A stretch of 64,000 nt of DNA, taken from Hirudinaria manillensis. Its lineage: Eukaryota > Annelida > Clitellata > Hirudinida > Hirudinidae. The notes beneath the pieces were generated by a model. It saw only the letters and a list, made by a program, of their open reading frames with translations. It was not told the DNA's origin and made no database searches. Numbering within the stretch: position 1 is the first letter of the stretch; each line of letters begins with the position of its first letter. The stretch spans positions 11,284,501 through 11,348,500 of the forward strand of contig CM067528.1 in NCBI GenBank assembly GCA_034509925.1, in the 5' to 3' direction. A program made the position numbers and the translations under genes. This document shows positions 1 to 64,000 of the stretch, one piece after another.

Positions 1-195
1 AGAGTTTGTATATTGTTAAATGAGTTGTTCAACTACAGTTGTTCAATTCCTCAGTTTTACAATATATGAGAAGTAGTGAAATACTGATGTATAAACAGAG
101 TCAAAAGACTCCATTTTTCAAAAAAGTTAAAGGAAATAACATGCTCTTGTTCATGATCAGCAACAAAGCTTTACAAGCTACACTTTTCTTAATAC

Positions 196-307
196 CTTTA
201 AGGCACATATGTATCCACTATCCTTTTCTCTGGCTAAATAAACATTGCCAAACTTTCCTTTGCCCAGCGGTCTTCCGATATCAAAATGATCCAAAGACCA
301 TCTTCTC
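196..307 (-). CDS. Aurora-type Ser/Thr kinase, one exon (gene truncated by window edge)
   Basis: This exon encodes the start of a protein kinase catalytic domain with the Aurora signature: a [13 protein letters not shown] entry, then the glycine-rich loop [13 protein letters not shown], then the ATP-binding lysine in ALK. Aurora kinases phosphorylate mitotic substrates at centrosomes, spindles or the inner centromere. The exon is bounded by a good acceptor (ttttgccag, just right of 307) and a donor (AAG|gtatta, left of 196), and is 112 nt long. The remaining catalytic exons would lie left of base 1. The variable N-terminal exon(s), expected to the right, could not be recognised. Which Aurora (A, B or the single invertebrate form) cannot be decided from about 37 residues. 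A related AGC/PLK-like kinase is less likely, given the [16 protein letters not shown] string. Confidence 0.8.
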
Positions 308-1623
308 CTGGCAAAATGAATACTATTACATTTTAAATCTACTGGCCGTTTTCCTATACAATACAAATACATGCCTATTTTCCCTGTTGGTCATATTTTC
401 AGTTTGCTTGAGAGGCCTTCTGGATGCCACCTGGACATTACAAGTTTAATCAACAATCGATAGGAGATATGAGTCTTGCAATCAAGCATCTACTCACTTC
501 AGTTTTACCAATTGCATTCATTAGTTCGAATAATTAAAACAAAACCCAAAATTTAAATATTTGTTTTAACAAGGGCAACCCTAAAGTTGGCAGCGAATTA
601 ATAAACGGCACAATAGAAACCTCCGGAGATACAAACGAGACTGTTTTTGTATGTGCCCGCGTTTAATTTAAAGGACATATCGCTATTGGTCGCTCAAAAA
701 TTTAAATTTCCGAATTATATGATTTTAAACCAAGAGTATTTTAAGTTAACTGTATTTTAAAGAAAAATTGCATTGGTTTTGTGGAAATTTATATTTAAAA
801 AATTGTGAAATAACGTCTTAAGATATCTTTTATTTTTAAACTTGTAAGGCACAATAAATCAAAGAATAATTATATACATACATTATATTTTAATGAATAA
901 TGCTACGTATGTAGTGTTACTTTCCAAAAAAGATTCAACTTTAAATTTTGAAATTGCATTTCGAATACATTCGAAGAATCAGACCATTAAAATTTATCTG
1001 TTTAACTATTCAATAATTTAATATAAGTTTATGTTTTTTTTATTCGAAATCATCTGCTTTTGGCAGTATAGTGCAATAACTTTTGAACCGTGTGGCCGCA
1101 AATGCCCTCTCGAATGAAGATTTGATTGGGTCATATTGGTTATTGACATTTATAATTTTAAAATAAGAACTATCGCAATGTCCACCTCCAGGCATTCCAG
1201 AAGAATAAGCCCTGTTATATATTCGGCTCCGCCCATCAATATGAGTGATAGCAAGTTGACGATATACGAAATACGTTTATACTGCGATGTTTGGCTTTGA
1301 TGAATATTTATAATAACGTTTATTTGTAGGCAATTAATTGATTATTCTTTAACATAGATAAAAATTAAACTAAAATTCTAGGATTCCCAAACTTTTCTTT
1401 AGTAACTCTCCTACGTTCCCATAATACAATGAATCCTTTGAATTAGAGCAACCGAGAGTACGATGAACCTGTCCTTAAGGCCATTTTTTAGGAACCGATT
1501 TTTGTTCAAGAATGCCCCTATTTACAGTTTCAGAACTATTTCAGACATGCTCTTTGTCAAGTTTGACAGGTGCCTGTAAATAAGCGTAAATTTTTATTGA
1601 GAAAAAATCGGAGACTATCCCAG
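308..1623. other. Gene-free stretch, AT-rich
   Basis: No convincing exon, repeat or RNA gene was seen. The 5' exon(s) and promoter of the minus-strand Aurora-like kinase should lie here, but no start exon could be picked with confidence. Confidence 0.4.
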
Positions 1624-2100
1624 TTGCACTCTTCCGGTACAAATCCGAACTGTCGGTGCACCTCCAAACTCATTCCACGGAACAGCGGTTTTTATGCGAC
1701 GAATGCCGTTACAGCGGCAAATCGAGACACCAGTTGAATTGTCACCAGAGACTTCACGAGAGAGAAGATATCAACTCTTATAGCTAGAAAACAACTTTGG
1801 CAGCAAATCTCAAAAGACACAAGAGAGAGTTCACACAGTCTCTAATCTTACAAGAACTTCAAGACAGATCTGCTACAGACACATGTGCAATACTGAGGAG
1901 AAACTGAGGAAACACATTCTCAAGTTACGAAGTCATGCAGGAAAATTCGTATATCCTTAGCAGATGTGCAGCTACGCTACAAATCCAGCTCAGGATTTTA
2001 GGATTTGCCCTTCTGCTCCCAAACATTTGTTCCAAGGATGTAATCAGTTCAAGCACTCTGCCGAACTTAGGATCGGAAGCGGTGCAAAGCATTACATTTG
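1624..2100 (+). pseudogene. Decayed partial copy of the C2H2 zinc-finger gene at 7620-8934
   Basis: The stretch is clearly similar to the large last exon of the minus-strand zinc-finger gene, but lies on the plus strand. It starts in the finger with the [13 protein letters not shown] region and follows three more fingers ([19 protein letters not shown] and on). It then jumps directly to the C-terminal tail region (LPNICSKNV...[12 protein letters not shown]), so the segment of several hundred bases between is missing. Stop codons (for example the TAG after AACTCTTA, about 1783) and small indels break the frame. Because the parent segment is a single exon, sequence alone cannot say whether this copy is retroposed or a local DNA duplication. 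No poly(A) tail is obvious at the right end. It is unlikely to encode protein. Confidence 0.85.
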
Positions 2101-2536
2101 ATAAAACATTACGACACAACATTGTTTTATTGATACAAACCCACCATTAAAAGAATTAATAATTCTTACGCCGTACAAATTTGCAAGCTCACGTAATCCA
2201 TTAACCGTATCCTGAAATAGATTGAAAAATAGTAGGTCTAAAAACATAATTTGAGCATTAATTTTAGTAGTTTATATTTTTATAGCATTCTTTATAGCTC
2301 ATTTATGGTGAAAATTAGAATGAATATGCTTTAAGAATTATTAATACTACCCTCGTGAATGTATATTACTTTGTAATGTTTTTTGTCATATTAAAAAAAA
2401 ATTAAAAAAATGCAATTTCAAAGGTATAATCTTTGAAATCTAGGTATTTTATGTCTCTATATAGGCGGCATGTTCTGGTAATTAACTGTTGGCCTCATCT
2501 TGCAAGCATTTTTCGGTAGGCCGTTAAGTGAACCAA
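2101..2536. promoter_or_regulatory. Upstream region of PRMT7
   Basis: An AT-rich stretch of about 430 bases between the zinc-finger pseudogene and the PRMT7 start codon. It should contain the PRMT7 promoter and 5' UTR. No TATA box or initiator stands out enough to mark. Confidence 0.3.
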
Positions 2537-5500
2537 ATGGCTAGTTTTGTTGCTAGGGCGAATTTTAAAACTTGTCAAACGGAATGGGTTGAACAAAACG
2601 AGGAATACGACTACCACCAAGAAGTGGCACGGTGAGCTCCTTTAATGCTTAGAAAATGTTCGAACATGACCGTAATGTGTGAAAACTCGTAGCAGTCTTG
2701 CTTTAAAATGTTTCTCATTGTTCTAAGCAGGTCGGGTTATGGGGATATGCTGCATGACAAGGAGAGGGTAATATTTATTGATGTTTATTTGTCATATATT
2801 TGCTCTTGGATTGTTAGTATATTGTGCTATAGTATACTCCCTCAATAGTTGTTTAAAGTTGTCTAATTAAATATGTGTAAAGTTATTTTAGGCCATGCAC
2901 CAAGTACATGAAGCTTTATTTACAAGTTATGCAAGCATTTTATTACATAACACAATAACCAAATAAATATTAAACTTAATGGGTAAATTATTTTTCACAT
3001 TTAATTGAGTAGTATATTTTTTTTTAAATTTTACCTTTTGTAATTGGAGTGGTGGCATTGAGGCAGCATGTACATATCTACATGTCATGCTAAAGTATTG
3101 AAATGCATTTTTGTATGTTCTCCATACTGACGTCTCAATTGAAACAAAGAAAAAAAGTTAATGTTCGTGTTTTAGTTGACCTATTTTCATTTAATCCAAA
3201 TTATGGCAGAATGACATGTATGAAGCTGCCCTAATGAAGGCCATTAAGGAAATGCACCTCTCTGGGAGAACTGCAGAAGTCCTGGACATCGGGACTGGGA
3301 CGGGTCTGCTTTCCATGATGGCCGTGAAACATGGAGCTGACAGGGTGGTTGCTTGTGAGGTAATGTTCTCATATATTTGGAGACTTTTGAATTGAGCTCA
3401 TGTGTTCATTATGTTTTATGCCTAAAGACTTGAGCCAAAGTTCGGTTCACAATGAATGTTTAAGCACTTAAATCAATTAAGTCAATTAGTACTTATGGTT
3501 TTTTGCTAATGATTGGAGGACCTCAGTGATATGCTTAGTTGTTAACATATTCTTTCTTCAGGCTTTTGTTCCAGTAGCAGAATGTGCCGAATTAGTTATG
3601 GAAGCGAATGACATGAAAGACAAAATAACCCTCGTCAAATCCGTTTCGCACTCATTGACAGGTAGCTCGTGATAACGCATTTGTTATTGTATGCACAGTT
3701 TTATCACCTCTTCTCCCCTCCATTTGATAATCGTTCCATGTTTGGATATCAGCTTTGTTGTGCACCTAGAGATGGGTCTTAATAACTCGGATTGGAAATG
3801 TTAAACTAATTCTTGGTCAATCAAAGTTTATTGTTTGCTTAAAGATAAATGTAGAAGTCGCTTTGTTTATGTGCGACGTTTATGTCACGTTGTTTATGTT
3901 TCTATGGCAACCTTTGCTCGACTTGGATCTTGAGCAATGCTCGGATGGCATCTAAAAGCTAGCTAGCTAGCTTCTTCTTCTTCTTTGTAAAACACTCCGA
4001 CCGGTTAAATTTAACTCCAGCCGAAGACATAGGCGGCCGTGCCAACATCTTGGTAGCAGAAGTATTCGACACCGAACTGATCGGAGAGGGAGCTCTAGAG
4101 ACGTTCAAGCACGCGCTGGAGGAGTTGCTGGAGGAGGACTCCATCGTCATTCCATACTCTGCGGTCATCGTGGCGCAACCGGTCTCTTGTCCTTTCTTCA
4201 GGAACTGGAACAACTTCAGGGACATTTGCCTCGAGGATCACGGAGATTCTGCTCCCGCCAGTCACGACCGGTGCAGCGCGTGCATAAGACCCCCTCGGAG
4301 CTCCGGGGAGTGTCCGGGCCTGCCCTCCGTACATGACATCCAGCTGGACAGTTTGGGATTGGAGAAATTCACTTCCGTGTCGGATCCTCAGATCGTTTTA
4401 AGGTATTTGTGGACAGGGAAGGATTCTTAATAATTATGGGCTTTATTTCTCAATTTTAATGATTCATTTCCTAAATTGTTATTTTAATTTATGTGGATCA
4501 TCTTAATGAAGTCCATTCCCAAAACATAGTTGATAAAAACTAATTGCATAGATTTACAAAGCCAAACCCTAAGGCCCTTGCAAATTAGTGCCTGAATGTC
4601 ATGCAGAAATTTGTTGATATATAAATACAAATTAATATAAATATATAAATTAAAAATATAAATTATAAATATAAATTAAAAAAAAATTCATATTTGACTT
4701 CTAAAATATGGGAACGAACACGAACAATCCTCCTCTCAATTTAGATTTAATTTCAACGGGGAAGCGGCGGATTTGAAGTTCAACGAATCGAGACAGGCTC
4801 AGTTCGTTTCCAATGCCAATGTCGAGGTGGATTGCATCTTCATGTGGTGGGAATTGACCATGGACAGGGATGCTGATGCCATACTCAGCATGGCTCCCTA
4901 CTGGGCACATCCTAAGCATTTTAGAAAGCAGGTTGGATTAGTGACCTTCCTGTTTATTATTAACCACGACATAAAGAATCGGCGATTGTGTAGCAGTCGA
5001 TCGATGCCAACTAACGGGGTTTAATATATTTTAACTGATTCAAAATGAACTTACAACTAATCTTTCACTTTATCAGTGGAGGGACCATTGGATGCAGGCG
5101 GTGTACTACCCAGTGAACACGATAACTGTCAAAGTGCAAGAGAAATTCAACGTCGTAGTGCTTCACGACGAGTTTTCCTTTTGGTTCAATCTGAGCAAGT
5201 CGCCTCTTAGTGCGAGTGCTTTGGAACAAATGAAGAAGGAAATAAACCATTGCAAGTGTGGCCTTCATCTGGCATGCAGTAGGCCAAGATTGGCACTGAT
5301 CAATGACCAGAAACGCAACCAAATCTACTCCAAGGCTCTCAAGAAGGTTTGCTTTTATCGATGTTGCCAATTTCCTTTATGTTGATATTACGTTTCAAAT
5401 AAATATAACTTTTCAGGTTATAAACAATGAAAGTGTCTGCTTGTCATTCAGTGATAACTCCATCTTGCCTGTAATGGCTGCCAAGCTTGGGGCTAAAAAG

Positions 5501-7156
5501 GTTGGCTTTAGTAAGACCCGCTTATGGCGGTTCTCAGTTCAAGAGATGTTTTGATGATTATGTCTACGTCCAGGACTTGTTCTCGTATCGACTGCCATGC
5601 ATTATTAAGTTTCTAGGGTATTTGCATCAAGATCGGATCCATTTATTTCCTAACAACATGGCTGAGAGTGATTGATGAATTGTGATTGAAACAGGTGTTT
5701 GCTGTTCAACCTCAGTCAAGTTCCAGTTTCACAGACGAGTTTGTTAAATTCAACAACTTGGAGGGAAAAGTGAAAGTCTTCAACAGCCCATTCTCCAAAC
5801 TCATCCTTGAAGATTTTGAGGGCGAAGAGGTCGGTGATCTCCGGGTTTATTATAAATTTATTATAATATATTATTATCATAATATTATAAATTTATTGTT
5901 ATACATTTTAAGTTCACCTTCAAAATCAAACTTCAATGATTTATTGGGTTTTATTACCTGCCCTTTGTTTTAGTCTGAGCATTTCCCAAAATAATTAATT
6001 AGTTATTAAAATATCATTTTATTTAAAATATATAAACCATAATTAATAAAATATAATAAATATATAAAGCAAAATTCTTATGCTGGAGCATTTAACCTCT
6101 CCCTCACCTCAGTAATTTACCCTCATCTTAAAATGTTGTCCAGATCAATACCATAATAGGAGAGCCATTTCTCACTAGTTCGAAGTTACCCTGGGAAGAT
6201 GTCCGCTTTCTTTATGCCAAAGATGAGCTGGCCAAACTATGCAAGACCCCGTCGGGGTTTCCAGACTTCACCCTGATGACCAAAAGCCCGAAGGTCCTTC
6301 CCCAATTGGCTACAATTAAAGGTGTAGCTGTTGAGTTTAAGGACCTGCACAAGGTAAGTTGTAGCTACATCTTCAGCATTCCAGTCTTTTTGGTCTTACT
6401 TGCCAAGCAAATGTCATAAAATTGGACAGTAGATTGTTTCTAAACAACTTTTCATTAAAATAAAGCAATTCTTTGAGCGGCAATGATATTGTTTTTAGGT
6501 GAAGGGCAGACCGGTCGGATTTTGTCAAGGATTTGACTTGAGTCCATTCGATGACATGGTTAATCACTCTTCTCAGCTGGTTGACAGCTGTTTAGAGAGC
6601 CATCCTCTGTGGGAGTATCCAGCAACAGCTCTCACTCCTGAGTTTGAGTTGCTTCAAGTCAACTTTCTGGCACCCTTCATCAGCTCCGTCAGACAGCAGG
6701 AAAGAGTCGGTTTCGTAGACTTCGATGGGTCAGTTGATCTCGGAGCTTTTACAACTATTTTTCGTGATGACTTATCTTTGCCGTCGGAATATTCATTCTG
6801 AATGTTTAGCCTGAGTGCCAAGAAATGCTATTTCCCTGCTTGGCCTTCCATTCTGATGCAAGAACTTTGTTTGCAGCGTTGGAAAGTGTAACGGCATAGC
6901 CATGTGGGTTGACTACAACTTTGACGAGAACAAAAAGGACATGACCATCAGGAACGGACCTACGTCTCCGATCTTGCCGAACCAGGCCATCGAGTGGGAC
7001 CCTCGTACCAAGCAGGGGGTGTTCTTTCTCGATTCCTTCGAGCCCGTCGACGGTGAAGGATGCAGACTGAAATTCAAAACCATTTTCAACGTCAGGTCCT
7101 CGGAGATTCACTTTGAATTCAGCATAATGGATTGCATCGTCAACGTGATCACCTGA
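2537..7156 (+). CDS. PRMT7: Protein arginine N-methyltransferase 7 (PRMT7)
   Basis: Twelve exons: 2537-2631, 2731-2767, 3210-3359, 3562-3661, 4021-4402, 4745-4931, 5077-5346, 5417-5500, 5695-5829, 6144-6353, 6499-6728, 6877-7156. All have GT/AG borders and the frame closes to 719 aa (human PRMT7 is about 692). PRMT7 makes monomethylarginine from S-adenosylmethionine on histones and splicing proteins. The N-terminus has the PRMT7-type [11 protein letters not shown] segment. SAM motif I is [15 protein letters not shown] (about residue 68). The double-E loop [15 protein letters not shown] (E141, E150) is intact. The second, degenerate methyltransferase repeat typical of PRMT7 follows: MAPYWAH...[11 protein letters not shown], then [15 protein letters not shown], then HPLWEYP near residue 600. 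The first ATG is used because it starts the conserved N-terminal segment. Exon 2 is a 37-nt micro-exon. Convergent with the zinc-finger gene. Confidence 0.95.
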
Positions 7157-7243
7157 GTCGAGTTGAGATAACACGGCGCTCGATTTTCATCCGTTCAAAG
7201 CAAACGAGAGTTTTTTTCTCCACGATGTTGAATTTAGGCACAT

Positions 7244-7249
7244 TTTATT
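7244..7249 (-). terminator. Possible poly(A) signal of the minus-strand zinc-finger gene
   Basis: TTTATT on the plus strand reads AATAAA on the minus strand, about 370 bases past the zinc-finger stop. If it is used, the zinc-finger 3' UTR overlaps the PRMT7 3' UTR on the other strand. Other signals nearer the stop may exist in the A/T-rich stretch 7300-7400. Confidence 0.35.
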
Positions 7250-7296
7250 TACAAAAATGCCGGTCGTGCTCCTGCTACATTCTTAAAACCGTTTGA

Positions 7297-7302
7297 AATA
7301 AA
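7297..7302 (+). terminator. Poly(A) signal of PRMT7
   Basis: AATAAA lies about 140 bases after the PRMT7 stop codon. It is the first canonical signal on this strand and gives a short 3' UTR. Confidence 0.6.
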
Positions 7303-7619
7303 ATATTGCTGTCAACAAAATAAAAAATATCAAAATAACTAACAAAAATAAAATAAAGATGACTTTCCGGTGAGAAAATAATTCAAAATAACAAGAAAAT
7401 AGTGCTGCGCAAATATGCAACTTTAACCAATAATTTGGAAGTCTCACTGATGCAATGTAAGGGCAGTCATGATTTGTGTAATTGGATCGGGGTGAGTTAA
7501 AATTGTTTGAATTGCTACGTCTGGCTGCTTCGTCTAGCTGTCCGATTTAGCTGTGAGGTTGCTTCCTCATTCATTACAAAAAGGAAAAAAGTGGTACCGG
7601 TCTGCATGCCATTTCCTTA

Positions 7620-9617
7620 CTATTGCTTGTTGTTTGTAGCTTGGAGGAGTAAGACCAGCTGTTCAGGAAGCACGTTTATGCTTTGCACCGCTTCCGATCC
7701 TAAGTTCGGCAGAGCGCTCGGACCGATTACATTCTTGGAACAAATGTTTGGGAGCTGAACGGCAAACCTTAGGTTCAGAGGCCGATCGGTCGGTTGGGAA
7801 AACACGAGGGCGGGATGATCGGCAGAGGAAAGGGACGTTAGCGGTATCAAGGGGAGCTGGAAATTATTCTGCATCGGGCTGGGTGCCTGCATTCGGGTCA
7901 ACGCATTGAGGAAAGAGTTTGGCTGGGAAGGTGTGAGGATTGCTTGATGCAACTGTGAAAGAGAAAGTGTGTTCTGAGGAATGAGTGGTTGAATCGTTTG
8001 AAACCCTGAGGCAGGTAAGACTTCGGGGCTTGTTTTTGTTCTCTTTTCATGGGATGGCCGATCTTGGTCGGATAGGTTTTTAGAGATGATGTTTCTTGAA
8101 GATTTGCTGTTAGTAAGCTTGTTGGAGATGCCATTTTTCAAGCCACCCTTGCAAGAAGTGACAGTACTGGGCAGTTTCCTCTTTGAGGTCCCTAAAATGG
8201 CTTGTTCCTTTCCATTGAGAGCACTTGCAAATTTGTCAGTTGATGACTCGAGATCACACTTATTCTTATCATCAGGTTGATACATGCCCACTAAAACAGA
8301 AGGGAGAGTCTGCCTATCCTGTTGATGTTTTGTTTCTAGGTGGTTTTGAAAATCCTGAGCTGAATTTGTAGCATAGCTGCACATCTGACAGGGATATACA
8401 AATTTTCCTGCATGACGTCGCGTCTTGAGAATGTGTTTCCTCAGGTTCTCTTGAGTATTGCATGTGTATCTGCAGTAGAGGCACTTGTAAGGTTTCGAGC
8501 CCGTGTGAACTCTCTCGTGTCTTCTGAGATTTGCTGCCAGAGTTGTTTTATAGCTACAAGAGTTGCATTGATATCTTTTATCTCCTTCGTGAAGCCTCTG
8601 GTGGCGCTTCAACTGGTGTCTCGATTTGCCACTGTAACCGCATTCATCGCACAAAAACCGTCGTTCCGTGGAATGAGTTTGGAGGTGCACCGCCAGTTCG
8701 GATTTGTACCGGAAGAGGCCGGTACAACCGGGATAGGGGCACTTGAGTTTCTTGTCGTGCAGTTTCATGTGGGCCGTCAGCTGGCTCAGCTGCATAAACT
8801 GTCTTCCGCACTGACAGCACTGATGACTAGGAGGGAGAACCCCATGTTTTTCGACTTCGCTAGCTCCGTGTTCCCTCAGGGCATGTGCCTGCATGGTCGA
8901 CTTCCTACCGAATTGTTTTTCACAGACGGGGCACCTGATAAATAGAAAATGCTGCCGACACTTCAAAGAAATAATGCCGTTCCGTCGAGAAGATTATCCA
9001 AACGACAAGCAACATACTTGTAGTACATGATGCCAAGGTGGACTTTCAGGTGCCTTCTCATCACGGCTACGTCCGCAAACTGCTTTGTGCAGAAAGTGCA
9101 TTTGAAAGGAAGGCTTCCTGTGTGTTGCCTCAAGTGACTCAGTATCCCAGCTCTGGACATTTTCTTTCCACACTCTGGACAAGCTATTTTTTCATGACTC
9201 CCTCCGTTCTCTGAAATCAGCTGCTGGTATAAAGCCGTGCACTTGGAATCGGCAAAATCTACGTCCTGCTTGTCGACCTCGAATCCGTTTCTTTTTTTGA
9301 AGCCGGGCTGCCTGGAGTCGGCCAGCACGTGGTTCAGTTCGTGAAAGTGAAGCGCGTTCAAGGCGTAGAAGAGCCTTCCGCACCTCTGGCACCTGTAATT
9401 CTTACCGTCACCGGATTTCATTTCCTCTACTTTCCTCAGGTGCGTCCGGGCCAAATTGTGGGTCTTCAGTCTCTCTTGAGACAGGAGTCCGATGCCACAT
9501 ATTTTGCACCAGAACTTTACTTCTTGTTTCTCTACATTAACTGACTAAAATAAATTCAAGTGACTTGTTAATTCATCAAGGTTATATATATATATATAAT
9601 TTTGATGTTAATTTTGA

Positions 9618-9716
<99 letters not shown>

Positions 9717-12693
9717 CATCATTGACTTAAAGCAGGAGACTATATTTATATATATATATATATTTTTTTTTTATATGCAAACAATACATTTTGTCAGAGT
9801 ATTTTTTTTAATACAATAAAAAAGTTTTAAAAAAATTATTAACCTCATCGTTTGACTCAGTCTCCTGCTTTAAGTCAATGATTTTAGAGCTTTCAGGATC
9901 ACTCGGGTTATAAATCATGTCTTCCTTCTTTTGCATAGATGCAACAGTTTCATTACTTTTGTCATTCAAATTTAATATCTCGGAAATGACTACAGGTCCA
10001 TTCTGAGGTTGTATTACTTTGGATTTTTTAGTCAAAAGTTTTGGAGGTCTCCCTCTTTTCCTCTTGACTGAAGACTCAGAGAGGCTGGTTGAACTCTGAT
10101 CATTGATAGAGTTCCCAATGCTCTCCTCAGCTGAATCACCAATGGTGGACATTCTTTGGTCAGATGTAGCTGCTTTGCTAAGGCATTTTGTTTGAAATTT
10201 TTCTAAACATGGTGATTTAAGGTGATTCAATAATTGAAAAACTGTATAAATTTTTGTTCTGCAAATTACACAATCCACCAAGAATTCGCTCTCTTCTAGA
10301 ATGCATGAGGTTTCTTTAGAAAATCTTTCCGAACAATTCTCGTCCAATTTTTTTTCTATTAGTTCCTGGTTGGAAAGAAGGACCACATTTAATGCAGGAA
10401 ATCAAATTATACAGTTTAATATCTACCATACATATTCACTATACTTGTTTGCCAACATCATTCTGAACAATAACACCATTTCTTTATATTATGAATTAAA
10501 TTAGAAAAAATAATAAATAACACTCATCACCTAAAACAAATTGCATTGAGTAATAATCTTTTCTAACAAGCTTCAAGTGGACATAGCTTTGTTAAATACA
10601 TAATATGTTTTATTTATAATTTGTATAAAAAAAAGAAACTGACAGAAAATGAATGACATCACTCAAAGTCATAGAAATTATTTTTAAAGAATTTTCAAAT
10701 TATTTTCAAGTTATTTTATCCTGCTTCAATTATTTGGACTTTGACTTTTCTATTCGAAAGTATTTTAGGAAAAATGATTGTATGATATTTAATAAAAAGT
10801 TAACTGGCTTACTTGTCTTCAGGCATGAGTGGACAGTAGATTTTACATGTATTTAGTATTAATTAGCCAACAAACATCAACAAACAAAATAATAATCAAT
10901 TTTTATTGTAACTACTGTTGTTATTGTTATTCACGATCAAAATTTTCAAGGGGAACAAGTAAAGGCAGACCAAGAAGGCAGAACAAGAAGGCAGACCTCT
11001 CTCTCACCACAAGTTACATCAACTCCTAGTAAAAGTGCTCAGCACTTTAAAAGAAACCTCTTAATTATTAGAAATCACTTTAGCTCTGCTCTAAGAAATG
11101 AACAAAACAAAATGGAATAATTTAATTATGTTATCTTCTGGTCCAAATTGCCACTTTACCAAAGAATGCATCATGCCCAGCTTCAGGTCAAGCGATGAGC
11201 AAACATTTATTATTATTATTATGCCATTTATTTGAAAATTTCAGCTAGGATACTTGACAAAAGGGTTTAAATTGCTCAGGAGCTCAGGGCTCAAAGGGTT
11301 AAGAGGATGTGAAGCCTTTTTAATCAATTGCGATTTCTATACTACCATTCGCTGGCAAATGCAAATCCCTCTCATCAAAAATATGGAGATCATAAGAAGC
11401 TTCTTCAAAAGGATTCTTCAAAAAGAATTATCAAACCAACGATGTTTGCTAATTTTTCAAAAAGAAGCTCACTTCAAATTGTGAGAACAAGTTCCAGTCT
11501 GTAATCAGAATCATAAATAATACTCTTTGCTTAAAATAGATTAAATTAACCTAATTAAATCTACTCAAACTTCAATTTAGTCACAACCAATTGGATCTAA
11601 ACAAATCCATGCTCTCATAAAAATTATCATGGCTGCCTTGGGAAATCAAGTATTTACTAACTCTGTCTAAGTGTCCAACATCTGTTATCTGATCCTTGAT
11701 TTCTGCGCTGGTTCTAATGTAATGTTTGCCAAATTTAAAATCTGATGAATTTGGTTCGAGGTAATCCTGCTTTGTCATAACGTCTTTATTTCCATTATCA
11801 TCAACTGACCGATTAACGGGACCCATGCTCTTGGTTTGTGAAATATTGCAGACATTTTCCTCGACAGAACGTCGAAGTCCTTGCTCGGATTCTTCTGGAA
11901 CAACATTTTGGGAATACGTTTTATTTCTCCTACTGCGACAAGGTTTCTCCAGAGGCAGAATATTTGTATCATCAAAAAAATAGCGAGTGGAAGGTTTCCG
12001 GATTCCAGCAGAGAGTCGAGTAACTATTTGTCTCTGGATTGGAAGTGTTGACACTTTAATGCTGGCTTTTGGACTTTCATCACTTGTTAAATTCTCTTGA
12101 TTCACACTCTCTGAACCAAAATCATTAACAGAATCGCCATTTGTATCAATCAGTTGGCCTGATGATTTCCTCCTTTGTAAACAGATGTTATCATTTGATC
12201 CTCTTTCTGAGAACATAGCAAGCATATTTAATGCTCTGCAGTGCTCTAAAACATTCTTAAAGCTTATTTGAACAGACTTATCTAGTGAAACACATTGCTG
12301 AACGTCTTCAATAACTTCATTAGCTTTTAAGGAATTGTCATTTTGTACAATTAATTTAAAAAACGTTCTCAAATTAATTTTGTCGAGTTCATTTTTAATT
12401 CCAGAATCTAAAACCGACAGTATCTCTTCACTTTCGTTTGGAAATGACTTTTCTGTGGTAGGCATTACTCCAGGTGTCAGATCACGTTTTGTTGAACTTC
12501 CAGCAGAAATAATTTTATTGCAAAACAAGGACATGTTACTATCGTCAACACCAACTATATTTTCCCTAAGTGTATTTAGTCCGCATACTTGTTGCTTGTG
12601 CTGAATATAGTTTTCAAGTCCCTGGATCTTTTGGTTGCACGTCAAACAAATGTGCTGGTCGGAGGCTGGAGTTGCAACTTGAGATACGAACAT
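7620..12693 (-). CDS. Multi-C2H2 zinc-finger protein with AT-hook, four coding exons
   Basis: Coding exons in gene order: 12693-11662, 10365-9844, 9544-9018, 8934-7620. The frame closes to about 1131 aa. The ATG at 12693 has an in-frame stop just upstream. Exon 1 begins with a C2HC-like finger ([22 protein letters not shown]) followed by a low-complexity linker. Exon 2 has another C2HC-like finger (CVICRTK...HLKSPC) and an AT-hook-like [10 protein letters not shown]. Exons 3-4 carry eleven C2H2 fingers, one split by an intron ([12 protein letters not shown]). The tail is Leu/Pro/Gln-rich and contains RPLNLR, loosely similar to a CtBP-binding PxDLS motif. It is most likely a nuclear DNA-binding regulator; I do not recognise an orthologue. 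The exon 1 donor (AGA|gttagt at 11662) is the weakest call: reading on reaches a stop at 11581. Part of this gene was copied to 1624-2100. Confidence 0.85.
9581..9770. repeat. (TA)n microsatellite in zinc-finger intron
   Basis: A long, nearly pure TA tract (core about 9620-9710, shorter runs on both sides) inside the intron between the second and third coding exons of the zinc-finger gene. The translated IYIYIY reading frame here is meaningless. Confidence 0.95.
9718..9882. repeat. Inverted 24-bp copy of an exon segment next to the (TA)n tract
   Basis: Bases 9718-9741 are an exact reverse complement of 9859-9882. The right-hand copy lies inside the coding exon (it encodes the I-I-D-L-K-Q-E-T region of the zinc-finger protein); the left-hand copy is intronic, at the edge of the (TA)n tract. 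This is a small inverted duplication with about 117 bases between the arms. Confidence 0.9.
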
Positions 12694-13373
12694 GGCTAAG
12701 ACAATTTAGAGTTGTTAAATCATATGATAAAAATTCTATTACGCCTGAGACCAGCTGGCCGACCAAGCCTACAAAACAAAATTCGGAAGCAATTATGATC
12801 AAAACAATAACATTTGAATGATTTGCAGGATCTTTCCTTCCGATCTTCATTCTTATATTATTTCATTCACCAGGCTCCTCCGACTGATAATCAAATACCA
12901 ATACAATTACAATTAGTGAAAAATATTGACCTTTCTATATAAGGCTTAATATTCGAATAAACGCTTGTTTGCACAAGATTTATTGCAATTAATTCAATTC
13001 TTAGGGAAATCGGATCTCCGAATTCTCATCCGCATCATGATTGCATTGTCATTAGTGGTTCCAAGCAGTTATAACCGGCCCTAGAGGGTACATGAATTTA
13101 ATTCGGAAGAATATTAGGTATGGGTCGAATCTGGATGGCTATGCTCCCTATGGATTCAAAAAGAACCAAATAGGCGAATGGGGGAAGGCAGATCCAACCT
13201 ATACATTGAACATTTTCATACAATTTGCTCGGTCCTAGCCCCTCTCATTGATAAATTTTTATCCCTCCTCCAAATTTTGATTCCCCTCCAAAATGTTCTA
13301 TACTGGCAACTCTTCATAAAAATATATTTACAAGTACCTTCAAGGTCTGAGACCCAGAGAAAGTAATGCTTAG
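12694..13373. promoter_or_regulatory. Upstream region of the zinc-finger gene
   Basis: Holds the presumed promoter and 5' UTR of the minus-strand zinc-finger gene. No clear core element could be assigned; a TATATAA-like string at about 12937 is on the wrong strand to be decisive. No coding exon was recognised. Confidence 0.25.
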
Positions 13374-13568
13374 GTTAACGACCTTGATGATGGAATATCA
13401 TATAAATTGTCTAAATTCGCAGGTGACACAAAAATCAGCAAAGAAAGGGATAGGGATGAATTCAAGTTGAACTTGGGAAATTATGTTGTGGTCTCAGATT
13501 TAATAGACGCAAATTCAATAATGCATGTGAGAAGCAGAAATAGGATGACAAAATATGAATTTAAGTGA
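13374..13568 (+). pseudogene. Decayed non-LTR reverse-transcriptase fragment
   Basis: Bases 13374-13568 form an open frame of 64 codons that reads like the RT active-site region of CR1/jockey-type LINEs: VNDLDDGISYKLSKFAGDT, where families have a FADDTK core, then MHVRSRNRM, where families have KCKVMHVGSRN. The usual second catalytic Asp is replaced (FAGDT), part of the middle is shortened, and stops follow at once, so this is a relic. It is a different lineage from the intact LINE at 20.5-24.5 kb, whose equivalent reads FADDAKIY. Confidence 0.6.
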
Positions 13569-13984
13569 AAGGTCTTAACTAAGTCCAAGGAGTAATTATG
13601 CACGGGAGTGGAAACTATCATCGCAGTGTAGGAAAGCTAATAATAAAGTGTGATAAAGACAATGTTAAGCAAAGATAAAATTTGAGGTTATAAGATACGG
13701 GTGGGCAACGTACGGCTTTCGTGGCGATGCACTTTTTTTTGCCAATCTCCATCTTCTGCCTTATAAAATGACGTCCTTGATTCTTTTTCACGAATGAAGA
13801 CACAAATTACAAAAAAAAAAATTCACAAATTAATATTTGAAATAACATATACAGTTTTTTATTCCTACGCCTTGCCCTCATAATTCACTACTGAATTAAT
13901 ATGTTTTTAAAACGCGTTTATTTAACGTCATAGTTTCTCTAATTCGATCCGTTGGTTATAAGTACCGAGCTTTTACAGAACATA

Positions 13985-14212
13985 ATGAACAATAGAACTT
14001 TTTCTGATCGAATTTCAAGAAGTACTGTTAGTGTCAGCGAAGATGATGAAATAAAACGAGATCCAACTCCTACAACGGAGGGCAAACATGTTGTGGTGAT
14101 CGATTTTATGATTAAGAACAAGGAACCAGAAAGAGAAGCCGAAAGTTCGTTTCTTAGTGGAATATTCATTGCATTACTAGCAATTGCAATAAAATTCAGT
14201 TCAATTTTATAG
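13985..14212 (+). CDS. Small ORF with C-terminal hydrophobic segment (doubtful)
   Basis: A 75-codon ATG-initiated ORF. It has a Ser/acidic N-terminal half (SVSEDDEIKRDPTP), a short VVVIDFMIK stretch and a hydrophobic C-terminus (GIFIALLAIAIKF) that could act as a tail anchor. An AATAAA lies about 110 bases downstream (about 14319). I do not recognise the sequence. It could be a terminal exon of an unrecognised gene or a chance ORF. Confidence 0.25.
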   Translation: MNNRTFSDRISRSTVSVSEDDEIKRDPTPTTEGKHVVVIDFMIKNKEPEREAESSFLSGIFIALLAIAIKFSSIL

Positions 14213-14319
14213 CAATCTACATGGTAGCAACGGGGGCAATACTTCTCATACTGGCGTTCGTAAATGAGCTGAAATACAGATTTATTTATCACATATAAAT
14301 AAATTATAAAAATTATCAA

Positions 14320-16284
14320 TAAAACATAAACAAATTTTTAGGGTTTCGATATTACTGTTATGTTTCGGGATTCCGTTAACAAAACGCAAGTTAAAGAAAG
14401 GTCGAACTCTCAAGCCAAGTATGATCATTTTGCTTCCAACTTTTTAATCGCAAACTCCACTCATTTTTATAAGTTATCTTGCTCTCACCCTCAATCAATC
14501 TTCTTAATGGTTTTTAATATTTAAAAACTGTGGCGATTCGAGTTCGAATCATTTGGTGTTAGAGGGAAATGGGATTGAATGGCAGGGAGGACAATTAAGA
14601 CAAAATGGTCTACTCCGAATAGTTCCATTCTAGATATCAAGTACATAATTTGTCGAAATGTTGTGCTTTCTAATAAGAATTTGATCATGTCACTGACACA
14701 TGTAACCGGATCCCTGAAAAACTGATGGTCTACTTGCAATGGGGACATACCACAGGATAAGGTGGATAGCACGTCTCTTGGCCACATCCCTTTTTTACAT
14801 TTAAAATTCGAGTAGAGATCATTGTAATTTCCGTACTATAATACGAAGAAGCCAGAGAGGCCTCAATTTTGTAAATGACTCAGGCCATTCATCGGGATCT
14901 TCAAATGACTTTGTAGTTATGGAAACTGACAGTTTAGTTCATCGGAAGTGACAGTCCATCACGTAGTATTTTCGCTTTCAAAAACTATTTGAAGATGGTT
15001 GGACAGGTCTCAGCGCTTAAAGATAGATTTGCCGGAGAATTGGTGATGAGATTAGAACTTATTTTTGGCAGGGTAGTGAGGATGTGATAAAAAAAAATCT
15101 CGATGTGCAGTGTAAAAATAGTCTTCAGAAAGTTTGACTTCAGATTCGAGGGTCCTGATTAGGGTCTGGTGTGGTGGATAATGTGGTGTGATGAGACTAA
15201 TGGCAACGGTTTCATGGATTTTTTAAAGATGAAATTGAGTTTTTATAGATCTTGGAGATAAAAATCAGTTGATTCAAGTGAGGCATTAATCTTATGTATA
15301 GTAGAGAGTTGGCTTACTGTGAAGGAGAGAATGCTCTTCGTAGCAGCGATTTGAATACCAGTTGGGTTCGTCGTGTTAACCCATTTGCATTCTTAACGCA
15401 AATAACGTTAATAATTCCGGATGTTGTGAAATTTCTCAGAATCCTTGTTTTCATTCGATTAGCAAATAGGTTTATCAATTATTAATTAACAGTGAATTAA
15501 TTTAAATTCCAGGCATAGGGGGTCTGCCGCTCATTGAACCTGATTCAGAAGCCTCTCTGCCAATGTTTTTCAAATAAAGCTTAAAACAAATTACATTAAC
15601 TTATTTTATTTTCTGTCATTGGATCGTGTCGTTGAGTGAGTACATTTTAAATTTGAATTGCATTTATAAGTGTTGTTTAATCTACGTGTCTTCATATTCA
15701 GGGGTGTGGATTGCTCATTGTGATGATTATTAATAAATATGTTTCATAAACCAAATGTTTTGACTTGTCAGTCCACCGCCTTTAGGGATTACAATTAAGG
15801 TTAAGGTTTAGGGTAGGGATGACACCTCAGGAAGTCATTTAAACTTTTTGCATGAGGTTGACAAACCAATACCTATTTAACGTTATTTGAAATCTATTTA
15901 ATTCAGTGAATTCCCGCAATTAAAGAAATAATTCTTTAAGTAGATGTAAGGGTACCATCTTTAGAAAGGCTTGAGCCTAAAAACATTATTAAATCTAGTT
16001 GCTTAATTAACACACGGGCATAACACCCATAAAAGTACGCGACAGCACAAAATAAATTGCTCTATTAAATTTATTCGCTGGTAGCATTTAAATCATTATC
16101 AACTGAGTAAAATGTTTGGACCATTATTTAAAACTTAATATTTTCGAATCAATGCAATCCTTTTCACTTTTATCTCTTGGAAGGCAAAGTGGAGAACCAG
16201 CGGCTTAGTTCTCATTTTCGGAGCTTCTGGAGTTCCGCGCGAAATTTGTTGTCGTTTTGGAGAATGGACTAATATTTTTCCAAA
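14320..16284. other. Gene-free stretch upstream of the ADAM gene
   Basis: Nothing that supports a gene was seen. The last few hundred bases should include the ADAM promoter and 5' UTR. Minus-strand ORFs here (for example 14521-14787) show no family resemblance. Confidence 0.4.
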
Positions 16285-19200
16285 ATGTTGATTTACTTTT
16301 ATTCACTAACGTTTTTTAAGGTGCTATTGTTTTATGTTGAAGCTTCAGAAAGAGTTTCAGGTTAGACCCTTTTAATAGCGGCAAATTTCTTATTTTTGTC
16401 CAATGAACTCAGTTATCACATCATCGTCGTGCTTATTAATTGACTGTTTGATTCGATCATTTTTGTTCCAGACTCAGTTAATAAAGCTCAAACTGGATTT
16501 GCGAGTGGTACTGCTAATTTGAACAATGGTACTCGATTATTTTCTTATCTTTTGAAATCTTTATAAATCGTAGAGATTATTGATTTGCTATTATTAAGCT
16601 TTCTTGGTTATTTGTTTTTATGAATGCCTATACTGGTTCTGAAAGCAGTACCAATGTTATAGTTTTGACTTGAATATAATTTTTTTTTCAATATATGGCC
16701 ATGCATTCAGAGATTTTTAAACTTGATTTCACTTTCTAATTGTCAGAACTAAAAATTTTCCTTCTACTAATTATTTTAACATTATATGGCTCTTTGGTTG
16801 AAAATGAATGTATTTATTATACATTTGCTAATCCTAAGTTAATTAACATACCTGCATAGATTAATTTTTAGCAATTTAGATTATAGCGATTTTAATTATA
16901 GAATTATGTTTGTATTTAGATACACGAGCAGTTCAAAAGAAATGCAATAGGGTTGAAGATGTCAAATTAACTCTTCAAGAATGGAGTGAAATCATTCTAG
17001 TTTCTTTCAAGCACTTTCCATCAGCATCATCGTCGTCGTCGTCATCATCATCATCATCATCGTCAACATCATCTCAAGCCTTTAACATAACCAGTTCAGA
17101 GGTAATTGATTATGAGGTGTTGTAACAAGTTTTGATCATGATTTACCTTTTTCCTCTCACAAGTTATTTTCTGGAGCAGATTAAAATTTTCACGTGCCTT
17201 TTTGGAGATGACCTTAATTTTCAGATCAAACTATTTGCTCCTCTGCTTATAATATTTGAATTTTTTATCATTTTTATCTTTTCATTAATTAATTGTTTAT
17301 TGATATTAAATTTAAATTATGTTTTTTAAATGATGTTCATAATCAGAGTCACCAGCATCAGCAGCATAAGCATCAGACGTTCTTGAGATTCACTGTAAAC
17401 AAAACCAACTATGACTTACCTCTACGATTATACAGGTGAATGATTGTACCAGATTGCATTTTAATTTATGCAAATTTGATGTTAATTAATGTTAATTTGA
17501 TGTTGCCAAACAAACATTATTGGATGTTGTCCCAGGTTGTTGTTATTGGTGTTGTCAGGAGATTTTAGATGGACACAACAAGTTTTTTTTTAATTTTTGA
17601 GCATACCTTGATTTTCATAATGCTCTTATTAATGTTGATTTGAATATTTGGACATGAGTGATTGTAATGTGTTTTAAACATTATAATGTAAACAATTATT
17701 GAAGTTGTGTTGTTGGTACGTTGGTAAGATGTTAATTAAGATCTACAATTGATAGAAGTTTATTCTAATTTCTTAGGGATGCGTACAGAGAAACATTGAA
17801 AATCACCTTACATGCCAATAAGACCTTTTCAAGAGTTTGTGTTTCACATGTGGTTCTTTTTTCCATCGATTCACAAATCAATTTGAATCTAATCCATGTA
17901 TACTCTTAAGGAAGCCTAGTTTATTACTGACTCTGAATAAACATTATCTGCTTATTTTAGCAAATCAATGATATTTAATCATTAATTATTTTTTTTAATG
18001 GAAAAAGAAACTAGAATAGATGATCATTCTGATGTGCTTCTTCAGAAGTTGTTGATATTATAATTATTGTTACCTTCCATTCTGTAATTTTTTTTCTCGA
18101 TTTAAGAGTTTATTCCTTCATTAACACAAAAAACTGAAAAGAGCAGCAAAAAAAAAATAAAACTCAAAGGGCCAGCCTTAAGGAAGCACATGCTTCCGCT
18201 AGTAGACTGACCCATGAAACACAATAAGCAGAAAAATTAACACAAAAAATTAGGAATGATGGTATATAATTAAATGGTTCCATTAATCAGAAGGTGCATG
18301 TTTTTAAACAATAAATATAGTACAATAACATGTAGTTAAATTAATCCGATAGAGTTAATAATAAAATGTTTTAATGCTTTCTTATAAGCATAAAGATTAG
18401 AAATGTTGGTAATATTAAGCGGAACAGTAGAGTAAATAATGCAACCTCGCAAATCATTTTATCATTAATATATCAAAATTAGTTATTTAATTAAATGAAT
18501 TAACATCCTCAGTCGATTCCCAAAAACTGCCACTACTTTGGAAATGCCTGGAAAAATAAACGAACCATTCCAGTTTCTGCATTCATCAACCTCTGCAGCA
18601 AAACGAGGCAAGAAGGTTTTTTTATTGATGATATTTGAGGATGCCTTGTCAATGATTGGTGGAGTTAAAATACACCTGGTACCTGAATTGGCATGGATAC
18701 ACATGATCTGTATAAAGTGGCTCAAAGAATACTTCAATTTCACAGATGATTGACTTTTTTAATCATATACTTCTTGTTTTCTTGCTTGGCAAGTTTCGCT
18801 GTCACGATTGATCGATGCGGTTGTTTAATCACATTGCATGATGATTGATAATGATTTATTGATAATTTCTTTTGCTTTTATTGACAAAATTAATATTAAT
18901 TATTCTTCTCTTTCAGTGGCTTGATTCTGATTGGTGGAGAGACATTCATCATCAAACCAGTGGAGTTTGAAATATGTGATCATCAGAATGAGGTTGGCTC
19001 TTCTGACATCATTTAATCATTTAATATAATATTTATTTAATTGGGGATTTTTTTAAAAATTTCATTTGCATTTATTCATTAATTTCATTCAATCCATCTG
19101 CCAACAAAGGCAGACCAATGATTCAGAGAGTCAGAGTCAGTGCCAATCTCAAATTTATAATTTGGTAACATGTTAGTGACGTTGAGATCAGAAATGTATT

Positions 19201-20471
19201 TAGAATTTATTGTTTATTATTATACATCAATTCTTGAATTATCAAAGTTTTATTCTAAGGACTCTGCTTATGCTTCACATGCAAATTAGTCTTCAATTTC
19301 TTGCTTCAATTTAATTCAATTTAAAAAAAAAATTAAAAAAAACATTCATAAAATTTATTAAAACAGGTGAAGAGCCTGCAAACAATAGGTTTTGTGAATT
19401 ATGAGTGACATTTGGATTCATTTAACTTTCAGTCGTCTCGGTCACACATGGCATTCAAGGTGCCAACGACGATGACGACGACGACGACGATGGAGGATGC
19501 AAAACCAACGGAAGACGAACCCATTTGTGGTTTGTTTTTGTTTTTGTTTCAACAATCATTGAACAATCGATTGCTTTTTTGTCTACTTCAGAAGCACTTG
19601 ATAAAATCTTTTCTCTAATTTATTCCTTAATTATCATTAAATTTAATTCCTCTTAATTTACATCTTCATCTTAAGAGATTCAAATGTTGGCCAAATATTT
19701 GCTTTGCTTGGGTAACTCAAATTGATTAGTCACTTTATAAGCTTGATTAGCATCTTTAATATTATTATAAAATATTATTATAAAGTTATTATTATAATAT
19801 TATGAATATTAAAATTAAAAGTAAACTTATGTAAATCAGTGAGAGTATTGTTAGTGCTTATCAGCAATTGAGAAGTGGCTTGAACAGCTTTATTATTATT
19901 ATTGTTATTATATGATTTTATTACTATTAAATATTATGTTAGTTGCATCTAATTATTTGAAATAATTAGGATTAAGAAATATTACTTGACTAGCAAACCT
20001 GTTGACCTTTATCAGGAAACAAGCTTTGGACCTGGAAAAGGTTCCAGAGTTCCGATCCGCACAGGGCAGAATACCTGAGGAACTTGAAGATCGGAAAGTC
20101 CAAAAGTGTTAGCACTTCAAATTATGCATTAATTAATTAATTAATTGATGTTAATCCTCAATTAATCAATTTTAATTCTTAATTAATTAATTTTAATTCT
20201 CAATTAATTAATTTTAATTCTCAGTTAATTACTTTTAGTTCTTAACTAATTAATTTTAATTCTCAATTAATTAATTTTAATTCTTGATTAATTTTAATTC
20301 TTGATTAATTAATTAATTTTTAATTGATTAATTAATTTTAATTATTTTCATTTCCATCCATTCTTTGTCCATTTATAAAAATGGCTTTGCACTCCTTTGC
20401 AACACTTATTTTTTCTTAAACTGCAACATCAAAGGAGGTGCTTATATTTTGAAAGCTTTGTTGTTGATTTG

Positions 20472-20519
<48 letters not shown>

Positions 20520-23500
20520 CACGGGCGAACCCCTCGCCTGAACAAAAACATAAAACTTTCAACAAAAACTAACAAATTATGTACATCGCTCTCTAACAAA
20601 TCAAATATTTACAATCTCCGAAGTGGTCGAAGCGAACCCCTCGCCTAACACAAATTACTTAAGTAAACAAAAAGCAAAACCCTCCACATATCAAACAAAC
20701 AATAAAACAACCAGTCACAACAAATATTTACAATCCCCAAAAAAATCATCCAATAACATTTTGAAGATGTCCAGGTTTGGAGCACCGACAACCGACCGAG
20801 GAAGATCATTCCACTCTTGGACAACTCTATTGCTGAAAAAAAAACTTCCTCAAATCCCTGTGAGCAATGTTTGTTGATAGTTTCCAATCATGGCCCCTCG
20901 TTCTCTCCTCTGGGCAAAACATAAGCCTAGGGCATAGGAATTCTGGAGCAGTTCCTCTGATGATATTGAACATCAATATCAAATCAGCCCTTTTTCGTCT
21001 ATACACCAGGGAGGGCAGTTTCAAAATTTTTAATCTATCAGTATATTCTAAGTCTTTGCATGAATTGCACATATGGGTGAATCTATGCTGCACACTTTCT
21101 AAAGTATCCACCAGGCCCTTTCTGTATGGATTCCATACCTGCACAGCATATTCCAGATGTGATCTCACTAGGGCCTTGTATACTGAAACCAAAGCATCTT
21201 CTGACAGATGCTTGAAGTTTCTATAAATGACTCCCAACATCTGGTTAGCCCTATTGACTCTCTGCAAGATATGCTCCTTAAATCCCAGTTTCGAGTCCAA
21301 GATGATTCCAAGATCTGATATTTTGTCTACCTTGGGTATCAAGTGAAGAGTTCCCTCTGTGTCTGTTACTGTGTACTCGTAATCTGCCTGGTGAGTTCCA
21401 AATTTCATACAGCAGCATTTATCCCAGTTGACTTTCATGCCCCACACATTATACCAATTGATGACCCTGCTTATATCATTTTGCAATAGATAACTGTCTC
21501 CTGGTCCCAGCATTTTATAAATTTTAGCATCGTCTGCAAACAAAAAGATGTTGCTACAGACATTGTATATGTCATTAATGTAAATGATAAAGAGAACTGG
21601 CCCCAGGACACTGCCCTGCGGCACACCACTGGTAACTGGGTATAATTCAGAGGAAGCTCCATTCACCACAACCCTAAATGATCTCTGTGTTAAATAATTT
21701 TTAATCCACTGAATCAAAGCCGGGTGAACTCCATATCTTTCCAATTTGAACAACAACTTGCAATGTGATATCTTGTCAAAGGCCTTCTCCAAATCAGTGT
21801 ACACTACATCTATTTCAGTGCCTTTATCAACAGCTTCAGTAACAACATCCAAAAATCTTAGTAACTGCAATGTAGTTGATCGGCCCGGAATGAAACCAAA
21901 CTGGCCCGGACAGAACAACCCATTACTCAGAAAGTAATCCATTAAGTGATCCTTGATGAGGGACTCTAGAATTTTACAACAAATTGAGGTCAAGGCGATT
22001 GGTCTGTAATTTCTTACATCATTTTTGTACCCCTTCTTGTGTAGGGGGACTATGTTACTGATCTTCCAGTCTTCAAAAACTGTGGCAGTATCCAGAGACC
22101 CCCCAAAGATTTTACACAAATATTCTGCAATCTCATATCTAGTTTCCCTCAAAATTCTGGTATGAACACCGTCAGGGCCTGCTGATTTGTATATGTTCAA
22201 TTGGCTTAACTTTTTTGCTACCATAAAAGTATCAACTTTAAGCTTGGCCATTCCCTCTGCTGGAACTTTTGGTTGGAAAACTTCATTTATTTGATGCCGT
22301 TCCTCAGACTCGTACACCGAAGAAAAAAACTTTGCAAATAAATCTGCTTTTTCCTTGTCTCCAGTGATCTCTCTACCATCTTCAACCAGAGTGGCAATTT
22401 TGCTTCTACTTGATGTTCTCTTATTAACATAACTCCAGAATAATTTGGGATTTTTTCTGCACTCCATTGCGATGCGATTCTGACTTTCAACAATCAAGTT
22501 CCTAGAGAGTACCCTCACCTTTTCTCTCACCTGGTTAAAATCAGTTTTAACATCTTCTCCATGTCTGTATAACTTTCTCCATAGCTGATGTTTCTTCTTG
22601 ATCAAGTTTTTCAGCTCCTCTGTCATTTTAAATCTGAACTTTTTTCTTTCTGTTTTCAAGGGCACATATTGCTGAGCTGACGACACCAATGAATCTCGAA
22701 AGAAACACCAATCTGTGACCAATGAATCCTCCGACGTCGGCAGCCTCTCGAAAATCTCCCTCAAAGATGATTTCATTTCTTCGTAATTGCCTAGTTCAAA
22801 ACAAAATTTTTTTCGGACATCTTCTGCGGTTGCATGCTTGATAAAAGTCCCGAATGTTATGACATCATGATCACTGTTTCCTAGGGGAGGTCTGTGTCTT
22901 ACGTCATATATCAGTTCTTTATCTGTTATAACTAAATCTAAGATATGAGGAGTCTCTTTTATTCTTCTTCTTGTAGGTTCAATCACGTGTTGTATCAAAT
23001 GTTTGTCCCTAATGAATTCCAAAAGTATGCTCTCGATGCTATCTTCACTCCCGGCACATGAGTAATTAATCCAGTTGATTTGTGGCAAATTGAAATCACC
23101 CATCAACAGATGATCTCCCTTTTGCAGAAAGAAATCCTTAATCAGCAAAATAAAATTGTCATTATTTTTCAATGCACAGTTGGGACTTCTGTACACAACC
23201 AGGATATTTACAATGGAACCGGAGATAAACAACTTCAAGCACAAAAATTCCTCAAATGCAGAGTCAAAACTAACTTCAGACATAGACAAACTTTCTTTAT
23301 AATAAAGCAGTATACCTCTTTTACCCTTTGTTGCAAAACCCGACGAAGCCATTTGATAACCCGTCAACTGGAACTCTGACAATTGACAAGAATACTTGAA
23401 ATTTTTCGGATTGATCTCGGTCAAGATTATCAATTCTGGAACCACTTCCAACGTATTTACATAAACCTTGAGTTCAGAAAATTTATTGGGCAGGGAGTCA

Positions 23501-26500
23501 ACATTGCTATAAAATACTGAAAGATTTTTGAGTGGTTTGGATGGTTTTGGATCCTTCATGATTATAAATTTTGTTTCTTGAATGCTGCTACATGAAAATC
23601 TCCAGGTGAGCCTTTAACCACAAATGTCCATTTAGACACATCATCCTTTGCTGCAATCAGTTTCTTCTTTTCATCCAACAATCTGTTTCTTTCGTCTCTG
23701 TCCTCTTTAGATAAATCGTGAGAGATTATAACCTGCTTGAATGATTCACTTTTGCGAAGTTTGAATGCAGATTCCAGAATCAAATTTTTGTTGCTCAAAT
23801 TTCCAAGTTTTATCAGCAATGGCCTGGGTTTGTCACCTTCTCCTCTCCTGCCCAATCTGAAATATTCACTGATATCCATTGTTATGCCAGTGATATCTTT
23901 GATCATTTTTACCACTTCTTCTTTATCTTTAGTCTTTGAGTTGGCCTCGTTCTCCTTCATGTTGAACAGCACTAGGTTGTTTTTCCTCCTTTGCCTATCA
24001 TTGTTGACTTCAATTGAAGATTTGGCCTCCACCACCGACTTTTGCACCACACCCACAGTTTTTTGTACCACACCCACATTTGTCTCCAGTGACTCCACCT
24101 TGTTCTGGAAGAGGCTGGACCAAACCCTGCTAGCCTGGTGGCTTTCCTCGAGCTTTTGGGAAGCACTTGCTGAGATTTCCTCCATTCTTGATCGCAGCTG
24201 GTCTATCTGTTTATTTTGAGCCTCTATTGCTTCCATAATCACATCATTCTTGGTCACAGACTTTTTTATCTCTTCTACATCTTTATGTAAAGCCTCGAAA
24301 ACTTTTTCATGACTTTCCTTGCTAAACAGTTCTTCTAGTGATTTCAAAGCACAATCGTTGCATTCAATACAACTGTGACATAGTTTTAGCCCCAGCATCT
24401 CTGCTATCTCCGATGCACCACATTCGGGTGATTTTCGCCCCCTTGGTCTCGGCATGATCCGAACGAAACAACAACAAAAACTGACAGATTCTACTAATTA
24501 ATGTAATATTCTATTCTTATTACAATAATGCAATACGTTTATATCAAATTTTTGAGTTTTAAGCTGCAATCTGTTCGAAACTATCGGAGCAAAACAATTC
24601 GGCTGAGCGAAAATTCGTGTACGTCTTTATGACATTACCTTGTAGATTGTGAATCCAAACTGTTTTGTAGGTTGAGTCACTCGAGTGAATTATTTTACTA
24701 TTTTATTATTATATTTATTATTATTATTATTATTATTATATAACATATATTACTATTATTATCATATATTATTATTAATATTGTATTATTATTATTATTA
24801 TTAATATATATTACTATTATTATTATTATATATTATTATTAATATTGTTATTATTTTTTTTTTATTATATTAGCATCATCTTTAGAACCTTCAGGAAGGT
24901 TTGTGGTTATTATAATTGCTTATTAGAAATAATTGCTTATTATTACAAGCACCAATACAAGCAGACGACAAGTTGTTTGTTCGACAAGTTTTTTTTTTTC
25001 TTGCGATTTATTACGAACCATCGAGCAATCACGGCTTCACAAGGTTCTTTCAATTAGCGAAGGAAGGATGCATCGGGTTCTATTTTAAGAAGCCGGTGTT
25101 GATTTTACTCCTATTTTTTTTTATTTTCACAGCAGAACAACAACAACAACAACAACTACAACAAGTTTCCTCAATGCTTGGTAATCAGGATGGGTCTCGT
25201 GGTCGATCACAGTTTGGTCAGCAAACGTTGATTTGATTAATTTATTAATTTATTTGCTTGATTTGATTAATTTATTAATTTATTTGCTCGATTTGATTAA
25301 TTTATTCACTTCTCAAGTTTCACTGATGAGATTTTGCTCTAATCAATGTTTTTGTCTTGCTAACCCTCTTTAAAAAATCCATAGAATATTATGGAAACTT
25401 TTATTATAGGATAAATGAAATTTATAAATATAATAAATAATAATAATAATAATGATATATGTAATAAATAAATAATAATAATAACAACGATATATGTAAT
25501 AAATAAATAATAATAATAACAACGATATATGTAATAAATAAATAATAATAATAACAACGATATATGTAATAAATAAATAAATAATAATATATGGAATAAA
25601 TTGAATGAGTTTCATTGCCTGAACAGATGAGCACGATGTTGAATGCTTCTGTTGAAGATGTGAAACAACAGATGTTACTTCTCTCCAACGTTCTTAATCA
25701 GGTTTGGACGAGCAGTTGTTACGAATTTTATAGTTTCTTTCTTTTCAAGAAAAGTAATAATATAAAATAATATAAATAGTGAAATAAAAGTAAATATTAA
25801 TATAATAATATAAATAATAATATATAAATATTGTAATGAACTTTAATGAGTACTATAATTTATATACTGTAATGTGCGTTGGCAGTGCCTTGACATCCTA
25901 GCACTTGGATTAAAAAGGCACTTAAAATATTTGCAGAATTGAATTGAATTAAGATACAAAAATTGTTTATACCCCTTGGCACTGCCTAAATGGCATAACA
26001 ATTAAGAAGTGCCTTTACATCTCGGTTGTGTCTGACGATGAGCCCAATAAACGCTTGAAATTAATTGTTTACTTGATAATCAATTATTAACGACGTAGTG
26101 GTTTGCTTTTAAGCTTTTAAGAGAACTCCACAAAAACATCCAAGTCGAGCTGGTTCGCCTCGACCTTTGGACGGACGGAGATCTTTTCCCGACCTCTTCG
26201 GGGGTTCGTTGGACTTTGTCGAACCTCGTCCGGAACGTCGGATTGTTTTCCGAAGCGGATGGACCCCCGTTCCACTACCTCCATCTGCTCAGGTGGCCAT
26301 CATTGTTGTTGTGAAGTTAAAGATTTATTTATTAAATGTATTTATTTATAAATTAACGATTTCGATTCTAACGGCCCCGTGGCGCTTTCCCCAAGACCTT
26401 GCATCTCGAGTTGTCCCATCACGATTGGTTGAAACCAACAAACCAAACGATTTTGATGATGATCTGTTATTTTGTACTCTTCAAATGAAATTCTTTAAAT

Positions 26501-29500
26501 CTCCATGGAATCCTCATCATCACGAATGTTATGCAAACTCCGCCTTCCTTGCAGTGGCCAATCTGATGGCAGTCACTACGGAGCATCAATACCCGATTCC
26601 ATTTGCACGGAGAGAGCAGTTGGATTCTCCTACGTAAGTGTTTCGAGATTTTTGTAAGCAAAAACCACTTTGATTGATCAACCAATCAATCAGCCAGCAT
26701 GTCATTATCCATAAGCTTATCACCTCAGCTATCACTGGGGTGGTTATGATAGTGATCACCAGTTGACATCGACTGAATTTACAACTGAATGCTTCCAGGT
26801 TGAAAATCCGGACGACATTGTTTCCATGGCAACTGGAATTGCACATTTGCTTGGCCACGTCCTGGGACTGGAACACGACGGATCGGATGGGGGATCTAAC
26901 AGAAGTAGGAATTAACGAATTATCTACTTAATTAGTTAACTATTTAACTAATTGTTTATTAATTAATTTATTTATGTAATGTGTATTTATTAATGTGTCT
27001 GACAGTTCATTGTGTTTGGTTTCTAAGTGAACAGTCAATTTTGATGTTTTAAGGTGTAAATTTAAAGTTGTTATTTCACCAATTGCTGCATTAATCGAAT
27101 TATTAAAAATGACTTGTTTCTTATTTCCTAAGACAAGAAGTGTCCAGACAACAGAGGCTTTGCAATGTGAGTTCATCATCTTTCAGAAGTTCTGAAATAC
27201 TGTTTAAAAATTCTCTCTATAACTAATTGATCATCCGTAAATGGAATCAGAAAACAGAAATGTCATTAAGTGCAACCTTTGTTTTTAACATTTGGGGGTT
27301 ATTTCATCTTTAGGAGTCCAAAGAGATTGCACATCTTTCCAAACATGCGAGCATCGTTTCCAACATCATCATCACCACCACCAACAAACAAAAGTAGCGA
27401 CAGGATCAACAAGAACAAAAGAAACAACAACAACAACTCCAGCCATTCCCATGACGACCACCACCATAGACATCGTTATCATCATCACTTCCACTTGGGG
27501 TGGTCTGCTTGCAGTCAGCAGGACTTTGGTCTTAACCTCAAGTCGAGATTTCTGGATTGTCTTAAGGGTTCCTGCACTCATCAGCATCATCATCACCACC
27601 ATCAACAGCAGCAACAGCCAGAAGAGTCTGTCGACGCTCCTTCAAAGGGAAGCAACGGATCTGCCGACAGGAAAGACGGAGATGACGGATCTGTCGTTCC
27701 TGAAGACGGAGAGGGCGCCAGTCTCGATGAAGACGACGACGACGACGATGCTTCTCTTCCCGGCAGAGAAAATCCCGGATTTAAAAAGGTTCTCGACTTG
27801 TAGCTTTTGATTCGTAAATATGGCAGCAGATTAATTATCGGATTAATTAATCTCAAAATAAAAAACGAATCTCTGTCGACGGAAGGTTTTTAGAATGCAT
27901 TTGATTCTTGCAACTGACTGATTGATTCTCCCAGACGAGGAGTGTTTTATCCATTTTTTGTCATTTTTTTTATATTCTTTTTTGGGAATTTTTCAACAAT
28001 TCCTATGAATCACCAGTTTTTTATTGTGAGGCAGTAACTCTGCAGGAAATCTTTTTTACAGGCATCATTATCATCATCATCTTTTGTTTTTTTTTTTTGA
28101 GTCTTGCCAACAGTCTCTCATACATTTGTAATTTTTTTTTACATCACAGTCTGATTCAATTCCTCCAATATTTTAAGTGCCTTTTTTATCCAGTCCTAGG
28201 ATGTCGAGGCACTGCCGACGTACATTAGCATAGACACGAGCACAACATAATGAAATAAAGAGAACTAAAGACAATTAAAAAAAAAATTGCAAACTAAAAT
28301 ATTTAAGAATAACATTGAATAAACAAATGAGTCTTTAGTCTGATGGCTTTTATGATTTTTTTTTCCAAATTATTTTCCAGAGCTTCTCGTCGGAGTGCGG
28401 AAACGGCATCCTGGAACGAGGAGAGGAGTGCGACTGCGGCAGTTTCGAGGTGAGCGACGAAGTCGTTCGAGTCGTCGGGAGACCGTGCAAACGGTTGCTG
28501 TTGTTGTTGTTGCTTGGACTGCAATTAGAATTTTCAACAGTTCGATCTTTAATGATGATGATGATGATTCATCCATTCCATTCAATCATTCAGCTCTGTT
28601 TGCAGATTGACTGTCAAATTCATCATTAATCTCTTTAATAAACTTGGCATCGTTTGTGTTCAAGTGCTTAAGTGGTTAGGATCAAGTAATAAGGCCTTAA
28701 TGATAATAAGGCGATGATGATGGTAATGGATAATATCAACAAGATGATGATGATAGTGACAGTGATAGTTAGTACAAGAGTCGTGATATTTCTTTCCTAA
28801 GGCATCTGCAATCACTTATCACACGGAGGTAAATGTTCTTCAATTCTTGTGCCTGGATCTTGGACGGCATGTGTTGTTTATTCTTTGCTTTTTAAGTTCT
28901 GGTGGATTCTTTTATCATTTCCTCTTCTCTTTTTTCAAGAGGAATCAGAGGAGTTTTTCTTACCTCAGTCAATTTTCAAGATTCATTTCTTTACTTTCGT
29001 ATCTCGTTCACGTTTTCCGTCTGCTTTCTGTTTTGCTTTTAATGTTATGCTTTGTTTATTTGTATGGTGGTACTTGGTATTTTTGGTATATATACGATTA
29101 TATTTATTAAATATAATAATGAAATATTTCATGGTTTATGTACAAAATATAATTTAATAACTCAAAATTCTTGAGGTACTCAACTTTTAATTAATTTTTA
29201 AACAGAATTTTAGTTTTTTTTTAAGTATACAAACTTTACGTTGTCATCTCAATGCTTTGTATCTGAGTTTGTTGTTCTGTTTGCATTTGCTTTTGATGCC
29301 AGAAGCATTTTCTTTTTTTTGCACCCCACCGTAATCCAGGGTTCCTTCTGTTTTATGGTTAATGGTTTTGAATTTGACTTGAAATAATTTGATTTAATAA
29401 CAAATTTTATTAATTTAAAAAAATTGTTTTGTTGAATTTGAAGGACTGCAGAGCATCTGATCCATGCTGCAATCGCATGACTTGCCTCCTTGAGCCGTGG

Positions 29501-32500
29501 GCGACCTGCAGAAAGGGTGGATGCTGCACCAATTGCACTGTAATGGGTTTTATAAATTAAGCTATAAATCGTTAATTATTAATTTGGTTATGAATACTTA
29601 ATTACTAATTAGGTTATAAATAATTAATTATGCTGATCTCGAAAACAATGGCACTGGTTGGAAATATTTTGCTCTGCTTTTTGAAGAAAAATTGCAATCA
29701 AAGCTAAAAATTTGTTCCTGATGTCTTTTTCGTTTATCATTTCTTCCAGCTATCGCCGAGCAATCACGTGTGCAGGGAAATGAAGAATACTTGCGACGTT
29801 CCAGAATTTTGCTCGGGAAGTTCTGAAGAGGTGTTTATGGATTGAAGTGTATTGTTGATGGTTTTAATAATTAACTGTTCTAACTGATTTTGTAATTGAA
29901 TATTAATTAGGTAAACATTAATTAATTGGATGTATATAATGTATGGATATACAGACAATGGAGGATTGACATTATTTCAAGTCCAATTAACATTTTTCAC
30001 GATAAACAATTTATTTATTCATTATTCATTAAATTTAATAATAAATCATAAGTCTCAACGTTAACCCATGCTAACTACTTTCCATTCTAAAGTGTCCTGA
30101 AGACTCTCAGGTCTTGAATGGACAGCCGTGTCTGGAGTCGGACGTTGAAGAAGGACGCGAAGTCGCCAACGAAACCAACGAAGCGAAAGACTCTTCGGGT
30201 CTCTGCTACGACGGGAAGTGTCGTTCATACGACGGGCAGTGCGTGGCAACGTGGGGGAGCGGTTGGTAGACCCTTGGTCTCCCGGGCAACGCCGTTACCG
30301 TGACGATGATCGATCTCGCTCAAATTTCTTCAGGTTCGTCTAAGGCTTCAGACGGATGCTTCTCGACTTTCAACCGGATTGGAGCCATGAGCGGTCATTG
30401 TGGATCGTCGCCGACGTCATTGTCTTCGTCGTCATCATCGTCGTTGTCGTCATCACAGTCGACTTTGCTGTCTTCGTTGACAGAAGAGTCGTCGTCGTCA
30501 GGACCGACTTTGACCTCCTCGACTTCACCACCAACTTCATCATCGGAGTTCATCAAATGCTCTCAGAGGTTGCTGCTGGAAATCGTGCTGAATAATTTTA
30601 ATTTTTAAAATGCTATTATTATAGAATAATACAATTATAATTTAAAAAAAAATTATCCGTCCTATTGCAACAAAGGAATGTCATGTGCGGACTCCTCCAT
30701 TGCAAAGGCGGACCTCAGAAACCTCTCGTTGAAGATGCCAACAGCATCCTCTTTGAAACCACGATCACATCCTTCGGAAAGTCCTACCAGTGCAGGTCGG
30801 TCACTCGATTGAATTCATTGGTTTTGATGTCAAAGACCTGGATTTGAATTCTATTAATTATTGAAACTTATTTCATGACTTAAAATAAATTTAGTTATCA
30901 GAATAGCAATTATCTTTCTCTGAGTTCCCAAGATTTTAATATAAAACAGAAACTTGAGATCTGAGTTATTAGAAAACCTTCAACAGTTTAAGCACTATGC
31001 TAATTATAATATCCTACTGTTGAATCATATTGTTGAATTATAATATTGCAAAGTAATATTCATTAAAAAATACATTCATTACGGGGAGTGCATGTTTACA
31101 TTCCCAGGGTACTTAGCAACCCCAATGAACCTTCGCAACACCTCGTGGAAGACGGCAGTCCCTGCTCTGCCGACTCCATTTGCATTTCAAACGAATGCAT
31201 TCCGACAGCAGAGGCAGTGGAGGAAAGCATCAGATGTCCTCGCGGCTTGAACAACGTGACCTGCTCTGGCAACGGAGTGAGTGAAAAAGTGGAACTCCAT
31301 TGTTTTTGTTGTTGCTTTAGTTCACATTTTAATTTGTTTTCTTTGATAATCAACATTATCCTGTTGTTGAAGCAGAATGTGTTGTTTAAAGTCTTTAGTA
31401 CCGTGAATAAAAATGCACGTTGGCCTAGTTAATAATACTTAACTTGATGCTTAGGTGTGCACGGACATGCTGGAATGTTTTTGCAGCCGTCACTTCTCTG
31501 GCCATGATTGCAGTTCACCTGTCAGCGAAACCAAAGTGCCTACGACTTCGGCTGATGAATCACCTGAACTTTCCAGCAACGAGATGGATTATCAGCAGTA
31601 TTACAACAACAACAATAGTGTCCAATTCAATAAGACTAGCGGAGGTTAAAAACTACTGTTGTTCCGTGACTGCTGACGATTTTTTTAAATATACTCGTTT
31701 GAAGTAATGGATTTGAAGCAGGTGTTCCTAATGGGAAATGCAGTCATTGATTTTTCAGTTTTTATTTATTTTATTTTTTTGTTTTTGTGATATTGTCGTG
31801 AAATTGATTATCTTTATGATAACGTGATTGCATCCATTTCAGTGGCAAAAGTTGCTCTCGAAAACATCAGAAACTCGGCCAATGCTCTTTGGCTCCTCGG
31901 TGCCATGAGTTGCGTCATCGTCGGTGCTTCTGCGATTCTCATTCTTTGCCTTGTTTGTTACAAGTGAGTATCAGCTTTTTAAACTAAGCCTAGTAACATC
32001 ATAATCCACTCCACTATCAAATGCAAGGGGTGTCTGGATAAGTGACAGGTAAAAGACAATCTGCAGGCACAAGTTTTATTGCTTTGTTGTGGATTTCCAG
32101 ACTCAGGAAGTAGGGTTGGGGTGGCCAATTGGACTAAGGTTAAGTTAGGGCGTGATTAGGTTTGGATTTAAAGATCCCTGCCTGTTAAAAAGTCTTTTGC
32201 TTATCACTTATCCAGCAATCATGTAAAATGACTACCAATAATGTGCCGATTGGTGGCACCGATTCTTTTTAAGTTGAAAATGTATCTTATCGCTTCCTAG
32301 GAGGAAGACGCCAAAGCTGACAAAGAAACAACAAATATGTCAACTGAGGAACCAATCGTTGATGTGCAAATCGGATTACGAGTCAAGTTCAAGGGTCAAC
32401 AGAATAATTTCGTTTGGAAGTTTGCCATCTTATAGGTAATAAGCCGTTAGCTTTTACACAACAAAGAATATCGCATCTATGTTATTAATTTTTAATTTAT

Positions 32501-33955
32501 CACTTCACTAATACATTTTAATAACTTTCTTGGACTATTGCATTACATGAGAGCCAACAGCCAAGCATAAATTGACATCAAATTAAAAATGTCCATTAAC
32601 AAAATTAACATTTATTCCAAAGAGCCGACAAATTAAGAAAAGCCATGAAAGGATCGAATCATAGCGAAACGGAGAGCGAGAAAAGCAGTAAAAGAAACAG
32701 CGGCGAAGTGAGCATCAAAGTTGGCAAAGAGGTGAAGGCCACCTATTTGCCGCTCCCCGACCCTCCGGACAAGGGCATACTCAAAAGGCCGGAGAGAAAA
32801 GGTCAGAGACGAGGCAGAGCAGCAGCTCGCGAGGAGTCTGCCCTCAACACGGGAAGCGACGCGAGTAGCATTCCGGGCGATTTGGTAGCTTGCAGCAGCG
32901 GCACGCCGAACGGGGGGAGGGCGGATGCTGCCGAGAAGTCGAAGAATGAATTGGATGGGCGCCCTGAGAATTCGGTAGCCAAACAAAACGCAAACTGTTC
33001 AAGAGATTCGAAAAAATCTTACAGGAATTCATTGGTGACTATGCCAGATATCCTCCCAAAGGTAGCTGAGCACAATAAATCTTATGAGATGGAAGGTGCT
33101 TTATCTGAAACCAGTAAAAGAGACAATTCAAATGTTTTAAATCAAAACATGTCGACAATGGAAACTGACTCAAAAGGTGAAATCAAGAGCATGGCTCGAG
33201 AAAAGTTCACCAAAAGGTCAAAGGCGCGGAGAAGCGCGACCGAGGAAAGTTCTTTCGTCGACGGAACGGGAACCATGTCCTCGTTCCTGTCTGCGAGTGA
33301 CCTCGAAGCTTCTCCTCGTCCGACTGCTCCTGCGCCGTCGCTGTGTTCCGATTATTCGCCACAATCCTTGGCGACTTCTAAGGTCGCTCCTCTGTCGTCT
33401 GGCTCCCGGCCTGTCGACGCTCTCAGACCCGAATGCCAAAACGTTTCTAATGCTTTTGAGGACGAAACGCCATCATCATCGTCACCGATTTCCTCCTGTT
33501 CCACCTTCACGTCGTCTCTCTCGGAGGCCTTAGTTCACGATCCTTCTCAATTGTCTGAGATTAACAAGAAACGAGAAGCCTCCTCCGTGCCTTTGAGAAG
33601 ATCTGTCGATCGAACTGCAATGAAACAAATGAACCCAACGAACCCAGTTGGAATCTCTGCCTACCATCTCGGAGAATCGTTCCCGACCTCCGGAGGCCCT
33701 CGGAGTTGCTCCCGTCGCCTGAGAGACGAGGTGCCAACTTCACTCGAACCAACCCCGAGAAGCCGGGATTTACGGGAGCACTCGTTCGACAAGTCGATCG
33801 ATCTTTCTTTGCCTCGGCATACGGAGGCACCGGCCGAGGTATTTAAGCCGGACCCCAGGGGGGCCTACACCAAAGCCCCAGGTTCACCAGGTGTACCTGA
33901 CGATGATGATGATGATTTTGGGGAAAGGAAATTCTCAGGAACGACGGTCGGATGA
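16285..33955 (+). CDS. ADAM-family membrane protein, predicted catalytically inactive
   Basis: Exons: 16285-16360, 16472-16528, 16920-17101, 17347-17435, 17777-17834, 18513-18607, 18917-18992, 19433-19529, 20016-20107, 25133-25180, 25627-25701, 26099-26292, 26555-26633, 26799-26904, 27133-27166, 27314-27788, 28381-28449, 29444-29539, 29750-29830, 30093-30261, 30334-30568, 30676-30795, 31108-31276, 31455-31644, 31843-31963, 32301-32435, 32623-33955. The frame closes to about 1516 aa. Order: signal peptide (1-20), prodomain (CHYFGNAWKN...) ending in a Cys-switch-like PICG (about 243), and metalloprotease (ELHKNIQVELVRLDLWTDGD). Its zinc site reads HLLGHVLGLEHD (about 422-433) instead of HExxHxxGxxHD. 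Then disintegrin (CGNGILERGEECDCG; CREMKNTCDVPEFC), Cys-rich (GLCYDGKCRSYDGQC), EGF, one TM helix (about 1002-1025) and a roughly 490-aa tail. Loss of the catalytic Glu suggests adhesion or receptor use, as in ADAM11/22/23 and Drosophila mind-meld; orthology is unproven. Weakest parts: exons 20016-20107 and 25133-25180, and the first protease strand. Confidence 0.88.
17024..17076 (+). repeat. In-frame (TCN)n repeat coding for polyserine in ADAM prodomain
   Basis: A mixed TCA/TCG trinucleotide run inside ADAM exon 3 encodes about 13 consecutive serines. It lies in the prodomain, where most ADAMs have no such insert. Confidence 0.85.
20123..20345. repeat. Tandem TTAATTAATTTTAATTCT-type repeat
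   Basis: Several degenerate copies of a roughly 20-base AT-rich unit (TTAATTAATTTTAATTCT and variants) lie in the ADAM intron, just left of the LINE insertion. Confidence 0.8.
20477..20516. repeat. (TA)n tract at the 3' end of the LINE
   Basis: A pure TA run that abuts the 3' end of the minus-strand LINE. Non-LTR elements of the CR1/L2 group commonly end in a simple repeat rather than poly(A), so this is probably the element's own tail. Confidence 0.75.
20827..23559 (-). CDS. LINE ORF2: endonuclease and reverse transcriptase
   Basis: An intact 910-aa ORF. The N-terminal part is an exonuclease-endonuclease-phosphatase-type endonuclease with GDFNLPQINW (about residue 151) and the C-terminal catalytic SDHD (about 226). 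The RT follows: KSAGPDGVHTRIL, NYRPIALTS, GFIPGRSTT, TDLEKAFDKISH (first catalytic Asp), SGVPQGSVLGPVLFIIYIND and the active-site box FADDAKIY (about 673). The thumb region ends in LSEDALVSVYKALVRSHLEYA. The protein would nick target DNA and copy its own RNA there (target-primed reverse transcription). There is no RNase H domain. The start ATG lies two bases after the ORF1 stop, consistent with reinitiation. Confidence 0.93.
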   Translation of the reverse strand: MKDPKPSKPLKNLSVFYSNVDSLPNKFSELKVYVNTLEVVPELIILTEINPKNFKYSCQLSEFQLTGYQMASSGFATKGKRGILLYYKESLSMSEVSFDSAFEEFLCLKLFISGSIVNILVVYRSPNCALKNNDNFILLIKDFFLQKGDHLLMGDFNLPQINWINYSCAGSEDSIESILLEFIRDKHLIQHVIEPTRRRIKETPHILDLVITDKELIYDVRHRPPLGNSDHDVITFGTFIKHATAEDVRKKFCFELGNYEEMKSSLREIFERLPTSEDSLVTDWCFFRDSLVSSAQQYVPLKTERKKFRFKMTEELKNLIKKKHQLWRKLYRHGEDVKTDFNQVREKVRVLSRNLIVESQNRIAMECRKNPKLFWSYVNKRTSSRSKIATLVEDGREITGDKEKADLFAKFFSSVYESEERHQINEVFQPKVPAEGMAKLKVDTFMVAKKLSQLNIYKSAGPDGVHTRILRETRYEIAEYLCKIFGGSLDTATVFEDWKISNIVPLHKKGYKNDVRNYRPIALTSICCKILESLIKDHLMDYFLSNGLFCPGQFGFIPGRSTTLQLLRFLDVVTEAVDKGTEIDVVYTDLEKAFDKISHCKLLFKLERYGVHPALIQWIKNYLTQRSFRVVVNGASSELYPVTSGVPQGSVLGPVLFIIYINDIYNVCSNIFLFADDAKIYKMLGPGDSYLLQNDISRVINWYNVWGMKVNWDKCCCMKFGTHQADYEYTVTDTEGTLHLIPKVDKISDLGIILDSKLGFKEHILQRVNRANQMLGVIYRNFKHLSEDALVSVYKALVRSHLEYAVQVWNPYRKGLVDTLESVQHRFTHMCNSCKDLEYTDRLKILKLPSLVYRRKRADLILMFNIIRGTAPEFLCPRLMFCPEERTRGHDWKLSTNIAHRDLRKFFFQQ
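23562..24455 (-). CDS. LINE ORF1: RNA-binding coiled-coil protein
   Basis: A 297-aa ORF. The N-terminus carries a tight cysteine cluster (CHSCIECNDC, about residues 26-35). A long coiled-coil-like stretch follows (about 45-170) that contains a small tandem duplication, VGVVQKTVGVVQKSV. Then comes an RRM-like and basic segment starting at RRKNNLVLFNMKE, with FRLGRRGEGDKPRPLLIKL as in ORF1 proteins of many invertebrate LINEs. Such proteins bind the element RNA in a ribonucleoprotein. The start ATG is the first in the open frame. Confidence 0.85.
   Translation of the reverse strand: MPRPRGRKSPECGASEIAEMLGLKLCHSCIECNDCALKSLEELFSKESHEKVFEALHKDVEEIKKSVTKNDVIMEAIEAQNKQIDQLRSRMEEISASASQKLEESHQASRVWSSLFQNKVESLETNVGVVQKTVGVVQKSVVEAKSSIEVNNDRQRRKNNLVLFNMKENEANSKTKDKEEVVKMIKDITGITMDISEYFRLGRRGEGDKPRPLLIKLGNLSNKNLILESAFKLRKSESFKQVIISHDLSKEDRDERNRLLDEKKKLIAAKDDVSKWTFVVKGSPGDFHVAAFKKQNL
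24700..24860. repeat. (TTA)n / (ATT)n microsatellite
   Basis: Degenerate trinucleotide ATT runs in the ADAM intron, just right of the LINE. Confidence 0.85.
25229..25310. repeat. Short tandem repeat, about 36-base unit
   Basis: Two full copies and part of a third of a GATTTGATTAATTTATT-type unit ending in TTTGCTYG, in the ADAM intron. Confidence 0.75.
25430..25590. repeat. Minisatellite, about 36-base unit with ATAACAACGATATATGTAAT
   Basis: About four copies of a roughly 36-base unit (AATAAATAAATAATAATAAT plus ACAACGATATATGT) in the ADAM intron, just left of the exon at 25627. Confidence 0.85.
25865..25930 (+). repeat. Dispersed repeat copy A
   Basis: This segment, containing GGCAGTGCCTTGACATCCTA and ending in AAAAAGGCACTTAAAAT, is repeated in inverted orientation at about 28170-28230 in another intron of the same gene. 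It is probably an uncharacterised short interspersed or foldback element. The nearby 25975-26020 region repeats pieces of it (GGCACTGCC, AGTGCCTT). Confidence 0.75.
28170..28230 (-). repeat. Dispersed repeat copy B (inverted relative to 25865-25930)
   Basis: Read on the minus strand, it matches copy A over about 58 bases with a handful of differences, including the GGCAGTGCCTCGACATCCTA core and the AAAAAAGGCACTTAAAAT end. Confidence 0.75.
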
Positions 33956-36900
33956 ATACCTACCAATAGGATGGCAACACAAGTATATATATATATATAT
34001 ATACACATCTTCTATGGGTAGATATATATATATATATCTTCTATGGTCTTGCTGCTGCTGGTTATAGAAAAATAATGTGGTTCAGTTGTTCCTCCATTTT
34101 GTGTAGTTCTGATTGTTGTTCTAACAACAGTATTTGCATTGGCACGACTCATCTCTCTCTGAGTTGTGACTTGATTCAGTGTAGCCATTGGCAGCTATTC
34201 CATCATCTCGAATTCTTGGGATTGTAGTGAGCAAGTCAAATGGATTTAGCGTCGTGTCCAGTCTGTTGTTATGAATTTGTTAATATGTTAATGGTTATAT
34301 TTGATCATCAGAACACCTCAGGTTATTAAAGCTTTATAATCAGCTTCTGTTATTTGAGGAGCATTCTTTCGGTCCAATTTGTTTCTCATGTTATGACAGT
34401 CAAATGTCCATAATGGACCTGTTTCTGTTTTTGTTTGTTTGTTTACATAAATATATTTTCCTTCTGAAGGTTCTTGGTCCTGTTCATTGTTGTTTTGTAT
34501 GAAAGTTATTTTAAAGACTTGTTATCTTGTTTGATTGCGTACCCAAAAGTATTACTTCTCCCTTGGGGTTGAGTCTTATGTTTTACGTGTCTCTTGTCCA
34601 TCTTCTAAGTTTCCAGTCAATGTTTGAACTTGCAAGTCCAATGTGAGGATAAATTTTTTGTTCTTGTAAAAGCCATTTTAATGTAACATTTATTTAAATG
34701 ATTTTTTATTATAAAATCATGCAAAAGAATTGCTTTGTTCAAAAAGAGTTCTTATGTCAAAGAATTTATTTCACAAGGATGTTTCACTAACTTTATATCC
34801 ATTAACATTTTAAGAAGTGTTTTTATTTATTTTGTGAGAAATTCAGGCATTTTTTGTTGTTGTATGTTAAGCAAGCATTTTCAAGTCAAATTCTCAGCTT
34901 ATTGTTATTATTATTATTATTATTATCATTATTATTACTATTATTATTATTGTCATTGTGGTCATTTGAATATTTTATTATTTAATCAATCGAAATTGAT
35001 TAAATTTTGTTTCAATTTTAATCTCAATTAACATTCTAATTCTAGTTTTCAAGATGCTTCATTCTGTGATCCAGGGTCTCTTGGCATTTGTGGTTTTAAT
35101 TCGTAGTGGAATCCTTACAAGGATGATGGCACTCATCATTATCATCACCATCATCGTCGTTGTTATGATTATGCTGATGTCATTTGCAAATTATGTTTCC
35201 ATTATGTATGATTTGAAAGTCGTTTGGACCTTTGCTAAGGTATACAAGGTAACTGTATTGTATGGTATTTCAATTTGGGAGGCCAAATTTTTTTTTATTT
35301 TTTTGAAAATTTACATCCTAAGTGTTCCTTATTGAGTTATTTCCTTTGAACTTTTTTGCTTATATTTACTTTGTTTATGTTTTCTCAATCTCAAGTTTAT
35401 AAATAACATGTTGTAACTTGATGTTAAATAAATGAGAATATTGGTTGGTCTGCCATTTCTGAGGGTAAATCAGGTGGTGCGGAACTTTGGATGAACGCAG
35501 CACGTGACCTCTGTTGACACACTTGGGAATGCCAATGTGACTGGAACTTCGCATGGAATAAATAACTCCTTCCGACGTCACAATCCACTCCAACGTTTCG
35601 CTTTCTTACTTTCTTTCTATCTGACTTTCATTCACCAACCCATCCAAATGTTGGTTCTTGGTGCAGCTGTTCAAGAGCGACGTGAGCCATGACCATCTGT
35701 GATAATATTTTCTGAGAATGACTAATCGTTGTCAGATAATGTAAGGTTCGGAGAAGAATGCATATTCTGCCATTGAATAAATCAAAATATGTATAAAATA
35801 TTATGATTTAGAGTTTATAATAAAGGAAATACTTGTACCGAGAACAATAGTGAAATGTTTTCTATTTTAAGCTTCACGCACCATTTTAGATCTGTCAGAC
35901 GCTGATTTGATAAGTACTTTCCGGTTGCCAACCGAGAGAATGGATAAGTGATGGGCGATTCCAATCTGGATAATCGAATCATCCGTTTCAGATAATATTC
36001 ATCCGCAACTATAAATTTTGAAGTATGAATAGAAGAATCCAACAGGAGACGATCCACCTTTTCCGCCATCCCATGATGTTTTAGTCATTCCATTTTAGTC
36101 AGCCTATGCTCCATCCATCCCTCCATCAATCCATTCAATAACTGCTGATGACAATTCCACTTAATCGACAACACGTCTAATAACCCCATTCCATCCATAT
36201 CTCGATGTATTTTCTCAAATTTCGCGAAATATGGCATCTGGAAGTCGTTCTTCCAATGAATCCTCGTTCAGGGAATTTTGAGTAGATAAGAATTCAATCG
36301 CAGATGGTAAGTGGACATGGGAAAGTATGTTCATGATTGCAATACCTTTGTTAATGATGATGATGATGGTGGTGGTGGTGGTGGTGATGATGTTAGCGAA
36401 TGCAGGCATCCAGGGTAGCTGTAAATTACATCTCTAATTTTTATAGATTTTCTTTTTAAACAAATGAAAATTGATCACGAAATGCTTTTTGAAGTCTCTC
36501 TGCCTTCGTGATCGCCGCCTGAAACTTGGGTAATGGACCCGAATCAGCTGTGTTTCGGCAGGTTGTCCAAAGCTCAAATATTAGCAAGGTCTCCCTAAAA
36601 GGAGGGTAAAGATATCGTAGTTCTTTTTTTTTGTGGATCATTTGAAATTTAATTATTCATGCAGTCGTCCATTGTTTCCATCTTGTCACCCCATTTATCC
36701 TCTCACCTTCCGTCATCTCACCAACTCAGGTTTCGTTGACAAATAGCAATGTGATGAGTCATGAAATTCTGATTAGTCATCAGGCCCTCTCTCATTTTCC
36801 TTTTCACCTTCCCGTACGTAGCTGTTTCCAAGTGCAGCGGGCATATTCATATATTATCTTAAACTGCAGTTCAGTCGGGTCTTCTCTCCAGCTTTTGAAA

Positions 36901-38415
36901 CTTATTAATGCTGACTTTTATTATTAATCATAAGTATTGATATTATTGCGCTTCGGTTATTTATTTCTGCAAAATTTATTATGCATTGCAACTGAGGCTA
37001 TAGCAAGTCAGCCATAAATTGGGCAAAAAATTGAAATTCAGTTGCCTTGCACAAAAGTCGGATACTTAATCTCAGCAGGATAATTCCTCAACTGAGGTCA
37101 CCAAACGGCAAGTCATCATATTTATAATAATAAAAAAATACTTCATTTTGGTAACATTACTTCTGGTGTAATTCTAACCATACCTGTCGAACCCATTGGA
37201 ATTGAGCTAATACAGTAAAAGAAGCGAAGAATGCCAACCAGTGCTTAAGTTGTTAAAAATAAAAATAGTAAATAATTAAGTCAGGTTATTAAGAATTTTA
37301 AATAATGAAACATTCCTCCGTCAGCTGTTTGATTTGTACATCTATAGCTATCTCAATCGCGATTGGACACCGATTAGATCACCCTCTATTTTCGTAGCGT
37401 TTCCATTTTTAGCTCGAAAACTTATAATTTTTGAGTTTATCTTTTTAAAATCGGGCAAGTATACGGTAAACTAAGTTCACGACAAACTGCAGGACGAGGT
37501 TGCAACCAAAGAAGTGATGCACATGCGATTTTTTAGCCCAGCTTTTCATTATTCTCGTTGTAATTCATATTGCATTCACAAACCCACGGACTATTATGCG
37601 GACTAGTAGGCATCTTAAACATTGGATTTGAGAAAGTTTAATAATATGCTGGTGTTGTAGCTAACCAGTTGCATGAAAATTCGTCTGCGGGAAATTTATT
37701 TAGTTTCTTTAGTTGCTTATTTAATGCGGATCCTATTAAAACCGCAACTCGGTTTTAAAAGTAATAACAGGTTTGTCTTGATTCCTCGTGATGTTTTCTG
37801 TTTATGCAGTTATTCAATTAGTTACGAGCGAATTTGCTTCAGTCAAACATAATGTGGCCAAATGCATCCTGCAATAGTTTATAGTTTGGAATTGCAAATA
37901 CTGCAAATTGCAAAGGATTATAAAAAAGAGTATTGACGTGAAGGCAGGGACAACATTTAAATTTATTTATTTTGTAGTGAGTTCTAACTTTAATCTAGAA
38001 TGATAAAATCTGGTGAAGTTGTGTTTCATTTGATAAAATAAATTATGTATTAATTTTCATTTCAAGGATGAGCACTTCAAATACTTGAAAATGAAACTGC
38101 ACTTCAACTCTTACCTCATCAATCCTTACAAACTGCTATGAATACAATTCAAGTCACCACTAAATGCTGTGAAAATCTTAAGTCCAAAGAAAGCTACTTT
38201 ATCAAGAAAAAGGCATCTCTTTTTGGCACGTTCATGAATTCTCACTGATTTTTTTCATCCATTTCATCTCTTGTTTGAATCTGAAATAAAGGGGAAGGTT
38301 TTGAGGGATATGTGATGAATAGCAAGACACACCCATGCCTGTGGAAATTTTGGCTGTCAGAGACACTTGTGTGGTAAATTAGGTGCCAGGAAAGAACAAT
38401 TGAACCACGCTCAAG
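33956..38415. other. Gene-poor region between the ADAM and DUSP genes
   Basis: Holds the ADAM 3' UTR (length unknown; AATAAA candidates at about 35427 and 35776), a (TA)n tract at about 33983-34037, an (ATT)n run at about 34902-34952 and a (GATGGT)n-like run at about 36355-36392. The DUSP promoter and 5' UTR must lie toward its right end. Three minus-strand stretches at 35.4-36.6 kb look partly coding and are listed separately. Confidence 0.4.
35863..36594 (-). other. Possible minus-strand coding exons or gene relic
   Basis: Three stretches read like ordinary protein rather than low-complexity noise. 36594-36479 follows a good acceptor (ccttttag) and reads ETLLIFELWTTC...KAERLQKAF. About 36342-36235 reads MNILSHVHLPSAIEFLS and joins the first in phase after an acceptor-like AAAG. 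36069-about 35880 starts MAEKVDRLLLDSSIHTSKF. No family was recognised, and the connection from the second to the third does not close in frame. It could be a decayed gene or chance. On the other strand, the middle stretch ends in a good plus-strand donor (ATG|gtaagt, about 36306), so it might instead be a 5' non-coding exon of the DUSP gene. Confidence 0.2.
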
Positions 38416-39778
38416 ATGTCTGATGAAAGAAAGTGGAACTTGATGACACCTCAAGAACTGGCTTCTCTATTGACAATAGTCGATGACAAGGTGACCAATT
38501 GAATGATAGTCGCATGGCATCTTCAATATTGATTTCAATTTTTTGCCCATGACACCGATATTTTAATTAAAATTCAGAATCCAATGTAAGGAAATGAAAT
38601 TATTTTTTTTTTAATTTGAATTATATCTGCTTAATACTTAATAATATTGTCCTTGTCTTGTAATTAAGCAGAGTTAAAAGTTAAATCCATTAATTTTTTT
38701 TCTTTACCTAAATGTCATAAATTTCAAATATGCATATTCTTGATTGTTTTGTTTCAAGCTCACCGATGACTCACGAGAAAGATGCAAAGAGTTGTTTGTC
38801 GGTGTGCATGTGTGCTCCTGTGTGCGTGTGCGCGCATATTATTGGTTTAATGAGCATCTATTGCACAACTGGATGATCAGAATGGAAAGAATTTGTTGTG
38901 GAACGTGATTATTATGGTTGTTGGTTAGGCAGTTGTTAATGTATTGCTTGTGATGATGATGATGATGATGATGGTGATGATGGTGATGATGATGGCGATG
39001 ATGATGACGATGATGCATGGCCTGCTTTTAGAAATTCCACCTTTGATTAGTCATCATATTGTTGTAGTGTCCAAGTTTTAAACAGAAGTGTATCGTTTCA
39101 AACAAGTTCCTTATCTTTCACTTTTTAATATCTTTTTTTAAATATATTTTTTGTCATATATAATAATAATAATATAATTTGTCATATATAATATATATAT
39201 ATGACAAAAAAATATTTAATATATATGTATAATAACACTTTTGCCTGTGTTAACTAAATTAATGATATGTATTTATTTCAATCCATAAGTTTATGTCAAT
39301 TAGTATTGGATTGATTATAATCAATATCATTCATTATAATCAATCATCGTTAACAACGATTGACAAACATTATGGTGTGATTATCTATACCTATCTATGC
39401 TAGAATGAAATACTCATTGCCTTGTTTGTGTAACTTACCATCCATCCATCCACCCATCCATCTATACATCCACCCATCCATCTATACATCCATCCGTCCG
39501 TCCGTCCGTCCGTCCGTCCATCCATCCATCCACCCACCCATCCATCTATACATTTATACAACTTTTATGTTCATTGGCTAGAATGATGAAGCTGCTTCAT
39601 TGTGGCATCAATTTTGGGATCTCAATCAATGGTCCAGTTTTATAGCATTCTAAAGACTTCAGAAAGTCTTGAATGAAAAATATTTAAGAAAATATGCCTT
39701 GGTACTTTTAATAATTCTTGATAATTATTTCTATTTAATTACAACCATTGCATTTATATTTATTATTGTTGTTATTGA

Positions 39779-39814
<36 letters not shown>

Positions 39815-41150
39815 GCAATGGTTGTTACTCATAGTAATCTTTGATGCCTTCATCAACTGTTGCTTACGAATCTTTCTTTTGGTTCTTTTTAAAAATACCT
39901 TCCACCAAACATAATTGAGAACATTCATTCATTTCTGGGTGGTAAACCATTAAACGCCTAAGCAGAAAATGTTAAGTGATGTTAGGCTTATTCATACGGT
40001 AATATTTCGATGCCGGATTATTCATCATCATCATCATCGTCATCATCATCATCATCGTCGTCGTCGTCATCGGCAGTTGATGCTGTTGACGTCATCAATT
40101 TCTCCATCTCTTAATCACACACTCTTTCATCTGTTTGATTGTTCAGCACAAAGTTAATCGGTGTCAATCTGAATTATCTGAATTATCGCTGGCCGGCTGG
40201 GTGCAGACATTTTAAAAGGAGCTAGAAATTAATTCTTGGATTTATCTTGATTTATTAAATATCGTAAATAGCATTTAATTTATTTTTTGTTGTTGTGGAG
40301 ATATTTTTCATAACTGATTATGGCAGTCCACCATATAGTTCCAATGTTCTGAATTTAATTTGTAAATAATTAAAATCCTATTTAAGTGCCAGGTAAACCA
40401 TGCTTCATGTGATATACAAACCAGCTACAGTTTACAAATATGATGATGTTGATGGTGGTGGTGATGGTGATGATTATCTGGTAATTGTCCACAAGAGTTA
40501 ATAAATTAATAATCTTGTACCTCATTTTCAAAAGCTCATCAAAGCTCAGAACATTTTCAAACATTTTTTACTAACACACATTGATTTATTGATAATAAAA
40601 TAATATCTGGCATTTCAAAACATTAAGCTCACTATATATGTTGAGTGACAAAACTGTGTGCTTTGTCAATGCTAGTTGCTTAGAATAGATTTCTATCCTC
40701 TACTGACTTGCAAAGTAACCAAAGCATCCTCAGCATCATGATTGTTTTCAAAACGTTGGTTATCATTTCAAAAACTTATTCAGAAAAGTTTCAGAAAAGA
40801 AGATAAGAATCAAAGAATTACATTCCTATAGTTTCCCTGTCTTATTATTTTAAAAAAAGTTCATTAATGAAATGCAGGAAAACAAACTTATAATTTATTT
40901 TTTTGATTGCCATATTCTTGAGATTGCTGCCACTTTCCTACTGAAATACGAATGACTCTGTTCTGGAGCTTCCAGTTTGCACTTGGAAATCGTGTTTTTT
41001 CTTTGCGAAGATGTTGACATTTGTCCTTCCAGAATTGAATTTCTGGAGACGAAAGCTGGAAATTGAATTTGAAATAATTCATTGCTGATGTCCTTTTATT
41101 TCTTGATTGAATTTTTGATTTTTGTGTGCCAAAATAAAAAAAACCTTATT

Positions 41151-41196
<46 letters not shown>

Positions 41197-44100
41197 CATT
41201 ATGTTTATTTAATTATAATCTTAAATGTATTTTTTAAAAATAAATAATTGTAATAACAGGTTGTAATCACAGAATGATAGTTTTATTTAATACTCTGAAG
41301 CAGTGAAATAATTGAGGAAAAGTTGCTTGAATAATGTGTTATACATTTGGAGTTGGAAATGCTCGTTAATGTTTTGTTAACAATTTTAATTAATTGTTAT
41401 GATTATCTTCTCAAGTTGTTAATCATATTGAATAAAAAATAACTACACTGCAGTAACAGATGATGAGGCCTAGTCACTAGTATTGTCACCATCACAGCCA
41501 CAGAAATGCGCTTCACACCAACACTCAGAACACAGCACCTGCTATATTTTAAAATGTTAAATTAAAATATCCCCTACCATGCAACAGCAAAGCAAGTCTT
41601 TTCACAAATGCTTCCTCTTTTGCTCAGTAATCATGGTTACTATGGGGACGTAATAATAAGTAATCTTATCATCAGTTCCGAATGTCACAAGAAACGACTA
41701 TTGATTTTCATTTTACTCAAAGACAAACTAAAACAATTTGTGAAAAAATGTGAACAATTTTTATTTCTGAAACTCATAGGTTATTAATAATAGTAAGAAA
41801 TCCATATTTCTACATTACAAATGTTTCAAAGGTTTCATTCATCTGATTGTAATCAATCTTATCTCCACAGCAAAGATTGGTTATAGATAGCAGATCTTTC
41901 CTGGAGTTCAACACCTGTCACATAAGGGGAGCCATCAATGTGTCATTCTCCAGGATGATCAAGAGAGACTTGCAGAACCATCAGGTAATTGATAACTTAA
42001 AATATTAAACGTAACCAGTCTTTACCAATTACTTTGGCTGTCACACACTATTTATATTTATAACTCCATAGCTTATAATCCAAGGTTGCTAAAAAAGTTA
42101 TTTATGTTTTTTGTTTTTAAAAAATAATATTGTTTATATTTAATTAATAAACATACTTTAATAGGGACTCTGAGTGGATTTGGAATTTATAAGAAATAGC
42201 CGAAAAAAAATATCGACAAGTTTGCTTATTGAAATTGGGATGTGTTTGTTTTCTTTGCAAAGACATCAATAAGACTTTGTCTGTCTTTGAAAGACTGCTT
42301 TTTTTTTTTAAATCCTAACTCATACCTCTCTCGGGACTTTTTAAAAGGTTTATTTATTAAATGCGGAAAGTAAATATAAGAAATTCTAATCTAGATTGAG
42401 TCTGGATTGCAAACTAAAAATAATTTTTAATCCATTACTTAATCAAATATTTCTTAAGAAAGCACTTAAGAGAAGAAATACTGATTGTGATTATGAATTG
42501 AGAACCATTATTATTTTTTAGACATTTTTGTTAATTGTTTTTCGAAGAATAAAAAGTTAAATATAATAAATTATATTCCAGTTGCCTGTCAAGCAACTCT
42601 TGGCTCTGAGTCACAATAAGTTGAACTTTGACCTGGATTATGACGTCATTGTCGTCTATGACCAATGCACAGCTCGTCCCGACCTACTCTCAGAAGATTG
42701 CTTCCTCTTTGTGCTCATGGAAAAGCTGATAGCGGAGTTTAAGAACGTCAGGTTTCTCGCTGGTTCGTTCGTCTCTTCTCAGTTCCTTCCGTCGTTCGTT
42801 ATTTTTATTTTTATGCCGAAAGTAAATATATTTGAAAAAAGAGGTGATGGATGGCTGTTATTAAGTCCCTTTGATCCAAAGGTAGAAGAAATCCATGATT
42901 CTTTGCTAAAATCTTTTGGCATGGATTGCCATTCATGCTGAGGTTATGGAATTTTTCTTTGGAAGAAGCAGTCGCATGGAAAAGAATGGCATGAATTGGC
43001 AGTTCATCATTTATATCAATTTATATATTTAAAAAAAATATAAATATTTATGTATTGAAATATAAAATATCGATATTTTCCAAAATTTATTTTCTAATTG
43101 GTTATTTGATAATTGGCTAATTGTGTTAATCCAGAAGGCCTTTCTAAAGATGTGTCGCAATTCTGCATATGGAAGCGATTGCATTGCTTCAGAGATTTGC
43201 AGCTCATAATTACTTTGAAAGCAATTGAATGATACTTTGTGTGGAGAGAATTTTGTATACTCTAACTTTTTGTATGCATGTATTTTTCTAGTTTTTAGCT
43301 ATGATTTTTGCTCCAATTTTGGAAAACAAGTGACTAAAAAAGCCAAGTTAATTAATTAAGCAACAAATCTTTACAACATAGTAACGTAATAGTTATAAAA
43401 CAGTGGAATTCTTTCATTTAGATTATCCTATTCTTTAAATAAAATATTTATTATTAATGATTTAAATTTAAAAATTTTTTTATTCTCAGGTGGCCTAATA
43501 GATTTTCAAGCCTCATTTCATCTGCTATGTGACACTCAAAGATCCTTTCTTTCATCTTCATCGTCGTCGTCGTCATCTTCGTCTAGGCAAAAGTGCATGT
43601 TATCACTATCACAACCCTGCATGTCCTTTTCCAGCACCGGGCCCACCAGAATTTTGCCGTTTCTGTTTCTCGGCTCTCAGCAGGACGCACTGTCGCAGGA
43701 GATAATGAAGGTGAGGATGCGACTTGTTTTTGAGTATTTGCTGATATTGAAAACGTCCCAAAAAATACAAGATGCTTGTAGTATCACTTGTATGGTATAT
43801 TTTATTTATTTATTTATTATATTAAATTAATTGTATTTCTTTCTTTGTATCTTTGTCTTCTAAGAGATTGGAAAGAAAGCGATTTTAGTCCAGGAATTAT
43901 TCTCAGGAGAGGGGGATTGAAGTCAAGCTATGCACGATGTGGATGATTATGTGAAAGAATCATTATTTGCATAGCAGATGCTTGGGACATCATCGGTGAT
44001 GAAGTGACTCATGTCGAATGCTAATCCATAAATAAATGCAGATCAAGGAGATAAGATGCATAAATAAATAAGTAACCATAAGCAGCAGCCTGAGCAATAA

Positions 44101-45145
44101 ATTGTTTATTTTGCATGGGGTCACAAGCCGCCAGAGTCAATGTGCTGGAACGCTTTGCCAGTTTTTAGGCTTAAACAGAGGCCTTTTAATAATTATTTTT
44201 GAAAATTTATATCACATTTCAATTTCAATAGATTAAATATTATTAAACTCATCGTTGTTGTTACTAATTGAATTTTCAGTTGAGTTGTTGCTTCAATAAT
44301 TGCAGCAAAATGGAATATCTTATGTCCTCAATGTAAGCACGAATGGAGAGGAGCCTTCTTTCTTAGGTGAAGGACATTTCCTGAGGATCCCAGTCCACGA
44401 CAGCCACAATGACAAACTGCTTCCATACTTCAGTACTGCCTTCCAATTCATTGGTTAGATTTATTGTTTCATTAATTTTTATTTTATGAGGCAGCATTTG
44501 AACTAGCTTCGAAAGATTACCCAGGCATTGTCTGTATAAAGTAAAATATAATATATGAAAGTGTAATATAAATATATGAATATAAGTATAATATAAATAT
44601 ATGAATATATTAAATCTGTTTACTTATTTATTCAATTTTTTTAAAATCTTTTATTTATATATGCAAAAAAGTTTGAAACTTTTAATAAGTGCTTGATAAA
44701 ATTTGGTTGTCTCAGAAAAATATCTCTCTTAAGATTACCATGTATGCATAAGTTGAATAGTATAAGGTATAAAATATTTATTAATATGATTATCATAAAT
44801 AATAATTTTAAGTAATAATTAATATTTATAAGATAAAGTTAGAGAAGCTAATGGGTGTGTCTTAGTCCACTGCTTGGCTGGAATTTCAAGATCTCCAACG
44901 TTGGCCATTGCTTATTTGATGAAGGATTTAGGACTCACCTGTGATGAAGCCTATAAGTAATTGTGATTTTGTGCCTTTGAGATTTAGATTATGCTAATGA
45001 TGATATCAATGTTTGATATGAATGAATATTCAGCAAGGGGCTTTAACTATTAATAATAAAGTTAATTAAACGTTAGTCATTCTGTAATTAACTTGTATTT
45101 GTAATAGGTTTATAACTTATAAAGGTTTTTTAGTTCTAATGATGA

Positions 45146-45177
<32 letters not shown>

Positions 45178-47683
45178 TTAAAGGTATGTCAAGGACAAGA
45201 GACCCACAATATCTCCAAATTTTAACTTTCTTGGCCAGTTGCTCGAATATGAAAAAGGTCTCTTACCGAAATCAGGAACCGATGCCTTCCTAACTTCTTC
45301 TCTCGATGCGGAAACATCTTTTTCGGGGAAAGTGAAATTCAATTCTTTGTCAGTACTCAATAATTGGGTCGAATATGGCAATAGGATAGACGTCGATGGA
45401 AAGCAGGAGAATAAAAACAGTGAAATTGGCAAAGATTATGGCGTTAAAGAAGGCTTTTATGAAAGCAAGTCGGAGCTGCTAGTCACAGTAAAGCGAGAGA
45501 TGATAGATGGACACAAACAAGTGAATAGCACGATTACTGAAGAATTCTCTGCATCCTCATCGCTAAAGCTTCCACCCTCTAGACCATCAACCCTGCTCCA
45601 TTCTTCAACCGAAACATTGTCGAAACTCAACTTTTCCTCTTCTTTGACACCATTGAACAAAGTAAAGCCTAGTCCCATTTTAGAAGTCCCGTCGCCCATC
45701 GAAATCGTCAGGCAGAGAAATGCATGTTTGAGTGATAACTTTAAAAGTGCATCTAGTCACGATAGCATTGCGACTTCTAGTCACCTTGAACCTGAAAATA
45801 CTCCAAAGAGCTTTCAAGAATCGAATCCTGCTACCTCTGCCTCTCCGGGCTCGGCGGAAGCCGTGCGGTCGGGAGATGCCGACGACGTCCGCGAGCATAA
45901 ACGCAACTTCCAAAGTCATGCTACCTATAATTATCATCACCACAGGGGAACCGGTCAGCATTACAATCAACGATTAAAAACTCATCAACAAAAATTTAAC
46001 AGAAGGTACAGTCAACCGAAAGGCCGCTCAGAATATTCCCCAAACTACAAACACCAATCCTGTTGCCACCAACTTTATGGCTTTCCCCAAGGTGGACCGT
46101 TCCCTTATGGCTTTCCATCCTCTCATCAGTGCTTTCGTCACTTCCATTCCACCCAGCCTCCACCTCCCCTCTATTTCTGTCACGTGCGACCTCCGTCTGG
46201 TTATCCCATTTTCCTGCCCAATTACCCCAACTATTTCAACGGTCACCGATACCTTGCCAACGTCAACCTGCAAAGCCACTATCCGAGCGGTCGCTACGGC
46301 ATCCATCGTCAACGACATTCCTTTTTTGCTTCCAGCAGTAGCAACGGCTTTTATCATTTTCCGCCCACGGGAAATTTTGTTTTTAAAGAGGATCCTAACG
46401 GTAGTTTTATGAATAAGAGCTTCTCCAGTTGTAATGCTTTTCCTCCCGCTGATCCTTTTTATCCACCATCCTATCCCACGGATGGACACGAGACCGCGAC
46501 TCCTTTTCTGAGAAGTGACAGGTTCGTTTGTCGAGGCAACCCTTCGAACGGCTTGGTTTTCTCAAATAAATGGTCTAGCCAATCTTCTGGGCATAAGGAA
46601 TTGGGGATGTCACGGATATCAAATTGTGCCGGTTCGAAGCTTAACGAAATAGATAATAAAACCTTTCGTGCAAAAGTTAGTAATCCGTCAACAAAGAACG
46701 ACCTTTTGCATGGCCTGAATATCCAAAATTTGTTGTCAGAAAATGAAGTAACTGCAGCTGCAGGTGAAAGTGGCTGCGATCGTTTGGCCATTTCGTTGCC
46801 TTCTTCGGTTGCAGCGGACGTTCGCTCGTTAGATTCAAGCAATGGGACTAACAGACTTACAAATTCACTCAGAAAAGCGCCTTTACAACTTAGGCCTAAC
46901 AGCATAGCACTGCAAAATATACAGTTACGAGCGAGTTCCATGAACGACTCTTTCGGTTCGAGCCGTTTGCACGTTTCTGAGTCATCTATGAAGTCTGATG
47001 GATTAAACAAAAATGATGCTCAAAGTCTTTCCAATGCAGAATTCCAATCTCTAAAAGAAACTTGCAACGATCCACTTATCTCGGGCAATGGTGGAACGAT
47101 GGATAAAAGAAATAAAAGTAAATTTTCAGATAGCTGCAAAGAAAATAATAAAATTATTTTTCGTAGCATCGGAGAAGAACATCAAGACGTGTTTAGGTCG
47201 ACAGTGAGGGAAGTTCGTTCTCTTACCGATGAAAATGAGTCACTGTGTTCGTCCTTGATTTCTTTGTCCCACTCGAGTAGACAGGCTGCCGTTACTAATT
47301 CGTTCAGGGAAACGTTATCATCGTCTGCATCATCGTCCTCTTCTTCATCCTCTAGGAAATCCAGAAGCTTGGAGGACATCAAAAACACTCCGAGAGTGCT
47401 TCACGCAGCCGATTGCATGAACATTAAAAGACTCAACAAGTCGACGAGCGATGACAAATGTCATTGCCAGTCCGACGAGACGCATTTGCCGACGCTCTCC
47501 TCGCGGGGAGGTTACTCAGGAGACGATGCCGGTCCGAAAAAGCAATTCGAGTTAATAGAAATGTTCAATGCCAGTCGCAGATGGCCATCCGAGGAAGGCC
47601 GATCGGAAGCCGACGGCATTCCTTCCCACGGAGGCAGTCAAAATTCTCTCCACGGCAATGCAGAAGTCGTGAAAGTGTCTTGA
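38416..47683 (+). CDS. Dual-specificity MAP kinase phosphatase, DUSP8/DUSP16-like
   Basis: Seven coding exons: 38416-38490, 41871-41984, 42582-42762, 43490-43710, 44306-44453, 44833-44956, 45184-47683. All are in phase, giving 1120 aa. The N-terminal rhodanese/CH2 domain (about 10-135) begins [11 protein letters not shown] and has the MAPK-docking-type basic patch MIKRDL. A serine run ([10 protein letters not shown]) precedes [24 protein letters not shown], the start of the phosphatase domain. The active site is [12 protein letters not shown] (Cys about 260), and [15 protein letters not shown] closes the domain. SQPC, GPTRILP and FLGQLLEYE are typical of the JNK/p38-directed DUSP8/16 group, which inactivates stress MAP kinases. 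The C-terminal tail, about 830 aa in one exon, is far longer than in human DUSP8/16 (whole proteins about 625-665 aa). It has Ser-rich, His/Tyr/Phe/Pro-rich and Asn-rich parts. The first ATG begins a conserved segment. Further 5' non-coding exons are possible. Confidence 0.93.
38950..39014. repeat. (GAT)n microsatellite in DUSP intron 1
   Basis: A trinucleotide GAT run with GGT and GCG interruptions. Confidence 0.9.
39138..39219. repeat. AT-rich inverted repeat (hairpin)
   Basis: Two arms of about 24 bases (left 39138-39162, right 39196-39219) contain TTTTTTGTCATATATA and its complement, with a short TAATAA-rich loop. It could be a MITE-like foldback or a simple hairpin in DUSP intron 1. Confidence 0.65.
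39438..39550. repeat. (CATC)n / (CGTC)n tetranucleotide microsatellite
   Basis: CATCCATC units with a central run of CGTC units and interspersed ACCC variants, in DUSP intron 1. Confidence 0.92.
39780..39816. repeat. (GTT)n microsatellite
   Basis: A pure GTT trinucleotide run in DUSP intron 1. Confidence 0.9.
40023..40072. repeat. (ATC/GTC)n microsatellite
   Basis: A trinucleotide run CATCATC...GTCGTCGTC in DUSP intron 1. Confidence 0.88.
40888..41055 (-). other. Possible minus-strand terminal exon inside DUSP intron 1
   Basis: A 55-codon open stretch follows a good minus-strand acceptor (caatttccag) and ends in a stop next to an AATAAA-like signal. It reads [20 protein letters not shown], with normal amino-acid balance. 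No family was recognised and no upstream partner exon was found. Chance is quite possible. Confidence 0.2.
41155..41202. repeat. (ATT)n microsatellite
   Basis: A trinucleotide ATT run in DUSP intron 1. Confidence 0.9.
45141..45178. repeat. (ATT)n microsatellite adjoining an acceptor
   Basis: This ATT run lies directly before the acceptor (ttttaaag) of the last DUSP exon, where a polypyrimidine tract would normally be. Confidence 0.85.
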
Positions 47684-48109
47684 CGATGCATCGAAAAAAA
47701 ATCCAGAAAACATATCCTTAAAGAACGAAAATTGTGAGAGCTTTTAATTGCTTTGCCTTCACTGAAGAGGAATTGTTTGACAATTTGCAGATATCCACTT
47801 TTAATATCGAACAGACAAATTTTTTCTTTGTTCCCCTTCTCTTAACTTAAGAAAAAAAGGGATTGTGAAAAGGCATCTTCACTGATTGTGATGCAATTGG
47901 TTTTGGATCAAGATAATTTCTGCAAAAACGTTTCCTTGTTGGGAATCTCTTGTAACTCGGGCATTATCATGATTTTCCTCAATGTTGTTAGAGGCCTACA
48001 AACTCTGTGGAAGTGAATGCGTGTCTTCTGCACTTTTCATTCAAAATGTTAAAGTTTGGCAATCCGATCTGTGAATTTTATTAAATTTGTACTGACAGTT
48101 GTCAAGATT

Positions 48110-48115
48110 AATAAA
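48110..48115 (+). terminator. Poly(A) signal of the DUSP gene
   Basis: AATAAA about 430 bases after the DUSP stop codon, followed by a T-rich stretch. Confidence 0.5.
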
Positions 48116-49681
48116 TCTTTATTTCTTATTGAAAGGATAGGGGGTTTTACTCCATTTAGATTTTTGTAAGATGTGAGAATAACATTTTTAATTTTGTACA
48201 TAAATTCCTCTACTTGATCTTTGATATGAATCAGGCTCAGAACTTTATATTGTGTTTATTTTATTTATTTCTCTCAAAAGATGTTATCACATTCCAATCA
48301 AGTTTTGACTTTGAATTTCATTTGTGGCTTTATTTGCATCATGTTTTAACCTCTTGTTTGCAGATTTGTCTTGTTTCTAAAGGAGTCATATTTCTTGGTC
48401 TAAATTAAAGTGTATATCATTGAATTGGATTTTTTAGATGATACTCTATTTTGTTGCAGCTTCTGTTACAAAAGTTTCCTTACTTTGTATTTCAGTGTTT
48501 TAGATAATCTAGTTTTCAATTTATACGTTTGAGAATATGTGCATTTTCTACAAAGTGGTGAATTACATAGGCACTTCGATGATAACATTTGATGCCGCAT
48601 GAATTGTAGATAGCTGAGAGCAAATGAAGATGTATTTTGGTTGTATATATTATTTCAGACATTAAAATCGCCTGTTTTATATTTAAATCCATAAACTGCA
48701 TCGATATAATTTAAATATTTAACAAATTTTGATGAAATTGAGTATTGTTTGCTAGTGGCTCAACCTGAGTTTGAAAATTAAATCATTTGAAAAACGTGCC
48801 TCTTTCACGAGCGTCAAAGATCTGAATATTTTACCGTACTCTGTTAGGTTATGATGTCGGTCCGGAGTAAATCAGATTTATTTTCCCGACTTTCAAAAAA
48901 TACCCGGGGAGAGAGTAATGTTTAGAGTTTCATTGCAGTGAACAAATATTCGAATGTATTCAGATTTCTAGACGAAAGCCTCTTCTGTCTCTGGGGAGTT
49001 TTTCTTGCAACGCTTTATACCGGTCCTGGTTTGTCATCGATAAACGTCATTAGAGACAAAAAAAAAGACTTGAAATAAAGAGTCGAATTTGTCTTTGTGG
49101 TAGAAAAATTCCCGACGTGTTGAAATATTTTATAAGTTCGATTTTACGCTGCGACGTGAAAGCGTATAAAATTCTTAAGCGTTTTGACAGAAGCGAACAA
49201 CCGTGGTTGCCGGCCTCAGCTGTTGGTGTGCGTTGGAGGGTAATCCGCGTAATTCCTTAAAACTACCTTAAAGCTTTCGACACGTCTAAAAGTGGCGATA
49301 ATGTTTTAAACTCTTGTGGATCAAAATTCTAGTTTTTTTTTTGGCTGCGTTCTGGAAAACCATAGCCTAGTTTTTTGTCTTTAAGGTCGCACGACAATAA
49401 ATTCGTTTGCAAATCGACTTGTTGTGATAAAATTTAGGAAAGGTTAAAAGATTAAAAAAGAGTAAGTTTATTTGTTCGCTTTCGTTTTTATTTATGATAA
49501 ACATAGCTTGTCTAGCCTATAATCGTACATCGTAACTTATGGTTAGTTTTTGCAAAATTTTCCCCCATTTTTTCTATAATGGTTATCGTTGACTGTCAGG
49601 ATTTGTGATAAGTGAATATAAGCATTACAAAACACTGCCTTTTTTTGATTTCGTGTTTATATTGTTTTTGTATTGTTTCAG
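48116..49681. promoter_or_regulatory. Intergenic region between DUSP and the RBMS-like gene
   Basis: No recognisable coding exon. The RBMS-like coding exon begins after an acceptor (49680-49681), so a 5' non-coding exon must lie to the left. A somewhat GC-richer patch at about 49190-49250, ending in GGAGG|gtaatc, is a possible first exon, with the promoter nearby. Confidence 0.3.
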
Positions 49682-49690
49682 CCATTTATC

Positions 49691-52600
49691 ATGACTAGCA
49701 CAAACAGCACATACGAACCAAAAAAAATCCAAAGTTCTCTAATACCAAACACTAACCTGGCCATGACAAATAGGTGTGCCCTGATAAAATTTGCACAACC
49801 CATGAATCTGGTCTACAGTGGTTTTCCACCCCATATGCTTTCAATGGGCAAATACCAGAAGTCTGCCATATCACGAGTGAGTGAATCTTTTGTAAATTTT
49901 ACCATGATATAGATGTAAGTAATGCACATCCATGCTCCCAGCTAAACTAGCACGAGTCATTCATTAATGAAGTAATTATAAAAGAACCTTAGTTATGTTT
50001 TTTCTTATTTGATTGTGAAGTGTTCACTTTTAAGAGGTGGCTGCTTACTTATTATGCCTATGTTCAATATTAGGAAAATATGAGTTTTGTTTTATTGTCA
50101 ATATTAAAAATTTTAGGAGCTCATTTGTATTTAGTCCAATATTGTGATGATTTGATGATATTATAGTTGAATGTTCCTAATTGATTGTCTTCGTAATTCA
50201 TAAACTGTTTAATAACACTCTTATTTTTTGTTTTGCTGTTTCAAGTGATTTCCCAATACTTACTGTATCGATACCATGTTAATTGTTTAAGTAATAAAAA
50301 TATCTATTAATGGAGCCTGCCATGAATTCTTGGGTGCTTACTAAGCAGTCCTTTATTATTACTTTTCCTGGATTAGTCATTGTTAGTCTCTCTAAAAGAG
50401 GCTTTGAGTTGTGACATTTGAATGGCTGATACGTGCTATTCACAATCATTACAATTTATTTTTAACTGACAAATTTTAAAAATATTAAAATGAAATGCTT
50501 TCAAAAATTGTATGAACATAGTTCAATGAAGATGTTAAGTTTACAAAAAGTTGCAGATCAGAATGCAAAATAAATTGTAATTAGTAAAACCATTATAACA
50601 TTTCCTCACTCCTTTTCTATAAGCTTTTTCTTGCTTTGATTTCTTGAAAGACGATTGCATTCATATGACCAATCAGGCTGTTCCTCTTCAAGTCTTGACT
50701 TGTCCTTGTTACCATTGATGACATCAATGACTTACTGAGTTTTGAACAACGTGTCCATTCATTTAGAAGGCTTTTACTTGATATTACTTACTGAAATCAG
50801 TAAGCAATTCTTCTTTTTTGTCATTCTTCAATTGTTCTTTTGTTCTGCAGCCACATAGTTTGATGGTTAAGTATAGGTGTCGCAATGACAATATGAAAGC
50901 CAGATGACAAATAATATGTAAATTATATTAATATGTATATTATGCAAAATATGGTCTTTTTACCTTCTTTGTGCGTCATTGTTGTTTTCAATTTTTGATT
51001 TTGTATCAGTAACTGATAACTAAGCTAACTGAACTTTTCCAAAATCATTTAAAGTTTCAACTTTGTTCCAATTGGTTTCTTGTTTGTTTTCTTCTAGCTT
51101 TTGGATAATTGAGAATTTTACATAATTTCCAGTTCATTATGGGAGTCTAATCCTAATCACAAACTTTCATGAAAGTGGAGACCAAAAAACCTTTGATGCT
51201 TCTCCACCCTAAACCTATAATAATAAACTGCTTTTATTATATGAAAATTTAGACTAGATAAAAAAAGGAGTTTTATATTTTGAGATTTCCTCTTATGGTA
51301 GGGATTATCCTTCCATGGAGAAATCAACTAATCTGATCTGACAATTCAACATTGTGATTTGAAAGTTGTTTCAGCAGTGAGCTGAACATCTTTGTTAATT
51401 TCTTTTAGCAAGGTTAAAGTACAATGCTCAGTTTTCTCATTATTAGATTATAGCCAGCCCATTCAGGACATTTGACTGATTTAATTGGAGTTGCAGAATG
51501 CCCTTGTTGTTGGGCACGATGAAGAATTTCATCAGTAATGTTATTGTTGCCTCTCTTTTCTTCTTCATTTCTTTGGGTCTTTCTAATTTTGAGGACTTCA
51601 TTTCAATGTATATCTTTATGGTTGGCATTGTTTTCTTACTATTTTCTGGAAAATTAATCAGAACCTAAAGGTCATTGTGATGCTAGCTTGATTCTCAGAA
51701 TGCAAGCGGATCTTTTATGACAGAATAGTACAGAAAAGTTCTTAAGAATGTGTAAAATATGCATAGCATTGAACAATCGTTAGTTTTGGAAGAAAAAGTT
51801 CAGCCTTCTATGGCTTTAGATGCATAGAAACGTAAAATTTAGGCTCTTTTTTTGTTGACACATGATGCACTGACCAAAACCTTTCTGATTAAAAAGAAGT
51901 CTGTTAGTTGCACTTTGTTTATCAAGTAGGTTTTCATATTGGTCTTAATTGGTTCTTACATATTGATGTTTGGCTGTAGTGGTGCAATTAATTGTGGGTG
52001 TCTCATTTATTACCTAGCCAGATTGCTTGGTGGTTATTTCAAGTTTAGAGACAATTTTGAAGCCGAGTGTATCTTTTGTTGAGAGTGATGAGAAACAGTT
52101 CAATAACTTAATTCATTCGGACATAAATTCTTTGTGGTCCAAGTAGAATTAACTGCATTTGAACATATTTTTACTAATTGAGAGAAATAATGAAATTGTC
52201 ACGAGCAATTTAGCACAAAAAGAAGGAAATATCTCAGAGGAATCTTCTGTGATGCAGAGTGCTGTTGCAGCTCCCCTACTAATGTCAGATGACAAACCGT
52301 CTTTGCTGATTTGGTCCAAGCTTTTTCGTTTTTATTCGATTTTGGATGTTCTTCATTTGTCTTTATGATTTCATGTTAAAATATGGTTAAATGGAAATCA
52401 AACTACACCTGCAGATGTTTACAAATTATTTCCCTAATTGTAATTTATATGAATTGCACTGAAAAGAAGACTGTTCTGAAAATGGGATTTGGATTAGCTA
52501 TTCTGTTTTACTAAGAGTTATAACCTGATACCTGAGTCCGAGTTCTGTTGCAATGGCTTTTCTGAGAAAAATGCCAAAATTATTCATCGAGTATTGCATG

Positions 52601-55600
52601 CCATTTGTATCTCAAACTCGAATTTGCTGATCTGAATCTTTGAATGCAGGGGATCCAGCTGCAACGCTTAAGTCGTCTTAAAATGGATCTTAATCAATGA
52701 ACGTAACGTGCGAACGCTACAGGTGTGCAGTAAGAAGCATCCCCCCGTTTCTCTCCGTCACCGTTCCAGAAGATTTGCTTCACCAGCCTTCAATGAACAA
52801 ACAATTGGCACTCAGAACTACACTTTTTGAAATGCCATCACTCCAAAACAGAATCTCCATCTTTGACAATTCTCTTTAAGCTCAAAGCTCACTTCTTCAC
52901 TTCGCCCAAAGACTTAAATACTTCTCTAATTCTACATTGTGTGATGATAACTTGGCGATATACAAAATAAAAATTGCAATATGCACATGCCCACACCATT
53001 AAGAACGGAAGTTTGCATAGCACTTCAATGGGTCCCTGCAGAGTTGAGGGGAAGTGTATTAGATAGCAGAAGGTGAATGTTGAATGAATTAATTAAAATG
53101 CTAATTAGTCATCGAGTGTCTTTTTAAGAACACCGATAATGGTAATGATCCGGCTACTATTAATAGGTTGTTTTTATCGGTGCATTAGCATTTGGAACTG
53201 ATGCTTGTTGAGATAGATAATGCAAAATAACGTTTTGGTAATTTACCACGAATCTCAACATTTGCTTTTGTTGGGCAGACACGTGTCAGCAAGCAGGGAT
53301 TGTTTTTTATTTCGTTTTTATTTTAGTTCTATTTTTGACTTTTCTTCCTGGGGCATCCCTTCCCTCATTAAGCATCCAAGGTAAATTTTTTAAAGCTTTT
53401 ATACAGCTTATTCACAAATATTAATATCAATTGAAACATTTTCAAACCAGTTATTTCATGAAGTTGTGCTAATGAATTCTTTTGAAAGTAGTTTCCTACA
53501 TGATGATAATCTTCTCAGAACTAGAGGCAAGGAAACTTTTAAGTCTTTTGATTTCTAGCATAGGCCTAGTCACAACAATTCTAAATTTAAATGAAGAATC
53601 TATTTGCTCCTTTTCAAAGAAGACAAAATTAAGTCATTTTGGGTTGGTACTTTAGTATTGAAGTATCAAATGACCACATCTAGAACCTTTCTGGGGTTTT
53701 GTCCTTAGAATGACCTCTGTTTGTTGGGATTCTAAAACACTGATGTCCAGCTTTTTAACTTTTAACTTCATGTATTTAAAGAGTTCTTAAAGCTAATTCA
53801 TAAATATTAATATCTATTAAAAATATTTTCAAACCATTATTTTATGATGAATTCAGGTTGCAAAATTCTTTTGATGTAACACAATTTCTGATGGTATTCC
53901 ATGTATTTTTATATTCATACCCTATCCTAAGATCATGTTTTATGAAAACAAAATAGCTGGTAGTATTTATTTTTATTTTTCACATTGTAACAAGAAGTTC
54001 ATATTTTTTCCATTTCAGCTCTTTAACCAGTGCTAGTAAAAAAACTGTCTTTTGATAGTCTTTGATCAGACTAGTATAACACATCTAAACTTAACTGAAA
54101 AATATATTTACTCTGTTTTAAGGTTTTCCACCATTACCAAACCCCTTAGACATCCAATGGTTAACCTCATGAATATTGATGGTCTTGCCATGTGCTAGTG
54201 TATTGATTACATTTCAGACTAGCTCTTGTCTTTCTCAAAGTCTTGCAAAGTGAAGGCTGCTAGAGATGTTTGGTGATGGGATTAAAACCGGCTTCAAATG
54301 TAGTTTATCAAATGATCATAGCAGGAGGATGGCCTTGGGCTGAAGATGTCCAAGACTGTTTGTCTGGAACTTGTGGAGGAAATGCATGTCAGTTACCCAA
54401 GATAAAATCTTTGCATAAAATATATAAGTATTGAATTTATTGAATTTATTGGACACAATTGAAGGGCCCATTGGGCCACTAATACAATTGCAAGCGGAAC
54501 AGAGAACATCGACCGGCGTGTACACAGGGGCAGCATTAAGTGTAATTTACAGATTAAGTGTAATTTAAATAGCTATTAAAATCCAGGTCTTGTATTATTG
54601 AGTTGAAGCGGGAGACCGTGGTTGATTCAACAACATCACCTGGCAATGCGTTCCACGGCTTTACGATTCTATTGCAAAAGGAGAATTTAACAGTGTCTAT
54701 AGAATAATTACTTTGTTTGAGTTTAAGACAATGGCCTCTTGTTCCTGTATAGTTTTGTGGGATAAAAGAGTGTATTAGATGTGTATCCTGATGTTGATTG
54801 AGAGTAACTGTTCCTGAATGCAGATGTGAGACTTCCTCAGGTGACTTGAATGCCTCATGGAAGTTCTTGAACTGACAATTACTAATAGTCTCTACTCCAC
54901 AACTTCCCAGTGGGGTGATTCCAAACACTGCTGAGTCTTTTTCAGGACCATGTCAGCAAATATATTTTCCCTTATGAAGTGCACCGTCACACCTTATGAG
55001 TGCTTTTGTAGCCACCTTGTAATCATCACCTATGTGGTTTAGATTGACAGCCATCACTCGATGGGCTAAAGACCAAAATGATGCTCTGATACTATTACTG
55101 AAGCAAAATTTTCTACAGTGATGGTAACAATTTCTGAGGTTAATCCTCCTAGAACCATAGCCACGTATACTTTCAAGCTTTTTTGAGATTTGTGTGCAAC
55201 CATTCAGTCAACTTCATAATTGAAAACGTTTTCAATGGAACTGCTATATACTGAAAGGGAGGTAACCAGTAAATACAGTGATTAAACATCTATTCTGCAT
55301 TTCATAATATGTTATATTTTATAATAGCATGTTATGCGTAATTGTAAATGTTTTCAATTGATCTGCCATATACTGAATGGGAGGTAACCAGTAAATGCAA
55401 TGATAAAACATCTATTCTGCATTTCATAATATGTTATATTTTATAATAGCATGTTATGCATAGTTATAAGTGTTTTCGAGTGATCTGCTATATAGTGAAT
55501 GGGAGGTAACCAGTAAATGCAATGATAAAACATCTATTCTGCATTTCATAATATGTTATATGTTATAATAGCACGTTATGCGTAATTATAAATGTTTTCG

Positions 55601-58600
55601 AGTGATCTGCCATATACTGAATGGGAGGTAACCAGTAAATGCAATGATAAAACATCTATTCTGCATTTCATAATCTGTTATAATAGCATGTTATATGTAA
55701 TATCACATGTAATCTTGTGATTGTGGCAAAAAAATCTGTATCGTTTTTGAACGTCTGTAATTTTAATACATAACGAGGATACAAATGTTCCCCAATTCTT
55801 TTGACGAACTTCTTTAATTAAAATCAGCTTCATCGCGTGAAAATAACAAAAAGTTAAGGTTAATAAGTTATAACTGTAAACTCATTTTCAATCAGACATG
55901 ACAGAACACGTTTGGAGGACTTAAATGGTATTTTGTTTTCCCTGTAGAAGCCAAGTCGTGTTGATGGAAGCAATAGCAAACAATGACGTTGCTCATTAGT
56001 TTTGTCTGCAAACAAGATGCCTTACGTGCAGCTGGCTTCCCTTCGTGTTGGCTAGCATGGACCCACTGGTAGTCTAAAGCATGTTTGTTGTTACAGGAGG
56101 ACCAGGATTGCTTTCCAGTCCCAAATTAGTGGAATTACTTTGAGCTTCTAGAATTAAATTTAATTATGCTCTTGCTTCCAAACTAATGTTCGACTGAACG
56201 GTCTTGTTTTATTCAAAGCGACGTTTACACGTCATTTTTGTCACTTCACTCCTTTCTTAGATCTTTACACCCTAAAGCTGCGACGCAGATTTCGAATTTT
56301 TTGTAATAAAAAGTTAAAGTAATTCCTCCCTTTTTTCAAATGCATTGAGAAGTAATTGCTAAGCGATATGCCTTATAAATTGGTCTGTTGAACAGAGCAG
56401 ATTGTAAAGGAGACTTTTGTTGCTCAAAAGCCTAGAAAATATCTGATAATCGGAAATATTTCTTATCTTTACGTAGCTTGTTTGCAAATGATGCAAATGC
56501 AAATGGCGTTTGCGATCTTGCGTGTGCGTTCTTTTCTGCCTCATTCATTCATTTGCAGGCGGGTTTGTTGCATTTCGATGTTAATGATTGCTGTCACTCC
56601 CTGATGGTTCATCAATTCTTTTCTTTAGGGTTCAGGTCAAACTTTTTTTTTATTTTATCACGAAGTCGCTTTAACAACTTTAAGCATTTTATTTCAAAGC
56701 CGGTTAAATTTGACATTTTTTATTAGTTCTGCAAATGAAGAAATAATTGTCTTTATTGAGGGCAGCAATCAACAGAGGAGCCATGGGGTTTGGTTGTAAG
56801 GAATAGTTATTGAGAATAATATGAAACTACTCGTTGACGTAACATAATACCAAGCTGAGATAACAATTGAAGTAAGTCATAAAAATGACAAAATGCAATT
56901 ATTGGAGGGAAAGCTTGTCAATAATCCTTGATCATGGAAATTCCATGAGATCATCCTTCCTGAAGTGGAAAGAAAGATTTCTATTTTATAATAACGCATT
57001 TTAATTTTGTAATTTTTATTTATAAAAATGCAAATTCTTCAATCGAGTTCTATTAATTATTCATGAGGTGATGTCTCTGGGCCTTTGTTACCTGCTTTCT
57101 TTGCTTTAGTTCTGGTGCCGATAAGGAAGGGGAATGTTGCTAAAAATCTCACCTCTTAAAATCTCTCTTTTTCGACCTTGAAGAGAACCTTTCTTCTTGT
57201 TACTGCCTCGACTTCCGAACCTGTATGCGACGAATCCATTGCACGGACCTTGAGTGCTTTGTTTTTATTTTTTATTTACGTCTCTAGGTTTACGAACGTT
57301 TCCTAGGAGGCACGAGTATTGAGGATTTGGACGCTATTTGATGACACTCTTTATTCTTTACGATAATTAGTTTCGAGTGCTTAACAAAGAGACGATTAAG
57401 GGCCTGAATTGTCGGTGATGTTTTCCAATTATTTCGGCTTTAAGTGTAAATAATTGGGCCGTTAAGACGGATGACGACACTGTTTCTTACAGGAAGCGTT
57501 TTTCTAAAAGATTGGAGCAATTTGCAGATAACAGATGCTTATTGGTTTTTATTTGCAACGCGTTCGGATGTTTTTTTTCTAATCGAATACTTTTCCTTGT
57601 AAGGTTGTAGTCAAATAATATTATTATAATAAAATTACTGTTGTTGGTATATTATAATTACATATTGTAACTTAAAGTTATGGACTTGGAATCCTGGTGG
57701 AATCTCTTTCCCTAGCTGTTTTTCGTCATTTAGAGTCTGCAAATCTCAGTGAATTGAAAAAAACTCTGTGCGATCCTTTGCTGAGAAGATGGATTCAAAC
57801 GTATTCAGTGCGGTATTACGTGGAACAAGCTTTTATGAGATAATTGAATCCAATGGCTGATGCTTGAGAAATATGAGCAATCATTTAAAACCCATTTAAT
57901 TGACTCTGGGTACTCGAGACGATTCTCCTGTACGAACGGATAAGAAATATAACTACGGTGACGCTCGTGATGATAACGATATTGGATGGTTTGGATGTGA
58001 TGGCATGATATTAGAGAAGACGGGAGGATTGTAATTGAAAGCAGGCGGCGCGAAACTTGGTGTCTTAATTGTCTAGTCTGCTGCTGATACGTTAATTATA
58101 TTCACTTCTGCCTACTTCTTGTGCTTTTGTCTTTCTCGTCAATAAGTTCCTTGCAAATTTCTTCACACCAATCACTATTGCGATTGGACCTGTATAATGA
58201 ATATCATGCCATCGGTATCATGACCGGGCTTTCCGCTGAACTAAATTGTTTGATCTCCATGCACAAGGCATATTTCATTCTTTTTCCGGCTATTGTTACA
58301 GTTTTTATTAGTATTTTATTATCGTTATCAAAACCTTCGACGTCATGGACGTCGTCATATTTTTCGATACACTCATATTTTACTATGACAAAGTTGATGA
58401 ACTCACGAACGAAAACTAGGTAAAAGCAAGTGGGTTTTTTTGTGGTCAATAATTTACACTCATTCTGGCAGAGCTTTTCAAATTGTGATTCGAAACTTGA
58501 TAAAATCTCGTGTTAAAACCGGGCATTTGTGTTAATGATCAGAAAAATCCCTAAATCTCTGCTCCTGGGTAGAAGGCTCTCTACAGTCTTAGGTACGTGG

Positions 58601-60104
58601 CTAATAGAATTAGTTCTTCATAGAACTTCGCTGTTACTAAGAACTCTGAGGCATTCTGAATTAGCCTAACACTCGAATGTCCTTCATTGAAATGATGATG
58701 GCTTTCATCTTTGAGAGAATTTGTTTCTCTGTTCTCTTGGTCATGTGTGCCTCTCTTAGTAGTCTTTATCGAATTAAATGTTAATCAATCAGTGAATAAC
58801 ATTTTACTGCTTCCTAATCTTGTAAGCGTGGACCTGAACAATTTCTTACGAACCCATACACGTTAAGGGAACGTAAGAGTAGAAATTATCGTGGATGCAT
58901 GATTTAAAAGCTGAAATTATCTCCCGGAGCAGACGTCATTTGTTTCGAAAATGTTCAGCTTGCTGTGCAACAACGTGCACGTGTGTGTGCGTGTTCGAAG
59001 AAGTAAGGTGCACGAGTGGCGCGCGATGTTCGTCCGTGAGACTTAGTGTCTGTGAATTACCAGTGAGACTTGCCTCTCTAGGCCCTGATCTCTTCTTCGT
59101 CTCCATAAAATTGTTTCAGCAAACCCGCCTGCTTAGCCAGCTAAAGCTGTTGATTCTCAATTTTTTTTTCTCTAAACATTGCTATGTTCGCCGTGATAAC
59201 TCAACTTACCGGTGACGTAAATGCTGGCAAGAGATAGTATTATGGTGGGGAAAGTATTAACAATGATGTCGATTATGTTAATGTAATGACGACTTTGATG
59301 ACGCCACGTGTAGGTGTTGCTATGCGATGAGCGTGACTAAGAACTAACAATTTGAGATTTGTTTAATAACTTTGACACGGCTTCCTTATTAACGTGATGC
59401 AAAATGGCAACAATATCCTGGTCCATTGCTCTGATCACTATGTGTTGTATTAATAGTGGAAGCTGTCAGTTCAGAATACATAAATTTTAAAGGTCTCTTA
59501 TTTCTTAATCATGTTTTTGGTTTTTAGGGAAATTTGAAATTATAACCAGATAACTTGAGTTTGAAGCCATTGGAAACTTTAAAAAAGTTTGTTTTGGTAT
59601 GAAATTAATTGACAGGGGGGTCACACAAATTGGAAGTATATGTGTTGAACACATGCTGATCTTCTGGCAATCATATATTTAGGAGTTCTTTATTTACACA
59701 CACTGTTTTATAATTTCACTGTCCTTGAGTTGTGTTTGCCTGCTAAATGTTGATTTAAATGTTACTGCCACATAATAGATAAATCTTGATTCCACAGCAA
59801 TGATTCGAAAGATTGAAGATTATTACCAAGCAGCTGCTATAGCCAACTTTGAGGCTTTACAAAATGAATGTAATGATTTTGTTTTCATTTGTTTATTACA
59901 AATGTTTAACTTTCCACAGTCCAACACCATTCCCTGTGATGCAAAGCATGACATAACCAACAGTAACAACAGCAACAGCAGCAGTGGTAGGAGTTATTCA
60001 AATCAGGCTGGACTGAATGGAGAACAGCTGAGCAAAACCAACCTTTACATCAGGGGCCTGAGACCCGACATGAACGACAAAGATCTGGTGGCCCTCTGCC
60101 AACC
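49691..60104 (+). CDS. RBMS/Shep-type single-strand RNA-binding protein, first two coding exons
   Basis: Coding exons 49691-49876 and 59920-60104 join in phase 0 across a 10-kb intron. Exon 1 (ATG ten bases after the acceptor) encodes an unstructured leader of 62 residues ending YQKSAISR. Exon 2 encodes an Asn/Ser-rich linker ([10 protein letters not shown]), then [20 protein letters not shown] and DLVALCQP. This is the start of RRM1 with the RNP2 motif LYIRGL, and [12 protein letters not shown] followed by DLV.LCQP is diagnostic of the RBMS1/2/3 and Drosophila alan-shepard family. These proteins bind A/U-rich RNA or single-stranded DNA and act in mRNA stability and neuronal regulation. Exon 2 ends CC|gtgagt in mid-codon; the rest of RRM1, RRM2 and the C-terminus lie beyond base 64000. 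Alternative first exons within the large intron are possible, as is usual for this family. Confidence 0.88.
54432..54960 (-). mobile_element. 3' fragment of a non-LTR retrotransposon
   Basis: The minus-strand ORF 54928-54554 ends with a typical C-terminal LINE ORF2 segment: [20 protein letters not shown], then [20 protein letters not shown]. Families have TRGHSLKL...FFSNRVVNPWNSLPEEVV here. About 100 bases of 3' UTR follow, ending in a short TTGAATTTA-type tandem tail (about 54432-54452). It is 5'-truncated, since the RT core is absent. It sits in the large intron of the RBMS-like gene. Confidence 0.8.
55225..55695. repeat. Tandem repeat, about 122-base unit, roughly four copies
   Basis: Copies can be counted from the string GGTAACCAGTAAAT, which starts at about 55261, 55383, 55504 and 55627 (spacing 122, 121 and 123 bases). 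Each unit also has ACATCTATTCTGCATTTCAT, a TGTTATATTTTATAATAGC stretch and a GTTTTC-containing link. The first and last units are the most diverged or shortened. It lies in the RBMS-like intron. Confidence 0.95.
55696..59919. other. Remainder of the RBMS-like intron
   Basis: No further coding exon could be supported. A GC-richer patch at about 58960-59110 with CpG-containing strings (GTGGCGCGCGATG) might be an alternative promoter or first exon of the RBMS-like gene. Confidence 0.3.
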
Positions 60105-63100
60105 GTGAGTTGACTTTTTATGAGGGAAGGACATGAATGTTCATTCTAAATGCTCCAATTAAAACCAGAATAAGTAATTCCACGGGCTCGTATTGAAAGT
60201 GGATATTACAATTATTATAAAATTATTATATGAAATATTAATTTAGAGTTTTTCGATAAGCTGTGTTACCATCGATTGTTATTATTACTGTTTCTGTTAT
60301 TATTATTATTATTGGTCGTAAAGGGATTAGAATTCTCAATAAGATATAAGATCAGAATAGCCAACAATCCTGATGTTGAAAGAGTTTCACCTTTGAATGT
60401 GTCACCTTTTGGCTCTTTATAAAGCAGCTGACTGTGCCTTTTCTAAATCCTATTCCGGTTGCAATTTTTGTGATAATTTTATGTATTATTGACTTGATTG
60501 TTTCTGTTATTCACTTAGTAACTGAGAATTAAGGGAAGTTCTTAGGATCCTACAAATTGGAACAAAAGCCTAAAAAAATTATGAGTGGAGTGAGAAGTAT
60601 TTAACAAGACAGCTTAGAACAATTTATTTGCTCAGCTCTGTGTCTCTCACAAATACTTTCTCCATGTGTCATTCTTCTATTAAAGATGTATTTTTGAGTT
60701 TCCAAAATTGGCTCTTTGGAAGGACGTATATCATTATCAGACCTTTTGTTCTTACACTCATCTTGTTATCATTTACATTTCATGTTTTCTAAAACCTGCT
60801 TTTTTAGAGTGCACAGAAATATGCCTTTTGGAATATAATGTGACAGTGCTGAAAACATGTGAAATTTTTGAGCTTTGAGGAAGATGAGGTTACAATTGCT
60901 AGATTATAAGAAAGGGAAAACAGGAAGAAAAATGGAACATTAGTTGGGAAAGAAATTGCTAAATGAAGCTAGTTGTATATTGATTCTATGTGATCAGCCA
61001 TGTTTTAGAAGGTCTTTACTTAATTTACTCTAAATTGTTTTATTTGACTGAATATTGAGAGAATCACCATTCTAGACAGCATTCTGTCCTGAATCTGTAG
61101 ACATAATGATGAGCCTTTGGGCCTAAGGACGACAAAGATTCTATCGCTGAAGGAATGATAAAGATACATATCAAAAGGTTGAATCAGATATTGAAGAACA
61201 TTATTGCAGCAGTTTTTAAGACTATAATATATATGCATGTGTCTGTATATATGATATTATATGTAATGTAATTAAGCAATATAATAGAAAATCTAATTAG
61301 AATTTATAAGATGGCCTTAACACTGGTTCTTATTGGTATTGCGGTCATCTTTCCCTGAAATCATTCAGAGTTAATCACTTGAACAAGTTTTTTTTTCTCT
61401 GCTCATTCACCTAGTATCACTTTGCTTAGTGTATTATGACCATTTAATTGTGATTACAAATAATTGCAGGTGAGAAATGTTGTTGTTAGGTGGTTTGTTG
61501 GGAAGAACTGCAATTTTCCCATACAATTAGCTATCTCATTATTGGTTGTTCCAATAATAATACTACTATGTAACTAGATTATTGGGGCAATGTGTTAATC
61601 TGGACGATGTTTGCAAAGAAGACTTGACCGCGTGGGAAAGCCATTTCCAGATTGAGTTTAAATTGTATTAATATCATTTATAGGGATGCTGATAGGAGAA
61701 GTATTTATTGTTGCTGAAGCAATACAAATCATACCTGGTTTTGTTCTCTGTTTTTCCTTTTTCTCCGAATCCAAAATTTGAGCAAAACATTTCTGGTGGT
61801 CCGAGCAGGGGTGGGAAGTTTCTGCATCCCACGATAACTTTGGATGCAGCAAAAACAGTTTGGTTCATTGCTTTTGTGATGCAGTGTTGTGTTGACAGTT
61901 TCATTTTAGTTTTCATATTTTTTTTAAACATCTTGTATTAATATATGCTCTTTTGTTTTTAACAATGTAATTGACTATGATGCATACTCTTGTAGAATGT
62001 TTTGCATGCTTTAATGAAGCTGTTCCTTATTTATATCAAGTTCCTAGTCTGTCTAACTAATGATATTTTTTTGGGTCCGTTATTTTGGTAAGAAATATAT
62101 TAATTTTAGGACAACTGTATGTTCTCAATATTCGAAGCAATAATTGAAAGATAAGCAAAGACTTCCAATTGAAATAAACTAATAAACTAATAAACCTGGT
62201 GACTGATTCTACTTTTCAATTAGAGTCCTCCCCGAGAGATATATTTTTGGAGATGCATTCTCACAGTTTTGTCGTGGTTGGAATCATTCATTCCATAAAT
62301 CAGAATGTGTTTAGATTTATATTTTACTTTATTTTACATTTGTTTTTGTTACCATCTTCTGACTTGGCCATGTTGCTTTTTAATCATACACGTATTTTTT
62401 TAAATGCCATTGTTTTTTTTTGTGCCCGAGACTGAGGGAAAGCTATGCAAATATGTTTTTGATTTTGGACTTTGAACTTATTTTTCAGATAGTTTTTTTC
62501 TCCATCATGAGCTAAGAGTGTCTCTCTCTATAATTTTTTTTTTCATGATCACCACAAGTATTTGATGGAGAAATGGAACAGTGAGATGGCATTTGTCTGA
62601 TTTGAATTTCCACCACTGTGGAGTCTTGCCCTTTATTAAGTGCTTGATTAACTGATTGCAATCTCTCTCCATTAGTTGTAATGATGGATGTGGTAGATCT
62701 GAACATAACAACTCATTACTTAAAGCACATTTGCTGAACAGCTATCATTTGGGAACAATAGCTAAAGATTGAGAGATCATTTTTCAGAGAATCCAACAAG
62801 CATGGTTCTATAATTGCTTAGAAGTTCTAAGGAGAAAAGAAATTGTTTGTTTGTCTGAAGTCATCAATGTCTGTAGAAGTGTACGAGAGTAGCTTGTACA
62901 AGTAGCTTGAACGTCATGATATCAGATTATCTTATCCACATTTCTTCACTTGACTGCAGTGTTTTTATGGCTTTCTCCCTGCTCTGGTACTCAGTTTGAG
63001 CTTTTTTTTTTGATTCCCTGGACTGTGTATGGAGTCTGTTCTGATTGTTCAATTAGTTTATTTATTTATTTTTAATCCATGCATTTTTTGCATTTTGAAT

Positions 63101-64000
63101 TATTTTGAGAGTCGACAAATTATTGCCAGATAAAGTTTTTTGCTCTGCTCGGAGAAGTTTGATTATAAGGAGTTTCAGCCTTTTTCAGCCTTTTTCAGTT
63201 TTTTTTCTTTAAATATTTCCTTCTTTATAATATGTTCAGTTATGCACTCAAAGAGATTTCTTCGGAAGAAGGGTGTGTGCAGTTGTTTGTAGCCAATTAG
63301 AGTCTAGTTGTGACTCTGGAGAATTGATAGAAAAAAACAAAAGAAGGATAAAGGGTTGTGCTGTTGTGCATATTTACAGTTTGAATGATTTTCTGGGATT
63401 ACGAGTTTAAGAAGAAAAAAAACCTGGGGTTTTACCTGGTAATACATCCTGGATATCAATTAGCCATTTCTATTAGTAACTTGTTGGGAGATATTTTTTT
63501 TAGCTTTTACACACATTTTTTGGCATGAGAGCATGGGACAGCTTGGCTAAAATCTTGTCGTAATTAAGTCAGTCCTATATTAACTAACTGATTATTATTT
63601 ATTATAGATATTATTATATATTAACATTAGTTAATTATATTAATATAATATCGACTTATTAATACTTAATTAATTATGCTACATTGTTGGTAACGATATT
63701 AATTTAATGTAGTTTGGCCTGTACTCTACTGTATTAATTACGTCAGGCATTGTATTGTGATTCATGGACTAAATGAACTTGGTGTCTTAGCTTAGTGAGG
63801 AGATGTCCCATGACTTTGATGCCTGATGTTGGAAATTTAGTCTGGGTGACTCAATCCCTAACTGGTCATAACCTTGAAATCTCTTTGAAATGCAAAACTC
63901 TGCATGCCAGACATAGAATGTATGTGACATAGTAATTGTTGTTCATTACTTCAGTTGCTCGACCCGAGGAGGACGGGACGTGCTGTTGTTTGAGTTGCTT
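60105..64000. other. RBMS-like intron running off the window
   Basis: The next exon should complete RRM1, with a YGKIVSTKAI-like sequence. It was not found, so the intron probably continues past the right edge. T-rich stretches and a few ORFs without family resemblance are all that is seen. Confidence 0.4.

Follow-up and report, generated by a model that had tools for sequence, protein, structure and literature searches.

Can an ADAM whose zinc-protease motif has lost its catalytic residue still be a working protein, and to which branch of the family would it belong? The question is raised by a gene on the forward strand of the window, by which we mean the whole 64,000-nucleotide stretch analysed here, which covers positions 11284501-11348500 of contig C3 of the searched genome (148.4 Mb, 23 contigs). 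In metzincins, the catalytic Glu is the general base, and its loss abolishes proteolysis. In an ADAM gene, the first-pass annotation had placed an HLLGH motif at 26844..26879 that keeps the three zinc-binding His and the Gly and has Leu for the Glu. The results showed HLLGHVLGLEHD exactly there, in a spliced, in-phase exon of a gene with ADAM Pfam domains, and the substitution was confirmed.

Reading of the window sequence placed the motif inside a 106-base exon at 26799-26904 (exon M4, translated as VENPDDIVSMATGIAHLLGHVLGLEHDGSDGGSNR). The exon begins behind an AG acceptor (ttccag/GTTG), ends at a GT donor (AGAA/gtaggaa) and is in phase with the adjoining exons. From HExxHxxGxxHD, HLLGHVLGLEHD keeps the three His, the Gly and also the Asp; the Met of the Met-turn is kept too, and the catalytic Glu is Leu. 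The active-protease signature with its Glu is absent from the window ADAM gene, which has HLLGHVLGLEHD instead. The Leu codon is TTG, two bases away from GAG and three from GAA, so a one-base error is ruled out as the source of the Leu.

The gene model consists of 17 exons at 25627-33955, all on the forward strand and all with GT-AG borders. The exons were joined by reading frame and splice borders, from sequence alone, and form a single open frame of 1221 codons with no internal stop. The other two frames of the joined coding sequence contain 32 and 56 stops, and 200 base shuffles of it gave a mean of 56 stops and a lowest count of 38, compared with 0 inside the actual frame. The G+C content is 39 to 61% in the exons and 31% in the intervening introns. 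Repeats in the gene region are AT-rich microsatellites in introns, none of which bears on the motif.

The first recognised exon, M1 (25627..25701), was placed by splice sites and frame and lies within the metalloprotease domain. M2 (26114..26292) and M3 (26555..26633, with GASIPDSICTERAVGFSY) belong to the same domain by the splice and frame model and Pfam. M4, with the broken motif, was assigned from the sequence and the model, and M5 (27133..27166), with the Met-turn loop, from the model and the comparison with paralogs. M6 (27314..27788; model) holds the end of the metalloprotease domain (WSACSQQDF...LDCLK) and two long low-complexity inserts. The donor of M6, AAAG/gttctc, is weak and its 3' end is less sure; part of its low-complexity sequence may be spliced out. 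The disintegrin domain is encoded by D1 (28381..28449), D2 (29444..29539) and D3 (29750..29830, with the CREMKNTCDVPEFC loop), each based on the model, Pfam and alignment with ADAM22. The Cys-rich exons C1 (30093..30261), C2 (30334..30568, with a Ser-rich insert) and C3 (30676..30795) are based on the model, a solved-structure match and ADAM22 alignment, with Pfam in addition for C1. The late Cys-rich exon C4 (31108..31276) contains VEDGSPC and the start of the EGF-like module, and the EGF-like exon (31455..31644) contains VCTDMLECFCSRHFSGHDC and the stem and is nearest to ADAM22; both were assigned by the model and ADAM22 comparisons. The exon at 31843..31963 carries the transmembrane-like stretch WLLGAMSCVIVGASAILILCLVCY. 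It is followed by the cytoplasmic tail exons T1 (32301..32435) and T2 (32623..33955, with the tail end TTVG and the stop codon), and these last three exons come from the splice and frame model.

Other features were observed in the window. On the reverse strand, 20827-24497 holds a non-LTR-type retrotransposon that encodes its reverse transcriptase and endonuclease domains in a single frame, with a second ORF adjoining; it lies about 1.1 kb upstream of exon M1. Also on the reverse strand, 7623-8993 and neighbouring ORFs up to 12705 encode a C2H2 zinc-finger protein, as indicated by a domain scan of 7623-8993. On the forward strand, 45182-47683 is an 833-codon open frame that may start with the last part of a dual-specificity phosphatase domain, scoring below the family cut-off.

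Pfam matched the joined protein with Reprolysin (59.8 bits), Disintegrin (72.6 bits) and ADAM_CR (54.3 bits), all above the curated cut-off and in ADAM order. Because three ADAM domains exceed the cut-off, a chance ORF is ruled out. The Reprolysin match starts at protein residue 4, which corresponds to profile position 16. ADAM_CR is followed by an EGF-like module, recognised by ADAM22 alignment, a single hydrophobic stretch and a tail of 489 residues. The disintegrin, Cys-rich, EGF, transmembrane and long tail regions that the first-pass annotation had described are therefore present in the 17-exon model, with WLLGAMSCVIVGASAILILCLVCY judged by eye to be TM-like and taken as a putative transmembrane helix. 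The comparison with ADAM22 showed that all 34 cysteines of its disintegrin-to-EGF region pair with 34 cysteines of the window gene (34/34; 36% identity over 261 columns).

The metalloprotease domain has changed beyond the lost Glu. In the Met-turn loop KKCPDNRGFAM, the Met is kept and two of the usual three Cys are replaced; the Met-turn loops of the paralogs compared start with CxC (HDDDSCFC, HDTETCGC, HDPEFCNC). Long inserts (Asn/His-rich, acidic and Ser-rich) follow the Met-turn, precede the disintegrin domain and interrupt the Cys-rich domain. These inserts, the two lost loop cysteines and a second dead ADAM in the genome go beyond what the first-pass annotation had noticed. The data suggest that a remodelled dead protease domain would sit on adhesive modules that appear to be constrained.

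ADAM loci in the genome were counted from matches to the Cys-rich, disintegrin and Reprolysin profiles, and all counts are lower bounds. At least 24 loci were found, including the window gene. Of these, 23 have a Cys-rich match, and C1:3668k was counted by a disintegrin match of low significance (E 0.2) close to an HEIGH motif. HExxH is kept in 21 of the 24 and is lacking in two, the window gene and C5:10231k; in the remaining one, C5:8288k, the motif was not located in the stretches examined. Exon M4 was not among the matches of the genome search with Reprolysin (E <= 0.001), and we regard this as a sign of its divergence. Clusters of adjacent HExxH-keeping ADAMs were observed at C5 8261k-8352k (where C5:8288k is the locus with the motif not located), C5 10069k-10080k, C9 6518k-6548k and C13 3721k-3790k. 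Around the motif, the ADAM stretches C13:3723365 and C13:3763929, which are separated by about 40 kb, have identical translations; in a disintegrin exon, one copy has Tyr and the other Cys. The pair arose either by recent duplication or in the assembly. In the same assembly, a COX1 stretch at C9:3026446-3027786, in a contig of nuclear size, equals C23:31-1371, in a 15.6 kb contig that looks mitochondrial, in score and stop count. Either the C9 stretch was copied to the nucleus very recently or it results from an assembly join. The COX1 protein appears leech-like.

The second dead ADAM, C5:10231k, has FLLGRLLGLRKE in place of HExxHxxGxxHD, as predicted from unspliced sequence, and reads LFLLGRLLGLRKE followed by the loop CNCPAKYCVM. 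It lies in a stretch at about 10229500-10239400 of C5, with the motif near 3032-3136 of that stretch, and disintegrin and Cys-rich exons are present. Leu at the Glu position is common to this locus and the window gene, and the disintegrin pieces of the two show no special closeness. As a speculative and rather improbable idea, the two motifs (HLLGH...HD and FLLGR...KE) could be steps of one decay, in which the Glu was lost first with the zinc site kept and the His later. In that case, a protostome receptor line of ADAM11/22/23 type would descend from a zinc-loaded non-protease.

The kinship of the window gene was examined by several comparisons. The search against solved structures gave 45 distinct sequences at E <= 0.001, with ADAM22 on top at 119.5 bits; the disintegrin and Cys-rich/EGF stretches account for this match. 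For the metalloprotease piece, ADAM22 scored 4.3 bits versus 37.2 bits for the ADAM33 protease domain. The late Cys-rich and EGF piece of ADAM22 ranked the window gene first in a local search of 55 loci plus the window, in which EGF exons were missing for some paralogs. The EGF 18-mer core scored 64 with ADAM22, and the next among the paralog EGFs scored 48 (8 of the 23 paralogs compared). Over late Cys-rich plus EGF, ADAM22 and the window gene were mutual best by score (196) among four sequences. Without the EGF, the best partner of the window gene was still ADAM22 (98 versus 73 and 65). Seen from ADAM22, the scores over the same part were 98 for the window gene and, for two paralogs, 95 and 105; since a paralog reaches 105 against 98 here, the EGF carries most of the ADAM22 signal. 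In identity over late Cys-rich plus EGF, the C13_3762k pieces were nearer to the window gene (37/94) than ADAM22 was (40/121), with C13_3762k lower in score and its row incomplete.

The disintegrin and early Cys-rich region gave a different result. By pairwise score, the window gene was nearest to C13_3762k and C13_5130k, both of which keep HExxH. ADAM22 was eleventh of 16, and 10 of 15 paralogs outscored it against the window gene. The first-pass annotation had proposed a phylogeny of the disintegrin plus Cys-rich region, and a tree of disintegrin plus early Cys-rich was built from ADAM22, the window gene and 15 of the 23 paralogs, the other 8 being left out as near-duplicates or incomplete. 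With 17 rows and 111 columns, the tree has long branches, 10 of its 14 inner branches are open, and no claim was based on it; the pairwise scores favour the active paralogs. The link to ADAM11/22/23 that had been suggested at the outset is thus supported by the EGF module and the late Cys-rich part, and the disintegrin and early Cys-rich scores, which are highest with HExxH-keeping paralogs, speak against it. Because these two sets of data conflict, we filed the gene as a dead ADAM whose link to ADAM11/22/23 is probable but unproven. On the evidence of its EGF module and late Cys-rich part, we lean towards regarding it as a putative protostome relative of that group.

There is some room for another origin. 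The window gene may be an ADAM of an active lineage that lost its Glu in this species, that is, a recent loss-of-function or neofunctionalised duplicate outside ADAM11/22/23. This reading overlaps with the preferred one on the dead protein and differs on kinship; we consider it unlikely, yet worth real weight. It fits the disintegrin and early Cys-rich pieces, which are nearest to C13_3762k and C13_5130k, and the retention of all three His, unlike ADAM22 (PMC11266112). It also fits the 12-residue motif, which is nearest to that of C13_5130k: C13_5130k (HELGHILGLKHD) and one C9 gene (HEIGHNLGLEHD), both active paralogs, are identical to the window motif at 9/12 positions. By contrast, the EGF and late Cys-rich region is nearest to ADAM22 by score, the Met-turn loop lacks two of its Cys, and the Leu codon is at least two bases from a Glu codon. 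Since two loop Cys have also been lost and at least two base changes are needed, the loss of the Glu is not very fresh.

Taken together, we believe that the window gene is quite likely a dead ADAM functioning as an adhesion or receptor protein. The gene would encode a type I transmembrane ADAM with a pseudoprotease metalloprotease domain. With Leu in place of the Glu, the general base, no peptide cleavage would be expected, and the metalloprotease-like domain could act as a folded platform that still contains zinc. Surface contacts through the metalloprotease-like, disintegrin and Cys-rich domains could then support an adhesion or receptor function, and the long tail may connect to intracellular partners. 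The ADAM11/22/23 group has likewise lost catalysis. By analogy with the dead ADAMs described in a review (PMC11266112), an adhesion or receptor role is probably the one to expect here.

The kept zinc site allows a further reading, in which the protein is a zinc-binding substrate trap that sequesters the substrates or inhibitors of the genome's active ADAMs without cutting them. Like ADAM7 and ADAM29 (PMC11266112), the window gene retains the three His, the Gly and the Asp, and 21 HExxH paralogs exist in the genome. The two lost Met-turn-loop Cys and the long Asn/His-rich insert after the Met-turn suggest a remodelled cleft, which argues against a trap, and we consider this reading doubtful.

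The gene could also be a decaying pseudogene. A genome profile search for the prodomain (PF01562, E <= 1) gave 3 weak matches, none of them on C3. Forward-strand open frames were read by eye for a signal peptide, the prodomain and the start of the metalloprotease domain (at least 32 codons in 12800-20826, dropped if one residue exceeded 28%; at least 28 codons from 24500 on), and no clear candidate was seen. Because upstream exons were not found, the gene model begins inside the metalloprotease domain. The missing start and the retrotransposon with reverse transcriptase just upstream on the opposite strand would suit a pseudogene. On the other hand, 1221 stop-free codons, 17 GT-AG exons and the cysteine match at 36% identity would be unexpected without selection; the match of 34/34 cysteines argues against a relic gene, and decay is very unlikely. 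Least likely of all is that HExxH is in fact present, supplied by an alternative transcript or hidden by a sequence error: the splicing was modelled from the DNA letters only, yet a six-frame scan of the window found no other ADAM-like HExxH exon (the context of its nine HExxH peptides was judged by eye), tblastn found no second copy of exon M4 in the window, and a single base error cannot yield Glu.

Loss of catalysis in ADAMs is itself a well-known basic phenomenon. According to the review, the Met-turn is typically retained in dead ADAMs, and ADAM7 and ADAM29 have lost the Glu alone; its motif table gives HQLGHNLGMQHD for ADAM7, HHLGHNLGMNHD for ADAM29 and QSIGHLLGLEHD for UNC-71 (PMC11266112). 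Human ADAM7 and ADAM29, described there as mammalian proteins of epididymis and testis, have Gln or His in place of the Glu and keep the three His as in the window gene; each is identical to the window motif at 8/12 positions, which is likeness in the motif only. Caenorhabditis elegans UNC-71/ADM-1 has lost the Glu as in the window gene, with 8/12 identity in the 12-mer, the only part compared. UNC-71 has also lost the first His, which the window gene keeps. Since two active paralogs match better (9/12 versus 8/12), the 12-mer alone is uninformative on kinship with UNC-71. In Drosophila, mind-meld (mmd) is named as the ortholog of ADAM11/22/23, and its predicted metalloendopeptidase activity, compared by description only, is unlike the window gene (PMC7503973). 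Fly Neu3 and mmd, with two Ciona genes, form the basal part of the ADAM B sub-group in PMC1867822.

For the ADAM11/22/23 group, the sequence compared was ADAM22. The tail end TTVG of the window gene differs from the C-terminal PDZ-binding motif reported for ADAM22, and this motif is not known to define the whole group; by the PDZ consensus, TTVG is of non-PDZ type. The known ligands of ADAM22 are LGI proteins, whose genes are reported to have arisen in chordates (PMC3691968), so LGI is an unlikely ligand of the window ADAM. A search of the genome for the EPTP repeat of LGI gave no match, and its positive control was silent too, so this result was not counted as absence. An apparent protostome ADAM without catalysis and with adhesive modules kept would help to ask what role these receptors had before LGI (as dated in PMC3691968). 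Common to the window gene and the ADAM11/22/23 group are the lost catalytic Glu and the domain order. ADAM22 in particular has in common with it the 34 cysteines from disintegrin to EGF, the EGF core C....L.C.C.RH..G.DC and the late Cys-rich VEDG.PC; the window gene differs from ADAM22 in its long low-complexity inserts and in its tail end. In the motif table of the review, ADAM22 reads QSLAHNIGIISD, ADAM11 QTLGQNLGMMWN and ADAM23 QSLAQNLGIQWE (PMC11266112); ADAM22 is identical to the window motif at 4/12 positions, and the window gene keeps the three zinc ligands, unlike ADAM11, ADAM22 and ADAM23.
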